Assembly (NCBI GenBank): GCA_022449455.1
Contig: JAKUPL010000014.1
Location: forward strand, 1-64,000
DNA: 64,000 nucleotides
Origin: Alcanivorax sp.
GTDB taxonomy: Bacteria > Pseudomonadota > Gammaproteobacteria > Pseudomonadales > Alcanivoracaceae
Reading direction: 5' to 3'
Shown here in pieces: positions 1-64,000 of this stretch. The position numbers and the translations under genes are program-made. Below the pieces are notes generated by a model. That model saw nothing but the letters and a program-made list of their open reading frames with translations. It did no database searches and was not told the DNA's origin. Within the stretch, counting starts at the first letter, position 1. Each line of letters begins with the position of its first letter.

Positions 1-169
1 CCCGGAAGGCACCCACACAGATCCGCGTCCCGGATAGAAACCCCTCGCATCGATTTCCCGCTAAAGCGCGATGAACCTTTTTTTATCCGCGAACCCGGGG
101 TTGAAGGGCGCCCGTCGTGGACCGATTTCCAGTACAATCGGGTCTCCACGGACCAACACACCGGTGACC

Positions 170-538
170 ATGAAATACCTGCTTGTGCTGGGTGCCCTGA
201 ATGGCGCCCTGGCGGTCACGCTCGGGGCGTTCGGCGCCCACGGGCTGAAAAACCGCGTCGACGCGGCCATGCTCGACGTCTGGAGCACCGCCAGCCAGTA
301 TCATTTCTATCACGCGCTGGCACTGCTGCTGGTGGGCCTGCTGGCGCGCCAGGCCGGCGCCGGCGCGGTGACCGCCGGCTGGATTCTGTTCGCCGGCACC
401 CTGGTGTTCAGCGGCAGCCTTTACGCGCTGGTGCTGAGCGGCCAGAAATGGCTCGGCGCGATCACACCGCTGGGCGGCACCGCCCTGATCGTGGGCTGGC
501 TGTGGCTGGCCTGGTCCCTGTGGCGCGCCCACGGCTGA
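170..538 (+). CDS. DUF423 family small membrane protein
   Basis: A 122-residue, very hydrophobic protein with about four membrane segments. The N-terminal GAFGAHGLK stretch, the YHFYHALALL segment, FSGSLYAL and the ITPLGGTALIVGW C-terminal segment are typical of the DUF423 (YgdD-like) inner-membrane family, whose function is unknown. The open frame extends upstream to 71, but family proteins begin at the ATG at 170 (MKYLLVLG), and the upstream residues have no membrane or family character. It is followed after 44 bases by thiS on the same strand. Family assignment rests on recognised motifs; no function is inferred. Confidence 0.85.
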   Translation: MKYLLVLGALNGALAVTLGAFGAHGLKNRVDAAMLDVWSTASQYHFYHALALLLVGLLARQAGAGAVTAGWILFAGTLVFSGSLYALVLSGQKWLGAITPLGGTALIVGWLWLAWSLWRAHG

Positions 539-582
539 CACGCACCCACGCTGACCTTCACCCACGGATAGCGAGCACGACC

Positions 583-783
583 ATGACTTCCCTGACCGTC
601 AACGGCGACCCCATGACCCTGGAAGGCACCACTGTCGCGGACCTGGTGGCCCAACTGCAGCTGCAGGGCCGCAGGCTGGCGGTGGAGGTGAACCGGGACA
701 TCGTGCCCAAGAGCGAACACGACCAGCACCGCCTCAACGACGGCGACGTGGTGGAAATCGTGCACGCCATCGGGGGTGGGTGA
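583..783 (+). CDS. thiS: Sulfur carrier protein ThiS
   Basis: A 66-residue ubiquitin-fold sulfur carrier for thiazole synthesis in thiamine biosynthesis. It starts MTSLTVNGDP and ends in Gly-Gly-Gly, the flexible C-terminal tail whose last glycine is adenylated and converted to a thiocarboxylate. The motif VEVNRDIVPKSEH is typical. The start at 583 gives the usual family length; the open frame to 448 overlaps the DUF423 gene in another frame and is not supported. It lies upstream of thiG, its direct partner, with an intervening 197 bases. No thiF or thiO is seen here, so adenylation must be encoded elsewhere. Confidence 0.95.
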   Translation: MTSLTVNGDPMTLEGTTVADLVAQLQLQGRRLAVEVNRDIVPKSEHDQHRLNDGDVVEIVHAIGGG

Positions 784-887
784 GCACGACCGAAGCACCG
801 CTTCGCAGCGTGCGAACGACCGGACAGGAAGTCCGGGCCGGGCGCTCGGATTGGCACGGCGCCGCGCCAGGGATGGCGGGCACGGCC

Positions 888-896
888 TGATAGAAT
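888..896 (+). promoter_or_regulatory. Possible extended -10 promoter before thiG
   Basis: The 197-base thiS-thiG interval contains TGATAGAAT, an extended -10 pattern (TGn plus TAGAAT, 5/6 to TATAAT), about 84 bases before the thiG ATG. No good -35 is at the expected spacing. No THI-box riboswitch was recognised. It suggests thiG may have a promoter of its own, but a match this short can occur by chance. Confidence 0.25.
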
Positions 897-980
897 GGAC
901 AACCACAACGCCGGGAACACCGGGCGCGCGCCCGCCACAATGAACACCACCGAATCACCGACCCAACGCTGGAAACCACC

Positions 981-1760
981 ATGTCCGACCCGCTTCACAT
1001 CGCAGGCAAAACCTACCAGTCCCGGCTGCTGATCGGCACCGGCAAATACAAGGACTTCGAGGAAACCCGCCAGGCCGTGGAGGCCAGCGGCGCGGAGATC
1101 GTCACCGTGGCGGTGCGCCGCACCAACCTGGGCCAGGAGCCCGGCGAGCCCAATCTGCTCGACTTCGTCACCCCGGACAAGTACACCATCCTGCCCAATA
1201 CCGCCGGCTGCTTTAACGCCGAGGACGCGGTGCGCACCTGCAAGCTGGCCCGGGAACTGCTGGACGGCCACAAGCTGGTGAAACTGGAGGTGCTGGGCGA
1301 CCAGAAAACCCTGTACCCGAACATCGCCCACACCGTGCGCGCCGCCCAACAGCTGGTGGACGACGGCTTCGACGTGATGGTCTACACCAACGACGACCCG
1401 ATCGTGGCCCGCGAGCTGGAAGACATGGGCTGCGTATCGGTGATGCCGCTGGGCTCGCTGATCGGTTCCGGTCTGGGCGTGCTCAACCCGCACAACATTC
1501 TGCTGATCATGGAAGAGGCCAAGGTGCCGATCATCGTCGACGCTGGCGTGGGCACGCCCAGCGACGCCACCCTGGCCATGGAACTGGGCTGCGACGGCAT
1601 CCTGATGAACTCCGCCATCGCCCATGCCCGCAACCCGGTGCTGATGGCCAGCGCCATGAAAAAAGCCATCGAAGCCGGCCGCGAGGGCCTGCTGGCCGGC
1701 CGCATGCCCAAGCGCGCCTTCGCCAACCCGTCCTCGCCCTCCGAAGGCCTGGTGTCCTGA
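981..1760 (+). CDS. thiG: Thiazole synthase ThiG
   Basis: A 259-residue TIM-barrel enzyme that condenses deoxyxylulose phosphate, dehydroglycine and the ThiS thiocarboxylate into the thiazole moiety of thiamine. Visible signatures are LLIGTGKY near residue 17, [19 protein letters not shown] with the Schiff-base lysine near residue 101, the [12 protein letters not shown] phosphate loop, and [11 protein letters not shown] followed by [12 protein letters not shown]. Length is normal. It follows thiS; together they form the sulfur-transfer step. The next gene, trmB, starts 25 bases later and may be co-transcribed. Confidence 0.97.
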
Positions 1761-1785
1761 GCCTCGAACCAAGGATTCGCCCGAC

Positions 1786-2508
1786 ATGCTCGATTTTCTG
1801 CACCAGGACAAGGACCCGGAAACCGGCAAGGTGATGCGCCGGGTGCGCAGCTTCGTGCTGCGCGAGGGCCGCCTCACCGCCGGCCAGCGCCGTGCCCTGG
1901 ACACCCAGTGGCCGCGTTTCGGTCTGGAACGGGGCCAGGGTGAGCTGGACCCGGTGGCGGTGTTCGGCCGGGACGCCCCCCGGGTGCTGGAGATCGGCTA
2001 CGGCATGGGCGCCTCCCTGGCGGCCATGGCCGAGGCGGAACCGGACAAGGATTTTATCGGCATCGAGGTGCACCGCCCCGGCGTGGGCGCGCTGCTGATC
2101 GAGATCGAGCAGCGCGGGCTGGCCAATGTGCGCAGCTACTGCGACGACGCGGTGGATATTCTCAAGCTGTGCATTCCCGACGACAGCCTGGAGCGGGTGC
2201 AGCTGTACTTCCCCGACCCCTGGCACAAGAAGAAGCACCACAAGCGGCGCATCGTGCAGCCGGACTGGGTGGCGCTGGTGGGCCGCAAGCTGCGCCCCGG
2301 CGGGGTGCTGCACATGGCCACGGATTGGGAAAACTACGCGGAATACATGATGGAAGTGATGGCCGGGGCACCGGGTTTTGAAAACCGCGCCGGGGCTGGG
2401 CGGTTCGCCGAGCGCCCCGAATGGCGCCCGGAAACCAAATTCGAACGCCGTGGCGCCGGTCTGGGCCACGGCGTTTGGGACCTTCTGTTCGAGAAGGCCG
2501 GGATTTAG
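1786..2508 (+). CDS. trmB: tRNA (guanine-N7-)-methyltransferase TrmB
   Basis: A 240-residue SAM-dependent methyltransferase making m7G46 in the tRNA variable loop. The N-terminal region carries [14 protein letters not shown], typical of TrmB. The SAM-binding motif [11 protein letters not shown] is near residue 67, and the family signature [16 protein letters not shown] is near residue 140, followed by [20 protein letters not shown]. Length matches the family. The ATG at 1786 is 25 bases after thiG. Its stop overlaps by 4 bases the end of the convergent outer-membrane gene. Confidence 0.97.
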
Positions 2509-3101
2509 AAACGGTATTCCAGGCCCACGGCCAGGCTGTCGTATTCCAGGTCCTCGCTGACGTCGTCCGCCTCGAAGGCATAGCGGCTGTAGGACGCGGT
2601 CACGCCGGCCTGTTCGCTCAGCAACCAGGCCGCCCGCAGACCGTAGAAGAAGTCCCGGGCATCGTCGTCCATGCTGTCGGAGCCGCCAGGCCCGCGCACC
2701 CGGAAGGTGATGTCCGCGTTCTGGATACCCAGGGTACCGCCCAGGTAGAACGACGGGGTCAGCGGGAACATGGCGTCGGCGGCCACGTAGAAGCCGTCGG
2801 CCTCCACCTCGAATTCACCGATACCGCCCAGAACATCGGCTTCCGCATCGCCGAATTTCCGGTAACCAAACCGGAACGTGAAGATCTCGCTGGCCGCCAG
2901 GCCCACGTAAACATCCCCGCCCATTTCCGCATCCGGCGAGTCGGCGTCGACCACGCCGCTCACCGCGTCCTCGAAAAAGTCATCCGCATTGCTTTGATCG
3001 CGGGCAATGGCGCCCCCTACCAGAAAGCTTGATTCGGCCTGTGCCGCCAGCGGCGAGAAGGCCAGGGCGGCGGTGGTGGCAAGCAACAGTGATTTTTTCA
3101 T
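2505..3101 (-). CDS. Outer-membrane beta-barrel protein
   Basis: A 198-residue secreted protein. A Sec signal peptide ([22 protein letters not shown], cleavage after AQA) is followed by alternating short beta-strands with many Gly, Tyr and Phe, and the chain ends in Glu-Tyr-Arg-Phe, the terminal aromatic signal for outer-membrane assembly. This resembles small OmpW/OmpA-like porin families ('outer membrane beta-barrel protein'). An acidic stretch ([23 protein letters not shown]) just after the signal could bind cations. A purine-rich ribosome site (GGAGGG on the minus strand) sits 7-8 bases before the ATG. The specific function is not recognised. Confidence 0.8.
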
Positions 3102-3196
3102 TGGGATCCCTCCAATATGGCTTTTTATTAATAGAGGGATGGAATCTACACAAAAACGTTATAAAAGGTAAATCCGATTTTCCGGATGCGCCGGTG

Positions 3197-3223
3197 CGCG
3201 GGCCAATTGACAATTGGCCCGCG
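3197..3223. repeat. Perfect 13-bp inverted repeat, 1-nt spacer
   Basis: CGCGGGCCAATTG, one base, then its exact reverse complement. It lies between the stop of the MFS gene (3254) and the start of the outer-membrane protein gene (3101), both on the minus strand. There is no U-tract on either side, so it is not a textbook terminator. It could be a factor-stabilised terminator/processing hairpin for the MFS transcript or a dimeric operator for the downstream gene. Confidence 0.7.
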
Positions 3224-3253
3224 GTTAAAACCTCGCCTATTGGCAAAGAGCGT

Positions 3254-4585
3254 TCAAACCTCTTTCAGCCGCCAGGACCAGAAGGTACCGAGGGCGCCCA
3301 TGACGCCCAGGAATCCCAGCGCCCATTGGGCGCCGACCACCGATACGCCGGTGCTGATGCCGCCCACCACCAGCAGCAGCACGCCGATCACCGTGTTGCT
3401 GACCGCCGTGTAGTCGGTGCGCTTGGTGCCGCCGGCCATGTCCACCAGATAGGTCTTGCGGCCGATGCGCACCCCGGAGTGGGCCACCGACAGCACGAAG
3501 AACGCCACCGGATAAAACCCCGCCAGCCATCCGGCTTGCGGCGCCAACAGCGCCACCGCCGCCACCCCCAGACAGACCAGCGCCGCCAGGCCGCCGCCGC
3601 GCATCATCACCTGACGGCTGGAGGCGTCGGCCATGTAGCCCCAGACACTGGCGCTGAGGGTACTGGCCAGGCTGGAAGCCACCAGGAACCCGCCCAGCAG
3701 CGCCGCGCCCTGACCCTGCTTCTGGGCCAGCACCACCAGAAACGGCGAGCCCAGGGCGGAGGCCATCAGCAGAGCCCGGGCGATCACGAAATCGCGGAAA
3801 GGCCGATCGGAAACCAGCAGATTGAGGCTGGCCAGCGCCTCCCGCAGGGCGTGTCCTCCACCGGCGGTTTCACCCTTGAATTCATCGACGCTGGCGAACA
3901 CCGCCGCCGCCAGCCACCAGGCCAGCCCCGCCGACGCCAGCAGCACGGTATAGAACAGCAGGCCCGGCTCCTGGTCCCGCCCGAACAGCAGCACGCCCAC
4001 CAACAGGGTAGCCAGCCCGGACAGGGTGGAGGCCAGGCCGGTCAGGCGGCCACGGCGGGACTTGGGAATACACTTGCCCTGCACATCCTTCATGGCCACC
4101 GAGCAGAAGCCCCGCCCCAAGCTGAAGATCACCAGCAGGCCGACGATGGCCAACCCGGCGGCCAACCCCTGCCAGTGCCAGACCGCCAGCGCCATGCCCA
4201 GCACGCACAGCCCCTGCAGCACCGCCCCCAGGGCCCAGAACCCCTTGCGCACCGGGTGGCGGCGTACCCAGGCGCCGATCAGCAGCTGCGGAATCAGCGA
4301 GCCGGATTCGCGGATCGGCACCAGGGCGCCGGCCAGGGCGGCGGGCGCGCCCACCGCGCCGATCAGCCAGGCCAGTACCGTTTTCGGGTTGATCAGCAGG
4401 TCGCCGATTTTGGAAAGCAGGTTGGCCAGAATAATTTTGAAGAAGTTGCCGGGCACTTCCCGGCAGGCCTCCTCGCTGATGTCGGTACAGGTGCGCGCGT
4501 CCTCGTCGTTGGCCACCAGGGCATACAGCCGGGACAGCGTGGCCCGGTCCTCGCCGGCCCGCACCCGGGTCGTCGGGTTGCTCAT
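3254..4585 (-). CDS. MFS-type transporter
   Basis: A 443-residue polytopic protein with about 12 hydrophobic segments, no cleavable signal and basic cytoplasmic loops such as KSRRGRLTGLAS (loop 4-5) and the RRHPVRKG loop, which resembles the loop 2-3 region of major facilitator carriers. A charged, non-membrane N-terminal leader of about 45 residues precedes the first helix. The best match by pattern is a poorly characterised MFS family; no substrate can be inferred. A purine-rich stretch (AAGGGGAAACG) precedes the ATG at 4585. It is transcribed away from the 4700 gene and toward the outer-membrane protein gene. Confidence 0.75.
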   Translation of the reverse strand: MSNPTTRVRAGEDRATLSRLYALVANDEDARTCTDISEEACREVPGNFFKIILANLLSKIGDLLINPKTVLAWLIGAVGAPAALAGALVPIRESGSLIPQLLIGAWVRRHPVRKGFWALGAVLQGLCVLGMALAVWHWQGLAAGLAIVGLLVIFSLGRGFCSVAMKDVQGKCIPKSRRGRLTGLASTLSGLATLLVGVLLFGRDQEPGLLFYTVLLASAGLAWWLAAAVFASVDEFKGETAGGGHALREALASLNLLVSDRPFRDFVIARALLMASALGSPFLVVLAQKQGQGAALLGGFLVASSLASTLSASVWGYMADASSRQVMMRGGGLAALVCLGVAAVALLAPQAGWLAGFYPVAFFVLSVAHSGVRIGRKTYLVDMAGGTKRTDYTAVSNTVIGVLLLVVGGISTGVSVVGAQWALGFLGVMGALGTFWSWRLKEV

Positions 4586-4699
4586 CGTTTCCCCTTGAAT
4601 CCTTCCCTCTTAAAACCTTGAAAAATCCCCTTGTTCCCCTCCACTCCGAAGACCATCGTGGTAGGCAGGAGGTCAGAGGCCCTCAAGGAGGATATCACC

Positions 4700-5215
4700 A
4701 TGTACAGAGTGTATTACCTCGTGCGCAGCCTGGATCAGGTGAAGGTTGCTCTGAATGGTCTCAAACGCGCCGACATCGGCGACAACCGCACCCATGTGAT
4801 CGCCCGCGACAACGGCCAGCTACGGGCCGAGGGCATCCACGCCACCACGCCCTGGGAAGACACCAATCTGATGACCAACGGCTTCTACGGCGCGCTGATC
4901 GGCGGCGGTCTGGGGCTGCTGGTGGGTTGGGCGCTCAGTGGCATCGATCCGTGGGGCGTGCAGATCGGCTTCCTCGGCGTGGTGCTGTGCGTGCTGTTCT
5001 TCGGCGCCCACGGCGCCTGGACCGGCGGCATGTGGGGCATTTCCCAGAACAACCGGCACCTCAAACCCTACATGAAGGACATTCGCCGCGGCTTCTATCT
5101 GCTGATGGTGGACGTGGACTCGGAACCTGATCGTGAGCGCGTTCACCGGGTACTGGATGCCAGCGTGCGGGCCGAGCGGCGGGACGACGAGCGTTCCTTC
5201 AGTCCTTTTTTCTGA
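4700..5215 (+). CDS. Small membrane protein, function unknown
   Basis: 171 residues. A soluble N-terminal part (MYRVYYLVRSLDQVKVALNGLK..) looks like a ferredoxin-like fold region, then two glycine-rich membrane segments follow near residues 62-110, and a charged C-terminal region ends in ERSFSPFF. The layout recalls DUF1269/general-stress membrane proteins, but I cannot assign a family firmly. The start at 4700 is chosen because AAGGAGGAT lies 7-8 bases upstream, an almost perfect Shine-Dalgarno, whereas the in-frame upstream start at 4631 has none. Confidence 0.7.
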   Translation: MYRVYYLVRSLDQVKVALNGLKRADIGDNRTHVIARDNGQLRAEGIHATTPWEDTNLMTNGFYGALIGGGLGLLVGWALSGIDPWGVQIGFLGVVLCVLFFGAHGAWTGGMWGISQNNRHLKPYMKDIRRGFYLLMVDVDSEPDRERVHRVLDASVRAERRDDERSFSPFF

Positions 5216-5245
5216 GCGGCCGGGCGCGCGGGCCGGGGCGGGGCC

Positions 5246-5262
5246 CCGGTCCGGCGGACCGG
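5246..5262. repeat. GC-only hairpin between convergent genes
   Basis: CCGGTCCG, one base, CGGACCGG: an 8-bp perfect stem between the end of the 4700-5215 gene and the end of the minus-strand PfpI gene at 5264. It sits where both genes need termination, but there is no T-tract, so it is at best a weak or factor-dependent terminator. Confidence 0.4.
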
Positions 5263-5263
5263 T

Positions 5264-5836
5264 TCAGCCGTGCTGACCGGAGTGGCGGCCTTCCGCCAGT
5301 TCTTCTTCCAGACGCTTGCAAAAGGCGTCCAGATCCTTGGGTGTACGGCTGGTGACCAAGCCGTTGTCCACCACCACTTCACTGTCTTCCCAGTGGGCAC
5401 CGGCGTTCTTCAGGTCCTGGGACACGGACGGCACCGAGGTCATCTTGCGACCTTCCACCACGCCGGCGTTGATCAGTATCCAGGGCGCGTGACAGATGGC
5501 CGCCACCGGCTTGCCGCTTTCGAAGAAGGCGCGCACGAACTTGAGCGCGTCCTCGTCGAGCCGCAGGGCGTCCGGATTGAACAGGCCTCCGGGCAGCACC
5601 AGGGCGTGGTAATCGGCGGCCTTGGCCTGATCCAGGGTGCGCGACACCTCGTAGGTGTCGCCCCAGTCGGTTTCCGCCCAGGCGCGGATGCCGTCGGCCT
5701 TCCCTTCCGGCGCCACCACGTCCACATCGACACCGTGACCGGCCAGGGAGGCCTTGGGCACGGACAATTCGGATTCCTCGAAACCGTCGGTGGCGAGAAT
5801 CGCCACCCGCTTACCGTTCAAGGCTTGGGTGTTCAT
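5264..5836 (-). CDS. DJ-1/PfpI family protein (YhbO/PfpI-type)
   Basis: 190 residues with the class I glutamine-amidotransferase-like fold of PfpI/YhbO. Key residues: the Glu in DGFEESEL near residue 20, and the nucleophile elbow AICHAPW with Cys near residue 115 followed by His. ALVLPGGLFNPDALR is the typical PfpI stretch. Family members act as stress-induced deglycases or chaperones in the cytoplasm; the exact activity is debated. A purine-rich site (CAGGAGTACGTC) precedes the ATG. It is divergent from metX, with the 170-base gap holding the metX promoter candidate. Confidence 0.9.
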   Translation of the reverse strand: MNTQALNGKRVAILATDGFEESELSVPKASLAGHGVDVDVVAPEGKADGIRAWAETDWGDTYEVSRTLDQAKAADYHALVLPGGLFNPDALRLDEDALKFVRAFFESGKPVAAICHAPWILINAGVVEGRKMTSVPSVSQDLKNAGAHWEDSEVVVDNGLVTSRTPKDLDAFCKRLEEELAEGRHSGQHG

Positions 5837-5950
5837 GACGTACTCCTGTTGCGTGCATGAGGCCCCATGCTAGACCTTTCCGGGGCGCCGGCACGGCAAC
5901 GACGCCTAAAAAACTGCAAAAGACGCACCACGCCGAACAGGTCGTCCGCG

Positions 5951-5979
5951 TTGCACGGTCGGGGGGCGGCCGATAGACT
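5951..5979 (+). promoter_or_regulatory. Candidate sigma-70 promoter of metX
   Basis: TTGCAC (5951-5956), 17-base spacer, TAGACT (5974-5979). Transcription would begin near 5986, leaving a leader of about 20 bases before the metX ATG at 6007. No SAM-sensing riboswitch was recognised in this short interval. The -35/-10 matches are 4/6 each with ideal spacing. Confidence 0.45.
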
Positions 5980-6006
5980 TTGCCCACCTTTGGATGGTTA
6001 GCCGAA

Positions 6007-7161
6007 ATGCCCGAATCGATTCCCCCGGACTCCGTGGGCCTGGTCGAACCCCAGACCCTGCATGTGGACCAGCCGCTGGAGCTGGAATGCGGGCGCGTGC
6101 TGCCCGCCTATGACCTGGTGTACGAAACCTACGGCACCCTCAACGCGGAGGCGTCCAACGCCATCCTGATCTGCCACGCCCTGTCCGGCCATCACCACGC
6201 CGCCGGCTATCACGGCGCCGACGACAAGCGGCCCGGCTGGTGGGACAGCTGCATCGGCCCGGGCAAGCCCATCGACACCGATCGCTTCTTCGTGGTGTGC
6301 CCGAACAATCTGGGCGGCTGCCACGGCTCCAGCGGCCCGCTGTCCCGCAATCCGGAGACCGGCGAGCTGTGGGGCCCGGATTTCCCGATGATGACGGTGA
6401 AGGACTGGGTAAAAAGCCAGACCCGCCTGGCGGACGCCCTGCGCATCCGGCAGTGGGCGGCGGTGGTGGGCGGCAGCCTGGGCGGCATGCAGGCGATGCA
6501 GTGGGCCATCGACTTTCCGGATCGCCTGCGCCATTCCGTGGTGATCGCCGGCGCGCCCAAGCTGTCGGCGCAGAACATCGCCTTCAACGAGGTGGCGCGG
6601 CAGTCGATCCTCACCGACCCGAACTTCCACGGCGGGCGCTACTATCTGCACGACACCTACCCCCGCCAGGGGCTGATCCTGGCGCGCATGGTCGGCCACA
6701 TCACCTATCTCAGCGACGACGCCATGCGCATGAAGTTCGGGCGGGATCTGCGCTCCGGGCGTTTTCATTTCGGCTTCGACGTGGAGTTCCAGGTGGAGTC
6801 CTATCTGCGCCATCAGGGCGAGACCTTTTCGCGCAACTTCGACGCCAACACCTATCTGCTGATGACCAAGGCCCTGGATTACTTCGACCCGGCCCGGGAT
6901 TACGAACACTCCCTGGAAAAGGCCATGGAGCGGACCCGCTGCAAGTTCCTGGTGATGTCGTTCAACTCCGACTGGCGTTTCGCCCCTGAGCGCAGCCGCG
7001 AGATCGTCAACGCCCTGGTGCAGGCCGGCCGCGACGTGAGCTACGCGGAGATCGACACGCCCAAGGGCCACGACGCCTTCCTGCTGCCGATTCCGGAATA
7101 CACCAAGCTGTTCGGCGCCTATCTGGGCCGGGTGGCGGACGAGGTGAGCGCCCATGCCTGA
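6007..7161 (+). CDS. metX: Homoserine O-acyltransferase (succinyltransferase type)
   Basis: A 384-residue alpha/beta hydrolase of the MetX family, first committed step of methionine synthesis. Visible: [13 protein letters not shown] oxyanion region, the [12 protein letters not shown] motif, nucleophile elbow [12 protein letters not shown] (Ser), Asp in SFNSDWRF and His in PKGHDAF completing the triad. Pseudomonad-type MetX paired with MetW usually uses succinyl-CoA despite MetX homology; that is family knowledge, not visible here. The start at 6007 (MPESIPPDS) matches relatives; the 5980 start lies on the promoter-proximal leader. It overlaps metW by 8 bases. Confidence 0.95.
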
Positions 7162-7789
7162 AGCCCTGCTTGATGCCAATGCCCGTGGCGCGGCGGCCCG
7201 CCGGGACGACCTGCGCCTGATCAGCGACTGGATTCCACGCGGCGCCACGGTGCTAGACCTGGGCTGCGGGGACGGCTCCCTGCTGGCCTCCCTGCGCCAG
7301 GAGCGCGACGTCAACGGCTATGGCCTGGAGATCGACCAGGACAACATCGCCGCTTGCTTCGAAAAAGGCGTCAACGTGATCGAGCAGGATCTGGACAAGG
7401 GCCTGGGCAACTTCCAGAGCGAGCGCTTCGACTATGTGATCATGACCCAGGCCCTGCAGGCGGTGCTGCGCCCGGACGCGATTCTCGACGAAATGCTGCG
7501 CGTCGGCCGCGAGGCGATCATCACCTTCCCCAATTTCGGCCATTGGCGGGTACGCGCCTATCTGGGCTTCAAGGGCCGCATGCCGGTGTCCTCGGCGCTG
7601 CCCTACGAATGGTACGACACCCCCAACATTCACCTGTGCACGGTGAAGGATTTCCAGGTGCATTGTCAGCGCAACGATATTCGTATCATCGAGCGCACCG
7701 TGGTCAACCGGCACCACCGCAGCGGCGCGCTGACCCGGGCCTGGCCCAATCTGTTCGGCGAGATCGCCGTGTACCGTGTCACCCGCTGA
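7154..7789 (+). CDS. metW: Methionine biosynthesis protein MetW
   Basis: A 211-residue class I methyltransferase-fold protein. It carries [12 protein letters not shown] (SAM motif I, near residue 36), [10 protein letters not shown] and [12 protein letters not shown], followed by the MetW signature [37 protein letters not shown]. MetW is required together with MetX for homoserine acylation in pseudomonad-type bacteria. The start overlaps the metX end by 8 bases, indicating translational coupling. Confidence 0.95.
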
Positions 7790-7805
7790 TCGCGGAGAGA
7801 GCATC

Positions 7806-8411
7806 ATGGCTACCCTGGTACTGGCTTCCGGTAACCGCAAGAAACTCGAAGAGATGCGCGCCCTGCTCGCGCCGCTGGACCATGAAATCGTGCCGCAGAG
7901 CGATTTCGACGTGCCCGAGGCCGAGGAAACCGGCCTCACCTTCGTGGAGAACGCCATCCTCAAGGCGCGCAACGCCGCCCGCGTCACCGGCCTGCCGGCC
8001 ATCGCCGACGACTCCGGCCTGGAAGTGGACGCCCTCAACGGCGCCCCGGGCATTTATTCCGCCCGCTTCTCCGGCGCCGACGCCAGCGACGCCAAGAACA
8101 ACGCCCTGCTGGTGGAGATGCTGGGCGACCTGCCACAGGCGCCACGCACCGCCCGCTACCAGGCGGTGCTGGTGCTGATGCGGCACGCCGAGGACCCCAC
8201 GCCGCTGATCTGCCAGGGCAGCTGGGACGGCGAGATCGTCCTGGAGCCCCGCGGCGAACACGGCTTCGGCTACGATCCGTACTTTCTGCTGCCCGACCTG
8301 GGCAAGACCGCCGCCGAGCTGGACCCGGCGGAGAAAAACCGCGTCAGCCATCGTGGCCGGGCCATGGCGGAACTGATTGCCCGCCTGAACGCTTTTCTAC
8401 CGACCCCGTAG
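7806..8411 (+). CDS. rdgB: dITP/XTP pyrophosphatase (RdgB/HAM1)
   Basis: A 201-residue house-cleaning nucleotidase that hydrolyses dITP, ITP and XTP to monophosphates, keeping deaminated purines out of DNA. Signatures: [14 protein letters not shown] at the N-terminus, [40 protein letters not shown] and the C-terminal GFGYDPYF and SHRGRAM. The start at 7806 gives the normal length and has the purine-rich CGGAGAGAGC 5-16 bases upstream. It follows metW by 16 bases, probably in the same transcript. Confidence 0.96.
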
Positions 8412-8436
8412 GAGCGGTCGTTCGACCGGCGCCGAC
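8408..8436. repeat. REP-like palindromic element
   Basis: Just after the rdgB stop the sequence begins GTAGGAGCGG, the conserved head of the REP elements common in pseudomonads and xanthomonads, and folds as CGGTCG-TT-CGACCG (8415-8428). It probably also stabilises or ends the metX-metW-rdgB transcript. A second REP-like sequence is at 29382-29409. Confidence 0.5.
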
Positions 8437-8460
8437 CACCGCACGTAACCCGGAAACACC

Positions 8461-9600
8461 ATGGCCGCAGCACCACCACTCAGTCTCTATATCCATGTGC
8501 CCTGGTGCGTGCGCAAATGCCCCTATTGCGACTTCAATTCCCACGAGGGGGACCCGCCGGAGCCGGCGTATCTGAACGCCCTGCTGGCCGACCTGGACCA
8601 GGACCTGGCCCGGTTCCGATTAGCGGGCCGGCCGGTGGAAACGGTGTTTATCGGCGGCGGCACGCCGAGCCTGATGAGTGCGCGCTTTTACCGGGATCTG
8701 TTCGCAGGCCTGCGTGAGCGCCTGCCGCTGGCCGACGACGCGGAAATCACCCTGGAAGCCAACCCCGGCACCCTGGAGGCGGGCCGCTTCGCCGGCTTCC
8801 GCGAAGCCGGCATCAACCGTCTGTCCATCGGCGTGCAGAGCTTTCAGCCGGCCCACCTGCAAGCACTGGGGCGCATTCACGGTCCCGACGAGGCACGGGC
8901 GGCGGTGCGCGAGGCGCGGGCCGCCGGCTTCGACAATTTCAATCTGGACCTGATGCACGCCCTGCCCGGCCAGACCACCGCGCAGGCCCTGGACGATCTG
9001 CGCGCCGCGCTGGAATTGGCGCCCACCCATTTGAGCTGGTACGAGCTCACCATCGAACCCAACACCGCCTTTTACCGGGCGCCGCCGACGCAGCCCGACG
9101 GCGACGACCGGGCCGATACCGAGGAGGCCGGCTTCGCCTTGCTCGCCGAGGCCGGGTTCCGGCGTTATGAGGTATCGGCGTTCGCCCGGCCCGGCAGGGA
9201 GTGCCGCCATAATCTCAACTACTGGCGCTTCGGCGATTATCTCGGCATCGGCGCCGGCGCCCACGGCAAACTGACCCTGCCGGATCGTCGGCTGCGTTAT
9301 CAAAAAACCCGCCTCCCGGCCCACTACCTGGCCGAGCCGGCGGCGGCCCGCCGTCACGAAACGGACATCGAAGCGCCGCTTCAGGAAGCACTGCTCAACG
9401 GCTTGCGGTTGCTCGACGGCGTCCGCGTCGACACCCTGGCGGCCCGCGGCGGCGTGGCGGCGGCGACCATTCAGGACGCGCTGGCGCCATTCCGGGCGCA
9501 AGGGTTGCTGGTCGAGAATAGCGATCGGGCCGCGTGCACGGCGCTGGGCCTGCGCCACCTGGATACCGTTCTGGAACGCCTGTTCGAATGGCTGGTTTAA
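8461..9600 (+). CDS. hemW: Heme chaperone HemW (radical SAM)
   Basis: A 379-residue radical-SAM protein related to oxygen-independent coproporphyrinogen oxidase but acting in heme insertion. The cluster motif CVRKCPYC (Cys16, Cys20, Cys23) follows LYIHVPW; a HemW-type fourth cysteine-rich context is absent, as expected. FIGGGTPSLM, ITLEANPGTLE, GINRLSIGVQSF and NLDLMHALPGQT are the family blocks, and HNLNYWRFGDYLGIGAGAHG is the C-terminal signature. Length is normal. It is next to rdgB, as in many proteobacteria. Confidence 0.95.
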   Translation: MAAAPPLSLYIHVPWCVRKCPYCDFNSHEGDPPEPAYLNALLADLDQDLARFRLAGRPVETVFIGGGTPSLMSARFYRDLFAGLRERLPLADDAEITLEANPGTLEAGRFAGFREAGINRLSIGVQSFQPAHLQALGRIHGPDEARAAVREARAAGFDNFNLDLMHALPGQTTAQALDDLRAALELAPTHLSWYELTIEPNTAFYRAPPTQPDGDDRADTEEAGFALLAEAGFRRYEVSAFARPGRECRHNLNYWRFGDYLGIGAGAHGKLTLPDRRLRYQKTRLPAHYLAEPAAARRHETDIEAPLQEALLNGLRLLDGVRVDTLAARGGVAAATIQDALAPFRAQGLLVENSDRAACTALGLRHLDTVLERLFEWLV

Positions 9601-9759
9601 TATCCCGCCACGCTGTCGTATGCTCGCGGTCAGATTTTACGTTGTAAGGGAATAACACCGACCTCCAGGGAACGACGTCCCCCCACCGGCAGGCACCCAA
9701 GCAGCACCCTTACAGGCACAACCATTAAAAATACCGCCTTTCATCAGGGGTCCAGATCA

Positions 9760-10926
9760 ATGAGTAAGCGCATTATCAGCAAGCGCATGGTGATCATGCT
9801 GATCATCCTGGCCGTCGTGTTCGGGCTGATCTTCGGCTTCAAGGCCTTCGTCGGCATGAAGATGAACGAGTTCTTCGACAACATGCCGCAGCCCGCCGCC
9901 GCGGTGTCCACCTATGAAGCGCGCCCCGACAGCTGGGCGCTGATGCTGGAAGCGGTGGGCACGGTCAACGCGGTGAACGGCGTGGACGTGACCAGCCAGG
10001 TGGCCGGTGAAGTGCAGAAAATCGAGTTCGAGTCCGGCGACACGGTCAAAAAAGGCGATGTGCTGGTGACCCTGGAATCCGCCGCCGATCGCGCCCAGTT
10101 GAACGCGCTGCAGGCCACCGCCCGGCTGTCCCGGCAGGAATTCGATCGTTACGAGCGACTCTACAAGCAGGGCAGCATTTCCAAATCCGAACTGGACAAT
10201 CGCCGCGCCCAGCGCGACCAGGCCATGGCCCAGGCCCAGGCCCAGCAGGAACAGCTCAATTACAAAACCGTACGCGCGCCCTTCGACGGCCGCCTCGGCA
10301 TTCGCCAGGTGGATCTGGGCCAGTATCTGCAGCCCGGCACCCCGGTGGTGAGCCTGACCCAGCTGGAACCCATTTTCGTCGACTTCTCGCTCCCGGAGCA
10401 GGAACTCAGCAAGGTGGACCAGGGGTTCAAGGTGCGGGTGCGGCTGGACGCCTTCCCGGAGCAGACCTTCGAAGGCGAAATCAGCGCCATCGAGCCGGGC
10501 GTGGATCCGGCCACTCGCAATGTGAACATCCAGGCCCGCTTCGAGAACGCGGACCGCAAGCTGCGCCCGGGGATGTTCGCCAAGGTGGACATCCAGCTGC
10601 CCCAGGCGGAAGAGGTGGTGGTGGTGCCACGCACCGCGATCAGCTACGCCCCCTACGGCAACGCGGTGTTCGTGCTTCAGGACAGCAACACCGAGGCGAA
10701 AAATCAGGAAAACAACGAAGAAGCCGAACCACAGAAAGTCGTTAAGAAGCGCTTCGTGAAGCTGGGCCGCCAACGCGGCGACCTGGTGGCCGTGGTGGAC
10801 GGGCTCAAACCCGGCGAGGTGGTGGCCACCAGCGGGCTGCTGAAACTGCGTAACGACGCCAAGGTGACCATCGAGAATGATGTGCAGCCTTCCGCCGACC
10901 CGACGCCGACGCCGGGCAACAGCTGA
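9760..10926 (+). CDS. RND efflux periplasmic adaptor subunit
   Basis: A 388-residue membrane-fusion protein. One N-terminal membrane anchor (residues 10-32), no lipobox cysteine, then a lipoyl half-motif (VTSQVAGEVQKIEFESGDTVKKGDVLVTL), an alpha-hairpin of about 60 residues rich in Gln/Ala, the second lipoyl half (YKTVRAPFDGRLGIRQVDLGQYL), beta-barrel and membrane-proximal domains. A low-complexity Asn/Glu stretch (about residues 308-325) interrupts the last domain. It pairs with the pump 8 bases downstream. No outer-membrane channel gene or adjacent TetR/AcrR repressor is present, so the tunnel must come from elsewhere. Confidence 0.93.
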   Translation: MSKRIISKRMVIMLIILAVVFGLIFGFKAFVGMKMNEFFDNMPQPAAAVSTYEARPDSWALMLEAVGTVNAVNGVDVTSQVAGEVQKIEFESGDTVKKGDVLVTLESAADRAQLNALQATARLSRQEFDRYERLYKQGSISKSELDNRRAQRDQAMAQAQAQQEQLNYKTVRAPFDGRLGIRQVDLGQYLQPGTPVVSLTQLEPIFVDFSLPEQELSKVDQGFKVRVRLDAFPEQTFEGEISAIEPGVDPATRNVNIQARFENADRKLRPGMFAKVDIQLPQAEEVVVVPRTAISYAPYGNAVFVLQDSNTEAKNQENNEEAEPQKVVKKRFVKLGRQRGDLVAVVDGLKPGEVVATSGLLKLRNDAKVTIENDVQPSADPTPTPGNS

Positions 10927-10934
10927 GGCCGCCC

Positions 10935-13900
10935 ATGAAATTCACGGACATTTTCATCAATAAACCGGTGCTGGCCAGCGTGGTCAGCCTGTTCATCTTC
11001 CTGCTCGGTTTGCGCGCCGCCACGGAACTGAACGTTCGCCAGTATCCGGAAATGGAAAACGCCGTGGTCACCGTGACCACGGTGTACACCGGCGCCGACG
11101 CGGATCTGATCCAGGGTTTTATTACCACGCCCCTGGAGCAGGAAATCGCGTCCGCCGAGGGCATCGATTACCTGGTCTCCACCTCGCTGCAGGGGGCGTC
11201 CTCGATCCAGGCCTACATCAGCCTGGGCGCCGACCCCAACGAGGCGCTCACGCAGATCGTGGCCAAGGTCAACAAGATGCGCAGCGAGCTGCCGGAGGAA
11301 TCCGAGGACCCGACCATCGAACTGGCGGTGGGCGAGGACATCGCGTCCATGTACCTGTCGTTCTCATCGGAGATTCTCGACAACAATCAGATCACCGATT
11401 ACATCGTGCGCGAGATCCAGCCCAAGCTGGCCACCATCCCCGGCGTGCAGCGCGCCCGCGTGCTCGGCGACCGCACCTTCGCCATGCGCGCCTGGCTCAA
11501 GGCGGAGCGCATGGCCGCCCTGGGCGTGACGCCGTCGGACGTGTACGGCGCCCTGCAACAACAGAACGTGCTGGCCGCGGTGGGCAGCACCAAGGGCACC
11601 AACGTGGCCCTGGATCTGAAGGCCGGCACCGATCTGAATTCCGCGCAGCAGTTCGAGAGGCTGATCATCCGCTCGGAGGGCAACGCCATCGTGCGGCTCG
11701 GCGATGTGGCCGATGTGGAGCTGGGCTCGGAGTCCTATCAGTCGTCGGTGACCTTCAACGGCAAGCAGGCCACCTTTATCGGCGTGGAAGTGGCCACCGA
11801 CGCCAACGCCCTGGACGTGATCGCCGAAGTACGCGACGTCCTGGAAAACCAAGTTTTCCCGCAGCTGCCGGAAGGCATGAGCGGCGACATTCCCTACGAC
11901 GGCACCGAGTACATTCAGGACTCCATCGATGAAGTGGTGAAGACCCTGGTGGAAGCGGTGCTGATCGTGATTCTGGTGATCTACCTGTTCCTGGGCTCCC
12001 TGCGCTCGGTGCTGATTCCGGCCATCGCGGTGCCGCTGTCCATGGTGGGCGCCCTGTTCCTGATGTTGCTGATGGGTTTCTCCATCAACCTGCTGACCCT
12101 GCTGGCCATGGTGCTGGCCATCGGCATCGTGGTGGACGACGCCATCATCGTGCTGGAGAACGTGCACCGGCACGTGGAAGAGGGCCTGTCGCCGTTCGAC
12201 GCGGCCATCAAGGGCGCGCGGGAGTTGGCCTGGCCGGTGGTGGCGATGACCACCACCCTGGTGGCGGTGTACCTGCCCATTGGTTTCATGGGCGGGCTCA
12301 CCGGCACCCTGTTCGTGGAGTTCGCCTTCTCCCTGGCCGGCGCCGTGCTGCTCTCCGGCATCGTGGCGCTGACCCTGTCACCGATGATGGCGGCCAAGAT
12401 TCTCAAGCCCCACGATCCGGAACACCGTGGCAACCGCTTCGAGGCCTGGCTGAACCGCAATTTCGAGAAGCTGGAGAAAGGCTATGAGCGGCGCCTGCAC
12501 GGCGCGCTCGACGACCGGCCGGTGATCTATGTGTTCGGTCTGGTGATCCTGGTGTCCTGCTACTTCCTGTTCGTCACCTCGCCCAGCGAGCTGGAGCCGG
12601 CGGAGGACCAGGGCTTCGTGCTGACCTCGTCCACCGCCGACCCCTACGTGACGCTGGATTACCTGGAGCCCTTCACCCGGGAATTCAATAAGATCGCCGA
12701 CAGCATGCCGTCGGTGGGCAATGTGTTCCTGCTCAACGGCATCGGCGGGGGCGCCGGCACCGCCGCTTCCAACACGGCGCTGGCCGGCTTCGTGCTGAAA
12801 AGCTGGAACGAGCGCGACCAGACCACCGCGGAAGCCAACACCGAGCTGTCCGAGAAGATCAACGGCATCGCCGGGCTGCAGGTGGCGTCGTTCGTGCCGC
12901 CCTCGCTGCCCACCGCCGGCGGCATGTTGCCGGTGGAATTCGTGATCGGCACCACCGAGCCCACCGAGAACCTGCAGGAGTTCGCCAACGAAGTACTGGC
13001 GAAGGCCCGGGCCAGCAACAAGTTCATCTTCATGGACTCGGACCTGAAGATCGACAAGCCGCGCTACAACATTGTCATCGACCGGGAAAAAGCGGCCAGC
13101 CTGGGCATCACCATGCAGCAGCTGGCCCAGGAGATGGGCGCCATGCTGGCCGGGGGCTACGCCAACCGCTTCTCCCTGGAGAACCGTTCCTACAAGGTGA
13201 TTCCCCAGGTGGAGCGCAGCGGCCGGCTGACCCCCGAGCAACTCAAGCAGTATTACGTGCGCACCGGCGCCGGCGACCTGGTCCCCCTGGCCACGGTGAT
13301 CAGCCTGGAGGAAACCGTGCAGCCGCAGCAGCTCAAGCGCTTCCAGCAGCTGAACGCGGTGACCATCTCCGGCGTGCAACGGCCCGGCGTGACGCTGGGC
13401 GAGGCCCTGGGCACCCTGGAGCAGGCCGCCGCCGAAACCCTGCCGCCGGGCTACTCGGTGGACTACTCCGGCCAGTCCCGCCAGTTCAAGAAGGAAGGCA
13501 GCGACCTTATCATTACCTTCTTCTTCGCGCTGATCGTGATCTACCTGGTGCTGGCGGCCCAGTTCGAGTCCTGGCGTGACCCGATCATCATGCTGATTAC
13601 CGTGCCGATGTCGGTGTGCGGCGCCATGATCTTCGTGAGCCTGGGCCTGACCACCCTGAACATCTACACCCAGGTGGGTCTGGTGACCCTGATCGGGGTG
13701 ATCTCGAAACACGGCATTCTGATCGTGGAGTTCGCCAACAAGATGCAGGACGAGGGCATGAGCAAGCGCCGCGCCATCGAGCACGCCGCCGCCGTGCGGC
13801 TGCGGCCGGTGCTGATGACCACCGCGGCGCTGGTGCTGGCCATGGTGCCGCTGCTGATCGCCAGTGGCCCCGGCGGCGGCGCCCGCTTCGCCATCGGCCT

Positions 13901-14024
13901 GGTGGTGGCCGCCGGCATGACCATCGGCACTCTGTTTACCCTGTTCGTGGTGCCGGCCATGTACATGCTGCTGGGCCGCGACGAAGGCCACGACGACAGC
14001 GAGCATCAGGCGACCACCCACTGA
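10935..14024 (+). CDS. RND efflux pump, inner-membrane permease
   Basis: A 1029-residue HAE1-type RND pump with 12 membrane segments and two large periplasmic loops. The proton-relay aspartates are in AIGIVVDDAIIVLENVHRH (TM4), and the relay lysine is in GVISKHGILIVEFAN (TM10). FTDIFINKPVLASVVSLF at the start and LTLSPMMAAKIL after TM6 are typical. It shares an operon with the upstream adaptor and is followed by a strong terminator. Closest in style to MexF/MexI-like drug or solvent exporters; substrate unknown. Confidence 0.95.
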   Translation: MKFTDIFINKPVLASVVSLFIFLLGLRAATELNVRQYPEMENAVVTVTTVYTGADADLIQGFITTPLEQEIASAEGIDYLVSTSLQGASSIQAYISLGADPNEALTQIVAKVNKMRSELPEESEDPTIELAVGEDIASMYLSFSSEILDNNQITDYIVREIQPKLATIPGVQRARVLGDRTFAMRAWLKAERMAALGVTPSDVYGALQQQNVLAAVGSTKGTNVALDLKAGTDLNSAQQFERLIIRSEGNAIVRLGDVADVELGSESYQSSVTFNGKQATFIGVEVATDANALDVIAEVRDVLENQVFPQLPEGMSGDIPYDGTEYIQDSIDEVVKTLVEAVLIVILVIYLFLGSLRSVLIPAIAVPLSMVGALFLMLLMGFSINLLTLLAMVLAIGIVVDDAIIVLENVHRHVEEGLSPFDAAIKGARELAWPVVAMTTTLVAVYLPIGFMGGLTGTLFVEFAFSLAGAVLLSGIVALTLSPMMAAKILKPHDPEHRGNRFEAWLNRNFEKLEKGYERRLHGALDDRPVIYVFGLVILVSCYFLFVTSPSELEPAEDQGFVLTSSTADPYVTLDYLEPFTREFNKIADSMPSVGNVFLLNGIGGGAGTAASNTALAGFVLKSWNERDQTTAEANTELSEKINGIAGLQVASFVPPSLPTAGGMLPVEFVIGTTEPTENLQEFANEVLAKARASNKFIFMDSDLKIDKPRYNIVIDREKAASLGITMQQLAQEMGAMLAGGYANRFSLENRSYKVIPQVERSGRLTPEQLKQYYVRTGAGDLVPLATVISLEETVQPQQLKRFQQLNAVTISGVQRPGVTLGEALGTLEQAAAETLPPGYSVDYSGQSRQFKKEGSDLIITFFFALIVIYLVLAAQFESWRDPIIMLITVPMSVCGAMIFVSLGLTTLNIYTQVGLVTLIGVISKHGILIVEFANKMQDEGMSKRRAIEHAAAVRLRPVLMTTAALVLAMVPLLIASGPGGGARFAIGLVVAAGMTIGTLFTLFVVPAMYMLLGRDEGHDDSEHQATTH

Positions 14025-14040
14025 CCGGAGCGGCGATCAT

Positions 14041-14080
14041 AAAAAAGCCCCGCCTTGAAGGAACAAGGCGGGGCTTTTTT
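14041..14080. terminator. Bidirectional Rho-independent terminator
   Basis: An 11-bp stem, GCCCCGCCTTG paired with CAAGGCGGGGC, 6-base loop, flanked by A6 on the left and T6 on the right. It ends the RND operon on the plus strand and can equally end the minus-strand gene finishing at 14114. Confidence 0.95.
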
Positions 14081-14113
14081 GTCGGAACGGCGGGGGCGAT
14101 GGCCGCGATCCGA

Positions 14114-14467
14114 TCACTCCTCGTTGGCTTGCGCCACCCGTTTGTCGGCACGCAGCCGGTCGTGCTGCTGCGGGGTGCAGCCCAGGCAACGCACGAAGGC
14201 GGTGGCGGCGGGGTCTTTCACCAGGGTCTCGGCGGCCTCGCCGGTATTGCCGCCGATCGCGCTGAACGGCAGTGTCACCAGCCAGACGGCGGCGCCGCCC
14301 ACCGTGGCCACGGTCATCACCGGGCGGACGATCAAGGCATCGCCGAACATGGCCAGCGCCGACGGACGGGCATCGTCCAACTCCATCTCGCGGGCCTGGG
14401 CCGGCCCGCCGAGTGACAACGTCGAGACGAAGGCCGTGGCGGCGATCAGGCGCAAAGCTCGCTTCAT
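14114..14467 (-). CDS. Small exported protein, unknown function
   Basis: 117 residues with a Sec signal (MKRALRLIAATAFVSTLSLGGPAQA), then a short region with one hydrophobic glycine-rich segment (VATVGGAAVWLVTLPFSAIGG) and a Cys-x-x-Cys (CLGC) near the C-terminus. Similar small proteins are annotated in pseudomonads as putative multidrug-transporter-related, without evidence of function. It is convergent with the RND operon and shares its terminator. The 178 bases between it and mutM hold no gene that I can see. Confidence 0.7.
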   Translation of the reverse strand: MKRALRLIAATAFVSTLSLGGPAQAREMELDDARPSALAMFGDALIVRPVMTVATVGGAAVWLVTLPFSAIGGNTGEAAETLVKDPAATAFVRCLGCTPQQHDRLRADKRVAQANEE

Positions 14468-14645
14468 GGTGATTCCCCTCTCATTTTTCGCGCTTATTCT
14501 TTTGCGCTTAGCGTTCGCACTTATTTTTCACACTTCCAATGGTCGTTCCGAACCTATTGTCGTTTCTAATACATTCTTCTTCCGACAAGCACTTCACAAT
14601 CTACAGCTTTGTTCTGAGAGCGGCAATATGGGCGCCGGCGGGCCC

Positions 14646-15455
14646 TCAACGCTGGCAGGCGGCGCAGAACACGGTACTGCGCTGGCCGTGACGGCCGCCG
14701 CGCAACGGCGCGCCGCACTGCGGGCAGGGCTGGCCGGCGCGCCCGTAGACCAGCAGTTGCTGGGCGAAGTAGCCCGGCTGACCGTCGGCCCGGGTGAAGT
14801 CCCGCAAGGTGGTGCCGCCGGCCTCGATGGCCTTGGCCAGCACCGCGCGGATCGACAGGGCCAGGCGCTCGTAGCGGGCCAGACTGATGCGCCCGGCCGG
14901 GCGGGACGGATGGATGCCGGCCAGGAACAGGCTTTCCTGGGCGTAGATATTGCCCACCCCGACCACCGTGGCGTTGTCCATGATGAAGCTTTTCACCGAT
15001 ACCTTGCGGCCCCGGCTGCGGCGGTACAGCCCGTCCCCGGAGAACGCTTCGTCCAGGGGCTCCGGGCCCAGATTGGCCAATAGCGGGTGGCTCAGCCCCT
15101 CGGCCAGATAGAGCACCGCGCCGAAGCGGCGCGGGTCGTTGAGCCGCAGCAGCCGGCCGGAATCCAGATGCAGGTCCACGTGGTCGTGCTTGCGCAGGGG
15201 CGTGTCCGCCTCCACCACCCGCAGGGTGCCGGACATGCCCAGATGGATCCCCAGTTCCAGATCCCCCAGGTCCATCAGCAGGTACTTGGCGCGGCGGCGC
15301 AGGGCGCGGATCGGCCGGTCACGCAGGTCGCCCACCCGGGCGTCCACCGGCCAGCGCAGGCGCGGTTCACGGACGGTGACGGCGGTCAGCACGCGGCCGG
15401 CCACATAGGGCTCGATGCCGCGCCGGGTGGTTTCCACTTCGGGCAGTTCAGGCAT
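14646..15455 (-). CDS. mutM: Formamidopyrimidine-DNA glycosylase (MutM/Fpg)
   Basis: A 269-residue bifunctional DNA glycosylase/AP lyase that removes 8-oxoguanine and formamidopyrimidines. It begins [13 protein letters not shown]: the catalytic Pro2 and Glu3 follow the cleaved Met, so the start must be 15455, not the longer open frame at 15509. The helix-two-turn-helix region contains [13 protein letters not shown], and the C-terminal zinc finger has CPQC near residue 244 and FCAACQR at the end. Length is normal. Confidence 0.97.
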
Positions 15456-15553
15456 GGTCGGACAAGGCATCCGGGGTCGGGGCGAGTGCAATGCACCCGC
15501 CGGGCACATTAGTATGAGTGCGCATTGTAGTGGACAGGGAACACGGAGACACC

Positions 15554-17533
15554 ATGGCGTACTGGTTGGGCGTGGACACCGGCGGCACCTTCACCGATTT
15601 CGTGCTGCTGGGGGAGGGCGAACCGCCGCGCATTCACAAGGTGCTGTCCACGCCGTCCGCGCCGGAAGACGCGATCCTGCGCGGTATTCATGAGCTGGGC
15701 CTGGGGCCGGCCCTGGCCGCCGGCGAGCTGATCATCGTGCACGGCACCACCGTGGCCACCAACGCGGCCCTGGAAGGCAAGGGCGCGCGCACCGTGCTGG
15801 TCACCAACCGGGGCCTGGAGGACGTGCCCCTGATCGGCCGGCAGAATCGCCCGGAACTGTACAACCTGACGCCGGCGGCGCCCCGCACCGCCCTGCACGA
15901 CACCCCGACGGAGGGCGTGGACGCCCGTTTCGACGCCGGCGGTGAGACCGTAACACCGCTGGAAGAATCAGCTATTCAGGAGCTTGTGGAGCGTGTAAGT
16001 GCCCACAAACCCGAATCCGTGGCGGTCAGTCTGCTGTTCTCTTACCTGAACGATGAGCATGAAGACCGCCTGGGCCGGGCCCTGGAGGCCGCCGGCTTGC
16101 CGGTCAGCCTGTCCAGCCAGGTACTGCCCACCCGGGGCGAGTACGAGCGCGGCCTGGCCACCTGGCTGAACGCCTGGCTGGCGCCCCGCCTGCGGCAATA
16201 TCTGAACCGGCTGGCCGAGCACACCCGCCCGGCGCCGCTGGCCATCATGCAATCCCACGGTGGCACCGTGGCCGCCGATCAGGCCGCCGACCGCGCCGTC
16301 AATCTGCTGCTCTCCGGCCCCGCCGGCGGCCTCAACGCGGCGCGTCGGCTGGCCCGCGACCTGGACCGGGACCACCTGATGACCTTCGACATGGGGGGCA
16401 CTTCCACCGACGTGGCGTTGCTGGACGGCGATGTGCGCCTGACCCGGGACGGCCACATCGGTCCCTATCCGGTAGCGGTGCCGATGGTGGACATGCACAC
16501 CATCGGCGCCGGCGGCGGTTCCCTGGCGCGGGTGGATGAGGCCGGCCTGTTGCACGTGGGGCCACAATCCGCCGGCGCCGACCCGGGCCCGGCCTGCTAT
16601 GGGCGCGGCGGCCAGGCGCCCACCGTCACCGACGCCAATGTGGTGCTGGGCCGCCTGCAGCCGGAGTTCGCCCTGGGCGGCAGCCTGCGCCTGGACGTGG
16701 ACGCCGCCCGGACAGCGGTGGCGCGGCTGGCGAAGCCGTTGGGGCTGGCCCCTGACGCGGCGGCGCGGGGCATTATCGACCTGGCCAACGAGCACATGAG
16801 CCAGGCGCTGCGGGTGATCTCCATTCAGAAAGGCTTCGATCCGGCGGATTTCACCCTGGTCAGCTTCGGCGGCGCCGGCGGGCTGCACGTGTGCGCCCTG
16901 GCGGAGAACCTGGGCATGGCGCGGGCGGTGGTGCCGGTGCGCGCCGGGGTGCTGTCCGCCGAGGGCCTGGTCCATGCGCCCCGCAAGCGGGAACTGATCC
17001 AGGCGCTGCCCGCCGGAGCCGGCGCCGACGCCGTGGACGCCCTGGCGGCCACCCTGGACCGGCGTGGCCGCGCCGAGCTCACCGCCGAGGGCGTGGCGGA
17101 GGGCGACATTCACACCGAGGTCAGCCTGGATCTGTGCTATCAGGGCCAATCGTCCATCCTGGCCCTGGACTGGGCCGGCGACCCGGCGGCCTGTGAGCAG
17201 GCTTTCCATGCCCTCCATGAGCGCCGCTACGGCCACCGGCTGGCCCTGCCGGTGCGCCGCGGCAACGTGCGCGTGCGCTGCCAGGCCGCCGCCCGCGCCC
17301 CGGCGCCGGCGCGGCTGGCCGGCGGCGAGGGCGCGCCGGCCTGGCACGCCCGGCTTCCGGAACTGTCGGCGCCGATTCCGGTCTATGACAGGGAGGATCT
17401 TGCCCCGGACCAGACCCTGGAAGGCCCGGCGCTGATCTTCGAGCCCGTCGGCACGGTTTATCTGGCACCCGGCTGGCGGGCTCGGGTACACTCCCTGGGT
17501 CATCTGCTGATGATCCGGAGCGCCTCGGAGTGA
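15554..17533 (+). CDS. Hydantoinase/oxoprolinase family protein, HyuA-type
   Basis: A 659-residue ASKHA-fold ATPase of the HyuA/acetone-carboxylase-beta family. The N-terminus [17 protein letters not shown] is the nucleotide-binding motif; [65 protein letters not shown] and [18 protein letters not shown] follow in family order. The start at 15554 has GGAGAC 6 bases upstream. The usual partner subunit HyuB (oxoprolinase-like) is absent from both sides, so substrate (hydantoin, 5-oxoproline, a ketone or other) cannot be assigned. Strand switches at both ends relative to mutM; the desaturase follows after 67 bases. Confidence 0.85.
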
Positions 17534-17600
17534 GGCCCTTAGCCACGGAAAATATCGATTACCATCAGGGGCCGCGCGTCCCGCAACCGTGTTACTTCCC

Positions 17601-18803
17601 ATGAATGATGTACTGAATTTCCTTTCCGGAGGCCTGCTCGCTCCCGGCCCCTGGACCCTGCTGCTGATCACCCTGGCCCTCACCCACGTGACCATCGTCA
17701 GCGTGACGGTCTATCTGCACCGCTACTCGGCCCACCGCAGCCTGGAGCTGCACCCGGCCCTGAAGCACTTTTTCCGCTTCTGGCTGTGGCTGACCACCGG
17801 CCAGAACACCCGCGCCTGGACCGCCATCCACCGCAAGCACCACGCCCGCTGCGACACCGAGGAAGACCCGCACAGCCCGCAGGTCCTGGGCATTCGCAAG
17901 GTGTTCAGCGAAGGCGCCGAACTGTACCAGGCGGAAGCCGCCAACCAGGAAACCCTGGACAAATACGGCGCCGGCTGCCCGGACGACTGGGTCGAGCGCC
18001 ACGTCTATAGCCGCTACAGCTTTCTGGGCATCGCCCTGATGGGCGCCATCGACCTGGCCCTGTTCGGCGTGGTCGGCATCACCGTCTGGGCGGTACAGAT
18101 GATCTGGATTCCCCTGTTCGCCGCCGGCGTCATCAATGGCATCGGCCACTACTGGGGCTACCGCAATTTCGAGTGCGCCGACGCCTCCCGTAACGTGCTG
18201 CCCTGGGGCATCCTGATCGGCGGCGAAGAGCTGCACAACAACCACCACACCTACCCGAACTCCGCCAAGCTGTCCGTGCGGCGCTTCGAGTTCGACATGG
18301 GCTGGGCCTGGATCCGCCTGTTCGAGATCCTGCGTCTCGCCAAGGTGAAGAAAGTGGCGCCCAAGCCGGTGCTGGCCCGCCCCCGGCACAGCGTGGACCT
18401 GGACACCCTGCGCGCGCTGATCCAGCATCGCTTCCAGGTGATGGCCCAATACCGCCGGGCGGTGATCAAGCCGGTGTTCGCCCAGGAACGCGCCCGCGCC
18501 TGCGACGCCACCCGCGACCTTTATCATCGCGCCAGCGCCCTGCTGCACCGGGACCAGCGTTTCTTCAAGAAACGCCACACCCACCACCTGACCCGGCTCA
18601 CCGAGCACAACCATACCCTGGCGACGATCTACGACTACCGCGTGCGCCTGCAGGAAATCTGGAGCCAGAAGAGCCGTGATTCCGCGCATATGCTGGAAGC
18701 CCTGGCACAATGGTGCCGCGACGCGGAAGCGTCCGGCATCCACGCTCTGCAGGATTTCGTGACAACGCTCAAGGGCTACCGGGTGCAGTCAGCCCGCGCC
18801 TGA
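17601..18803 (+). CDS. Acyl-CoA/acyl-lipid desaturase (delta-9 type)
   Basis: A 400-residue membrane di-iron desaturase that introduces a double bond into fatty acyl chains. The three histidine boxes are H40-RYSA-H45, H77-RK-H80-H81 and H212-NN-H215-H216. Hydrophobic segments precede box 1 and lie between boxes 2 and 3. The about 150-residue C-terminal extension after the last box is helical, charged and rich in Arg/His; part of it is duplicated as a decayed copy at 21000-21180. The ATG at 17601 is preferred over the GTG at 17589. A perfect hairpin follows at 18868. Confidence 0.92.
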   Translation: MNDVLNFLSGGLLAPGPWTLLLITLALTHVTIVSVTVYLHRYSAHRSLELHPALKHFFRFWLWLTTGQNTRAWTAIHRKHHARCDTEEDPHSPQVLGIRKVFSEGAELYQAEAANQETLDKYGAGCPDDWVERHVYSRYSFLGIALMGAIDLALFGVVGITVWAVQMIWIPLFAAGVINGIGHYWGYRNFECADASRNVLPWGILIGGEELHNNHHTYPNSAKLSVRRFEFDMGWAWIRLFEILRLAKVKKVAPKPVLARPRHSVDLDTLRALIQHRFQVMAQYRRAVIKPVFAQERARACDATRDLYHRASALLHRDQRFFKKRHTHHLTRLTEHNHTLATIYDYRVRLQEIWSQKSRDSAHMLEALAQWCRDAEASGIHALQDFVTTLKGYRVQSARA

Positions 18804-18867
18804 CCGGACCTGTTGCAGCGCCCGGACTGGCAACTCCGGTCGATAAGCTCTACAGTAGCCTCCCTTC

Positions 18868-18896
18868 GCGGCCTGCCCTTGCAGGCCGCTTTGTAT
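18868..18896 (+). terminator. Rho-independent terminator after the desaturase
   Basis: A 9-bp perfect stem, GCGGCCTGC-CCTT-GCAGGCCGC, followed by TTTGT. It is 64 bases after the desaturase stop and before the symporter gene, so it separates the two transcripts. Confidence 0.8.
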
Positions 18897-19015
18897 TGTA
18901 ATCGGAGACTTTTTTCGAATGACTGGCCGCGGTCTGCTCGGCCCGTTCCCCTGCGTCCGCAACAGGCGCCTTCCGTTCCGAAACGAGTCACCATTGCATT
19001 TACTGGGAGACACGT

Positions 19016-20689
19016 TTGACTGAAACCAGCTTTTACCAATTTTCCCCCGTTACGATTCTTTTGTTATTGGCCGCGTTCTACGGCGGCACTTATCTGCTGA
19101 CCTTACTGATCAAGAGCGACCGCCAGGGTACCGATGCGTTCATGGTCGCCAATCACCGCGTCGGCTTCGGCATGGGCGCGGCCAGCATGACCGCCACCTG
19201 GATCTGGGCGGCGTCTTTTTACGCCGCCGCCACCTCCGGCTATACCTATGGCCTGTCCGGCCCGCTCCATTACGGCTTGTGGGGCGCGCTGATGATTCTG
19301 TTCATCTATCCCTTCGGCCAGCGGTTCCGGAAGCTGGCGCCCAACGGCCACACGCTGGGCGAACTGATCCATGCCCGACACGGTGCCTCCAGCCAGTTGA
19401 TTCTGGCGTTCTCCAACGTGCTGGGCAGCCTGATCAGCCTGATGGTGAACTTCACCGCAGCCGGCGCTCTGGTGTCCGTTCTGTCACCGCTGTCCTTTCA
19501 AACCGGTGTGGTCATCGCCGGCATTGGTGTGCTCAGCTACACCCTGACCTCCGGCTTTCGCGCTTCGGTGTTCACCGATTTCGCACAGCTGGTGGCGTTG
19601 ATGGCCATCGCCGTGGTGATCATCCCCGCGGTGCTGTTCGCCATGGGCGGCCCCGGCACCATTCTGGACGGCATGAGCACCCTGACCGCCGAGCAGCAGA
19701 ATCTGTTTTCCATGGACGCCATCCTGAACCAGGGCGCGCCCTACTTCGTGGCCGTGCTGGCCTACGCCATCGGCAACCAGACCATTTCGCAACGTCTGTT
19801 CGCGGTCAACGAACAGCACATCAAACGCACCTTCGTGACCGCCACCGTGGGCTACGCGGCGATTGTGATCGGGCTGGGCATGATCGGCCTGATGGCGTTG
19901 TCCGCCGGCATCGAGCCGGTCAACGGCGACATGAACAATCTGATCCCGCAGGTGGTGTCCACCTATCTGCCGCCGGTGTTCATCGCTCTGTTCTTTATCC
20001 TGGTGATCGGCTCGCTGTCATCCACCGCCGACTCCGACCTGTCCGCGCTATCCGCCATTGTCATGGCCGACGTGTACGGCAAGAACATCGCCAAGGACAA
20101 CGCCGATCCGAAAAAAATGCTGCTGATCGGCCGCGTCACCATGATCGTCGCCACCGTCTGCGGTCTGGTGTTCGCCAGCTTCGCCCTGGATATTCTGGTG
20201 ATGCTGGTGTTCGTCGGCGCGCTCTGGGGTGCCATCGTGTTCCCGGTGATCGCCAGCTGCTACTGGAACCGGATCACCAACGCCGCGTTCACCTGGGCGG
20301 TGGTGGCCGCGCTCATCCTGTTCTGCGTGGCGCGCTTTGATCTGCTGCCCATGCAAGGCGTGACGGCGCTGCTGTTTGAGTTTCTCGCCGCCATCGGCGG
20401 TGGCGTGGTGATCGGCCTGATGGCCTTCGGCTTCTTCGGTACCCGAACCGGCCTGGTCGCCGGCTTTATCGCCTTCCTGGCCACCGCCTGGTTCGGCACT
20501 CACTTCCTGCGTGACTACACCGTCTTGCTGGCCTCGCTCACCGCCTACGGCGTCAGCACCCTGGTGTGCGTCGCCATCAGCCTGGCCAGCAATCAACGGT
20601 TCGATTTCGATCAGATCGGGAAACGCGTCGGCAACTATGACGATAAGGACGTGACCGACCTGCCCGACGGCACCGTCACCGCCAAGTAA
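19016..20689 (+). CDS. Sodium:solute symporter (SSS family)
   Basis: A 557-residue polytopic carrier with about 13 membrane segments. TSGYTYGLSGPLHYGLWGALMILF, the SSTADSDLSALSAIVMADVYGKNI block and ADSDLSALS (TM8 sodium-site serines) are characteristic of the solute:sodium symporter family. The start is TTG at 19016, with GGGAGA 5-10 bases upstream; no ATG gives a complete first membrane segment. The substrate is not deducible. A tiny membrane protein gene follows 43 bases later, as is common for this subfamily. Confidence 0.88.
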   Translation: MTETSFYQFSPVTILLLLAAFYGGTYLLTLLIKSDRQGTDAFMVANHRVGFGMGAASMTATWIWAASFYAAATSGYTYGLSGPLHYGLWGALMILFIYPFGQRFRKLAPNGHTLGELIHARHGASSQLILAFSNVLGSLISLMVNFTAAGALVSVLSPLSFQTGVVIAGIGVLSYTLTSGFRASVFTDFAQLVALMAIAVVIIPAVLFAMGGPGTILDGMSTLTAEQQNLFSMDAILNQGAPYFVAVLAYAIGNQTISQRLFAVNEQHIKRTFVTATVGYAAIVIGLGMIGLMALSAGIEPVNGDMNNLIPQVVSTYLPPVFIALFFILVIGSLSSTADSDLSALSAIVMADVYGKNIAKDNADPKKMLLIGRVTMIVATVCGLVFASFALDILVMLVFVGALWGAIVFPVIASCYWNRITNAAFTWAVVAALILFCVARFDLLPMQGVTALLFEFLAAIGGGVVIGLMAFGFFGTRTGLVAGFIAFLATAWFGTHFLRDYTVLLASLTAYGVSTLVCVAISLASNQRFDFDQIGKRVGNYDDKDVTDLPDGTVTAK

Positions 20690-20732
20690 CCCACATCGGC
20701 CACGGCGGCGTCCGTGGCCTCAAGGAGCAAGC

Positions 20733-20864
20733 ATGGGAACCTGGATATTCGCCGCCTACGTACTTGTCTGGCCGGCTCTCAGCCTGGCCGTTCTGGTGGT
20801 ACTGAGCGTCTCGGTGGCGCGCGATCTGCGCGCCGCCAAACGAGAAAAGCGGGACTTTATCTGA
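20733..20864 (+). CDS. Symporter small accessory membrane protein
   Basis: A 43-residue protein beginning MGTWIFAAYVLVWPALSLAV, with one membrane helix (residues 4-30) and a basic tail, ending RAAKREKRDFI. It lies 43 bases after the symporter stop with a strong ribosome site (AAGGAGCAAGC). Short single-helix proteins of this layout are encoded next to some SSS and NSS carriers and are named symporter small accessory proteins (MetS-like). Function as a subunit is inferred from position and shape. A GC hairpin at 20870-20888 may end the transcript. Confidence 0.7.
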   Translation: MGTWIFAAYVLVWPALSLAVLVVLSVSVARDLRAAKREKRDFI

Positions 20865-20999
20865 CGATGCTCGCCCGGGGAGGGCGAGGCGCTTGATGCC
20901 TATCCAATCGACCCGGCCCCCGGGGCGAGTCGGGTTACCCGTTTAACCCGGGCTTCATTCGATAACGTCGCACTCGTTCGCCGAGCAGTTCAGCAACAC

Positions 21000-21180
21000 A
21001 ACACCGCCCTGATCAGCACCGCTGTCAGACCATGGCGCAGTACCGCCGCGTGGTAATCAAGCCGCTGTTCGCCCAGGAACCTGCCCGCGCCTGCAGACAA
21101 TCCGCAGCCCGAGAAAAGCCGTGGCTCCGCCGATATGCTGGATGTCCTGGCCGAACCGCCCGGGCTCGCCGAATGGCGTT
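21000..21180 (+). pseudogene. Decayed 3' fragment of the desaturase gene
   Basis: Within the 358-base gap between the accessory gene and tadG, the sequence at 21028-21095 matches the desaturase gene at 18441-18512 (codons for MAQYRR-VIKP-FAQE-ARAC) at about 85-90% identity by eye. A second block at 21112-21145 matches 18663-18700 (KSRDSAHMLEALA). The 150 or so bases between these blocks in the intact gene are deleted, and small indels shift the frame. No start, membrane segments or histidine boxes remain. It is a partial duplication or remnant of a second desaturase; nothing else is seen in this gap. Confidence 0.8.
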
Positions 21181-21223
21181 TACTCAACAACCCTGATACA
21201 CGCCTTAATTGCGTTATCTGTTT

Positions 21224-22972
21224 CTAACAGCCCTCGGGGCCACAATACTCAAGCAGCTGAACATTATTCTGGCTCGCTCCGGTTATCTGTACCTGCATAG
21301 TACCCAACGACACCCCTAGCGCGTTCAGCAACGGATCAATCAACGTCGTTCCCAAGGCTTCAACCAAGCCTTCGACTGTTTCTTTAAGCAAATCTTCAAG
21401 GCCTATAAGGTCTGTGATACCTTCCACCAATTCGCTAAGAAGATCACCGACACCATCGAGAAGACAACCAAGAAGCCCGCTGCACTCCTCTTCTTCCGAC
21501 AGCAAGTCTATCGTTATATCCAGGTCACCGAAGTCGGCTTCCGACAGCCCGCCTTCTGTATACACTGAAGATGGGTCATCTTCATCCAAGGTGTAGTCCA
21601 GTTCGACTTGTTCCACCCCACCGCTCAAAACCAAGTCGAGGTCGACCAGAATATTGGCCAGACTGATACTCCCCGGAAGGTAATTGTTCAAAACAGTAAG
21701 CGATATTGTTTCCTGATCCAAATTCCCATCGCTGGCGATCGTTCCCGTTGCAACCCTGGCAACCTGCCCGGCCACATCCACCCCCACTGTCACCAGATTC
21801 GTGCTTACCCCCCTGGCACAAGACGCCCAAACCAATTCGCCGGTGCCGCCGCCGGCTTGCACCGCAAGCGGTAGACGGACCGTAAGCAGATCCAGGATGT
21901 TTAGATCACTAGTAAGACTGAGTCCAATATCCGGAGAGTGGAATCGCGTCACCCATTCAGAGTTTTCATCCAGACGTGCAGGCCCGGTAACAACCGTCGG
22001 CGCCTTGCCGATAAATAATTCTATGTTTGTTTCAGTGATTCCTGGGATATTGATGTCGGTATCAGGCAGTTTTCCTTCTATCACCTGACCTTCGACCAAA
22101 TTCAAAGCCAAAGCGATTACCGTGTCGTAGAGTGGCAAGCGGCTGTTCGACGGAATTTCCGATGTTCCTACCACCTCAATGACATCGGAAAGCTTCACCG
22201 TTTCGACCCCGGCTGCGCCAATCAACTGGTCCAGAGCCCCTCCAATGTCACCCAACGGCTCGGCGGCATCTCCCAACACCCCGAGAAGATCGCCAACCAA
22301 AACATCTGTAGACAGCATTTCTTCAAGCGAATCCACCCCCAGGCCATTCAGGACATCACCCAGCTTTGCGGTGGTCTGAGCCAAACTGGAAAACTCCGTA
22401 GGATCTATCGAAAAAGGCACACCACCATTCAAGATATCGCCGAGCAACGTATTGAGAAGATTGGCGGTCTGCTGAGTCCCACCCAGAACCGCCGTGCTAC
22501 CCGCGCCACTTAGGGTTGCCACCAGCTCCTTTCGTGCTGCCGCCTTAGCGTTGATCGTGATCGTGCCAAACACATCCGCTGGCAAGAGTAGAGATACAGG
22601 TTCTTGCTTCTGGTAGGAAACAGCCACCCCGTTGCTGCGGAGCAAATTCGTCACAGGTTGGAAAGACAAGACTTTGCTGGCATCGCTTTCTATCAGCCCT
22701 GGCTGTATTACAAGCTCGTTGTCCTCGCCGGAAAAGCCCTGAGCCCGCGCCGCCGCTAGTCCGCGCTGATGAATAGTCTCCGCAGTGACGTTCTCCCCGC
22801 CACATGCCTGAGCGGCGTCGGCCGCGGCGGTTGCAGCGGCATTGACCTGACTCTGCATCTCCTGGCGCAGGGAATACAGGCGCGCGCCATCGATGGCCAG
22901 GGTGCCGAACAGCACGATGGTCACCATGATCAGCGGGACGATAAAGGTGAGGGCGCCGCGCTGCCGGTTCAT
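21224..22972 (-). CDS. tadG: TadG-like pilus assembly protein
   Basis: A 582-residue protein, last gene of the tad operon. The N-terminus RQRGALTFIVPLIMVTIVLFGTLAIDGARLY is the TadE/TadG-type membrane segment, followed by a helix (QEMQSQVNAAATAAADAAQACGG). The large remainder is extracytoplasmic, acidic, Leu/Gly/Asp-rich and repetitive (LGDVLNGLG, LGVLGDAAEPLGDIGGALDQLIG, LLGCLLDGVGDLLSELV) and ends in YCGPEGC, which may form a disulfide. I see no clear von Willebrand A metal site. Base composition is clearly lower in GC than the rest of the operon, suggesting rapid divergence or replacement of the exposed part. Confidence 0.75.
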   Translation of the reverse strand: MNRQRGALTFIVPLIMVTIVLFGTLAIDGARLYSLRQEMQSQVNAAATAAADAAQACGGENVTAETIHQRGLAAARAQGFSGEDNELVIQPGLIESDASKVLSFQPVTNLLRSNGVAVSYQKQEPVSLLLPADVFGTITINAKAAARKELVATLSGAGSTAVLGGTQQTANLLNTLLGDILNGGVPFSIDPTEFSSLAQTTAKLGDVLNGLGVDSLEEMLSTDVLVGDLLGVLGDAAEPLGDIGGALDQLIGAAGVETVKLSDVIEVVGTSEIPSNSRLPLYDTVIALALNLVEGQVIEGKLPDTDINIPGITETNIELFIGKAPTVVTGPARLDENSEWVTRFHSPDIGLSLTSDLNILDLLTVRLPLAVQAGGGTGELVWASCARGVSTNLVTVGVDVAGQVARVATGTIASDGNLDQETISLTVLNNYLPGSISLANILVDLDLVLSGGVEQVELDYTLDEDDPSSVYTEGGLSEADFGDLDITIDLLSEEEECSGLLGCLLDGVGDLLSELVEGITDLIGLEDLLKETVEGLVEALGTTLIDPLLNALGVSLGTMQVQITGASQNNVQLLEYCGPEGC

Positions 22973-22973
22973 G

Positions 22974-23240
22974 TCAGTTCTCGTCGCGGGTCTGGTTGCC
23001 GAAACTTTTCGGGATCGGCTGGCGGAAGCTGTCGCTCAGCCGGCGCTGGGAGTCCACATAGATACCGTTGGCGATTTCGCTGTGCGTGGCCGGCGGCGAC
23101 CGGCGTTGCTGTTCCAGCGCCCGTTCGGTGGCGGTGGGCAGGCGGTCGGCGGCGATATCGCCGGACAGGCCATGGGCCGGCGGTTGGTCGGCCATTGCCG
23201 TCAGCGGCAGCGAGATAAGTAGCGCGAGCCAGGCTTTCAT
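22974..23240 (-). CDS. DUF3613 protein of the tad locus
   Basis: An 88-residue exported protein: signal MKAWLALLISLPLTAMA, then a polar chain with the RQPIPKSFGNQTRDEN C-terminus. Short DUF3613 proteins sit between tadD and tadG in Pseudomonas tad clusters, matching this position. The start at 23240 overlaps the tadD stop by 4 bases; the long open frame to 23597 is a shadow of tadD. Role in pilus assembly is unknown. Confidence 0.75.
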   Translation of the reverse strand: MKAWLALLISLPLTAMADQPPAHGLSGDIAADRLPTATERALEQQRRSPPATHSEIANGIYVDSQRRLSDSFRQPIPKSFGNQTRDEN

Positions 23241-23911
23241 TGCACGCTCCTGAAGGTTTGCGCAAGGCGTTCGGCGTAATCCCGCTCCTTGCCGGTGAAG
23301 TTGTATTCCTGGGTCATCCATTGCAGGCCGGCCCAGTTTTCGGTGAGCAGGTAGGCCACCGCCAGGTTCTGACGCACCGGCCCCTGGCCGTCGCCCAGTT
23401 CCATGGCGGTACGCAGTTCGTAGGCCGCCTGGTCGTACTCGCCCATCATCAACAGCACATAGCCGTAGTCGTTGCGCACCTGGGCGGAGGCCGGCGTTTT
23501 CTCCCGGGCCACCTTGAGGTGATCCAGGGCCGCCAGTACTTCGTCTTTCTTGAGCAGCACCATGCCCAGGCCATGGTGGCTGCGTCCGGTACCGCACTGA
23601 TCCACCAGGCCCTGGAAGACGCGCTCGGCTTCATCGAGCTGGCCGGTGGCCGCCTTCAGTTGCCCATAACGCACCCAGTGGTCCACGGTCGACAGCGGAC
23701 GCGCCTCCAGCTGCGCCAGGGCGGCGTGGTCATGATCGCGGGCCATCAGGCTGTCCACCCGGTCCAGCTGCACCTGCTCTTCCGGCTGTATCCTTGCATT
23801 GCAGGTCAGGTTCTCCGGCGCCGTGCGATGCGTGGTGTCGGAGGGCGGCGGCTGGTGAACACAGCCGGCGGCCAGCACCGCCACCGTCAGTCCGAGAATC
23901 GTTGAACGCAT
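23237..23911 (-). CDS. tadD: TadD, TPR lipoprotein of the Flp pilus
   Basis: 224 residues. The lipobox VAVLAAGC places the acylated Cys near residue 17, giving an outer-membrane lipoprotein. Tetratricopeptide-like helices cover residues 50-190 (for example KAATGQLDEAERVFQGLVDQCG and NDYGYVLLMMGEYDQAAYELRTAMEL). TadD is thought to act as a pilotin or scaffold for the RcpA secretin. It lies between tadC and the DUF3613 gene. Confidence 0.88.
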   Translation of the reverse strand: MRSTILGLTVAVLAAGCVHQPPPSDTTHRTAPENLTCNARIQPEEQVQLDRVDSLMARDHDHAALAQLEARPLSTVDHWVRYGQLKAATGQLDEAERVFQGLVDQCGTGRSHHGLGMVLLKKDEVLAALDHLKVAREKTPASAQVRNDYGYVLLMMGEYDQAAYELRTAMELGDGQGPVRQNLAVAYLLTENWAGLQWMTQEYNFTGKERDYAERLAQTFRSVQ

Positions 23912-23932
23912 CCCTTTACTCCCTTCCGGTCT

Positions 23933-24802
23933 TTATCGGCTCAGTGAGTCGGCGATGGAAATCATCGCCGGGCCGCCAATGAGAATGAACAGCGCGGGCA
24001 ACATGAAGGCCATCATGATGACGGTCATCTTCGCGCCGATTTTATTGGTCTGTTCGCTGATGCGATGGCGCTCCACGTTCTGCGCCTCGTCGATAATCTG
24101 GTCCAGGCTCTCCGATACCGCCGCGCCGACCTGGCTGCTTTGCTTCATCAGGATCACATAGCTGCGCAGTACCGGAATATTGCGGTTCTCGCCCAGCTCA
24201 TCCAGCGCCAGGCTGCGCTCGGCGCCGGACTCCATCAGCCGGTTGAAGCGGTCCAGCCGCACCGACAGGGCCGGCAGCAACGGTCGGCCCTGCACCGCGA
24301 TCAGCCGGAGCACCCGCTCCAGGGACAGGCCCGCTTCCATCAACATGCGGGTCAGGTGGCACAGCTCGATGGCTTCCAGGTTCTGTTGCTGTTCGGCCTT
24401 GTGGCCCAGGGAACGAATGGTGCGCCGTGGCACCAGAAAGGCGGCGGCGGCGATCAGCATGCCGGGCAGAACGCCGAACGCCATGAACCCGGCCACGATC
24501 ACCAGCGCCGGCACCAGCCAGCAATACAGCAGGTACAACACCTGGGCCCGTTCCGGGGAGCGGCCGGTGACGAGGAAGGCCTCGCCGATCTCCCGGTAAT
24601 CCTCCCGCGCCAGCGAGGATTCGGTGAGCCGACGGGCCCAACGCGACAGCCAGAACTGGGCGTCGTCGTCGGTGTCGGCGGCGCCCGGATCCAGCCGCCG
24701 CAGCACCCGCCCCCGGCGGATCCAGCGCGGCGTCATATAGAGCCCCACCCAGGTGGCCAACAGGGCCAACAGCAAGGCCAGCAGGAAAAACACTTCAGTC
24801 AC
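23933..24802 (-). CDS. tadC: TadC, inner-membrane platform protein
   Basis: A 289-residue GspF-like platform protein of the Flp secretion system, paired with TadB. It has an N-terminal membrane segment, the T2SSF domain (RMLMEAGLSLERVLRLIAVQG, then AVSESLDQIIDEAQNVERHRISEQTNKIGAKMTVIMMAFMLPALFILIGGPA), and a C-terminal helix. The start overlaps the tadB stop by 8 bases. Length is normal. Confidence 0.92.
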   Translation of the reverse strand: MTEVFFLLALLLALLATWVGLYMTPRWIRRGRVLRRLDPGAADTDDDAQFWLSRWARRLTESSLAREDYREIGEAFLVTGRSPERAQVLYLLYCWLVPALVIVAGFMAFGVLPGMLIAAAAFLVPRRTIRSLGHKAEQQQNLEAIELCHLTRMLMEAGLSLERVLRLIAVQGRPLLPALSVRLDRFNRLMESGAERSLALDELGENRNIPVLRSYVILMKQSSQVGAAVSESLDQIIDEAQNVERHRISEQTNKIGAKMTVIMMAFMLPALFILIGGPAMISIADSLSR

Positions 24803-25709
24803 GGCCCACCCCCTGGATCATGCGCCCGATGAGGATCATGCCGAGGGCCTGCAATCCACCGGCGATGCCCAGCATCCAGTGGCCGGTGTCGCTGCTCAGC
24901 AGCACGTCCGAATAGCCTTCGTTCATAAGGATCATGTAGGCGGCCAGCCCCAGCGGCAACAGCGCGAAGGCCAGGGCGGTGAAGCGGATTTCGGCGGTGG
25001 CGGCGAGAAATTCCCGGCGCAGTTCCTGCTGTGAGCGCAGGGAACCGGCTACCTGCCTGAACACCGGCTGGATGGAGGACCCGAAACGCGCCGAAGTGCG
25101 CAACGCGATGGACACCAGCACCAGCGACGGTACCCGGTAAAGCGCGGCGTAATCCTCGAACAGGCTGGTGTAGTCACGGCCCGCCTCCACGGCGCTGCGC
25201 AGGCGGAACTGCAAGGTGTCGAACACCGCGGAGCTCTCCCGGAACGCTTCCACCAGCGCACTTTCCAGGGAACGGCCGGCGCTCATGTAACGCAGCACGG
25301 AGTCGATGATGCCCGGCAGTTCTTCGTAGATACGACGGCGTTGCTGCTGAAAACGCATACGCCAGTACATCCAAAGCGTGATGGCGATAAGCACGCCGCT
25401 GATCAACGCCACCAAGGTGCCCTTGATCGCCGCCACCATCACCAGGAAGGTGAGAATCAGCAGGCCGATCAACATCAGCTGGGGTCGCGACAGCCGGATG
25501 TCGGCGCGCAGCAGGGTGCTCTCCAGCGGCGTCAGCTTAACCCGCGCGGCACCATCGGCGGCGGTGGCCGCCACGCTCATCCGCTGCCGCACCCGCTCAT
25601 TGAGATAGCGCCGCTCCCGGAACCGCACCCACAGCAGCTGAGCCGCCAGCAACAGCACCGCCAGAATCGCCAGGGCCCGGGCGGCGCCGAGCAGCGCGAC
25701 GCTACTCAT
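24795..25709 (-). CDS. tadB: TadB, inner-membrane platform protein
   Basis: 304 residues, four membrane segments. The T2SSF domain has LPGIIDSVLRYMSAGRSLESALVEAFRESS followed by ALRTSARFGSSIQPVFRQVAGSLRSQQELRREFLAATAEIRFTA, typical of TadB. It should form the inner-membrane complex with TadC and be driven by the TadA ATPase. Overlaps of 8 bases with tadA upstream and tadC downstream indicate coupled translation. Confidence 0.93.
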   Translation of the reverse strand: MSSVALLGAARALAILAVLLLAAQLLWVRFRERRYLNERVRQRMSVAATAADGAARVKLTPLESTLLRADIRLSRPQLMLIGLLILTFLVMVAAIKGTLVALISGVLIAITLWMYWRMRFQQQRRRIYEELPGIIDSVLRYMSAGRSLESALVEAFRESSAVFDTLQFRLRSAVEAGRDYTSLFEDYAALYRVPSLVLVSIALRTSARFGSSIQPVFRQVAGSLRSQQELRREFLAATAEIRFTALAFALLPLGLAAYMILMNEGYSDVLLSSDTGHWMLGIAGGLQALGMILIGRMIQGVGRD

Positions 25710-26868
25710 CCTGCTGGCTCCGGTAGAGGTAATCCATGTGGTAGGGGTCGGTATCGGTGGGGCTGAGCGAGACCACCTCGCTCACCGCCCGCTTACCGTC
25801 CGGCCGGCGCACCAGTTGGATGATGATGTCCAGCGCCGAACCGATCAGCCGGCCGATGGCTTTCTCGCTGGCGTCGTAGCCGCTCACCGCCAGCAGCGTC
25901 TCGATGCGCACCAGCGCATCGCGGGTATTGTTGGCGTGGATGGTGCTCATCGACCCTTCGTGGCCGGTGTTCATGGCCTGCAACAGCTCGATGATTTCCG
26001 CGGAGCGCACCTCACCGAGAATAATCCGGTCCGGGCGCATTCGCAGCGCATTGACCACCAGCTCCCGGGGCGAAATGCGGCCCTTGCCTTCGGTGTTGGC
26101 CGGGCGGGTTTCCAGGCGCACCACGTGCGGGTGGTGCAGCACCAGCTCGGCGGAGTCCTCGATGGTGAGGATGCGTTCGGTACGGGGGATGTACTGGCTG
26201 ATCAGGTTCAGCATGGTGGTCTTACCCGTGCCGGTACCGCCACTGATAATGATGTTGCGGCGGGACTCCACGGCGCGGATCAGCACGTCCAGGCAGGCCT
26301 GGGTCATGGAACCGCCCTCGATCAACTGTCGGGCGGTCAGATGGTTGCCGGTGAACTTACGAATACTGATGGACGGGCCATCCAGCGCCAGCGGCGGAAT
26401 GATGGCGTTGACCCGGGAGCCGTCCGGCAGCCGGGCGTCCACCATGGGGCTCGCTTCGTCCAGGCGCCGGCCCAGGGGCGCCAGCATGCGGCGGATCACG
26501 CGGATCACGTGTTCGTCGTTGATAAAACGCGTATGCGCTCTTTGAAGAATACCGGCCACTTCCACGAACACATGCTCGGGCCCGTTGACCAGAATGTCGT
26601 TGACGCGCTCGTCCATCAGCAGCGGCTCCAGCGGGCCGAAACCCACCACTTCAAAGAGAGTGTCCCGCGACAGCTGCTTCAGGTCCTGCGTCGACAGGGG
26701 CACCCGGTTCTGCGTTATGTACTGCCCGACCTGATGGTTCACGAAGTCCGCCAGCACGTCCCGTTCGGCACGGCCGACTTCGATACCTTCCTCGTCGAGG
26801 CGCTCCACCACCCAGCGGTGCGCGCGCTCCTTCAACTGCTGGTACTCCTGGTCGATACGGCCCGGCAC
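25702..26868 (-). CDS. tadA: TadA/CpaF secretion ATPase
   Basis: A 388-residue hexameric type II/IV secretion ATPase that powers Flp pilus assembly. Walker A is SGGTGTGKTTML near residue 211; the Asp box is ILTIEDSAEL; Walker B is RPDRIILGEVRSAE; the His box is MNTGHEGSMSTIHAN. The N-terminal domain is short (begins MPGRIDQEYQQLKER) relative to some pseudomonad TadA proteins. It lies 3 bases after tadZ. Confidence 0.96.
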   Translation of the reverse strand: MPGRIDQEYQQLKERAHRWVVERLDEEGIEVGRAERDVLADFVNHQVGQYITQNRVPLSTQDLKQLSRDTLFEVVGFGPLEPLLMDERVNDILVNGPEHVFVEVAGILQRAHTRFINDEHVIRVIRRMLAPLGRRLDEASPMVDARLPDGSRVNAIIPPLALDGPSISIRKFTGNHLTARQLIEGGSMTQACLDVLIRAVESRRNIIISGGTGTGKTTMLNLISQYIPRTERILTIEDSAELVLHHPHVVRLETRPANTEGKGRISPRELVVNALRMRPDRIILGEVRSAEIIELLQAMNTGHEGSMSTIHANNTRDALVRIETLLAVSGYDASEKAIGRLIGSALDIIIQLVRRPDGKRAVSEVVSLSPTDTDPYHMDYLYRSQQDE

Positions 26869-26871
26869 GGC

Positions 26872-28059
26872 TTATCTCCCCAGGACGCGAGTCAGCAGGC
26901 CTGACCCTCGCGAAGCGTCCGCGTCACCGTCCATGGTATTGAGCAGACCACCGAGATGGCGGCTGTAGGCGCAGCGCGGCGCCTGTTCGAGTATCGGCCG
27001 GCCTGAATTCACCGCCATCAGCCGGTGGCGCCAGTCCATCGGCAAGGTGGCCAGCACCGGCGCCCGGACGGTCTCGCTGATTTCGTTCTTGTCGGGCGGC
27101 ACGGCGCTGTCGTAGCCGTCCACCACCAGACCCAGTTCGCCGCCTTTGCCCAGGTGGGAGCGCCAGTCCTGCACCAGGGTGCGGGCGGCGTGCACGTGGT
27201 CCACCAGCGGCTGCATGCCGACCAGCAAATGCCGGGTGTGCACGCCCAGGGCGCGCACCCAGTAGCGGCTCTGCATGACGCCCACGTTGACCACCACATG
27301 GTCGAACATCTGCATCAGGCGGTTCAGAGCGATAAACAGATCCGCGCTGCGGTCACCGGCGGGCTCACCGACCACGCCGCCACCGGACAGCAACCGCAGG
27401 CCCGGGCGGTATTCTTCCAAGGCGGTTTCGATCAGGGTCTCGTCCAGGGTTTCCGGGCTGGCCAGCAGGTTCTCCAGGGTGAACTCGTTGCTTGCTTCCA
27501 GATAGAAGACGCCCCGGTCCCGGGGCTGGGCGTCGATGGCCAGGCAGCGCCACTGCGGATGTCGGCGGTTCATGCCGATGGCCAGATTCTGGGTCAGAAA
27601 GCGGGTATCCACGGTGGCGTCGGCGCCGGCCACCAGGGTCAGATTGTTCACCGAGGAGCGGGCCTCGTCGCCGTAGTGCCCGGTGCGCACCAGCTGATGC
27701 CGGCGCAGACGCTCACGGATTTCAGAAGCGTCGTTGCCGGCCAGGAAGCAATCCCTCGCGCCCGCGCGCATGCTTTGCAGCAACAGATCCTGATTGGCGT
27801 AGCCGCACACGGCGATCACCGTAACCCAGGGCCGGGCGCTGGTCAGTGCCGTGATAATGGCAAGCGACTGATCCATATCGCAGTCATCCATCTCCACCAG
27901 CACCAGGTGGGCGGTGGTGGCCTCCAGCAGGCGCAGCACCCGGGTGACGTCGGACCGGCTCACGAACTCCACCCGGAAGGGATCGTCCACGGCCCGCTCC
28001 AGCCAGCTTTTGATGCCCGGATCGTCGATCACCGAGAGAACAATATCGTTGTCGCTCAT
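26872..28059 (-). CDS. tadZ: TadZ/CpaE, polar localisation protein
   Basis: 395 residues. The N-terminal half is receiver-like (IVLSVIDDPGIKSWLERA.., LVLVEMDDCDMDQSLAIITAL) and the C-terminal half is MinD/ParA-like. The P-loop region reads LVAGADATVDTRFLTQNLAIGM: the glycine-lysine core of a working Walker A is missing, so ATP hydrolysis is doubtful. TadZ proteins place the Tad machine in the cell and often have atypical P-loops. It sits between rcpA and tadA with gaps of 2-3 bases. Confidence 0.88.
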   Translation of the reverse strand: MSDNDIVLSVIDDPGIKSWLERAVDDPFRVEFVSRSDVTRVLRLLEATTAHLVLVEMDDCDMDQSLAIITALTSARPWVTVIAVCGYANQDLLLQSMRAGARDCFLAGNDASEIRERLRRHQLVRTGHYGDEARSSVNNLTLVAGADATVDTRFLTQNLAIGMNRRHPQWRCLAIDAQPRDRGVFYLEASNEFTLENLLASPETLDETLIETALEEYRPGLRLLSGGGVVGEPAGDRSADLFIALNRLMQMFDHVVVNVGVMQSRYWVRALGVHTRHLLVGMQPLVDHVHAARTLVQDWRSHLGKGGELGLVVDGYDSAVPPDKNEISETVRAPVLATLPMDWRHRLMAVNSGRPILEQAPRCAYSRHLGGLLNTMDGDADASRGSGLLTRVLGR

Positions 28060-28061
28060 GG

Positions 28062-29222
28062 CTACCAGCTCACTCCGTGGCGAATGGGTTGCGAGCCGCG
28101 TCTTGGTTCCGTGGCCATGTCCAGCCAGCCGGTGCTGCTCTCGTGGTAGGCGCCACCGGGCAGGGTGACCGGCGGCCGGCCGGCTTTGCGCGGCGTCACC
28201 AGGTGCGGCGTCACCACCATCACCAGCTCCTTGTCGTCCCGGGAAATGCGGCTGGAGCGGAAGAAGGCTCCCAACACCGGCAGGTTGCCCAGCCCGGGCA
28301 CCCGGTCGCTGCTGTTGATGGTGCTGCGGCTGACCAGCCCGCTGATGATGAAGGTTTCCCCCGGCGCCAGGGACACGGTGGTTTCGGCGCGGCGCACGCG
28401 CAGCCCGGGCACCGCCACGCCACCGGTTTCCACGCCGGCGGAGAAATCCAGTTCACTGACCTCCGGCGCCACCTTGAGGATGATCTGTTCGCCGCTGATC
28501 ACGGTGGGCGTGAGGCTCAGACCCACCCCGAATTCCTTGAATTCCACCTGCACGCCGTTGTTGTCATTGCGGGTCGGCACCGGGAATTCGCCGCCGGACA
28601 GAAACGACGCGCTCTGGCCGCTCAGGCTGGTCAGGGAGGGCTCCGCCAGGGTGTAGGCGAAGCCGCCGCTTTCCAGGGCGTTGATGATGGTCAGGGAGTT
28701 GCTGCCGATACCAAACAGATTGAAGCCATCGCTGCTAAGCGGCGCCTGAGTGCCACTGGCGCCAGAGAAGCCCCGGAAACCGGAGCCCGGGGGTGCGATG
28801 CCCACGGCGGACTCTCCGCCGTTAAACAGGTTGGCGTAGTAGACACCCAGGCTGTTGAGCTCCGAACGGCTCACCTCCAGCACGCGGATGTCGGTCTGCA
28901 CCTGGGTGCCGAACGGCAGGCTGCCACCCAGGGTGGTGGCCACCGCCACGCTGCTGCGCAGGGGCGCTTCGCGATTGCGCAGCCAGATGGTCAGTTCCGA
29001 AGCGCCTTCCGCCATGGCGGTAAGCAGCACCTCCTGGTTGCCACTGACCGTCAACCGGGCGACCTCCGGGTTGGAGGTGGCGATCTTGGTCACCGGGGCG
29101 GGGAAGGTGAGCACCTTCTGGTCGCCCGGTGCCAGGCGGGTGGAGCCGGTGAGCGGCTCGGCCTGTGCCGCCAGGCCGCAGAGCAGCGCCACGGCGGCGA
29201 TCAATACGCGGCTAGCGAACAT
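28062..29222 (-). CDS. rcpA: RcpA/CpaC, outer-membrane secretin
   Basis: 386 residues. Signal peptide MFASRVLIAAVALLCGLAAQA, then the BON/N0-like region (STRLAPGDQKVLTFPAPVTKIATSNPEVARL) and the secretin domain (GVGLSLTPTVISGEQIILKVAPEVSELD, LRVRRAETTVSLAPGETFIISGLV, VPGLGNLPVLGAFFRSSRISRDDKELVMVVTPHLV). The start at 29222 is favoured by AAGGAGC 6-12 bases upstream and an intact signal peptide. It overlaps rcpC by 11 bases. Confidence 0.95.
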   Translation of the reverse strand: MFASRVLIAAVALLCGLAAQAEPLTGSTRLAPGDQKVLTFPAPVTKIATSNPEVARLTVSGNQEVLLTAMAEGASELTIWLRNREAPLRSSVAVATTLGGSLPFGTQVQTDIRVLEVSRSELNSLGVYYANLFNGGESAVGIAPPGSGFRGFSGASGTQAPLSSDGFNLFGIGSNSLTIINALESGGFAYTLAEPSLTSLSGQSASFLSGGEFPVPTRNDNNGVQVEFKEFGVGLSLTPTVISGEQIILKVAPEVSELDFSAGVETGGVAVPGLRVRRAETTVSLAPGETFIISGLVSRSTINSSDRVPGLGNLPVLGAFFRSSRISRDDKELVMVVTPHLVTPRKAGRPPVTLPGGAYHESSTGWLDMATEPRRGSQPIRHGVSW

Positions 29223-30108
29223 AGGTGCTCCTTGATTCCGCGCCCTCGAACACCTGGACGCGGCGGCCCGGCGAGGCACGGGGCGCCGCCGGTGCCGCCG
29301 CCTTGGGCGTTTCGGGGAAGAAGTCGTCGAAGTAGAAGGGTTGGGGGGCGGCGGTGTCGTCCCGCGTCGCGGACTCGCTCTGGCTTTTCGCGGCTAACGC
29401 CGCCCCTACGGGCTGTTCAGGCGTGATGGCGGGCTCTTCATCGCCGGCCACCACCGCCAGCCGCACCTGGCCCTGAGAGGAGGCCAGCATCAGCGCGGAC
29501 ACTTTTTCTTCAGGGACGGACAGCACCACGGTGTCGTTACGGCGGTTGTCGTCGCTCTGTTCGGCGCCGGAGAGCGCCCCTTTCACCGCCAGCACCGTGA
29601 TCCCGCGCAGCATCACCAGCGCCACGGGATTGTCCTTGTCGGAACGTCGGAAGGCGGTGACCACGTCCACCCGGTCGCCGGGGTGCAGCAGGCCACCGGC
29701 GCTGACCACGTTGTCCACGGCGATGGCGATGGCGCGGTGGCCCTCGGGAAGGCTGGCCGGCAGGTTGCCGCCGGCGGCCAGATGATGAGGTCCCAGGAGT
29801 TCACCGGCGCGGGCGAAGCGTTTCACTTCCTTGCCGGCCACGGGCTGGTCGGCGGCCAGCGCTTCCGGGATCGGCGTGGACGAGGACACCACACCCAGGT
29901 TGTCCTCGGTCAGCGTCTCGCCCACCGGCACCGGCTGGCGGACCACCCAATATTTATGCGCCGGCGCCGGCGCGCTGGCCGGCGGGCTCTTGGCCATCGT
30001 CTGCGAGGCCCCGGCGTCTGGTTCCCGGCTCAGGCCAATCAGTGCCAACACCAGGGCCAGCAGCGCCAACCCCAGGGCCGGCAGGGTGTACAGCAGTTTC
30101 GATCCCAT
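29212..30108 (-). CDS. rcpC: RcpC/CpaB, periplasmic SAF-domain pilus protein
   Basis: 298 residues. One membrane anchor (LLYTLPALGLALLALVLALIGL), then the SAF domain (YWVVRQPVPVGETLTEDNLGVVSS) and the RcpC beta-rich region (GHRAIAIAVDNVVSAGGLLHPGDRVDVVTAF). The start at 30108 has GGAGGGG 5-11 bases upstream; the frame open to 30222 runs back across tadE. A REP-like palindrome lies inside the coding sequence near the C-terminus (29382-29409), encoding PVGAALAAKS in a probable linker. Confidence 0.88.
   Translation of the reverse strand: MGSKLLYTLPALGLALLALVLALIGLSREPDAGASQTMAKSPPASAPAPAHKYWVVRQPVPVGETLTEDNLGVVSSSTPIPEALAADQPVAGKEVKRFARAGELLGPHHLAAGGNLPASLPEGHRAIAIAVDNVVSAGGLLHPGDRVDVVTAFRRSDKDNPVALVMLRGITVLAVKGALSGAEQSDDNRRNDTVVLSVPEEKVSALMLASSQGQVRLAVVAGDEEPAITPEQPVGAALAAKSQSESATRDDTAAPQPFYFDDFFPETPKAAAPAAPRASPGRRVQVFEGAESRSTYVR
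29382..29409 (-). repeat. REP-like palindrome inside rcpC
   Basis: On the minus strand it reads CGTAGGGGCGGCG, TTA, then GCCGCGAAAAGCC: the REP head GTAGG(A/G)GCGG with the stem GGCG/GCGGC-type pairing. It is in frame with rcpC and adds Ala-rich residues (GAALAAK) in a low-complexity linker. See also 8408-8436. Confidence 0.55.
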
Positions 30109-30154
30109 ATCCCCTCCGAAAACATCCCTGTCCATCGACAGCGTATCGGGAAGA

Positions 30155-30598
30155 TCAGAAAGCCGCGCGCGCTTCCGCGTCGAGCGTGTCCGGTACCGGC
30201 GGGAAAGTACCCAGCATGCCAAAGCTCATCAACGGCACGAGGGGCCTGTCCTTATAGTTATAGGACACCTTGCATTCCAGCAGCCCCATACCCGAGGGCT
30301 CGATGACGCAACTGGCATTCTCAGCCGCGGCACTCAAGGCGCCCGACTGGTTCTCCAGCAAACCCGTCAGAACGGATAGTGCGCGCTCCTCCACCTTTCC
30401 CTTAAGTGTATTGGCGTCATATGCCGAACGGTCCACATACAGTGCGGCGGTCACCGCCCGGTCCACGGCGGCCTGCAGCCGGTACTGGCTGAAGAACACG
30501 ATGCCGTAGACGGCGGCCGCGTAGAGCATGGCCACCACGAAGGGGAAGAGCATCAGGAATTCCAATGCCACCGCCCCTTGGTGATTTTTCACGCCCAC
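30155..30598 (-). CDS. tadE: TadE-like minor pseudopilin
   Basis: 147 residues starting MGVKNHQGAVALEFLMLFPF, the TadE pattern: short basic leader, Gly-Ala processing point, Glu at +5 and a hydrophobic helix. Two cysteines (ASCVIEP, LLECKV) occur in the exported part. TadE is processed by a TadV-type prepilin peptidase; none is encoded in this window. It lies 12 bases after flp and 46 bases before rcpC. Confidence 0.82.
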   Translation of the reverse strand: MGVKNHQGAVALEFLMLFPFVVAMLYAAAVYGIVFFSQYRLQAAVDRAVTAALYVDRSAYDANTLKGKVEERALSVLTGLLENQSGALSAAAENASCVIEPSGMGLLECKVSYNYKDRPLVPLMSFGMLGTFPPVPDTLDAEARAAF

Positions 30599-30610
30599 GT
30601 GAGCAGCTTT

Positions 30611-30850
30611 CTAGTTGGCCGGGGGAGTTGGGCTGGTTGCATCGGTAAACAGACTTGTGAACGCCTGCTTAAACTGCGCACCCACGTCTGTACCAGCCAA
30701 CACACCAACGATCACAATGATCGCCGCAGCCAGAACGATGTACTCCAGCGCGCTGGCCCCACGCTGCTTGTCGGCGCGGGTGGAGGCCCCGCCGAACAGC
30801 CGTACCGCCAGTTTCTGGAGACCGAAGTGAAGTTGGGTGATCGGTTTCAT
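30611..30850 (-). CDS. flp: Flp-type major pilin precursor
   Basis: A 79-residue type IVb prepilin. The leader is long (about 31 residues), ending QRG before ASALEYIVLAAAIIVIVGVLAG; the G/ASALEY processing site with Glu5-Tyr6 is the Flp motif. Mature length is about 48 residues with a short Pro-rich tail (SPTPPAN). AAGGAGAG precedes the ATG. It is the first gene of the tad operon and lies downstream of the CRP-like site. Confidence 0.93.
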   Translation of the reverse strand: MKPITQLHFGLQKLAVRLFGGASTRADKQRGASALEYIVLAAAIIVIVGVLAGTDVGAQFKQAFTSLFTDATSPTPPAN

Positions 30851-30915
30851 AGTGAGCTCTCCTTGGCACTTTCTTGTGCGATCAATGACGCTTCCCTTAG
30901 GGATACTAGGCAGTT

Positions 30916-30931
30916 TGTGATGCTGATCACA
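30916..30931. promoter_or_regulatory. CRP/Vfr-type binding site upstream of flp
   Basis: TGTGA-TGCTGA-TCACA is a full match to the TGTGA-N6-TCACA consensus. It sits 66-81 bases upstream of the flp ATG. Downstream on the minus strand, TAGTAT is a plausible -10 with the CRP site overlapping the -35 zone, so the factor could repress rather than activate. Regulation by cAMP-CRP is an inference. Confidence 0.65.
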
Positions 30932-31131
30932 ACAGGATGGAATTGCATGGATATTTCACTCCCCCAATAAATCAACGAGTTACCCGTTATAAACAAACGA
31001 TGACCGGTACCTTTAGAGCGATAACCGGTTGTTAACCCCGTCCGAAAATGCCGGACAAAAAACGCTCACCACCCACCATCGGTGGCCTAACGTCAATCTC
31101 AATATGCGGAAATTTGGTAAAAACGGGAAGC

Positions 31132-31190
31132 GTCACTTTGTGACGTTATGAAATTTATTGTTTCTTTCGCGATGCGGGCCACAAAGTGAC
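31132..31190. repeat. 11-bp inverted repeat upstream of the tad operon
   Basis: GTCACTTTGTG (31132-31142) and its exact reverse complement CACAAAGTGAC (31180-31190), 37 bases apart. The left arm also forms a smaller dyad GTCAC-TTT-GTGAC. The gene-free interval 30851-31316 holds this repeat, the CRP site and the rpmG terminator, with no other gene visible. It may be a regulator-binding pair for flp. Confidence 0.5.
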
Positions 31191-31239
31191 GGCCCATCCG
31201 GGCGCCCACGGGACAGGGCACCGGAATCCGGGACACACG

Positions 31240-31275
31240 AAAAAACCCGCCGCGGATCCCCACGGCGGGTTTTTT
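31240..31275. terminator. Rho-independent terminator after rpmG
   Basis: A6, CCCGCCG, 10-base loop, CGGCGGG, T6. It lies 42 bases beyond the rpmG stop on the minus strand and insulates the tad promoter region from rpmB-rpmG. The symmetry makes it functional in both directions. Confidence 0.92.
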
Positions 31276-31316
31276 CAGATGCCCCTTGCCAGGCTGGCAG
31301 CGGGAAGCAGGAAGCG

Positions 31317-31487
31317 TTACTTGATCTTCGCTTCCTTGTAGATCACGTGCTTACGTACCACCGGATCGAACTTCTTGGTCTCCATCTTCTCGGGATGCAG
31401 ACGCTTGTTCTTGGTGGTGGTGTAAAAGTGACCAGTGCCCTCGGAGGACACCAGACGAATCTTTTCGCGAATCGGACCGGATGCCAT
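31317..31487 (-). CDS. rpmG: 50S ribosomal protein L33
   Basis: 56 residues, [19 protein letters not shown] then [10 protein letters not shown] and a C-terminal VIYKEAKIK: a clear L33. It lacks the CxxC zinc pairs, so it is the zinc-independent form. It lies 13 bases after rpmB in the usual rpmB-rpmG pair and upstream of a strong terminator. GGAGAGCTGAC precedes the ATG. Confidence 0.97.
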
Positions 31488-31500
31488 CTGTCAGCTCTCC

Positions 31501-31734
31501 TTACAGTGCGCCACGGGCGCGGATATCGGCCAGTACGGTGTCGATACCTTTCTTGTCGATGATGCGCATGCCCTTGGAGGACACCCGCAGGCGCACGAAG
31601 CGCTTTTCGCTTTCCACCCAGAAGCGGTGGTAGTGAAGGTTCGGCTCAAAGCGGCGCTTGGTCTTGATGTTGGAGTGGGACACATTGTGGCCCGTCACCG
31701 GCCGCTTGCCGGTCACCTGGCAAACCTTGGACAT
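31501..31734 (-). CDS. rpmB: 50S ribosomal protein L28
   Basis: 77 residues starting [20 protein letters not shown] and continuing [18 protein letters not shown], the L28 signature. The upstream in-frame ATG at 31755 adds seven non-conserved residues; MSKVCQ is the universal start. It has no zinc-binding CxxC, typical of the C-minus form, and pairs with rpmG downstream. Confidence 0.97.
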
Positions 31735-31833
31735 GATCTTGCTCCCGTGATGCAAACTTGTGGGGCGGGGCAGCCCCGTAAAGGGCGCGTTTTATACCAT
31801 CCCCCCGGCCAATGATCAAGCCCGACAGTGCTT

Positions 31834-32511
31834 TCACACCCAGCCCCGGCGGCTGAACGACTCCCAGTGGCCGTCGCCGATCACCAGATGGTCGAGCACC
31901 CGCACGTCCACCAGTTCCAGGGCCCGGCGCAGCCGGTCGGTGACGTCCCGGTCCGCCTGACTGGGCTCGGCCACGCCGGACGGATGATTGTGCCCCACGA
32001 TCACGCTGGCCGCGTTGAACTCCAGGGCCCGGCGCACCACCTCCCGGGGGTAGACGGCGGCGCCGTCCACGGTGCCGTAGAACATCTTCTCGAAGCCGAT
32101 CACCCGGTGCTTGTTGTCCAGAAACAACACCGCGAACACCTCCCGAGGCTCGCCACGCAATTCCGCGGTGAGCAGCCGCGCCGCCGGCTCCGGATTGTCC
32201 AGGCTGAAGCCGCGCTTCAATTCCGTGGCCAGATAGCGCTTGCCCAACTCCAGCGCCCCCAGCACCAGCGCCCGCCGGTTCACCGAACGCATCCCCGGCA
32301 GTTGCGCCAGTCTCGCCGGCGGCAGATCCAGCAGACCCCGCAGGCTGCCGGTACGCTTCAACATATCGCGGCCCACGTCCACCGCGGTGCGGCCACGGGA
32401 GCCGCTGCGCAGGAAAATGGCCAGCAGTTCCGCGTCGCTCAGCGACGCCGCGCCTTTTTCCAGCAGCTTTTCCCTGGGCCGCTCGTCCTTGGGCCAATCA
32501 CTAATCGCCAT
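31834..32511 (-). CDS. radC: RadC family JAB-domain protein
   Basis: 225 residues, MAISDWPKDERPREKLLEKG at the N-terminus (UPF0758 helix-hairpin-helix region) and a C-terminal JAB/MPN domain with the metal motif HNHPSGVAEPSQAD. Function is unsettled; despite its name a direct DNA-repair role is not established. The start at 32511 has GGGAGG upstream; the longer frame to 32709 runs through GC-rich leader DNA. It is divergent from coaBC. Confidence 0.93.
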   Translation of the reverse strand: MAISDWPKDERPREKLLEKGAASLSDAELLAIFLRSGSRGRTAVDVGRDMLKRTGSLRGLLDLPPARLAQLPGMRSVNRRALVLGALELGKRYLATELKRGFSLDNPEPAARLLTAELRGEPREVFAVLFLDNKHRVIGFEKMFYGTVDGAAVYPREVVRRALEFNAASVIVGHNHPSGVAEPSQADRDVTDRLRRALELVDVRVLDHLVIGDGHWESFSRRGWV

Positions 32512-32591
32512 CTTGCCTCCCTTCCCCGGCTCGCCCGCCGGTACCCTGATGCGGCCCGCCAACGCTGGTGCTACTCTATTGCCCTGTTTCT

Positions 32592-32647
32592 GAACGCCGC
32601 GGCCCTGGTTGCCGAACGCCGCGGCCCGTTTCCGACCGCCGCGGCAC
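32592..32647. repeat. Three-copy GAACGCCGCGGCCC tandem repeat
   Basis: Copies start at 32592, 32614 and 32634 (third GACCGCCGCGGCAC), spaced 22 and 20 bases. Each contains the palindrome GCCGCGGC. It lies in the radC/coaBC divergent region (32512-32737). Helical phasing of about two turns suggests side-by-side protein binding, or simple slippage. Confidence 0.55.
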
Positions 32648-32720
32648 CCATTACACCAAAGCCGCCGCCCCCACGGCAGACGACATCGGCTACCCACCGT
32701 GTAAGCCAAATCTTAAAATA

Positions 32721-32736
32721 CTGTACGGAATAACAG
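32721..32736. promoter_or_regulatory. LexA-box-like site at the coaBC start
   Basis: CTGT-N8-ACAG, the invariant ends of the gammaproteobacterial LexA box, preceded by TA as in TACTGT. It ends one base before the coaBC ATG and directly follows a TAAAAT -10-like element (32714-32719). The N8 core (ACGGAATA) is not strictly alternating AT. There is no clear Shine-Dalgarno because the box occupies its place. Confidence 0.35.
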
Positions 32737-32737
32737 C

Positions 32738-33934
32738 ATGCAGCGACTGGTCAACAAGCGAATCCTCCTCGGCGTGACCGGCGGCATCGCCGCCTACAAG
32801 AGCGCCGACCTGGTGCGCCGCCTGCAGGACGCCGGCGCCGAAGTGCGCGTGGTCATGACCCAGGGCGCCTGCGAGTTCATCACGCCGCTCACCATGCAGG
32901 CCCTGTCCGGACACCCGGTGCATACCGACCTGCTGGATCCCCGCGCCGAGGCGGCCATGGGCCACATCGAGCTGGCCCGCTGGGCCGACCTGGTGCTGAT
33001 CGCCCCGGCGTCCGCCGACTTCCTGGCCCGGCTGGCCTACGGCCACGGCAATGACCTGCTCAGCACCCTGTGCCTGGCCACCGGGGCGCCCGTGGCGGTG
33101 GCACCGGCCATGAACCAGCAAATGTGGGCGGACCCGGCCACCCAGAAAAACCAGCTGATCCTGCAGGAAAAAGGCGTGCACATTTTCGGTCCCGGCAGCG
33201 GCGGCCAGGCCTGTGGCGAAGTGGGCCCGGGCCGTATGCAGGAACCGGAGGAGATCATTCACCAGGCGGCGGATGTGTTCGATTATGAGCTGCTCACCGG
33301 CCGCCATGTGGTGATCACCGCCGGGCCCACCCGCGAGCCCATCGATCCGGTGCGCTACCTGACCAACAAGAGCTCCGGGAAGATGGGCTTCGCCCTGGCC
33401 GCCGCCGCCGCCGAGGCCGGCGCCCGGGTGACCCTGATCGCCGGACCGGTGGTGCTGGACACTCCCAACCGGGTGGAGCGCATCGACGTGGTGCGCGCCG
33501 AGGAGATGCACCAGGCCAGCCTGGACGCGGTGGAAAACGGCTGCGACATCTTTATCGCCACCGCCGCCGTGGCCGACTACCGCCCCACCGTCACCGCCGA
33601 CCACAAGATCAAGAAGTCCACCGAGGAGATTCACCTCACCCTGGTGAAGAACCCGGACATCATCGCCGCCGTGGCCGGCCACGCCAAACGCCCCTTTACC
33701 GTGGGTTTCGCCGCCGAGACCCAGGACGTGATCGAGTACGCTCAGGGCAAACTGGTCAACAAGAACCTGGACATGATCGCCACCAACGATGTGTCCGGCA
33801 GCGACGTGGGCTTCAACAGCGACAACAACGCCCTCACCGTGATCTGGCCCAATGGTCACAAGGTGCTGCCGCTGGCGTCCAAGGCGCAGATCGCCAAGCA
33901 GCTGATCGAGTTGATCGCCATCCGCCACAGCTGA
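32738..33934 (+). CDS. coaBC: Phosphopantothenoylcysteine decarboxylase/synthetase
   Basis: A 398-residue bifunctional coenzyme A enzyme (Dfp). The flavin-dependent CoaC half has [50 protein letters not shown] (catalytic His), and APAMNQQMW. The CoaB half begins near residue 188 with [27 protein letters not shown] and contains AAVADYRP, then KNPDI and TNDVS. Length is normal. It is followed by dut, the usual neighbour. Confidence 0.97.
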
Positions 33935-34034
33935 GGCTCTCCACCTCTGCAAACCCGGGCACCCGGTGGTAAAGTAGCGTCTTCACGCGCCGGCGCCGCC
34001 GGCCTTGCCATTCGAACCGGAGTGCCCCGACACC

Positions 34035-34487
34035 GTGGAACTGCAATACCGCCTGCTCGACCCGCGCCTGGGCCGGGATTTTCCGCTGCCCGAATACGCC
34101 ACCACCGGTTCCGCCGGTCTCGACCTGCGCGCCATGGTGGAGGCCCCGCTGACCCTGGAACCCGGCGACACCACCCTGCTGCCCACCGGCCTGGCCATTT
34201 ATATCGCCGATCCGGCGTACGCCGGCCTGATTCTGCCGCGCTCCGGGCTGGGCCATAAGCACGGCATCGTGCTGGGCAACCTGGTGGGTCTGATCGATTC
34301 CGACTATCAGGGCCAGTTGATGGTCTCCTGCTGGAATCGGGGCCGGGACAGCTTCACCGTGGAGCCCGGCGAGCGCATCGCCCAACTGGTGGTGGTGCCG
34401 GTGATGCAGGTGGCCCTGCGTCAGGTGGAAGCCTTTACCGACACCGAACGGGGCGAGGGCGGCTTCGGCCACAGCGGCCGGCACTGA
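34035..34487 (+). CDS. dut: dUTP diphosphatase
   Basis: A 150-residue trimeric dUTPase. Motifs: [10 protein letters not shown] (1), [11 protein letters not shown] (2), [17 protein letters not shown] (3), [10 protein letters not shown] (4) and the C-terminal [12 protein letters not shown] (5). The likely start is GTG at 34035 ([13 protein letters not shown]); the TTG at 34005 would add ten residues not found in relatives. The ribosome site is weak (GGAG, 12 bases upstream), so the start is less certain than the gene. Confidence 0.93.
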
Positions 34488-34542
34488 AGGGACGCGGGGG
34501 CGTCCATCGCGGCTGAAACCGCGAAACAAAAAAGGGGGGAGC

Positions 34543-36438
34543 ATGGCGCACAGCAAGAACCCGTTCAGCGGGCCGGCGCCGCTGCTGTTGGTCGCGGCGC
34601 TGTTGATCGGTGCCGCCGCCGGGGGGCTGGACCACTATCTTCAGCTGCGGGCCCATCAGCAGGCCGCCGACGCCGCCGGCGCCCAGGCGCGGGAGCGCGC
34701 CGCGTCGCTGGGCGGTCTGATCGCGCGGGACCAGCGCCACCTGGATCAACAGGCGGACACACCCCGGGTCCGTGACGCCCTGGCCGGAGACGTTCTGGTC
34801 GAGGGCGCCCCCGACGACCAGGGCCGCCGCCTGCTGCTGGTGCCGGCGGACGCCGTTCTGGACCCGGGCCTTTCCTATGTATTGCAGGACCTGCTGCGTC
34901 AGCTGGCGGAGCAGGGCGACACCACCCTGTCGTCCCGGGGCGGCGGCCAACCGGCCCTGTTGCTGGCCCGCGCCGGGCCCGGTGGCGCACTGATTCTGGA
35001 GCAGGCCCTGGACCGCTGGCTTGCCGACAGCGTCCGCCGGCTCCCCACCGGCGCCACCCTGACCCTGGAACAGGACGGCCTCACCGTGCTCCGCCACGGT
35101 GTCGATGCCGGTGAGTCCGTGCCCCAGGCGCGCGCGCAAAGCGGCCCGTTCCGTCTGGCCGTGGCGGTGCCCCCGTCCACGCCGCCCTGGGCCGACCTGC
35201 TGCTGCCGGCGGGCGGCCTCGTCTCGCTGATTCTGTTGGGCACGGCCCTGGCGCTGGTGGTGCGACGACGCCGCCGCACCGCCCCGCCGGCGGCGCCCGC
35301 CGGCAAGCCCACCGCGACACCGGCCCCGGCAAAACCGTCCGGCCCGCCCCCCATGGCCGCCAACAGGGCCGCCCACAGGGCCGCCCCCGCCGGCGCGCCG
35401 GCCCCTCCGCCAGGCCCGGAACTCGACGAGGCCCTGTTCCACGCCGATCGTCTGGGCGGCCCGGCGCTGGACGCCGAGGCCCTGCGCCACCTGGGCCGGG
35501 CCATCGGCACCGAGGCCGGGGCGGCGGGCCAGCACGCGCTGTTCCTGGCCCGGGCGCCGCGCCCTTCGGATGGGTCCGGTGATGCCCTGTACGAGGCACT
35601 GGCGGCGGGCGTGCTGGCCAGCGGCCGGCAGGTCCTGGACCTGGGCGTCGCCCCCCGGCCCGTGCTGTACTACGCCACCGAGGTGCTGGAGTCGCAGAGC
35701 GGCCTGTATCTGGCCGACGACGCCGACGGCGCCACCCTGGAAGTCCGGCTGGAAGGCGCCACCCTGACCGGCGACGCCCTCACCGCCCTCGGCCAGCGCC
35801 TGCGCGAAGGCCGCCTGGACCAGGGCCACGGCGAACGGCAAGCCCGCGACCCCGGGCCGCGCTATTGGCGCGACCTGGGCGACGACATCGTGCTGGCGCG
35901 CCCCATGAAGGTGGTGATCGAAGCGCCGGACCCGGGCGCCGTGGCACTGTTCCAGGAACTGGGCTGCACGGTGCACCAGGCCGACGACGCCGGGCTGGCG
36001 GCGGCGGTGCCCGCCGCCGGCGCGGACCTGGGCCTGGCCTGGAGCGCCGACGGTACCCGCCTGACGGTGGTGGCCGCGGACGGCGCCATCGTGGACCCGC
36101 GCCGGGTGCTGTTGCTGCTGGCCCGGGACGTACTGAGCCGGAATCCGGGCAGCGACGTGCTGTTCGACGTAGAATGCAGCGGTGCCCTGTCGACGCCGGT
36201 GCGCCAACTGGGCGGCCGGCCGGTGGTCACGCCGGACGCCGGTATCACGGCACTCAAGGCACGGCTGCGGGAAAGCGGGGCACCGCTGGCCGGCGACGGC
36301 GACGGGCATATATGCTTCGCCGATCGCTGGTTCGGGTTCGACGACGGCTTCTATGCCGCCGCCCGGTTGCTGGAGATTCTGTCGCTGCGGAGCGGCGACA
36401 GCGCCCGGGCCTTCGCCGCCCCGGAACTGCCTTTTTGA
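34543..36438 (+). CDS. Membrane-anchored degenerate AlgC-like phosphomannomutase
   Basis: 631 residues in the dut-algC-argB position of pseudomonads. TM1 is at about 11-30, a periplasmic region runs to about 215, TM2 is at about 224-243 (LVSLILLGTALALVV), a Pro/Ala linker covers 248-295, and an AlgC-like part spans 296-631. The fold can be followed (ALRHLGRAIGTEA, LDLGVAPRPVLYYATEVLESQSGLYL, RWFGFDDGFYAAARLLEILS), but the phospho-serine loop TGSHNPP is replaced by residues 391-397 ADDADGA; DGDGDR is replaced by SADGTR (501-506); the GEMSGH sugar loop reads GDGDGH (584-589); and the fourth, phosphate-binding domain is missing. Catalysis looks impossible. The intact frame and high GC suggest a retained structural or sensory role. 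Confidence 0.8.
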   Translation: MAHSKNPFSGPAPLLLVAALLIGAAAGGLDHYLQLRAHQQAADAAGAQARERAASLGGLIARDQRHLDQQADTPRVRDALAGDVLVEGAPDDQGRRLLLVPADAVLDPGLSYVLQDLLRQLAEQGDTTLSSRGGGQPALLLARAGPGGALILEQALDRWLADSVRRLPTGATLTLEQDGLTVLRHGVDAGESVPQARAQSGPFRLAVAVPPSTPPWADLLLPAGGLVSLILLGTALALVVRRRRRTAPPAAPAGKPTATPAPAKPSGPPPMAANRAAHRAAPAGAPAPPPGPELDEALFHADRLGGPALDAEALRHLGRAIGTEAGAAGQHALFLARAPRPSDGSGDALYEALAAGVLASGRQVLDLGVAPRPVLYYATEVLESQSGLYLADDADGATLEVRLEGATLTGDALTALGQRLREGRLDQGHGERQARDPGPRYWRDLGDDIVLARPMKVVIEAPDPGAVALFQELGCTVHQADDAGLAAAVPAAGADLGLAWSADGTRLTVVAADGAIVDPRRVLLLLARDVLSRNPGSDVLFDVECSGALSTPVRQLGGRPVVTPDAGITALKARLRESGAPLAGDGDGHICFADRWFGFDDGFYAAARLLEILSLRSGDSARAFAAPELPF

Positions 36439-37359
<921 letters not shown>

Positions 37360-37393
37360 TTTTTCGGGGGAACGAACGGACAACGGGGACCCA

Positions 37394-37987
37394 ATGACCG
37401 AGAACAAACCATCCAGAAAGGAGCAAATCCTGCAGGCCCTGGCACACATGCTGGAGGCCGAGCCCGGCGGGCGCATCACCACCGCCGGGCTGGCGCGGGA
37501 AGTGGGGGTATCGGAAGCCGCCCTGTATCGGCATTTTCCCAGCAAGGCGAAGATGTTCGAGGGACTGATCGACTTTATCGAGGACGCGATCTTCTCGCGC
37601 ATCAACCGCATCACCGGCGAAGGCCACGCGCTGATGCAGGTGGAGCAGATCCTGACCCTGATCCTGGGCTTCACCGAGCGCAATCCGGGCATCACCCGGC
37701 TGCTCACCGGCGACGCCCTGACCGGCGAGAACGAGCGGCTGCACCGCCGCATCCAGCAGTTCTACGACCGGGTGGAGAGTCAGATCAAACAGGTGGTGCG
37801 CGACGCCGAGTTCAAGGAAGACAAACGCACCCGGGCCACGCCCACGGTGACCGCCAACCTGCTGATGGCGGTGGTGGAAGGGCGCATCGCCCAGTTCGTG
37901 CGGTCCGGTTTTCGCATTCGCCCGGGCCAGGACTGGCCGGAGCAATGGGCGCTGCTGGCGCCCACCGTGTTCCGCGAGCGGGATTAA
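37394..37987 (+). CDS. slmA: Nucleoid occlusion factor SlmA
   Basis: A 197-residue TetR-fold DNA-binding protein that blocks FtsZ assembly over the chromosome. The helix-turn-helix is ITTAGLAREVGVSEAALYRHFPSKAKMFEGLIDFIEDAIFSR, characteristic of SlmA. The neighbourhood coaBC-dut-slmA-pyrE agrees. The C-terminus overlaps the convergent DUF4124 gene by 4 bases. Confidence 0.95.
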   Translation: MTENKPSRKEQILQALAHMLEAEPGGRITTAGLAREVGVSEAALYRHFPSKAKMFEGLIDFIEDAIFSRINRITGEGHALMQVEQILTLILGFTERNPGITRLLTGDALTGENERLHRRIQQFYDRVESQIKQVVRDAEFKEDKRTRATPTVTANLLMAVVEGRIAQFVRSGFRIRPGQDWPEQWALLAPTVFRERD

Positions 37988-38619
37988 CGGGCGCCCTGTC
38001 GCTCCAGCTGGCGCAGCCGCTCGATGATCGGCTCGTACTGGGCGCGTACCGCCTCGATGTCCTTGTGGTGGGCGGCGATCTCCTCGCGGGTCTCGGCCAT
38101 CCGACGGTTATAGCGCTCGATGGCCTCGCGGGTGCCGTCCGGCACGTCGCGGCCGGCCCGCTCCGCCCGCGCCGCGTTGCGGATTTCCTCGTCGCGCTTG
38201 TTTTCCAGCTGCACCAGGGTGTTGCGGGCGTAGCCGATGTTCAGCTCCAGGGCGTCCACCTGCCGCTCGCGGGCGCGCACCGCGTCCTCCGGACCGGCGT
38301 ACAGACGCCGCAATGACTCGTCCTGCTCCGCCTGCCGGGCGGCCTGCTGCCGGGCGGCCAGCTCCTGGCGCCGGCGCGCCTGTTCCTCCGGCGGAGCCGG
38401 CGCCACTTCCTTGACCACCCTCCCGTGGTGATCGAGCACCTGATAACCGGCGAAGATCGCCTGCTGGCTGAGGGTGGCGCTGATGGCGATGTTGCCGTCC
38501 GGCGTGGTGTGGCGGTACATCACCGTGCCGGCATCCGCGTCCGCACGGGCCGGGGCGGCCGGCGCCAGGGCCGGCCACCACAGTACCGGCAGCAGCAACA
38601 GCAGCGCCGCCCGTTTCAC
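37984..38619 (-). CDS. DUF4124 exported coiled-coil protein
   Basis: 211 residues. Signal peptide [26 protein letters not shown], a DUF4124-like beta region ([23 protein letters not shown]), then a long charged helix region rich in Arg, Glu and Gln (residues about 70-205) likely to form coiled coil. The GTG start at 38619 overlaps the pyrE stop as GTGA, so translation is coupled to pyrE. Function unknown. Confidence 0.8.
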
Positions 38620-39266
38620 GCGCCGGCCACTCCGTATTCGTCCCGGTAGGCCTGCATGGCCGACTGGTCCGCCTCGCGATCGGGCTGCTCCTCCAACCAA
38701 CCGATGACGTCGGTCATGCTGACGATGCTGCGCACCGGCACGCCCAGCGTGTCCTGCACCTCCTGGATGGCGGACAGCTCACCCCGGCCGCGCTCCTGGC
38801 GGTCCACCGCCACGAACACCCCGGCGATGCTGGCCTCGGTCTTCTCGAACAGGCCCGCCACCTCGCGGATGGCGGTGCCGGCGGTGATCACGTCGTCGAT
38901 CACCAGGGCCCGGCCACGCAGGGGCGCGCCCACCAGCCAGCCCCCCTCGCCATGATCCTTGGCCTCCTTGCGGTTAAAGGCCCAGGGCAGGTCGCGGCCA
39001 TGGTGTTCCGCCAGCGCCACGGACACCGCCGCCACCAGCGGGATGCCCTTGTAGGCGGGCCCGAACAGCATGTCGAACTCGATGCCGGACTCGACGATGG
39101 CGTCGGCGTAGTAGCGGCCAAGGCGCGCCAGCGCCTCGCCGGTGTGGAAGGTGCCGGCATTGAAGAAGTAGGGACTGATGCGCCCCGACTTGAGCGTGAA
39201 CTCACCGAACTTCAGTGCCTGACGCTCCTCGGCGAAGCGCAGAAAGTGCTTCTTGTAGTTCTTCAT
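38616..39266 (-). CDS. pyrE: Orotate phosphoribosyltransferase
   Basis: A 216-residue enzyme converting orotate and PRPP to [24 protein letters not shown] at the N-terminus, [37 protein letters not shown] (flexible catalytic loop) and the PRPP motif [16 protein letters not shown] are all present. It is transcribed after rph in the same direction with an 18-base gap. Confidence 0.97.
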
Positions 39267-39284
39267 GGGTGTCTCCCCCCCGAC

Positions 39285-40004
39285 TCACCAGCCGAGCACG
39301 GCCTGTTGCTTCTGAACGATCTCCCCGATGCCCTTCTCGGCCAGCCCCAGCAGGGTATCGGACTGCTGACGGGTGAACGGCTCATCGCCCTCGGCGGTGC
39401 CCTGAATCTCCACGAAACCGCCATGTTGGGTCATCACCACGTTCATGTCCGTGTCGGCGTTGGAATCTTCATCATAATCCAGATCCAGCACCGGCTCGCC
39501 CTTGTACAGGCCCACCGACACCGAGGCGATCAGGCCGTTGAGCGGGTCTTCCTTGATGCGCTTTCGCTCCAGCAGCCGGGTAAAGGCATCCACCAGCGCC
39601 ACGCAGGCCCCGGAAATTGCCGCCGTGCGGGTACCACCGTCGGCCTGCAGCACGTCGCAATCCAGGTAGATGGTGTTCTCGCCCAGCTTCTTCAGGTCCA
39701 CCGCCGCGCGCAGGGAGCGGCCGATCAGACGCTGGATCTCCAGGGTGCGCCCGCCCTGCTTGCCGCGCGCCGCCTCCCGGCCGGACCGGGTGTGGGTGGC
39801 CCGGGGCAACATGCCGTACTCGGCGGTGATCCAGCCCTGACCCTTGCCTTTCAGGAAGCGCGGCACACCGTCCTCCACGGACGCGGTGCACAGCACCTTG
39901 GTGTTACCGAAGGTCACCAGCACGGACCCTTCGGCGTGCATGGTGAAATCGCGCACGAAGGAAACCTCGCGCATCTGGTCGGGCTGTCGGCCGGAAGGGC
40001 GCAT
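39285..40004 (-). CDS. rph: Ribonuclease PH
   Basis: A 239-residue phosphorolytic 3'-5' exoribonuclease for tRNA maturation. It starts [16 protein letters not shown] and carries [85 protein letters not shown] and the C-terminal [13 protein letters not shown]. The phosphate-binding arginines ([15 protein letters not shown]) are intact, unlike E. coli K-12. Divergent from yicC. Confidence 0.97.
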
Positions 40005-40177
40005 GAAAACTCCTTGATGGGTGAAAAGGCGGTCCATTGTAGCGAACCCCCACCGATCTGTGCGAGGCGGCGCGGCCGGCGGGCCATGTCAGCGGCGGTG
40101 TGAACCGGTACACTGTCGGGCTCATTCGACCTTCGTCGCACGCCACCCGCCACAGGCAACCACCCACGGGGACGCCC

Positions 40178-41041
40178 ATGATCCGCAGCATGACCGCCTT
40201 TGCCCGCGCCGACCGCCACCTCCAGGGCGCCGAACTGGCCTGGGAACTCCGCTCGGTGAACCACCGCTACCTGGAACTGATGCCACGGCTGCCCGACGCC
40301 CTGCGCGGCCTGGAGAACGCCACCCGGGAACGCTGCCGCCAGCGCCTCGGCCGCGGCAAGGTCGATATCACCCTGCGCTACCAGCCCGACGCCACCGACG
40401 CCGAGCTGGAACTCAACGAGCCCCTGGTCAAGCGCCTCTCCGAGGCCGCCCGCCGGGTCGGCGACCTGGTGCTGCACGCCGGTCAGGTGAACCCCCTGGA
40501 AGTGCTGCAGTTCCCCGGCGTGCTCAGCGCCCGCCAGATCGACGGCGACGCCCTGGAAGCCGCCGCCCTGGAACTGCTGGACCAGGCCTTGAACGCCCTG
40601 CTCGAAACCCGCGAACGGGAAGGCGAACAACTGGGCAAAATGATCCTCGACCGCCTCGACCGGGTGGAACAGGAAGTGGAGCGGGTCCGTCAGGCGCTGC
40701 CGGCGATCCGGGACGCCCTGCGCGAGCGCCTCAAACAGCGCGTCCAGGACGCGGTGGACAGCCCCGACCCGGACCGCCTGGAACAGGAGCTGGTGCTGGC
40801 CGCCCAGAAGATGGATGTGGACGAGGAACTGGACCGCCTGGTGACCCACGTGGCCGAGGTGCGCCGGGTGGTCACCAAGGGCGGCCCGGTGGGCCGGCGC
40901 CTGGACTTCCTGATGCAGGAACTGAACCGGGAAGCCAACACCCTGGCCTCCAAATCCGTGGACGCGGAAACCACCGCCGCCGCGGTGGAACTGAAGGTGC
41001 TGATCGAGCAGATGCGCGAGCAGGTGCAGAATATTGAGTGA
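40178..41041 (+). CDS. yicC: YicC family endoribonuclease
   Basis: 287 residues, MIRSMTAFARADRHL at the N-terminus, WELRSVNHRYLELMPRLPDALR, and the DUF1732 C-terminal part ending RLDFLMQELNREANTLASKSVD and VLIEQMREQVQNIE. Family members cleave RNA. The start at 40178 is conserved. The 3' end is intact and is the junction with the genomic island; gmk, the usual next gene, is not found here. Confidence 0.95.
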   Translation: MIRSMTAFARADRHLQGAELAWELRSVNHRYLELMPRLPDALRGLENATRERCRQRLGRGKVDITLRYQPDATDAELELNEPLVKRLSEAARRVGDLVLHAGQVNPLEVLQFPGVLSARQIDGDALEAAALELLDQALNALLETREREGEQLGKMILDRLDRVEQEVERVRQALPAIRDALRERLKQRVQDAVDSPDPDRLEQELVLAAQKMDVDEELDRLVTHVAEVRRVVTKGGPVGRRLDFLMQELNREANTLASKSVDAETTAAAVELKVLIEQMREQVQNIE

Positions 41042-41045
41042 TGTT
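41008..41045. other. Candidate attL of the island (yicC 3' end)
   Basis: Base composition and gene content change exactly after the yicC stop at 41041, and an integrase follows. The 3' end of yicC is the recorded insertion site of mobilizable genomic islands such as MGIVflInd1. Integration there restores the yicC end, consistent with the intact gene. The matching right-end copy must lie outside the window, so the core is unproven. Confidence 0.5.
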
Positions 41046-41138
41046 CTTGGGGGTTCGACGTTGTTCTTTATGGCATTATAAATCAAATAGTTATGTAATT
41101 TTGACGCTCATAATGTTCGTGTAAGTTCTGCCAAGTTT

Positions 41139-41158
41139 GGGTAGTGATGGGTAGTAGA
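41139..41158 (+). repeat. Tandem GGGTAGT repeats before the integrase
   Basis: GGGTAGTGAT (41139-41148) immediately followed by GGGTAGTAGA. Short direct repeats of this kind between an attachment site and a P4-type integrase gene are typical arm-type binding sites for the integrase N-terminal domain. Assignment is by position. Confidence 0.4.
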
Positions 41159-41215
41159 TTGGGGAGTATTTTCTCGCTATATTGTATCGGCGAGATTGTA
41201 CTCCCCAATTTTTTT
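41158..41215 (+). terminator. Long hairpin with T-tract just before int
   Basis: ATTGGGGAGTA (41158-41168) pairs perfectly with TACTCCCCAAT (41199-41209); an inner stem TCTCGC/GCGAGA (41172-41177, 41190-41195) stacks inside, and a run of seven T follows from 41209. It has the form of a Rho-independent terminator ending reading from yicC, or of an attenuator for int, whose GTG is at 41227. Confidence 0.65.
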
Positions 41216-41226
41216 AAGGCAGGAAA

Positions 41227-42468
41227 GTGGGCAAGCTACACGACAAGACCGTCAAGAAACTGATCAAAGAGAAGCCATCCGTGCGGCATGCCGATGGCAA
41301 TGGTCTCTACCTCATGACCCCGAAGCGCGGCGATGCCTACTGGATGCTGCGCTATACCACCCCAGCTACCAAGCTCCGGCGCGAATACACCATCGGCAAG
41401 GTGGACGACTGGTCATTGGCCGACGCCCGTGATGAGGCGGCGAAGCTGAGGTTGGCGATCAAGCGTGAGGGTGCTGACCCGGTTCAGGAGCGGCAGAAGG
41501 TCAACCAAAACCCCTTCAAAACGCTCAATGACCTGTACGCGGACTACTACGAGCTTCGCAAACGAGAAATCGCGTCCCACCATAAAGAGAAGAGCCTGTA
41601 CGAGCGTGAGGTCGCCTGGCGCATCGGAAAGGTGGAGCTGGAAAAGATCCGACCAGTGGATATCAGTGAAATCCTGCGGGACGTGGCCACTGGCTATGAC
41701 GACAATAAGCCCCGCCCAACCCTATCAAATGATTTGATGCGCCTGCTGAGGAACCTGTTTGATCATGGCATCAAACTGGACGTCACCAGGTTCAATCCAG
41801 CCTCGCCATTCCGTCCCAGGGACGCCGGCGGGGAGGAGAAGGCCGCCAACTACCCAATGAATGAAGATGAAGTCACCGAGTTCTTTACCAAACTTAGGGT
41901 GATTCCGGCGCAGTTCAGTCGAGAGAACTACTTGGCCTGCGCGTTGCTGATAGCGACTTGTACGAGAAAGATGGAGCTTTTGGCCGCGCCTTGGTCGGAA
42001 TTCGATCTGGAGAACCGTATCTGGTACCTGCCCGAGGAAAGGACCAAAAAGAGAAGGGCCATCGATATCCCGTTGGCGGAACCCGCCGTGGAATGGTTGA
42101 ATGAACTGAAAGTACGCTCCTGTGGGAGTGAGTGGGTCTTCCCAGCTCGCAGGATCAGCAAAAAAGCACGGACTCCGCACGTATGCGAGAATACGCTCAA
42201 CCATGCGCTCAAGAAGCTCTTTGAGAAAAAGCTCTTCTCATTTGACAAGCGCCGCGTCCACGATCTTCGCGGCACGGCCCGTACGAAACTGGGTAAGCTC
42301 GGCTTTGATGACAATCTGGCCCAGCGCTGCCTGAATCAGCTGCCCGGCAACCGGACTGACCGGGTCTATAACAAGCATGCGTATTTTGAAGAACGAAAAG
42401 AGGCTCACGAGGCGCTCTGCGAATGGTTAGCGCCCATCGTGAGAGGTGAAGTTAGTTCTGGAGAGTAA
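41227..42468 (+). CDS. int: Tyrosine-type integrase, P4 family
   Basis: 413 residues. The N-terminal DUF4102-type arm-binding domain (KLHDKTVKKLIKEKPSVRHADGNGLYLMTPKRG) is followed by a core-binding helical domain and the catalytic domain: Arg in ATCTRKMELLAAPWSEFD, His-x-x-Arg in VHDLRGTARTKLGKLG, and Tyr in DRVYNKHAYFEER. The GTG at 41227 gives the complete N-terminus. Its position next to the yicC junction and orientation away from it match islands inserted at yicC. Confidence 0.95.
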   Translation: MGKLHDKTVKKLIKEKPSVRHADGNGLYLMTPKRGDAYWMLRYTTPATKLRREYTIGKVDDWSLADARDEAAKLRLAIKREGADPVQERQKVNQNPFKTLNDLYADYYELRKREIASHHKEKSLYEREVAWRIGKVELEKIRPVDISEILRDVATGYDDNKPRPTLSNDLMRLLRNLFDHGIKLDVTRFNPASPFRPRDAGGEEKAANYPMNEDEVTEFFTKLRVIPAQFSRENYLACALLIATCTRKMELLAAPWSEFDLENRIWYLPEERTKKRRAIDIPLAEPAVEWLNELKVRSCGSEWVFPARRISKKARTPHVCENTLNHALKKLFEKKLFSFDKRRVHDLRGTARTKLGKLGFDDNLAQRCLNQLPGNRTDRVYNKHAYFEERKEAHEALCEWLAPIVRGEVSSGE

Positions 42469-42479
42469 AAGGGGCCAAA

Positions 42480-42722
42480 TCAAGCCCCTTGCTGTTCGAT
42501 CCAAGCCAACAGATCCGATAGTCGCCACGCCACCGAGTTGCAGCCCAACTTGAGCCGTGCCGGAGCCACTCGCTTTCTTTCCAAAGTCCACCACTGCGTC
42601 CGACTGACACCCGTAATCGTTCGACGGTCCGACTCCCGAACCAGCCGCTCACACTGTCCAGAACGAGCCAGAAGCTTGGTGCGCACCTCTTCCGAAGGCG
42701 GACTGAAGGTTTTATCAATCAT
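42480..42722 (-). CDS. AlpA-like DNA-binding regulator
   Basis: 80 residues with a winged-helix/MerR-like AlpA motif: RTITGVSRTQWWTLERKRVAPARLKLGCNSVAWRLSDLLAWIEQQ. Such proteins regulate excision or act as recombination directionality factors in P4-like islands. The start at 42722 overlaps the DUF927 stop by 8 bases, so the two are translationally coupled. It is convergent with int, whose stop is 11 bases away. Confidence 0.75.
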   Translation of the reverse strand: MIDKTFSPPSEEVRTKLLARSGQCERLVRESDRRTITGVSRTQWWTLERKRVAPARLKLGCNSVAWRLSDLLAWIEQQGA

Positions 42723-44454
42723 CCTCCTCTACCTCCGAATCACCAGTGGGAATAGTGGGAAACTGGGAAAGTCCATCTCCATCCGGTAGCGCTTCCCAAT
42801 ACGCCTTGATGCGATCAGGCCACAGGGCGAAAAAACGCTCCGATCGATCCCGCAGCTTGATTTTCATGGTGCCACGGCTCTGCTCATTGGTTTCCATGAA
42901 ATCTCTCTGGATAAGCGGCTCAATTTCCCGAGTGTATCGACTACGAAGGCCAAGCTCCTTGATCAGAGTATTTTTGGGTATCAGCCACTGCGTCTCACCG
43001 GCCACTTTGCGTCGCAGACCAATTGCTCTTCCGTAATCCCCCCGCTCTATGTCAACAAGGCGGTGATTCCATTTGTAAATCGCATCGCGAAGGCGAGCCA
43101 AAATGCGGTGCTCCTCCGAATTGAAGATGTGACCTCGGCTCCGAAGCCAGGCTCCAACTGCTTGGTGTACCGCTCGAACTGACTCCGCTTCCGACCAGGG
43201 GAGTAGGTAGTTCCGGCAGGCTAGGCACAGAGCAGCGGTGATCAGTGCGAACCGCCTGATCACCCGGAGGACTTGCGAAGCCATATGAGAGGTCTTCCAT
43301 TGGTCCGTCAACCGGGCGACCTCATTCTGGATATAGCCGGGCAAGTCATCCACATCTTCTGTGAGACGCTCAAGCCAGTGCCGGAACAGCGTGCCATGGT
43401 AGTGCCTGGTGCGGCTTTTCAACGCGTCCACGAACTCTTGGGGGCTGCTGAAGCCATGCACCTCGTCAAAGGCTCCAAATTTTCCAAAAACGGGGATCTC
43501 GACAAGACGATTCTCTTGGCCGGCTTTAACCGACTTTCCTATTTCCTGAAACACTTCCGACAGCCATACCTCACCAGTACTTAACGCCAGCGTTCGCCAG
43601 TGCGTTTGTTCAGCAAGATCCCCTGAGATATTCGCGCGCAGCTTACTGGCACCGGTCATTATGTGATACGTCGCCACATCGACATCTTCCGGCCGAGCCA
43701 GGCCAATCTCGTCCAACGCTAACAACATGTCGTTGTGCTCAGCAGCGACGGCTGCCAAGCCATTGGCAGTCGCTACCCAGTTCCTCACGAACGTTGGTGC
43801 TCCACAAACACTCGCGGCCACCTGCAGCAACGTCGTTTTCCCGGTGGAGCTATTACCAACCAAGTGAAAGGCCCCATTTTCAAGCTCCGCATGCTTTAGC
43901 AGGGGCGCCGCGAGTGCCACCCCGACGCTGAGGATCGCCAGCGGGTTGCCGCCACAGAGCTTCCCCACTTGATTCTGCCAGTCTTGAAGAGACCCGCTTT
44001 CCTGGAGCAACGGTGAGGTCGATAGCTGCCCTACAAAGTGGTGCTGCTCATCCGCCTGACCTGCCGTCCAGCTGCTCGTCGCGAAAATAGGCCCATGCCA
44101 GCCGCTGCGGTCGACGGTTGTGGCCGGAGGCGCCTTTGCCATTTCCTCCAGCAAATACCGCTGCAGTCGTGTCCAGCTAATATTGCCGGGTTCGAGCGGA
44201 TAGCCGGTGTCCACCAACAGCTCCCGTATCTGTCGGGCGTTATCGCCGTTCAGGTTGCGCGCATACACCACCTCGCGGAGCAGGACGTTGTCCATATTTT
44301 TCCACTGCAGCAGCGCGCCGTGGCCGTGTTTTTTATTGGAGAGGCGGGTTCGGGCAACAACCTCTATCCACCCGCCAACCCTCTGCCACTCTTCAGAGCT
44401 GTAGCAGTACAGCCCTGAGTCTCTCAATTGATATTTCATTCGCGCCTCCGTCAC
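42715..44454 (-). CDS. DUF927 domain P-loop protein
   Basis: 579 residues with the DUF927 core: GWHGPIFATSSW, LLQESGSLQDWQNQVGKLCGGNPLAILSVGVALAAPLLK, then the Walker A HLVGNSSTGKTTLLQVAASVCG, Walker B-like MLLALDEIGLA and the TGASKLRANISG stretch. DUF927 proteins resemble helicase/primase-type ATPases of mobile elements and may serve in island replication. The C-terminal 150 residues include a likely winged-helix region. An alternative Met lies five residues in (MKYQLRDSGLYCY). The gene is flanked by two AlpA-like genes on the same strand. Confidence 0.82.
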   Translation of the reverse strand: MTEARMKYQLRDSGLYCYSSEEWQRVGGWIEVVARTRLSNKKHGHGALLQWKNMDNVLLREVVYARNLNGDNARQIRELLVDTGYPLEPGNISWTRLQRYLLEEMAKAPPATTVDRSGWHGPIFATSSWTAGQADEQHHFVGQLSTSPLLQESGSLQDWQNQVGKLCGGNPLAILSVGVALAAPLLKHAELENGAFHLVGNSSTGKTTLLQVAASVCGAPTFVRNWVATANGLAAVAAEHNDMLLALDEIGLARPEDVDVATYHIMTGASKLRANISGDLAEQTHWRTLALSTGEVWLSEVFQEIGKSVKAGQENRLVEIPVFGKFGAFDEVHGFSSPQEFVDALKSRTRHYHGTLFRHWLERLTEDVDDLPGYIQNEVARLTDQWKTSHMASQVLRVIRRFALITAALCLACRNYLLPWSEAESVRAVHQAVGAWLRSRGHIFNSEEHRILARLRDAIYKWNHRLVDIERGDYGRAIGLRRKVAGETQWLIPKNTLIKELGLRSRYTREIEPLIQRDFMETNEQSRGTMKIKLRDRSERFFALWPDRIKAYWEALPDGDGLSQFPTIPTGDSEVEEDD

Positions 44455-44651
44455 AGCCGGTCTAGCCAGTCACGAACATCCTGAATCCGGAACCTGACGG
44501 CCCTTCCTTGCGGGCTTGGCTTTATGGGGGCAGGGAAACGACCGGCTTTCACGTACCGTCGAAGCGTGGCTTGCGAAAGCTGGGTGACCGCACAAACCTC
44601 TTCATAGGTGAGCAAACGCTCGTTCGTCTCGTTGAAATACTGTCGTTGCAT
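44451..44651 (-). CDS. AlpA-like regulator, first gene of the minus operon
   Basis: 66 residues, with the AlpA/excisionase motif LTYEEVCAVTQLSQATLRRYVKAGRFPAPIKPS..AVRFRIQDVRDWL. It overlaps the DUF927 start by 4 bases. AGGAGTGG precedes the ATG but is buried in a long inverted repeat (44649-44694) that also covers the start codon, implying control of translation or autoregulation. Confidence 0.8.
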   Translation of the reverse strand: MQRQYFNETNERLLTYEEVCAVTQLSQATLRRYVKAGRFPAPIKPSPQGRAVRFRIQDVRDWLDRL

Positions 44652-44694
44652 AATCCACTCCTGATTCGTTGTTTAACGGTCAGGAGTGATTATG
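44649..44694. repeat. Inverted repeat holding mirror-image RBS and ATG
   Basis: CATAATC(C)ACTCCTGA (44649-44664) and TCAGGAGTGATTATG (44680-44694) are inverted copies with one bulged base; an inner CGTT/AACG stem closes the loop. Each arm carries AGGAGTG plus ATG, so a ribosome site and start codon point outward on both strands. In the minus transcript the AlpA ribosome site and AUG would pair with the upstream arm. It could also be a dimeric operator. Confidence 0.8.
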
Positions 44695-44790
44695 AATAGT
44701 CCTGAATTCACACCAGAACCGTGGAATTGGCCAATTTGGGCGCAAAGAGAAAAAGATATTAAAACGCTGAATTTAAAGGATAAATTTTAG
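44692..44790 (+). CDS. Possible 32-residue peptide, divergent from AlpA gene
   Basis: ATG at 44692 with AGGAG 8-9 bases upstream (the mirrored arm). The product begins MNSPEFTPEPWNWPIWAQRE and ends in KDKF; it has three Trp in five positions and no membrane helix. No family is recognised. The mirrored ribosome site could make this a decoy or a leader peptide rather than a real gene. Confidence 0.3.
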   Translation: MNSPEFTPEPWNWPIWAQREKDIKTLNLKDKF

Positions 44791-44908
44791 GGTTTAGGCG
44801 CTTTCTATGTGGCGGCCATCGGTTTTTGGATAAATTCTGGCGAAAATGTGAACAGTCTCCGCTAGCCGCCATCATCACGGCATCATTTTATGAAGCGGTA
44901 ACTCCCGC

Positions 44909-44930
44909 TGACTTTCACATGTGAAAGTCA
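44909..44930. repeat. Perfect 22-bp palindrome
   Basis: TGACTTTCACA followed by its exact reverse complement TGTGAAAGTCA. It lies in the gene-poor interval 44652-45390, 258 bases from the AlpA gene and 460 bases from the MobI-like gene. Perfect dyads of this length are usually operators for dimeric regulators. It is not a terminator because no T-tract follows. Confidence 0.75.
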
Positions 44931-45143
44931 ATGCTGGACGTGATCAAAACAGCCTCTTAAAGAGCCTTTTCGAGGCCCTGTTATTTTACGGGGCATGCCC
45001 GTATCACACCGGGGCTCCAAAAGGTCTCTTACAAGCCCTTTATAAGAACCCTGCGCAAGTAGCGGGAATTGTTGTAGCGACGACAGTCAGCCCGGTTACA
45101 TCAAGCCACCGGATACCGGTGTTGTCACTGAGGTGGGAAGCCA

Positions 45144-45321
45144 GGGTCCCAAATAAATAATGGAGCGCGGACCCTTCAGTCCATGCGAGCTATTTCATGG
45201 CGCGTGGGAGCGCAGCGGCAAAGTCCCAAATCAGGTAGTCACGTGGACAGGAATTGGAAAGGTCCCATGGCTTGGAGGAAGGAATCTACCTCCGCCCCCG
45301 CCTTTGTGTCCAAAAAGGACA
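45144..45321. other. Candidate oriT/repeat region upstream of mobI-like gene
   Basis: The repeats are: GGGTCC/GGACCC inverted (45144-45149, 45169-45174); GTCCCAAAT direct (45146-45154 and 45223-45231) with a third GTCCCA at 45262; and a TGTCC-A5-GGACA hairpin at 45307-45321, 70 bases before the MobI-like ATG. In SXT/R391 and IncC elements the transfer origin lies just upstream of mobI. No nick site is recognised, so this is an inference from position and repeats. Apart from the listed palindromes I see no gene between 44791 and 45390. Confidence 0.4.
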
Positions 45322-45390
45322 AAAGCACATGGCAGCTCAAAGCACTCGACTGATTACGATTGTTGGCAAATCCATAGCGAGGAGCCAGCC

Positions 45391-45993
45391 ATGAGCAAAC
45401 GAATGACTCACCAGGAAATCTGCGAAGAGTGGGAGGCGGTCAGCCGAGCAAAAAATGTGAACCACCAGCGTGGTACCAAAGCGGCCATCACGCAATGCCG
45501 GCAATTTCTGACGGCGATTCACCAGCAAGCAGACGTGGAGCAAGCCAGGTACCGCTATCTGGCGCAGCGTCTCTGTGATCACTTCTGGTCACACAACGTC
45601 GCGCACCGTACCGATAAGACACCCGGATATCCCGGGCATTTCGGCTGCCGCGTCCGACTCCGGAAAAGAAAGTTGGAGTTGTCCTGGTACTACAATCGCT
45701 TCGTCCAGAAGAAGAGCGGCGAGGGACGATCAGTGTTCAGTGAGTACATCCGCAAAGAAGGTCGGTTCCGCTATCACAAACCAGCCTTCACGCGGGCCCA
45801 GGACTGGGAGCAACCGCTCATCACGGAAACTGAGGACGGTTTTGAAATGTTGCGAAGGCTCAATGCCAATCAGGCGGAGCTTTGTCGAATCGTACGGAAA
45901 AGCGAGCGCCTTCTGAGAGATCTGGAGGAGCACCTCGGTGGACTGAAGGAGGCTACCAGCGGGTGCGCACACCCCTCCAACGAGGAGGGATGA
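45391..45993 (+). CDS. MobI-like mobilization protein
   Basis: 200 residues. The pattern LRKRKLELSWYYNRF, then SVFSEYIRKEGRFRYHKPAFTRAQDWEQPLITETEDGFEMLRR, followed by a charged C-terminal helix, resembles the MobI auxiliary transfer protein of SXT/R391 and IncC elements, needed for recognition of oriT. The start at 45391 has GCGAGGAG 7-14 bases upstream; the frame extends to 45160 through repeat DNA with no coding character. Recognition is by pattern only, so another unknown island protein is possible. Confidence 0.55.
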   Translation: MSKRMTHQEICEEWEAVSRAKNVNHQRGTKAAITQCRQFLTAIHQQADVEQARYRYLAQRLCDHFWSHNVAHRTDKTPGYPGHFGCRVRLRKRKLELSWYYNRFVQKKSGEGRSVFSEYIRKEGRFRYHKPAFTRAQDWEQPLITETEDGFEMLRRLNANQAELCRIVRKSERLLRDLEEHLGGLKEATSGCAHPSNEEG

Positions 45994-45998
45994 GAGCT

Positions 45999-46166
45999 AT
46001 GGGCGCTAAAAGCCTGCCCGTTCACGCCGAAGCCGCTTATTGTGATGAGCTATTGCTGGGCTCGCCTAAATTTACGGTGGCTATGGATGCTGTCCTTTGC
46101 CGGTCTATCCGGACCAAACCGGTTGTAAGAGGCGTGATACCTCTATATATTGACCGGTTAATGTAA
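45999..46166 (+). CDS. Possible 55-residue protein, unknown
   Basis: ATG at 45999, 5 bases after the MobI-like stop, with GAGGAGGG about 10 bases upstream (inside the previous gene). It begins MGAKSLPVHAEAAYCDELLL and ends in YIDRLM. No family is recognised. Its 3' third coincides with a hairpin (46117-46159), so it may be non-coding. Confidence 0.3.
   Translation: MGAKSLPVHAEAAYCDELLLGSPKFTVAMDAVLCRSIRTKPVVRGVIPLYIDRLM
46117..46159 (+). repeat. Nested inverted repeat before the BREX operon
   Basis: AACCGGT (46117-46123) pairs with ACCGGTT (46153-46159); inside, AGAGG (46128-46132) pairs with CCTCT (46140-46144). It lies 84 bases upstream of the first BREX-operon gene and is followed by AT-rich DNA. 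It may be an operator or end the mobI transcript. Confidence 0.5.
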
Positions 46167-46242
46167 TTAAGGGCTGCTCCGCCCACGAGACCGTGCCGCC
46201 TCAGACGAGGAGGCAACACCATCGCCCATAGGAAGCGAAAAC

Positions 46243-46452
46243 ATGGCCGAGATGGAAGATCGCTGGTTATCCGTAGACGAAATTGGCAAGCACCTCGGTG
46301 TCAGCAATGACACCGTGTACCGCTGGATCGACAAGCACGCAATGCCCGCCCACCGCATGGGGCGATTTTGGAAGTTCAAAAAAGTCGAAGTGGATGAGTG
46401 GGTCAAGGGCGGTGGAGCCGCCGAGACGAGCAAAGGTGAGCGTTCCGAATGA
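46243..46452 (+). CDS. Excisionase-type HTH protein leading the BREX operon
   Basis: 69 residues: WLSVDEIGKHLGVSNDTVYRWIDKHAMPAHRMGRFWKFKKVEVDEWV is a complete MerR-like excisionase/AlpA helix-turn-helix. Its stop overlaps the brxA start as ATGA, so it is the first cistron of the BREX operon and probably its regulator. The usual WYL-type BrxR regulator is not present here. AGGAAG precedes the ATG. Confidence 0.8.
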   Translation: MAEMEDRWLSVDEIGKHLGVSNDTVYRWIDKHAMPAHRMGRFWKFKKVEVDEWVKGGGAAETSKGERSE

Positions 46453-47063
46453 CCCAAGGCCGGTATCGCATCTCCTTCACGTCCGGCAGCCTGTATCACC
46501 GCGAATCGGTGAAGTTGGCCGAGCTGTACCTGTCGCTCCGTGACTGGGAAGATGTGCGGACTCAAGCTCTACATGACAACCTGCTACAGGCCAGAACAGA
46601 AAGCACGGCAAAGCGCACCTGTAGAGAGGCGATTGCACGCCTGAAGACGTTGACCGAAAGCGAACTGACTTTCCTGGCCGAGGCAAACCACCAGGACCAG
46701 GCTCACCTTCTGTGGGTTGCCGTGTGCCGCCTGTACCGCTTTATCGCGGACTTTGCGGTGGAAGTGCTACACGAACGGTTTGTCGCGATGAAGCTGGATC
46801 TCAGTTTTGAGGATTTCGATGCCTTCTACAACCGTAAATCGGAATGGCATGACGAACTGGATAATGCCAGCGCCTCAACGCGCGATAAATTGCGGCAGGT
46901 CCTGTTCAGAATGCTGCGGGAGGCAGGGTTGTTAGCTAAGGACAAAACCATAAACGCAGTTCTGCTAAGCCCCAGGCTGGTTGAGTTGCTGCGTCAGAAC
47001 AATCCTGACGAGTTTTTCTACTTCCCAGTCTATGAATCCGATATCAGGGGGATGTCAGCTTGA
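46449..47063 (+). CDS. brxA: BREX protein BrxA
   Basis: 204 residues, DUF1819 family. YRISFTSGSLYHRESVKLAELYL near the N-terminus, TESTAKRTCREAIARLKTLTESELTFLAE, and the C-terminal LLREAGLLAKDKTIN with LSPRLVELL are typical. BrxA is a small helical DNA-binding protein of type I BREX. Overlaps of 4 bases on both sides show tight coupling. Confidence 0.93.
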   Translation: MTQGRYRISFTSGSLYHRESVKLAELYLSLRDWEDVRTQALHDNLLQARTESTAKRTCREAIARLKTLTESELTFLAEANHQDQAHLLWVAVCRLYRFIADFAVEVLHERFVAMKLDLSFEDFDAFYNRKSEWHDELDNASASTRDKLRQVLFRMLREAGLLAKDKTINAVLLSPRLVELLRQNNPDEFFYFPVYESDIRGMSA

Positions 47064-47671
47064 AAAAGGACATTGCCAAAATGCCGATGCAGGAGCGACT
47101 ACAGCACCTGTTTAGCGTGGTTTCCGGCCAGCGGTTCCTGAACAAACAGGGACTGGGTAATGAAGTGCCTTTCTTCATCTGTCCCTACCGGCCTGAAGAA
47201 GCGGTCGAGATGGAGCGTCTTCAGCGGCAGTTGGTTAACCGGCTGGCGCAGGCGGGCATCCGGATCCTGAGTATCAATCTGTACGACCTGGCCGTCGATA
47301 TTTTGAAAGAAAGAGACATCTGGGAGCAGGTGTTGGAGCTCGAGCCTACGGTTTCAAAGGATCAGCTGAAAGAACTGCTACAGGGAGTGCTGGACCCGGA
47401 AGCCCATTTGGTGCCCGCTATTGCGGCAAAACTCCAGTCCGTTGAGTTTGACGTGCTGTTTCTCTCAGGGGTGGGCGAGGTTTTCCCCTACATACGCTCC
47501 CATAACGTGCTCAACAACTTGCAGAGCACCGCCAAAGACCAGCCAACGGTGATGTTCTTTCCGGGGTCCTATACCCACTCGCTGGAAACCGGTGCATCGC
47601 TGGATCTGTTCGGCAGGCTGCATGACGACAAGTACTACCGTGCGTTCAACATCTTTCATTACGAAGCCTGA
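47060..47671 (+). CDS. brxB: BREX protein BrxB
   Basis: 203 residues, DUF1788 family: QERLQHLFSVVSGQRFLNKQGLGNEVPFFICPYRPEEAVEM, GIRILSINLYDLAVDIL, and VDVLFLSGVGEVFPYIRSHNVLNNL ending with FPGSY..LFGRLHDDKYYRAFNI. The start is TTG at 47060, overlapping the brxA stop. BrxB is essential for BREX activity, with biochemical role unclear. Confidence 0.93.
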   Translation: MKKDIAKMPMQERLQHLFSVVSGQRFLNKQGLGNEVPFFICPYRPEEAVEMERLQRQLVNRLAQAGIRILSINLYDLAVDILKERDIWEQVLELEPTVSKDQLKELLQGVLDPEAHLVPAIAAKLQSVEFDVLFLSGVGEVFPYIRSHNVLNNLQSTAKDQPTVMFFPGSYTHSLETGASLDLFGRLHDDKYYRAFNIFHYEA

Positions 47672-47714
47672 GCGGACGATACGATTCGAGGCGTAATCAT
47701 TAAGGGAAAGTACA

Positions 47715-50700
47715 ATGACATTGAAGAATATTTTTCTAAAACCCGTTGATCGCCCCATTGAAGGCGTTATCAAAGCCGACGATGAAGCCAGTCTTCGCCT
47801 CGAAATTGAAGAATACGTACTGACCAACGAAGTCGAGAAACGCCTCGAAGAGTTCCTGGACGCCTACAATAACTACGAAGGGGCGAACGGAGTCTGGGTC
47901 TCCGGCTTCTTCGGCTCAGGTAAGTCGCACCTCCTCAAGATGCTGGCCCTTCTGCTTGAAAACCGGGAGATGGACGGTGCTACTACCCTGGACCTGTTCC
48001 TTCCCAAGTGCAGTGAGAATGAAATTCTCCGGGGCGACCTGAAGCGAGCTGTCTCAATTCCGGCGAAGAGCATTCTGTTCAACATCGACCAGAAAGCCGA
48101 TGTCATCAGCAAAACCCAAATCGATGCGCTTCTGGCCGTGTTCGTTAAAGTCTTCGACGAAATGTGCGGCTACTACGGCAAACAAGGGCACATCGCCCAG
48201 TTTGAGCGCGATCTGGACGGCCGTGGCCTGTACGAACAATTCAAAGGCGAGTACGAGGCCATCGCCGGTCGCCCCTGGCAGAAAGGCCGGGAGCAAGCCC
48301 TTCTGGAAGGCCCGAATATTGCCAAAGCCTACGCCGCTGTGACCGGTGGCGACCCGCAGTCGGCAGCGGGCATTCTGGACAAGTACCGCAGCGAATACCG
48401 CGTTTCAATTGAAGACTTCGCGGACAATGTGAATGCCTATATCGAGAAGCAGGCAAAAGAGGGTGGCCACAAAGAGTTCCGCCTGAACTTCTTTGTGGAC
48501 GAGGTCGGCCAGTACATTGCCGACAACACCAAGCTGATGACCAACCTGCAAACCATTGCCGAGAGCCTCGCCACCAAGTGTCGGGGCCGGGCCTGGATTA
48601 TCGTCACCGCCCAGGAAGAAATGAAAAACGTGGTTGGCGAAATGGGCAAGCAGCAGGGCAACGACTTCTCGAAAATTCAGGCACGGTTCAATAACCGCAT
48701 GAAGCTGTCCAGCGCGGACGTGGCGGAGGTTATCCAGAAGCGCCTGCTAACCAAGACCGAAGAAGGCGTCAATCAGCTGTCGGACGTCTACCACGCACAG
48801 GCGAACAACTTCAAAACCCTCTTTGACTTCGCGGATGGATCGGCTACCTACCGGAACTTCCGGGACAGGGACCACTTCATCCACAGCTACCCCTTCGTCC
48901 CCTACCAGTTCGCGCTGTTTCAATCGGCGATCCAGAACCTGTCGCAGCACAACGCCTTCGAGGGTAAGCACAGTTCCGTCGGTGAGCGCTCCATGCTAGG
49001 GGTTTTCCAGCAGGTGGCCATCCACATCGGCAACCATGAGGTGGGCCAGCTGGCCACCTTTGACCTGATGTTTGAAGGCATCCGCTCCGCACTGAAATCA
49101 CAAATACAGCGGGCGATTATTCAGGCCGAAAACCACCTCGATAATGCCTTCGCTATCCGGTTGCTGAAGGCCCTGTTCCTGGTCAAATATGTCAAGGAAT
49201 TCAAGCCCACGGTGCGCAACCTGTGCGTGCTGATGCTGGATGCCTTCGATCAGGATCTGCCGGCACTTCGCACCAAGGTCGAAGAAGCCCTGAGCCTTCT
49301 GGAGCAACAGACCTACATACAGCGCAACGGCGACCAGTACGAGTACCTGACGGATGAGGAAAAAGACGTCGAGCAGGAGATTAAGAACACAGAGGTTGAG
49401 TCATCGGACGTTGCGGACGAGCTGGAAAAGATCGTTTTCGACTTTGTTATAAAGCAGCGCAAAATCCGCTATGACGCCGGCTCTTCCCAGAACCAGGGGC
49501 AGGACTACTCTTTTTCGCGCAAACTGGATGATCGTCTGCATGGACGTGAATACGAGCTCTCGATCAATGTCATCAGCCCGTTCCACGAGCATACTGACAA
49601 CGAGCAAATGCTCCGTACAGCCTCAACCTATAAGGCGGACGAGCTGTTCGTGCTCATGCCGTCGGACGAGCGCCTGGTGCGGGATCTGCTCATGTTCAAG
49701 CGCACCGAGAAGTACATCAAGCAGAACATTTCCGTTACCCAGCAGGAAGCGGTTAAGCGGATCCTGAATGACAAGGGCTTCCAGAACCGTGAGCGCGAGG
49801 CCAGGCTCCGGCAGCAGGTTCAGACCCTCATTGGCAAGTCCAAGTTGCTCATTGGCGGCGCCGATGTGGAAGTGGCGAATGAGGACCCCCAGACCCGCAT
49901 TATTCGGGGCTTCCATGAGCTGATTTCACGGGCTTACCCCAACCTCCGCATGTTGCGCGGCGTTTCCTACACGGAAAACGACATCAGCAATTGCCTCAAC
50001 CGTACAGACGATGGCCTTTTCGGTAACGACGCCACAGCCCTGGCGGAATCCGAGCAGGAGGTGCTGGCGTTCATTCAGAGCAACAACCGGGGCGGTGTCC
50101 GCACCACCTTGAAGAGCCTGCTGGAAAAGTTCGAACGCAAACCCTACGGCTGGTATTACGCCGCGATTCTCTGCACCCTGGCCAACCTGTGTGCCCGCGG
50201 CAAGGTGGAGGTTCGTCTCGACGGTAATATCCTGGAGGACAGCGAGCTGGAGCGCGCCCTGCGTAACACACACGGCCACGGCAACGTGGTGCTGGAACCT
50301 CAGATTGAGTTCACCGCCTCTCAGGTCCGAGCCCTGAAATCGTTCTACGAGGACTTCTTCGATAGCCCGCCCCGCAGCAGCGAAGCCAAGGCCCTGGGCA
50401 AAGAGGCCGGCGAAGCCTTCCAGGACATGTACCACGACCTGGACCGGCGGATAGCGCAGGTCGACCAGTACCCGTTTCTCAATGCCTTGAAACCTGCCCT
50501 GGTGACGCTGAAAGAAGTCGCCGGAAAGCCCTACACCTGGCACCTGACGGAATTGGGCAAGCAGGAAGACCAACTTCTGGACCTGAAAGAGGATGTCATC
50601 GACCCCATTCGCAAGTTTATGGGCGGTTCACAAAAAGAAATTTACAAAGAGGCGCGCTCGCTCCTTCGGGATCAGGAAGACAACTTTATTTATGTGACCG

Positions 50701-51296
50701 GAGAAGAAATTCCCGAAATTAAATCCATACTCAATGATCCCGCCTGTTTCAGAGGTGACCGTATTCAGCAGCTCAAAGGGCAACTAGACAGCCTAAAAGA
50801 GTGCATCGATGAAAAAGTACAGCAGACCCGGTCCCGGGCGATAACGTCTCTTAAGGTCATGCAGGAGCGCATGCAAAGCATGGACGAATATCAGTCCCTG
50901 CCGGAACCTCGTCGAAAAGAGCTAGACAAGCCCTTCCTGGACCTTATAGATCACATTGAGCAGCGGCATTTGATTGCGGCCATAAATGACCGTCTCCGTT
51001 TTTTTGAAGACGAAGAGTATCAGAAAGTGCTCTCCAGAATGGTGGCGCTGGCCAATCAGAAATCAGCACCGTCAGATGATCCCGAGCAGCCCTCAGGTAG
51101 TCAGAATAAGGGCCAGAAAGGGGAGCAGTCTCACGAGGTCAAGGAATCGCCCGCCGACTACGTTCACACCCGCAACCTCCGTGTCACGTTCGACAAGGCC
51201 TGGCTGGCCGACGAGGGGGATGTGGACCGGTACCTGAATGCCCTGCGTGAGGCCCTTCTGGTTGAAATCCAGCAAGGCCGCAAGGTCCAGATTTAA
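47715..51296 (+). CDS. brxC: BREX ATPase BrxC
   Basis: A 1193-residue P-loop ATPase. Walker A is GFFGSGKS (residues 64-71) after NGVWVS; FFVDEVGQYI is the Walker B region near residue 262, followed by sensor-like WIIVTAQEEM. The C-terminal third is charged and helical. Length agrees with type I BrxC. It follows brxB after 43 bases with GGGAAAG as ribosome site. It is the hub of the BREX complex with PglX/PglZ in current models. Confidence 0.95.
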   Translation: MTLKNIFLKPVDRPIEGVIKADDEASLRLEIEEYVLTNEVEKRLEEFLDAYNNYEGANGVWVSGFFGSGKSHLLKMLALLLENREMDGATTLDLFLPKCSENEILRGDLKRAVSIPAKSILFNIDQKADVISKTQIDALLAVFVKVFDEMCGYYGKQGHIAQFERDLDGRGLYEQFKGEYEAIAGRPWQKGREQALLEGPNIAKAYAAVTGGDPQSAAGILDKYRSEYRVSIEDFADNVNAYIEKQAKEGGHKEFRLNFFVDEVGQYIADNTKLMTNLQTIAESLATKCRGRAWIIVTAQEEMKNVVGEMGKQQGNDFSKIQARFNNRMKLSSADVAEVIQKRLLTKTEEGVNQLSDVYHAQANNFKTLFDFADGSATYRNFRDRDHFIHSYPFVPYQFALFQSAIQNLSQHNAFEGKHSSVGERSMLGVFQQVAIHIGNHEVGQLATFDLMFEGIRSALKSQIQRAIIQAENHLDNAFAIRLLKALFLVKYVKEFKPTVRNLCVLMLDAFDQDLPALRTKVEEALSLLEQQTYIQRNGDQYEYLTDEEKDVEQEIKNTEVESSDVADELEKIVFDFVIKQRKIRYDAGSSQNQGQDYSFSRKLDDRLHGREYELSINVISPFHEHTDNEQMLRTASTYKADELFVLMPSDERLVRDLLMFKRTEKYIKQNISVTQQEAVKRILNDKGFQNREREARLRQQVQTLIGKSKLLIGGADVEVANEDPQTRIIRGFHELISRAYPNLRMLRGVSYTENDISNCLNRTDDGLFGNDATALAESEQEVLAFIQSNNRGGVRTTLKSLLEKFERKPYGWYYAAILCTLANLCARGKVEVRLDGNILEDSELERALRNTHGHGNVVLEPQIEFTASQVRALKSFYEDFFDSPPRSSEAKALGKEAGEAFQDMYHDLDRRIAQVDQYPFLNALKPALVTLKEVAGKPYTWHLTELGKQEDQLLDLKEDVIDPIRKFMGGSQKEIYKEARSLLRDQEDNFIYVTGEEIPEIKSILNDPACFRGDRIQQLKGQLDSLKECIDEKVQQTRSRAITSLKVMQERMQSMDEYQSLPEPRRKELDKPFLDLIDHIEQRHLIAAINDRLRFFEDEEYQKVLSRMVALANQKSAPSDDPEQPSGSQNKGQKGEQSHEVKESPADYVHTRNLRVTFDKAWLADEGDVDRYLNALREALLVEIQQGRKVQI

Positions 51297-51336
51297 GCAT
51301 GCCGAACCGTCTAACCGGTCGATGTTGGGGATAGCC

Positions 51337-53007
51337 ATGCACGAAGCCGAACAGGAAATCCGGGCGCTCATTCGCGGTGGCGAAAGCCTTGCCGTCGAGT
51401 TCAAGAGCGACGTCAAAAGCCTGCCGGACCGGGATCTGGTAGCCTCGGTGGTGGCCCTTGCAAACACCGAGGGCGGTGACCTGTTCCTGGGCGTTGAAGA
51501 CGATGGAACCCCGACCGGGCTGCATGCCAATCACCGCAACCTCGCCGGCCTGCCCGCTCTGATTGCCAACAAGACCATTCCCTCGCTGGCAGTGCGCGTT
51601 GAGGCCGTGGAGCTGGAAGGGCAACCTATTGCCAGAATTCAGGTGCCCAAGTCCCGGCAGCTGGTGTCCACCTCGGATGGCCTGCTGCAACGTCGGCGCC
51701 TGAGAATGGACGGCACTCCAGAGGCCGTGCCTTTCTACCCCCATGAGTTTGTTCAGCGCCAATCCAGCCTGGGGGTAACCGACCCCTCGGCCTTGCCGGT
51801 GGAAAACCTGGCGGTTGAAGACCTGGACCCGATTCAGCGCATCCGAATCCGCAACGCCATCAAGAAGTACGGCGGCGACCAGAGCCTGATGCCCCTGGCG
51901 GACGATGAGCTGGACGGCGCCCTGGGGCTGACTGTGAGCGTGGGAGGCCAGCGCCACCCCACCGTGGCGGGTTTGCTGCTGCTGGGGAACGAAATGCAGC
52001 TCCGGCAACACCTACCCTCCCACGAGGTAGCCTTCCAGGTCCTGCGCGGTACCGATGTCCTGGTCAATGAGTTCTACCGCAAACCGCTGCTGGAGACCTT
52101 TGAAGAGGTCGAAGTGCTGTTCCGGGCCCGGGTGGAAGAAGAGGAGATTCAGGTCGGGCTGTTTCGCGTGCCCATCCCCAACTTCGACCGCCGGGCCTTC
52201 CGGGAAGCCTTTGTGAACGCCCTGGTTCACCGCGATTACAGTGCCCTGGGCGCCGTACACGTCAAACTGGACGACGACGGCCTGAGCATCAGCAACCCGG
52301 GTGGATTTGTGGAAGGCGTCAACCTGGACAACCTGCTGGTGGCCGACCCCCGCTCCCGTAACCCATTACTGGCCGACATCATCAAGCGCATCGGCCTGGC
52401 CGAACGCACGGGCCGGGGCATCGACCGCATCTTCGAGGGCATGCTCCGCTACGGGCGTACCGCCCCTGACTACTCCATGTCATCCGCTCACACCGTCTCC
52501 GTGCGCATGAGCGCAGCAGACGCGGACGCCGAATTCCTGCGCATGATCGTCGAGCGCGAGGAACAGAGCGGTGCAGCCATGCCCATCGACAGCCTGATTA
52601 TTCTGTCCCGACTGCGTAATGAGCGGCGCTTAAGAACGGCGGACTTGGCCAAATCCGTACAAAAGCCCGAAACCGTGGTCCGGGGCACCCTGGAGAAACT
52701 GGTGGAAGCGGGCATGGTGGAAGCCCACGGCACCGGCAAGGGCCGCACCTACACCCTGAGCGCCAAGGTGTACCAGGGGGCGGGGCAAAAGGCCGCCTAT
52801 GTGCGCCAGGCGGGCTTCGATGCCATCCAGCAAGAGCAGATGGTGCTGAACTTCATCGATACCCACGGCAGCATCAAACGAGCGGATGCCGCCGATCTGT
52901 GCCATATCAGCCCTTTCCAGGCCACTCGGCTGCTCAACCGCTTGAAAGACAAGGGCGTGATACGCCCGGTGGGTCAGGGGAAGGGGACTCGATATGAGCG
53001 AAGTTGA
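51337..53007 (+). CDS. AlbA_2/HATPase accessory protein in BREX
   Basis: 556 residues. The N-terminal AlbA_2 (Schlafen-like, nucleic-acid binding) domain has LAVEFKSDVKSLPDRDLVASVVALANTEGGDLFLGVEDDG. A GHKL-ATPase-type domain follows: RRAFREAFVNALVHRDYSALGAVHVKLDDDGLSISNPGGF and RIGLAERTGRGIDRIFEGM. Two winged-helix domains end the chain (RTADLAKSVQKPETVVRGTLEKL, KRADAADLCHISPFQATRLLNRL). The start may be 51337 or 51322. It is an insertion relative to the minimal BREX gene order. The role could be regulation or a separate effector. Confidence 0.82.
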   Translation: MHEAEQEIRALIRGGESLAVEFKSDVKSLPDRDLVASVVALANTEGGDLFLGVEDDGTPTGLHANHRNLAGLPALIANKTIPSLAVRVEAVELEGQPIARIQVPKSRQLVSTSDGLLQRRRLRMDGTPEAVPFYPHEFVQRQSSLGVTDPSALPVENLAVEDLDPIQRIRIRNAIKKYGGDQSLMPLADDELDGALGLTVSVGGQRHPTVAGLLLLGNEMQLRQHLPSHEVAFQVLRGTDVLVNEFYRKPLLETFEEVEVLFRARVEEEEIQVGLFRVPIPNFDRRAFREAFVNALVHRDYSALGAVHVKLDDDGLSISNPGGFVEGVNLDNLLVADPRSRNPLLADIIKRIGLAERTGRGIDRIFEGMLRYGRTAPDYSMSSAHTVSVRMSAADADAEFLRMIVEREEQSGAAMPIDSLIILSRLRNERRLRTADLAKSVQKPETVVRGTLEKLVEAGMVEAHGTGKGRTYTLSAKVYQGAGQKAAYVRQAGFDAIQQEQMVLNFIDTHGSIKRADAADLCHISPFQATRLLNRLKDKGVIRPVGQGKGTRYERS

Positions 53008-53009
53008 TA

Positions 53010-53062
53010 AAATACGTGCGACGCACGAAAAATGCGAGCGGATACGAGCGGCGCGCGTATTT
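53010..53062. repeat. Imperfect inverted repeat before the ATPase-nuclease pair
   Basis: AAATACGTGCG (53010-53020) pairs at 10 of 11 positions with CGCGCGTATTT (53052-53062), and an inner CGTGCG-A-CGCACG dyad lies at 53015-53027. It sits in the 137-base gap between the AlbA_2 gene and the ATPase gene, the largest gap in the BREX operon, consistent with a separate regulatory or junction point. Confidence 0.45.
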
Positions 53063-53144
53063 CCGTGTGCAGCCAAGCAGACATGCTATGCCGCAGCCGA
53101 TCCCGCATTAGGCCAGCTCAGTAACAAAATATTGGGAAGTAACG

Positions 53145-54209
53145 ATGATAGAACGCCTTGAGCTCAGAAACTTCACGTCATTCAGAAAGCTGGAGATCAA
53201 TTTTTCGCCAAGAATCAACGTGATCATTGGCGAAAACGGGACCGGCAAAACCCATTTGCTTAAGGCAGCATATGGGCTGTGTTCCGGCGCTCCACTGTTT
53301 AAGAATCAACCTGACCTCGGTCAGAATGAGCTCGAAGTGGCGCTGACCACCAAATTCCTTCGCCTATTTATGCCTCTTGATGACAGGTTTGGAAAGCTGC
53401 ACGGCCAAGGCGTGACTGATCAGGCGTACCTTTTGGCCCAATTTGCCCATGAGAAAAAAGTCGCCGCAACCTTCTTTAACAACTCTAAAGCATTAGCCAT
53501 TCAGGATCGTACAAACTACGAAAAACACTTGGCTGAAGCGGTATTTATTCCCACCAAAGAAGTCCTCTCCTTTATGAAGGGGTTCAACAGCCTGTATGAG
53601 AAATATGGGCTCTCTTTCGATCAAACTTACCAGGACATTTGTCTCTCACTGGACCTCCCTGAAGTGCGCTCCCAGTTACTGCACGAGAAAGCAAAATGGG
53701 CTATGGCCGAAATTGAGAAAATATGCGGTGGTCGTTTTGTTTTTTATGGAGGAGGAAAGGTTACTTTTAAGACTGAGCATACGGAGTACTCTGCCAACTC
53801 CATTGCGGAGGGCTTTCGTAAAGCAGGAATGCTCTCACGCCTCCTGGAAACCGGAACAATCCAGCCCGGTGTTAGCGGTCCACTGTTCTGGGATGAGCCT
53901 GAATCTAATCTGAACCCCAAGCTGTTGAGGATCCTTGTTCAGATTCTGTTGGAGCTTTCCCGTAACGGCCAGCAGATAATTTTAGCGACTCACGATTATG
54001 TGTTGCTCAAGTGGTTCGACCTTCTAGCGGATCAAGGCAAAGAAGATCATGTCCGGTTCCATAGCCTGTATCGAGATCCTGATACTTCAGAAATTAAGGT
54101 CTCGTCCACTGACGATTACCATGACATCTCTCCCAATCCCATTGATGAGGCTTTCGGCTTTCTCATCAACCAAGAAATTGAAAATGATATGGGGGGGCTT
54201 GGTAAATGA
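53145..54209 (+). CDS. ABC/OLD-like AAA ATPase of an embedded two-gene module
   Basis: 354 residues. RLELRNFTSFRKLEINFSP opens an AAA_15/AAA_21 domain; Walker A is GENGTGKT (29-36). The second half has an ABC-like arrangement: GFRKAGMLSRLLETG, Walker B GPLFWDEPESNLNP (Asp-Glu near 250), and the H-loop LATHDYVLLKWFDLL. A gap of about 130 residues lies between. GC is clearly lower than brxC. The stop overlaps the start of the next gene as ATGA. Such single ATPases (as in PARIS AriA or Septu-like systems) act with a nuclease partner; this pairing is an inference. Confidence 0.85.
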   Translation: MIERLELRNFTSFRKLEINFSPRINVIIGENGTGKTHLLKAAYGLCSGAPLFKNQPDLGQNELEVALTTKFLRLFMPLDDRFGKLHGQGVTDQAYLLAQFAHEKKVAATFFNNSKALAIQDRTNYEKHLAEAVFIPTKEVLSFMKGFNSLYEKYGLSFDQTYQDICLSLDLPEVRSQLLHEKAKWAMAEIEKICGGRFVFYGGGKVTFKTEHTEYSANSIAEGFRKAGMLSRLLETGTIQPGVSGPLFWDEPESNLNPKLLRILVQILLELSRNGQQIILATHDYVLLKWFDLLADQGKEDHVRFHSLYRDPDTSEIKVSSTDDYHDISPNPIDEAFGFLINQEIENDMGGLGK

Positions 54210-54739
54210 AGGTTGTAGCTGCTGACGGCTTTGAGTTCCAGTTCACTGATGCACTGGATGCGTTTGTGTTCGATGAAAAAGATCGTTCAAAACCTACATT
54301 TCATGGCGCTCCCATGAAAGGGGTCGACATAGTCGCCGAGTTTGAAGAGGCCTATGTCTATGTGGAGTTGAAAGACTATGACGATCCGTCCATCTATGAT
54401 GTCCGCAATGCGGCAAACGATGAGCAGAAGAAAGCAAGGCAAGATAGTTTTAAATGGCTAAAAAACTACCTCAAATATAAATTCCGAGATTCTTATCTCT
54501 ATAGACACGCCGAACAGAAAGTGGATAAACCCGTCCATTATGTCTGTCTTCTCACTTTTGAGAATGCCTTAAATGGCCATATGCAAAAGTCATTGAAGCA
54601 GGAGCTACCTGTGGGGAAAGCTTCCTCGCGCTGGGTTCAGTCACTGGCCACCAGCTGTCATGTCGTCAACCTGCAGAAGTGGAACGAAAACTTTCCCAAA
54701 TGGCCTGTTACACGCTTGGCGGATGCTGAAGGAGCATAA
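54206..54739 (+). CDS. Putative PD-(D/E)XK-like partner of the ATPase
   Basis: 177 residues. DIVAEFEEAYVYVELKDYDD carries Asp41, then Glu54-Leu-Lys56: the D-x12-E-x-K spacing of PD-(D/E)XK nucleases in a predicted beta-hairpin. A helical stretch with conserved charge (NDEQKKARQDSFKWLKNYLKYKF) and VHYVCLLTFENAL follow. I do not recognise a named family. Start overlap (4 bases) with the ATPase shows coupled production; pglX begins 4 bases after its stop. Nuclease function is inferred from the motif alone. Confidence 0.6.
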   Translation: MKVVAADGFEFQFTDALDAFVFDEKDRSKPTFHGAPMKGVDIVAEFEEAYVYVELKDYDDPSIYDVRNAANDEQKKARQDSFKWLKNYLKYKFRDSYLYRHAEQKVDKPVHYVCLLTFENALNGHMQKSLKQELPVGKASSRWVQSLATSCHVVNLQKWNENFPKWPVTRLADAEGA

Positions 54740-54743
54740 TCAG

Positions 54744-57700
54744 ATGGAAACATCGAAACTTAAAAAATTCGCCCAATTCGCTCGCCGCAGCCTCCTCGAA
54801 CAGGTTACAGCCAAGCTCAAACTAGTACTCGCCGATGAGAGTCCCGCCCGGAGAGAAAGGCCACAAGCGATTAAAAAGCTGGAAGAGTCGGTAACCGACC
54901 AAGGCAAAGAGCAGATTATCGAACGGGTGGCCTATATCTGGTTCAACCGCTTCTGCGCCCTGCGTTTTATGGACGTGAATCGTTACAACCGCATTGGCAT
55001 TGTTTCACCTGCTGAGGGGCAGTTCCAGCCCGAGATCCTGGCTGATGCCAAAATGGGCCATATCGATGAAGAAATGGTGTCGGAGCCAACCCGCCAAAAG
55101 ATCTTCGCCCTGCTGGATGGCAAAACACCCAGTCAGGATCCGCAAGGGGAGGCCTATAGCCTACTGGTCGTAGCCGCCTGTAACTATTGGTACATCGCGA
55201 TGCCCTTCCTGTTCGAGCGCATTGACGATTACACCGAGCTTTTGATGCCAGATGACCTGCTATCTGGAAACTCGATCCTGGCCTATACCCGCGAAGCCAT
55301 GACGCCGGACGCCTGTGAGGATGTCGAGGTGATCGGCTGGCTGTATCAGTTCTATATCTCCGAGAAGAAAGACCAGGTATTCGCTGACCTCAAGAAAAAC
55401 AAGAAGATAACTCCGGACAATATTCCCGCTGCCACCCAGCTGTTCACGCCGCACTGGATTGTGCGTTATTTGGTGGAAAATTCACTGGGACGCCTTTGGA
55501 TGCTCAACCGGCCAAATTCTAGCTTGGCGGAGAAAATGGATTACTACATCAAGCCGGAAGAGCCCGAGACGGATTTCCTACGAGTTGGCAGCCCCGAAGA
55601 AATTAAGATCTGCGATCCAGCCTGTGGCTCGGGGCATATGCTGACTTATGCATTCGATCTTCTTTATGCCATATACGAGGAGGAAGGTTGCGAACCTACC
55701 GATATTCCGGTCAAGATTCTGACTCATAACCTGTATGGCATTGAGATCGACGAGCGTGCTGGCGAGCTGGCCGCCTTTGCACTAACCATGAAAGCACGAG
55801 CCAAGCAGCGCCGGTTTTTTCGAGTTCCAGTCCAGCCGAATGTTTGTGTGCTGGAGAATATCTACCTCGACGAAGGCGAACTTTCCGAGTACATCGATTT
55901 TGTCGGGCGGGACCTATTTACCGACTCCCTAATAGCCACCTTGCGTCAGTTCACGGAAGCCAAAAATTTTGGGTCTCTAATCCAGCCTGACGCCAATGAG
56001 TGGGGCGAACTACTTAGGTCACTTGAATCCAAAGACCTCTCTGGCCAGCTGTTCCTGAGTGGCACGCATGACAAAGTATTACAATCAATCAAACAGGCTG
56101 AGTTCTTATCCTCCACCTATCATGTCGTCGTTGCGAATCCCCCATACGCTGGCAGGAAGGGATTGAATAAAAAGTTATCCACCTGGCTTTACGACCATTA
56201 CCGGGATTACAGCTCAGATTTGTACGCTGCATTTGTAAAAAAGATTATGGATGCCACAAAAAAGGGCGGAGTGATTGGGTTGATGACTCCTTTCACTTGG
56301 ATGTTTATTAGTTCTTACATAGAATTACGAAGACATTTAACTAATAAAGCGCGTATTACGAGCTTGGTGAGACCAGAGTACCATGCATTTTTTGAGTCGG
56401 CATATGTTCCTATTTGTGCCTTTTCAATACAAAAGTCTCCTGCCTCAGATATCCCAGGTGTATTTGTCGATCTTAACGAATTTGTAGGAGCGAGCATTCA
56501 GCCACATTACTTCAGGGAGGCCATCAAAGACCCGTCTGTGCCTTGGCGCTTTACGGGTTCTTCGTCTGATTTTCAAAAAGTACCCGGTACTCCAATTGCA
56601 TATTGGCTCTCCAGCGAATCCTTACGTATCTTTGAGAAAAATCCGAGCTTGTCTTTGTTCGCCGAACCTAGGCAGGGACTTATTACGGGAGACAATGAGA
56701 GATTTCTAAGACAGTGGCCTGAAGTGTCAAACGAACGGGTGTTTCTGAATGCCAGATCAAGGAGTGAGGCCTCATCATCAGGTTGCCGCTGGTTCCCCCA
56801 CCATAAAGGCGGTGCGTTCAGAAAATGGTACGGCAATCACGAACATTTGGTGGATTGGGAAGATGATGGTTCAAGAATACGGAATTTTTTCGATGAAAAA
56901 GGAAAGTTAAGGTCGCGACCGCAGAATATAGAGTATTTTTTCCTCCCGGCCGTTACATGGACATCACTTACCGTCGGCTCGTTTAATGCCAGAATTTGTG
57001 CTGGAGGTTTCATTTACGATGCCAAAGGCCCTATGGCGAAGCCTAAGCGAGAAGGTGACCTACGTCTATTGACTGGACTGTTGAACTCTTCTTGCTCAAA
57101 TCTCTTTTTAAAGCTTCTGGCCCCGACCATGGATTATAATCAAGGCCCGGTTGGTCGTATTCCTTGGCCTGAAGTTACCTCCAATATTGAGGCGGCAATT
57201 GATTCTGCTGTCTCATCGCTTGTCAATCTAGCCAAATCCGACTGGGACGCCTACGAGACCTCTTGGGATTTCACCACGCTCCCGCTGCTCTCGCCTGACC
57301 AGCGGAGCGAAATGCTGGAAGCCAGCTATGCCACCCTCCGTACCCACTGGCGAGAGGTGACCCTGGAGATGCAGCGGTTGGAAGAAGAGAACAACCGTAT
57401 CTTTATCGAGGCCTACGGTCTGCAGGATGAGCTGACACCAGATGTACCGCTGGAGGAAGTCACTCTAACCTGTAACCCCCACTACCGTTACGGGAACAAC
57501 AAAAGTGAGAAGGAGATGGAGGCCCTTCTTCTGGCCGATACCATGCGCGAACTGGTCTCCTACGCCGTTGGATGTATGTTCGGTCGCTACGCTCTGGACA
57601 AGCCGGGCCTGATTCTCGCCAATCAGGGTGAGACTATCGCGGACTACCTGAAGCAGATCCCAGAGCCGAGCTTCCCGGCGGATGATGACAATGTCATCCC

Positions 57701-58259
57701 TATGCTCGATGGCGACTGGTTCACCGATGACATCACCGAGCGTTTTCGTGAATTCCTACGCATCGCCTTTGGCGAAGAACACTACGAAGAAAACCTCCGC
57801 TTTGTCGAGGAGGCGCTGGGTAAAGACATTCGCAAGTACTTCCTGAAGGACTTCTACAACGACCACGTGCGCCGTTACAAGAAGCGCCCCATCTATTGGC
57901 TGTTCTCTTCACCCAAGGGCTCATTCAACGCGCTGATCTACATGCACCGCTACCAGCCTCACACCGTGGGCACGGTGTTGGAGTACCTGCGGGATTTCAA
58001 AGACGAGAAGCTGAAAGCCCGGAAAAACCATCTGGAGGCCGTCAGTATCAGCGCCGGGGCCTCCCAGGGTGATAAGACCAAGGCCCTGAAAGAGATCGAG
58101 AAGATCAACAAGATCCTAGCCGAGTTGGATGACTACGAGCGGGATGTACTTTATCCCCTGGCTACCGAGCAGGTGGAAATAGATCTCGATGACGGGGTGA
58201 AGGCCAATTATCCGAAATTCGGCGAAGCTTTAAAGAAGATTACCGGGTTAAGCCAATGA
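54744..58259 (+). CDS. pglX: BREX adenine methyltransferase PglX
   Basis: A 1171-residue N6-adenine DNA methyltransferase that marks host sites in type I BREX. SAM motif I is CDPACGSGHML (Asp291), the catalytic NPPY is residues 465-468 (VVVANPPYAGRKG). GIEIDERAGELAAFAL is motif II-like. The region about 56100-57230 (residues 450-830), including the target-recognition part, is AT-richer than both ends. The start at 54744 (METSKLKKFAQFARR) has AAGGAG upstream; 54660 lies within the preceding gene. The stop overlaps pglZ as ATGA. Confidence 0.95.
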   Translation: METSKLKKFAQFARRSLLEQVTAKLKLVLADESPARRERPQAIKKLEESVTDQGKEQIIERVAYIWFNRFCALRFMDVNRYNRIGIVSPAEGQFQPEILADAKMGHIDEEMVSEPTRQKIFALLDGKTPSQDPQGEAYSLLVVAACNYWYIAMPFLFERIDDYTELLMPDDLLSGNSILAYTREAMTPDACEDVEVIGWLYQFYISEKKDQVFADLKKNKKITPDNIPAATQLFTPHWIVRYLVENSLGRLWMLNRPNSSLAEKMDYYIKPEEPETDFLRVGSPEEIKICDPACGSGHMLTYAFDLLYAIYEEEGCEPTDIPVKILTHNLYGIEIDERAGELAAFALTMKARAKQRRFFRVPVQPNVCVLENIYLDEGELSEYIDFVGRDLFTDSLIATLRQFTEAKNFGSLIQPDANEWGELLRSLESKDLSGQLFLSGTHDKVLQSIKQAEFLSSTYHVVVANPPYAGRKGLNKKLSTWLYDHYRDYSSDLYAAFVKKIMDATKKGGVIGLMTPFTWMFISSYIELRRHLTNKARITSLVRPEYHAFFESAYVPICAFSIQKSPASDIPGVFVDLNEFVGASIQPHYFREAIKDPSVPWRFTGSSSDFQKVPGTPIAYWLSSESLRIFEKNPSLSLFAEPRQGLITGDNERFLRQWPEVSNERVFLNARSRSEASSSGCRWFPHHKGGAFRKWYGNHEHLVDWEDDGSRIRNFFDEKGKLRSRPQNIEYFFLPAVTWTSLTVGSFNARICAGGFIYDAKGPMAKPKREGDLRLLTGLLNSSCSNLFLKLLAPTMDYNQGPVGRIPWPEVTSNIEAAIDSAVSSLVNLAKSDWDAYETSWDFTTLPLLSPDQRSEMLEASYATLRTHWREVTLEMQRLEEENNRIFIEAYGLQDELTPDVPLEEVTLTCNPHYRYGNNKSEKEMEALLLADTMRELVSYAVGCMFGRYALDKPGLILANQGETIADYLKQIPEPSFPADDDNVIPMLDGDWFTDDITERFREFLRIAFGEEHYEENLRFVEEALGKDIRKYFLKDFYNDHVRRYKKRPIYWLFSSPKGSFNALIYMHRYQPHTVGTVLEYLRDFKDEKLKARKNHLEAVSISAGASQGDKTKALKEIEKINKILAELDDYERDVLYPLATEQVEIDLDDGVKANYPKFGEALKKITGLSQ

Positions 58260-60754
58260 GTGACCGTATTAGCCAGGCTTTGAGCCGACTGTTCGATAAG
58301 CACCGAATCGTGTTTTGGTACGACGCCAAGCAAGAGCTACGCGGTGACTTTGAAGCTGTTTCCATTCCGAACGTCGAAAAGCTGGAAATCGCCAACAACG
58401 AGTACGGCCTGAAATATCGCATCCTGCGGGAGTCACCGGAACAGAAATTCTTGCTGTACAAGGAGGGGCCACAACCGGAGGATCTGCACAACTGGCTGCT
58501 GGACGTACAGCTGGCCCACGGCGAGTTCCGGACCGACCAGGTGGCCATCTGGCTATCCGAACTCGAGTTGGGTCTGGAGTTTGCCGAGGTGGCCCAGGCT
58601 CACGCGGAGTTTTTCCAGGCGATCAAGCGCAAGGAGGCGTTGAAGAAATTACTGAAGCCGGACGATACCGCCGGGCAGCTGCGCCTGAAGATGCTGGCCG
58701 TGTGTGCCGGTAGTGAGCCCCGTATGGACTCGGTGGTGGAAACCCTGCTGCAGCAACTGGCGGAAGACCGTGATGATGGTATTCGGCTGATTGAGCGTTG
58801 TGGTCTGGACAGCTTCCTGTGGGAACAACTGACCCGTTTCTACGGCTACGAGGCCAGTGAACCTAGCCTGCGCGACTTTGTGATCGAGCTGTTCAAATCC
58901 TGCTACGCCATGGGTACCGATGGCGAGGTCAAACTGACCGGCGATGCCCTGGTGTTCCTCAAGCGCTGGAAAGACAGCCGGCAGTTCGAGCAGGGGTTTG
59001 AAACCCTGTCTGCCGAATGTGCCGAGGTGCTGGGTATTGAGCAGGATCTCGGTAAACGGGACTTCCGGGACCTGGTTGAGCTGGATTACTTCCGGCTAAT
59101 CGACCAGAAGATTATCAGTGACCTGGTGCGGGCGGTGGTAGACCGCACGGTCACTAGCGGCGATGTGGCACTGTGGGTGCGGCAGCGGCGCCAGGGCCAC
59201 TGGTACGGAGAGTTCCGCCACCTGTACGAGGCTATTGAGTTTGCGGCCCGTTTTGTCCAGATGCTGGGTGAGGCTCGTCTCACCATGGACAGCGTCTCCG
59301 ACGGTGTTCAGAGATACAGCCGCTCCTGGTATCAGTTGGATCAGCTCTACCGCAAGTTTACCTACCATGTGCGTATGTCCGGCCAGGCATCGTTAATGGG
59401 CGAGCTCAGTGAGCAGGTGGAGAACCTGTATTCCAACAACTATCTGCTCAAGCTGGGCGACGGCTTCCAGGTCCACGTGGACGCCGCGCCGCGCTGGGAG
59501 GCCTATCCGGTCGTTCAGCAAAAGGCCTTTTTCGAGCACTGGGTTCGCCCGTACCTGCGCAAGGATAAACGGATCTGCGTGATCATTTCCGACGCCATGC
59601 GCTACGAGATTGGTGACGAGCTGCTGGGCCTTATCCGGCAGGAAGATCGCTACAGCGCGGAGCTTGAGCCGGCACTCTCGACCCTCCCCAGCTATACCCA
59701 GCTCGGTATGGCGGCGCTGCTGCCCAACAAGTCCTTGGCGATCGCCGACAATGATACCGGCACGGTACTGTTGGATGGCCAAAGCTCACAGGGTACGGTC
59801 AATCGTACCAAAATCCTGCAGGCGGCCCTGGATGGGCGGGGCCAGGCCGTCAAGGCGGAGGATTTTATGCAGCTCAACCGGGAAGACAGCCGTGAGCTGC
59901 TCAAGGGTAATGATGTGCTGTACATCTACCACAACCGCATCGATCACACTGGCGACAAGATGCACTCAGAGGGGCAGGCCTTTGAAGCCGCAGAACAAAC
60001 CCTGGATGACCTGATTCGTCTGATCAAGAAGCTCACGGCGGCCAACGCCAATAACCTGCTGATCACCGCTGACCATGGCTTTATTTACCAGAACCGTGAG
60101 CTGGATGAGAGTGACTTCCTGGGCGACGCCGTTTCTGGCGATGATATTCGCTACCGGGACCGTCGGTTCGTGCTGGGTAAGGGGTTGTCCGCCTCTCCGG
60201 CGTTCCATCACTTCTCGTCTGAGCAGCTTGGGCTGGATGGCGATATGGAAGTGCAGATTCCCAAGTCCATCAACCGACTGCGCCTTAAAGGCTCTGGTAG
60301 CCGCTTTGTGCATGGCGGCGCATCCCTTCAGGAAGTTGTGATTCCGGTCCTGAAGGTCAACAAGAAGCGCCAGAGTGATGTCAGTGCCGTTGAAGTGGAC
60401 ATCCTGCGTGGGGCCAGCTCGGTGATCACTTCCGGCCAACTGGCCGTCACCTTGTATCAGTCCGGACCGGTTACCGAGAAAGTACAGCCTCGCCACCTGC
60501 GGGCCGGAATTTACACCCAGTCAGGGGAGTTGATTTCGGACAGTCACGAACTGTCGTTTGACCTGACCTCGGAGAACCCCCGCGAGCGGGAGCTTCAGGT
60601 ACGCTTTGTGCTGAGCCGCAAGGCGGACGAGGCAAACGGCCAGGAAGTCTTCTTAAAGCTGGAAGAACAGCACGCCGGCACCTCTCACTACAAGGAATAC
60701 AAGTCGCTCAGGTATTTGATGCGGCGGTCCTTTACCAGCGATTTTGATTTCTGA
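58256..60754 (+). CDS. pglZ: BREX phosphatase-like protein PglZ
   Basis: 832 residues, type I PglZ. The N-terminus (MSDRISQALSRLFDKHRIVFWYDAKQEL) is typical; the alkaline-phosphatase-like PglZ domain has RICVIISDAMRYEIGDELLGLI near residue 440 and ITADHGFIYQNREL near residue 602, with YHNRIDHTGDK between. Required for both methylation and restriction in BREX. Overlaps pglX by 4 bases. Confidence 0.95.
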   Translation: MSDRISQALSRLFDKHRIVFWYDAKQELRGDFEAVSIPNVEKLEIANNEYGLKYRILRESPEQKFLLYKEGPQPEDLHNWLLDVQLAHGEFRTDQVAIWLSELELGLEFAEVAQAHAEFFQAIKRKEALKKLLKPDDTAGQLRLKMLAVCAGSEPRMDSVVETLLQQLAEDRDDGIRLIERCGLDSFLWEQLTRFYGYEASEPSLRDFVIELFKSCYAMGTDGEVKLTGDALVFLKRWKDSRQFEQGFETLSAECAEVLGIEQDLGKRDFRDLVELDYFRLIDQKIISDLVRAVVDRTVTSGDVALWVRQRRQGHWYGEFRHLYEAIEFAARFVQMLGEARLTMDSVSDGVQRYSRSWYQLDQLYRKFTYHVRMSGQASLMGELSEQVENLYSNNYLLKLGDGFQVHVDAAPRWEAYPVVQQKAFFEHWVRPYLRKDKRICVIISDAMRYEIGDELLGLIRQEDRYSAELEPALSTLPSYTQLGMAALLPNKSLAIADNDTGTVLLDGQSSQGTVNRTKILQAALDGRGQAVKAEDFMQLNREDSRELLKGNDVLYIYHNRIDHTGDKMHSEGQAFEAAEQTLDDLIRLIKKLTAANANNLLITADHGFIYQNRELDESDFLGDAVSGDDIRYRDRRFVLGKGLSASPAFHHFSSEQLGLDGDMEVQIPKSINRLRLKGSGSRFVHGGASLQEVVIPVLKVNKKRQSDVSAVEVDILRGASSVITSGQLAVTLYQSGPVTEKVQPRHLRAGIYTQSGELISDSHELSFDLTSENPRERELQVRFVLSRKADEANGQEVFLKLEEQHAGTSHYKEYKSLRYLMRRSFTSDFDF

Positions 60755-60766
60755 GGGTTATAGCCA

Positions 60767-62836
60767 ATGAGTACGCTTGACCAAAAGATCAACGAACACT
60801 TCCCCGGGTTGGTGGTGCGCAAAGACCTGGTGAAAACGGTCAAGGGCAACGCCATTGTCCCCTCATATGTGCTGGAGTATCTGCTCGGCCAGTACTGCGC
60901 CACCAACGACGAGGCCACGATTCAGACTGGTATCGAGACGGTCAAGGAGATTCTGGCCAAGCACTATGTCCACCGGAACGAGGCCGGGTTGGTGCGCTCG
61001 AATATCAAGGAAAAAGGGCGCTACAAGGTCATCGACAAGATCAGTGTGGCCCTGAATGAGAAGACGGACGCCTATGAAGCGCAGTTTTCCAACCTGGGGA
61101 TCAAGAAGGTATTGGTGGACTCGGGAACCGTGAAGGCCCACCCCAAACTGTTGGTGAGCGGTGTCTGGTGCATCGCGGACATCGAATACGTATTTTCTGA
61201 AGACCAGAACGTCAGCCCCTGGATCCTGTCCACCCTCAAGCCGATTCAGCTATCGCACTTCGACTACGACGCCTACGTTGCCGCGCGGCAGCAGTTCAGC
61301 ACCGATGAGTGGATTGACCTGCTGATACAGAGTATCGGCTTTAACCCGGAGATGTTCGGACGGCGCAGCAAGCTGACGCAACTGGTCCGATTGATTCCGT
61401 TCTGCGAGCGGAACTACAACCTTATTGAACTTGGCCCCAAGGGGACGGGTAAATCCCACGTTTACTCTGAGTTCTCACCCCATGGGATCCTGGTATCCGG
61501 CGGTGAAGTCACCGTACCCAAGCTGTTTGTGAATAACTCCAGCGGCAAGATCGGCCTGGTGGGCTACTGGGATTGCGTGGCCTTCGACGAGTTCGCCGGC
61601 AAGCAGAAACGCGTCGATAAAGCACTGGTCGACATCATGAAGAACTACATGGCCAACAAGTCCTTCTCCAGGGGCGTGGAAACCCTGGGCGCCGAGGCGT
61701 CCATGGTGTTCGTGGGGAACACCCGGCATACCGTGCCTTACATGCTGAAGCATTCGGACCTGTTCGATGAGCTGCCGGACAAGTTCTACGATTCTGCCTT
61801 TCTGGACCGAATCCACTTCTACATCCCCGGGTGGGAGGTCGATATCATCCGGGGCGAGATGTTCTCCGACGGCTATGGCTTCGTGGTGGACTACCTTGCA
61901 GAAATCCTGCGCTCGATGCGGAACTACGATTATTCCGATCAGTACCGGGAGCACTTTACCCTTTCTTCGGATATCTCGACCCGTGACCGGGACGGTATCA
62001 ACAAGACCTTTTCCGGCTTGATGAAGATCCTGTTTCCCCAGGGCGGAGCAACCAGGGATGAGGTTGAAGAAGTGCTGCGTTTTGCCATCGAGGGGCGCAA
62101 GCGGGTCAAGGACCAGTTACAGCGGATTGATACCACCTACGGCGAAGTACGCTTTTCCTATCAGGACCAACAAGGCCAGGAAATACTGGTCACGACACTT
62201 GAGGAAGAAGAGTACCCGGGTTACTACCATCAGACAGTGTCTACTCCTGATGACGGGGGGTTAGAGCCCGAGCCAGCAGCAGACAAAGGTGGCGAGCCCA
62301 AAGAGCCCCGCGCCTCCGAACCCGTACTGGAGGAAAAGCACCTGACTTTCCAGGAGAACCAAAAGGGTATCTCATTCGACGGCTTGTTTGGCGCCTACCT
62401 GAAAGGCGCCAGCAGGATCACCGTCACAGACCCCTACATCCGGCTTTTCTACCAGATCCGCAATTTCATGGAGTTTCTCGAGGCCATCGTAAAGAACAAG
62501 GCCGAAGAGGATGAAGTGGCGGTTCACCTCGTCACCGTCCGGGACGAGTTCAAGGGTGACCTGCAAGACGAGAGTTTTGAAAAGATCCAGGAATCCGCTC
62601 GCACTGTGGGCATCGACTTCACCTGGGAGTTTGATGAAAGCGGCACCATTCACGCCCGCCATATCGTCACGGACCACGGCTGGAAGATATCACTGGATCG
62701 AGGGCTGGATATCTTCCAGCACTACGAGATGAATGAAGCCTTCGCGTTTGCCAACCGGTTGCAGCAGTTTCGGTCTAGCAAGGCCTTTGAGGTGACGTTT
62801 ATTAAACAAAAGCCGAATGGAACTGAGGGGGAGTAA
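60767..62836 (+). CDS. brxL: BREX Lon-like protein BrxL
   Basis: 689 residues. MSTLDQKINEHFPGLVVRKDLVKTVKGNAIVPSYVLEYLLGQY is the BrxL N-terminus; Walker A is GPKGTGKS (223-230), Walker B region WDCVAFDEFAG, and the Lon-like region reads GVETLGAEASMVFVGNTRHTVP. The C-terminal Lon-protease-like domain follows an acidic linker (about 490-525). BrxL is an AAA+ ring on DNA that ends the type I operon. Twelve bases follow pglZ. Confidence 0.95.
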   Translation: MSTLDQKINEHFPGLVVRKDLVKTVKGNAIVPSYVLEYLLGQYCATNDEATIQTGIETVKEILAKHYVHRNEAGLVRSNIKEKGRYKVIDKISVALNEKTDAYEAQFSNLGIKKVLVDSGTVKAHPKLLVSGVWCIADIEYVFSEDQNVSPWILSTLKPIQLSHFDYDAYVAARQQFSTDEWIDLLIQSIGFNPEMFGRRSKLTQLVRLIPFCERNYNLIELGPKGTGKSHVYSEFSPHGILVSGGEVTVPKLFVNNSSGKIGLVGYWDCVAFDEFAGKQKRVDKALVDIMKNYMANKSFSRGVETLGAEASMVFVGNTRHTVPYMLKHSDLFDELPDKFYDSAFLDRIHFYIPGWEVDIIRGEMFSDGYGFVVDYLAEILRSMRNYDYSDQYREHFTLSSDISTRDRDGINKTFSGLMKILFPQGGATRDEVEEVLRFAIEGRKRVKDQLQRIDTTYGEVRFSYQDQQGQEILVTTLEEEEYPGYYHQTVSTPDDGGLEPEPAADKGGEPKEPRASEPVLEEKHLTFQENQKGISFDGLFGAYLKGASRITVTDPYIRLFYQIRNFMEFLEAIVKNKAEEDEVAVHLVTVRDEFKGDLQDESFEKIQESARTVGIDFTWEFDESGTIHARHIVTDHGWKISLDRGLDIFQHYEMNEAFAFANRLQQFRSSKAFEVTFIKQKPNGTEGE

Positions 62837-62837
62837 C

Positions 62838-64000
62838 ATGAGCAGCGTAACGGCATCACTGACCAAATGGTTTTCAGGGCGCCCCCAGTGGCTCCAGATT
62901 GCGGCTACTCGGCTACTCCAGCAGTCTGAGCTTACTGACAAAGACGTCTCTGACCTCGCAACTCTGTGCCAGCAGGAGGCTAACGGGACATTGCCCAAAA
63001 CGACCTGTTCCTTTCCCGCTACCGCGTTCTCCCAGGGCACAGCAGGCACCTTGCGTTTGTGTTCAATCAGTGATGTCGAAGGAGTAAACGCCCTTGCCCC
63101 GAAAAAACCACTTGAGTTTGGTAAGGGCAATATCACGATTGTTTATGGCAACAACGGGTCAGGCAAATCCGGTTACGTCAGGCTTCTCAAGCATGTATGC
63201 GGTGCCCGCGAGACGGGTACCCTTCACCGCAATGTCTATAAGCCCGGAGCTGCCGCACAGAAAGCCTGCATTTCGTTTGAGCAGGACGGCGTACTGAAGA
63301 CTCATACCTGGTCAGGACAAGGTGTCTGCGATGACCTCAAGAGCGTTGATATTTTCGACACCTCGTTTGGCAAGTTCTTTGTCAGCAGCGAAGACGAGGT
63401 GAGCTATGAGCCGCCGGTATTATCGTTTTTCAGCTCGCTCATCCTCGCATGCGAAAAGGTCGCATCGGCCTTGGACACTGAGGCCAACCGGCACCAGTCC
63501 AAAAAGCCGAATATCCCCGCTGACAAGAAGGTAACTCCTGAAGGCATCTGGTACGAGGCCATCAGCGCCAAGACCACCATCCAAGACATCGACAAACATT
63601 GCGCATTTGGTGGCGCTGACGAGACCGAGATGCAAACGCTGCAACAGCGCCTTGCTGAACAGGCACCAGCGGAAAAAGCGAAGCAGCTAAGAAAACAGAA
63701 ACAGCATATCGACACTCTGGTTCAGGATGCCCAAAAGTATCTGGAGCAACTATCGGACGAGAATTACCGACGGATCATTGCTGCCAAGAAGAAGTCGATC
63801 CTCAAGAAAACAGCAGCAGATACGGCGGCGGAAAAGGTATTCTCCGGCAGCGAGTTGGAAGGCATTGGCTCTAATGTCTGGAAAGAGCTATGGGAAGCGG
63901 CCCGGAACTACTCCGTATCGGCTGCCTACAAAGAAGCTGAGTACCCTAATGTATCTGATGGTTCCCGTTGCGTCCTGTGCCATCAGACTTTGACCCAGGA
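62838..64000 (+). CDS. SMC-like AAA ATPase with CxxC hook (partial)
   Basis: At least 387 residues, open at the window end. It begins 1 base after brxL (MSSVTASLTKWFSGRPQWLQ). Walker A is GNNGSGKS (104-111) after NITIVY; a long Lys/Gln/Ala helix region (about 290-330, probable coiled coil) leads to C378-V-L-C381, a zinc-hook-like motif as in RloC and Rad50. RloC-type proteins carry an anticodon-nuclease domain after the hook; that part is outside the window, so the effector is unknown. It may be an added module of this BREX island. Confidence 0.8.
   Translation, partial: MSSVTASLTKWFSGRPQWLQIAATRLLQQSELTDKDVSDLATLCQQEANGTLPKTTCSFPATAFSQGTAGTLRLCSISDVEGVNALAPKKPLEFGKGNITIVYGNNGSGKSGYVRLLKHVCGARETGTLHRNVYKPGAAAQKACISFEQDGVLKTHTWSGQGVCDDLKSVDIFDTSFGKFFVSSEDEVSYEPPVLSFFSSLILACEKVASALDTEANRHQSKKPNIPADKKVTPEGIWYEAISAKTTIQDIDKHCAFGGADETEMQTLQQRLAEQAPAEKAKQLRKQKQHIDTLVQDAQKYLEQLSDENYRRIIAAKKKSILKKTAADTAAEKVFSGSELEGIGSNVWKELWEAARNYSVSAAYKEAEYPNVSDGSRCVLCHQTLTQ

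What the first reader, a model, noticed from the sequence alone, without database searches (positions are those of the whole stretch)
53145..54739. Embedded ATPase plus PD-(D/E)XK-like pair inside BREX
Between brxC and pglX a low-GC, translationally coupled pair encodes an ABC/OLD-like ATPase (Walker A residues 29-36, Walker B near 250) and a 177-residue protein with D41-x12-E54-L-K56. Neither is a core BREX gene. Many phage defences pair one such ATPase with a nuclease (PARIS, Septu, Gabija), but I recognise no named system with this partner. It could be an independent abortive-infection module hitch-hiking in the BREX operon, or a BREX-linked nuclease.
Basis: partly seen in the sequence, partly recalled or inferred. 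Interest (0 to 1): 0.75.

Follow-up and report, generated by a model that had tools for sequence, protein, structure and literature searches.

The report
ATPase-nuclease defence pair inside BREX
Two overlapping genes inside a bacterial anti-virus operon encode an ATPase and a small nuclease-like protein; the pair belongs to an already catalogued but little-studied defence family, and comparing relatives suggests that its sensing and cutting parts are repeatedly shuffled between bacteria.

Summary
53145-54209 encodes a 354-aa ABC ATPase and 54206-54739 a 177-aa protein, overlapping by 4 bp, at 46-47% GC, inside a type 1 BREX operon. They lie between brxC and pglX, with a Schlafen-type gene directly upstream. 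The small protein is modelled (pLDDT 88) with a restriction-endonuclease-like fold, and D41/E54/K56 are near-invariant in 68 aligned family members.

The pair is not unnamed. PADLOC-DB lists it as HEC-02 (389 and 223 bits). OLD-ABC ATPase plus PD-(D/E)XK dyads in BREX are published, and a tested system of the same design is WonAB (abortive infection, translation arrest). Relatives sit in BREX-1, other BREX types, Hma, or apart from these, so this is a portable module and not a BREX subunit.

What I found in no paper I searched: the ATPase is a mosaic. Its insert (about residues 41-215) and its C-terminal tail are exchanged separately. Tail and nuclease covary (rho 0.83); insert and nuclease hardly (0.26). 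On the ATPase-head tree the nuclease type changes 8 times, on the tail tree once. Boundaries are visible in DNA comparisons. This points to sensor and effector cassettes assembled by recombination. Function and substrate are untested.

The parts
53145..54209 (+). HEC-02A: 354-aa OLD/ABC-type ATPase gene
   Evidence: PADLOC PDLC04213 HEC-02A 5e-117, residues 1-350; AlphaFold pLDDT 86.6, pTM 0.88; closest solved folds PtuA, Rad50, SMC heads
53229..53252 (+). Walker A, residues 29-36 GENGTGKT
   Evidence: K35 67 of 67 aligned A proteins
53265..53789 (+). Exchangeable insert, about residues 41-215, proposed sensor
   Evidence: Identity of residues 141-210 to the window is 57-99% in one set of relatives and 15-36% in the rest, without following B; blastn match to L029 stops at 53266 and resumes at 53884. 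Sensor role is inference.
53805..53822 (+). ABC-signature-like AEGFRK, residues 221-226
53886..53906 (+). Walker B/D-loop FWDEPES, residues 248-254
   Evidence: D250, E251 67 of 67
53991..53993 (+). H-switch His283
   Evidence: 66 of 67
54015..54206 (+). C-terminal tail, residues 291-354, proposed docking surface for the nuclease
   Evidence: Residues 307-354 covary with B, rho 0.83; replaced together with B. Docking is inference.
54206..54209 (+). ATGA overlap, translational coupling of A and B
   Evidence: 65 of 68 loci share it
54206..54739 (+). HEC-02B: 177-aa PD-(D/E)XK-like nuclease gene
   Evidence: PADLOC PDLC04229 HEC-02B 5e-67; AlphaFold pLDDT 87.8, pTM 0.85; VIA rows 1-19 restriction-endonuclease-fold enzymes
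54326..54373 (+). Putative active site D41-x12-E54-L-K56
   Evidence: D41 67/68, E54 68/68, K56 67/68
46449..47063 (+). brxA (host operon)
47060..47671 (+). brxB (host operon)
47715..51296 (+). brxC (host operon)
51238..53007 (+). Schlafen/AlbA_2 + HATPase_c_4 + winged-helix gene, separate accessory directly upstream (start codon not settled)
54744..58259 (+). pglX (host operon), probable start 4 nt after B ends
   Evidence: the longest open frame starts at 54660
58256..60754 (+). pglZ (host operon)
60767..62836 (+). brxL (host operon)
   Evidence: matches the annotated BrxL of NZ_CP023670.1

Best explanation
The pair is a self-contained two-gene defence module, HEC-02, of the OLD-ABC-ATPase plus PD-(D/E)XK-nuclease class, carried inside a BREX-1 operon as a backup layer. 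It most likely works like WonAB. The ATPase dimerises and binds ATP (motifs and fold shown; dimer inferred). Its insert between Walker A and the signature senses an infection cue (inferred from its exchange). The small nuclease docks on the ATPase's C-terminal tail (inferred from covariation and co-exchange). On activation the nuclease cuts nucleic acid and stops the infection, probably by sacrificing the cell (inferred by analogy). The substrate is unknown; RNA/tRNA is slightly favoured because WonB arrests translation and leaves DNA intact. It does not need BREX to exist, but its coupled position suggests it covers phages that defeat BREX (inferred).
For: Near full-length HEC-02A/B profile matches. 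PD-(D/E)XK-like model of B: pLDDT 87.8; VIA rows 1-19 are, as I know them, all nucleases of that fold, best Z 6.9 over 123 residues; catalytic triad near-invariant in 68. A resembles PtuA (Foldseek 2.2e-14; Z 20.1 over 313 residues) as well as SMC and Rad50 heads, with motifs intact. A and B with a 4-bp overlap in 65 of 68 loci. Tail-B rho 0.83 in 32 BREX-1 loci, 0.31 across the junction inside A; in the 25 loci with undivided pglX, tail-B 0.88 against 0.42 for B with the start of the adjacent PglX. Module also beside a BREX-2 pglX, beside another PglX family, in Hma, and with no BREX gene found nearby. WonAB: both genes and both active sites needed, WonB predicted to sit on dimerised WonA C-terminal extensions, translation arrest (PMC12137116).
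Against: No functional data on HEC-02 were seen. VIA Z is below 8, Foldseek found no PDB match at E<=0.001 for B and its top match has TM 0.39; from VIA row 20 on, unrelated entries mix in. So the nuclease fold rests on agreement of the top hits plus the motif; I did not see catalytic residues superposed. In OLD proteins the domain inserted in the ATPase is a dimerisation domain (PMC10568477 passage), so the insert here need not be a sensor. The tail lies next to B on the DNA, so co-transfer could reflect linkage as well as binding. WonA/WonB sequences were not at hand, so homology to them is untested.
Confidence: 0.7

Rival explanations
1. BREX-dependent effector: B is an extra nuclease recruited by the BREX complex, with A as loader, and does nothing without BREX.
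For: Tight position beside brxC and pglX in BREX-1; 39 of 54 genome loci have BREX genes in the fetched stretch.
Against: 12 of the 17 genomes with HEC-02B in an evenly drawn phylum sample of 398 have no BREX gene in the fetched stretch (profiles were built from BREX-1 proteins and some contigs are short). Also in Hma and beside housekeeping genes. In L079, a MAG, all six BREX genes are found while only 66 codons of B are left. A and B types barely follow the brxC tree.
Confidence: 0.13
2. Direct restriction: A clamps foreign DNA like Rad50/SMC and B degrades that DNA, without killing the cell.
For: SMC/Rad50-like head; closest folds of B include the DNA cutters BspD6I and FokI.
Against: B is only 177 aa and shows no Pfam domain at E<=1, so no separate DNA-binding domain was recognised; the tested analogue WonAB leaves DNA intact (PMC12137116).
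Confidence: 0.25
3. Simple toxin-antitoxin pair: A neutralises toxic B.
For: Two coupled genes; A matches the Pfam family 'AAA domain, putative AbiEii toxin, Type IV TA system'.
Against: In WonAB the ATPase is needed for toxicity, which rules out simple sequestration there (PMC12137116).
Confidence: 0.08
4. The mosaic pattern is an artefact: fast-evolving insert, or chimeric metagenome assemblies.
For: Many loci are MAGs; L026 is a metagenomic viral contig. Over all 63 complete pairs, residues 206-290 correlate with B at 0.59, so the contrast is weaker at long range.
Against: Insert is 96% identical where B is 40% (L026/L031) and 27-29% where B is 89% (L035 with L036, L031, L032), so rate alone fails. 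All four insert x B combinations occur in records not labelled MAG (L034, L069, L030, L062). L084/L088 come from assemblies rated 100% complete, in 6 and 20 contigs.
Confidence: 0.05

Closest known systems
HEC-02 (PADLOC-DB v2.0.0 candidate system)
   Same: Both proteins match its models over nearly full length; a relative in the same order sits inside Hma, where the family gets its name
   Different: Here the host operon is BREX-1, not Hma. The source preprint (Payne et al. 2024) is not in the library and was not read.
WonAB (WASA-1 prophage; PMC12137116)
   Same: OLD-type ABC ATPase plus small PD-(D/E)XK nuclease, two-gene operon; variation in inserts and C-terminal extension noted for its wider family
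   Different: Sequence relationship not tested; WonB is 16.1 kDa; WonAB is prophage-borne; the word HEC does not occur in its main text
OLD-ABC + PD-(D/E)XK dyads in BREX/BR systems (PMC12839542)
   Same: Same class, same place, proposed as backup effectors; 594 taxa with HNH, PD-(D/E)XK or PIN partners taken together
   Different: Its main text does not contain HEC, mosaic or recombination
Septu / retron PtuAB
   Same: PtuA is among the closest solved ATPase folds, tied with SMC and Rad50 heads
   Different: PtuB is an HNH nuclease (recalled; retron HNH entries); B here is PD-(D/E)XK-like
PARIS AriAB
   Same: OLD-ABC ATPase plus separate nuclease; A scores 72 bits to AriA
   Different: AriB is a Toprim nuclease (PMC12839542); no such match for B

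Membership tests
HEC-02 | ATPase matching HEC-02A model | tested here: met
   PDLC04213 389 bits, residues 1-350 of 354, profile 1-335/337
HEC-02 | Adjacent small partner matching HEC-02B model | tested here: met
   PDLC04229 223 bits, residues 1-172 of 177; 4-bp overlap
HEC-02 | Found embedded in Hma (origin of the name) | tested here: inconclusive
   This copy is in BREX; relative L098 lies between HmaB and HmaC
WonAB-type OLD-ABC + REase | ABC ATPase with Walker A, signature, Walker B, H-loop | tested here: met
WonAB-type OLD-ABC + REase | Partner with PD-(D/E)XK fold and active site | tested here: met
   fold agreement is moderate (Z 6.9)
WonAB-type OLD-ABC + REase | Nuclease docks on ATPase C-terminal extension | tested here: inconclusive
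   Tail-B covariation and co-exchange; no complex could be modelled here
WonAB-type OLD-ABC + REase | Sequence homology to WonA and WonB | not tested
   Their sequences were not obtained
WonAB-type OLD-ABC + REase | Abortive infection by translation arrest | not testable with these tools
   Needs experiment
PARIS | Toprim AriB partner | tested here: not met
   Partner has no Pfam match at E<=1 and only HEC-02B matches (8 models) in PADLOC at E<=1
Septu | HNH PtuB partner | tested here: not met
   No HNH match; PD-(D/E)XK-like model
Gabija | GajA with Toprim plus GajB helicase | tested here: not met
   354-aa ATPase with no Toprim family in its Pfam list; next genes are HEC-02B and pglX
BREX core | Required, universally linked BREX component | tested here: not met
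   5 of 17 PglX-bearing genomes (E<=1e-50) in a 398-genome sample have HEC-02B, and 5 of 17 HEC-02B genomes have such a PglX

The most novel reading that the evidence does not exclude
HEC-02 is a combinatorial immune module. Homologous recombination at conserved blocks inside the ATPase gene (flanking the insert near Walker A and Walker B, and just after the H-switch) swaps the sensor insert and the tail-plus-nuclease cassette independently, much as restriction systems swap target-recognition domains, and does so inside BREX operons where pglX's central region also appears to be swapped. New trigger/effector pairings are thus made without breaking the ATPase-nuclease interface.
Probability: 0.6. 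Interest if true: 0.6.

Novelty: new member of a known kind. Interest (0 to 1): 0.45.

Why it matters
The pair itself is catalogued, so finding it here is ordinary. The useful part is that natural recombinants mark where the proposed sensor ends and the nuclease cassette begins in a class of ATPase-nuclease defences related in design to WonAB, PARIS and Septu. Matched natural chimeras such as L026/L031 (same head, different tail and nuclease) or the window and L029 (same nuclease type, different insert) give ready controls. That makes 'what does the insert sense?' and 'does the tail choose the effector?' directly testable.

Tried and rejected
Rejected as family assignments: PARIS, Septu, Gabija (partner type not met). 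Rejected: BREX subunit.

Led nowhere: PDB sequence search with the partner profile gave 0 hits at E<=10. Viral fold library had no match at E<=0.001. Phage records had no B match at 1e-5; the E. coli genome DNA search had none. The paper search for HEC-02 gave one unrelated paper; HEC-02A had 0 occurrences in the 30 of 31 papers listed. Papers and the exchange: searches were seen as listings; word finds in PMC12839542, PMC12137116, PMC12409358 and PMC10568477 showed no account of it; PMC12904381, listed, was not opened. This covers only open-licence PMC papers. The ABC-ATPase survey (doi 10.1093/nar/gkaa726) is not held. PD-T4-4 membership was not tested because its sequences were not at hand.

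Results that cut against the reading: tail data reject the exact B topology by AU (p 0.0003, delta lnL 37; p-SH 0.27), though far less than the head topology (434), and B data reject the tail topology (delta lnL 159, p-AU 0.0001; p-SH 0.12). Insert-B correlation is small but not zero (0.26, Mantel p 0.003). Eight changes on the head tree is fewer than the shuffled mean of 11.6 but above the shuffled minimum of 7, so head and B are not fully independent. My first neighbourhood control (B with PglX start, 0.29) included 7 of 32 loci whose PglX N half lies upstream of A; without them (25 loci) it is 0.42 against tail-B 0.88.

Rows dropped: L050 (same contig as L099) from the sets of 63, 67 and 68. 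Trees used 35 of 63 complete pairs, chosen as insert types I9, I12, I13, I14 with B types B5 or B6. Correlations used 32 loci having all four genes. Six of 74 loci lacked one intact A or B ORF and were left out of the overlap count.

Full report
WHAT IS THERE. The window holds a type 1 BREX operon: brxA 46449, brxB 47060, brxC 47715, pglX 54744, pglZ 58256, brxL 60767. Between brxC and pglX lie three accessory genes: a Schlafen/HATPase_c_4/winged-helix protein (51238-53007), then the pair of the finding. The ATPase gene (53145-54209) and the partner gene (54206-54739) overlap by ATGA, and pglX probably starts 4 nt after the partner ends. GC is 47.0% and 45.9%, lower than brxC, pglX and pglZ as wholes, but like a central part of pglX (45.7%).

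NAME. PADLOC-DB v2.0.0 identifies the ATPase as HEC-02A (389 bits, residues 1-350) and the partner as HEC-02B (223 bits, residues 1-172). 'HEC' means Hma-embedded candidate (PMC12988326 and PMC10855318, passages only). A relative in the same order does sit between HmaB and HmaC of an Hma locus (L098). Two PADLOC labels look swapped: PDLC04146 'HEC-02B' matches the ATPase and PDLC04145 'HEC-02A' matches a small partner.

FOLDS. With 19 sequences in the alignment the partner models at pLDDT 87.8, pTM 0.85. Foldseek's best PDB match is the small subunit of BspD6I (E 0.004, probability 0.99, TM 0.39). In the VIA second look, rows 1-19 are all, as I know these enzymes, restriction-endonuclease-fold nucleases (BspD6I, Can2, Cdn1, BstEII, FokI, Card1, EcoO109I, McrBC), best Z 6.9, rmsd 3.9, 123 residues; from row 20 on, unrelated entries mix in. 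Z below 8 is not decisive alone, but the top of the list is uniform and the motif fits. In 68 aligned partners, the window's included, E54 and K92 are 68/68, D41 67 (one N), K56 67 (one R), D23 67 (one X). The ATPase models at pLDDT 86.6, pTM 0.88. Its best folds are PtuA of Septu and retrons (Foldseek 2.2e-14; Z 20.1 over 313 residues), SMC heads (Z 20.6) and Rad50; rows within 1 Z are tied. Walker A and B residues are 67/67, His283 66/67.

WHERE ELSE. A genome-collection scan with a 7-sequence partner alignment gave 54 loci. 39 of 54 have at least one BREX gene in the fetched stretch and 15 have none, several of the latter cut by contig ends. In 16 of 54, brxC overlaps the ATPase gene by 4 bp. 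This scan favours close relatives. In an evenly drawn set of 398 genomes of the phylum, 17 have HEC-02B; 5 of these 17 have BREX genes beside it and 12 have none in the fetched stretch. BREX was sought with profiles started from this window's proteins, so distant types could be missed. The same-sized draw has 17 genomes with PglX at E<=1e-50, 5 shared. In the order, 4 of 293 genomes have HEC-02B. Outside BREX the pair lies, for example, between guaB and guaA (L086), beside an oligopeptide transporter (L075), near a PEP-synthase-like gene and glycyl-tRNA synthetase (L096), and beside a TIR-NACHT gene (L089). Plasmids carry it in BREX-1 (NZ_CP023670.1) and next to a BREX-2 pglX (NC_008757.1); a Sulfuricystis plasmid has the ATPase with no small partner annotated after it. 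Of 68 loci with one A and one B ORF, 65 overlap by exactly 4 bp. In L079, a MAG, six BREX genes are found while only the end of B is left. So this is a portable two-gene module that BREX-1 often carries in a coupled slot.

THE MOSAIC. Against the window, relatives fall into groups in which parts of the ATPase disagree. Where B is 81-83% identical (L029, L030, L033, L035), residues 141-210 are only 22-31% identical, but the tail 291-354 is 81-86%. Where B is 38-42% (L026, L063, L068, L069), residues 141-210 are 77-89% but the tail is only 48-54%. Of 63 complete pairs, 32 fall into two insert types and two B types in all four combinations: I9xB5 11, I9xB6 14, I12xB5 1, I12xB6 6; the other 31 are of other types.

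In 32 BREX-1 loci, Spearman correlations of pairwise identity are: tail (307-354) with B 0.83, insert with B 0.26, residues 206-290 with B 0.17, residues 206-290 with tail 0.31, insert with 206-290 0.84. As a control for simple neighbourhood I used B with the first 100 residues of PglX. Seven of the 32 loci have a split PglX whose N half lies upstream, so the fair set is 25 loci: B with PglX start 0.42, tail with B 0.88, residues 206-290 with tail 0.36. Thus the strong link crosses the A/B gene border, while a weak link lies inside gene A. Over all 63 pairs the contrast is weaker: 206-290 with B 0.59, tail with B 0.85, insert with B 0.27.

On 35 loci, B data reject the head tree (delta lnL 1791, p-AU 7e-4) and head data reject the B tree (707, p-AU 9e-10). 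Tail data fit the B tree far better (37) than the head tree (434), although exact identity of topologies is still rejected by AU. By parsimony B type changes 8 times on the head tree (shuffled mean 11.6, minimum 7), once on the tail tree, and 7 times on a 28-locus brxC tree made in fast mode (shuffled mean 9.6). Tree error can inflate such counts.

The DNA shows the boundaries. L026 and L031 match at 90% from brxB to about codon 290-300 of A, are 50-61% identical over codons 301-351, have no blastn match over most of B, and match again at 87% from the end of B into pglX. L084 and L088 lose and regain the match at closely similar places. The window and L029 match up to 53266 (codon 41), have no match over the insert, and resume at 53884 (codon 247). 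In the same comparisons a central part of pglX (about 55.9-57.3 kb) is unmatched against L028 and L029, as if exchanged. All four insert x B combinations are present in records not labelled as MAGs: L034, L069, L030, L062.

HOW IT LIKELY WORKS. Shown: coupled ATPase and PD-(D/E)XK-like genes with conserved active-site residues; separate exchange of insert and of tail plus nuclease. Inferred: the insert senses infection, the tail holds the nuclease, ATP binding or hydrolysis gates it, and activation aborts infection. In OLD proteins the inserted domain dimerises (PMC10568477, passage), so the insert may have that role instead of or besides sensing. The reading is strengthened by WonAB, where ATPase and nuclease residues are both needed, WonB is predicted to bind dimerised C-terminal extensions of WonA, WonB toxicity needs WonA, DNA stays intact and translation stops (PMC12137116; abstract, sections 7 and 9 and passages read). 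[quoted passage not shown]

WHAT IS KNOWN. OLD-ABC ATPases paired with PD-(D/E)XK, HNH or PIN nucleases instead of Toprim are reported in 594 taxa of BREX and BR systems as backup effectors (PMC12839542; abstract, section 35 part 1 and passages). So the finding is a member of a known kind. I found no account of the cassette exchange in the papers searched, a search limited to open-licence PMC papers; the preprint that defines HEC was not readable.

VERDICT. Observation confirmed; interpretation partly supported; novelty: new member of a known kind. Interest comes mainly from the mosaic, which gives natural chimeras to test what the insert does and what the tail binds.

Noticed in passing
51238-53007: Schlafen AlbA_2 + HATPase_c_4 + winged-helix protein embedded between brxC and the pair; the same slot is filled in L028, L029, L039. 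PMC12839542 describes this architecture in at least 1017 taxa.
   Followed up: partly
55950-57250: Central part of pglX is low in GC (45.7%) and has no blastn match to L028 or L029 although both sides do, as if its recognition region had been exchanged.
   Followed up: partly
L034, L059, L061, L062, L071, L072, L081: PglX is split into two genes of about 600 codons, and HEC-02A overlaps the end of the first half by 4 bp; in L059, L062, L072 and L081 about 3 kb lies between the pair and the second half; in L061 the second half is not in the stretch.
   Followed up: partly
41227-42468 and 45160-45993: Integrase and MobI genes near the border where GC falls from about 65-69% to 53%: the BREX operon appears to lie on an integrated mobile element. 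A Sulfuricystis plasmid (L102) also has mobI upstream of a HEC-02A-like gene.
   Followed up: no
PADLOC PDLC04146 and PDLC04145: Labels appear swapped: the 'HEC-02B' model PDLC04146 matches the ATPase and the 'HEC-02A' model PDLC04145 matches the small partner.
   Followed up: partly
L079 and L078 (both MAGs): Decaying copies: L079 keeps BREX genes but only 66 codons of B and no A; L078 has a complete A and a B of 74 codons in which only about the last 61 residues match well.
   Followed up: partly
L086: The pair sits between guaB and guaA, two GTP-synthesis genes, in the same direction.
   Followed up: no
54189-54209: The conserved last residues of A (MGGLGK) are encoded by a G-rich stretch just before B's start codon, so their conservation may partly reflect B's ribosome-binding site.
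   Followed up: no
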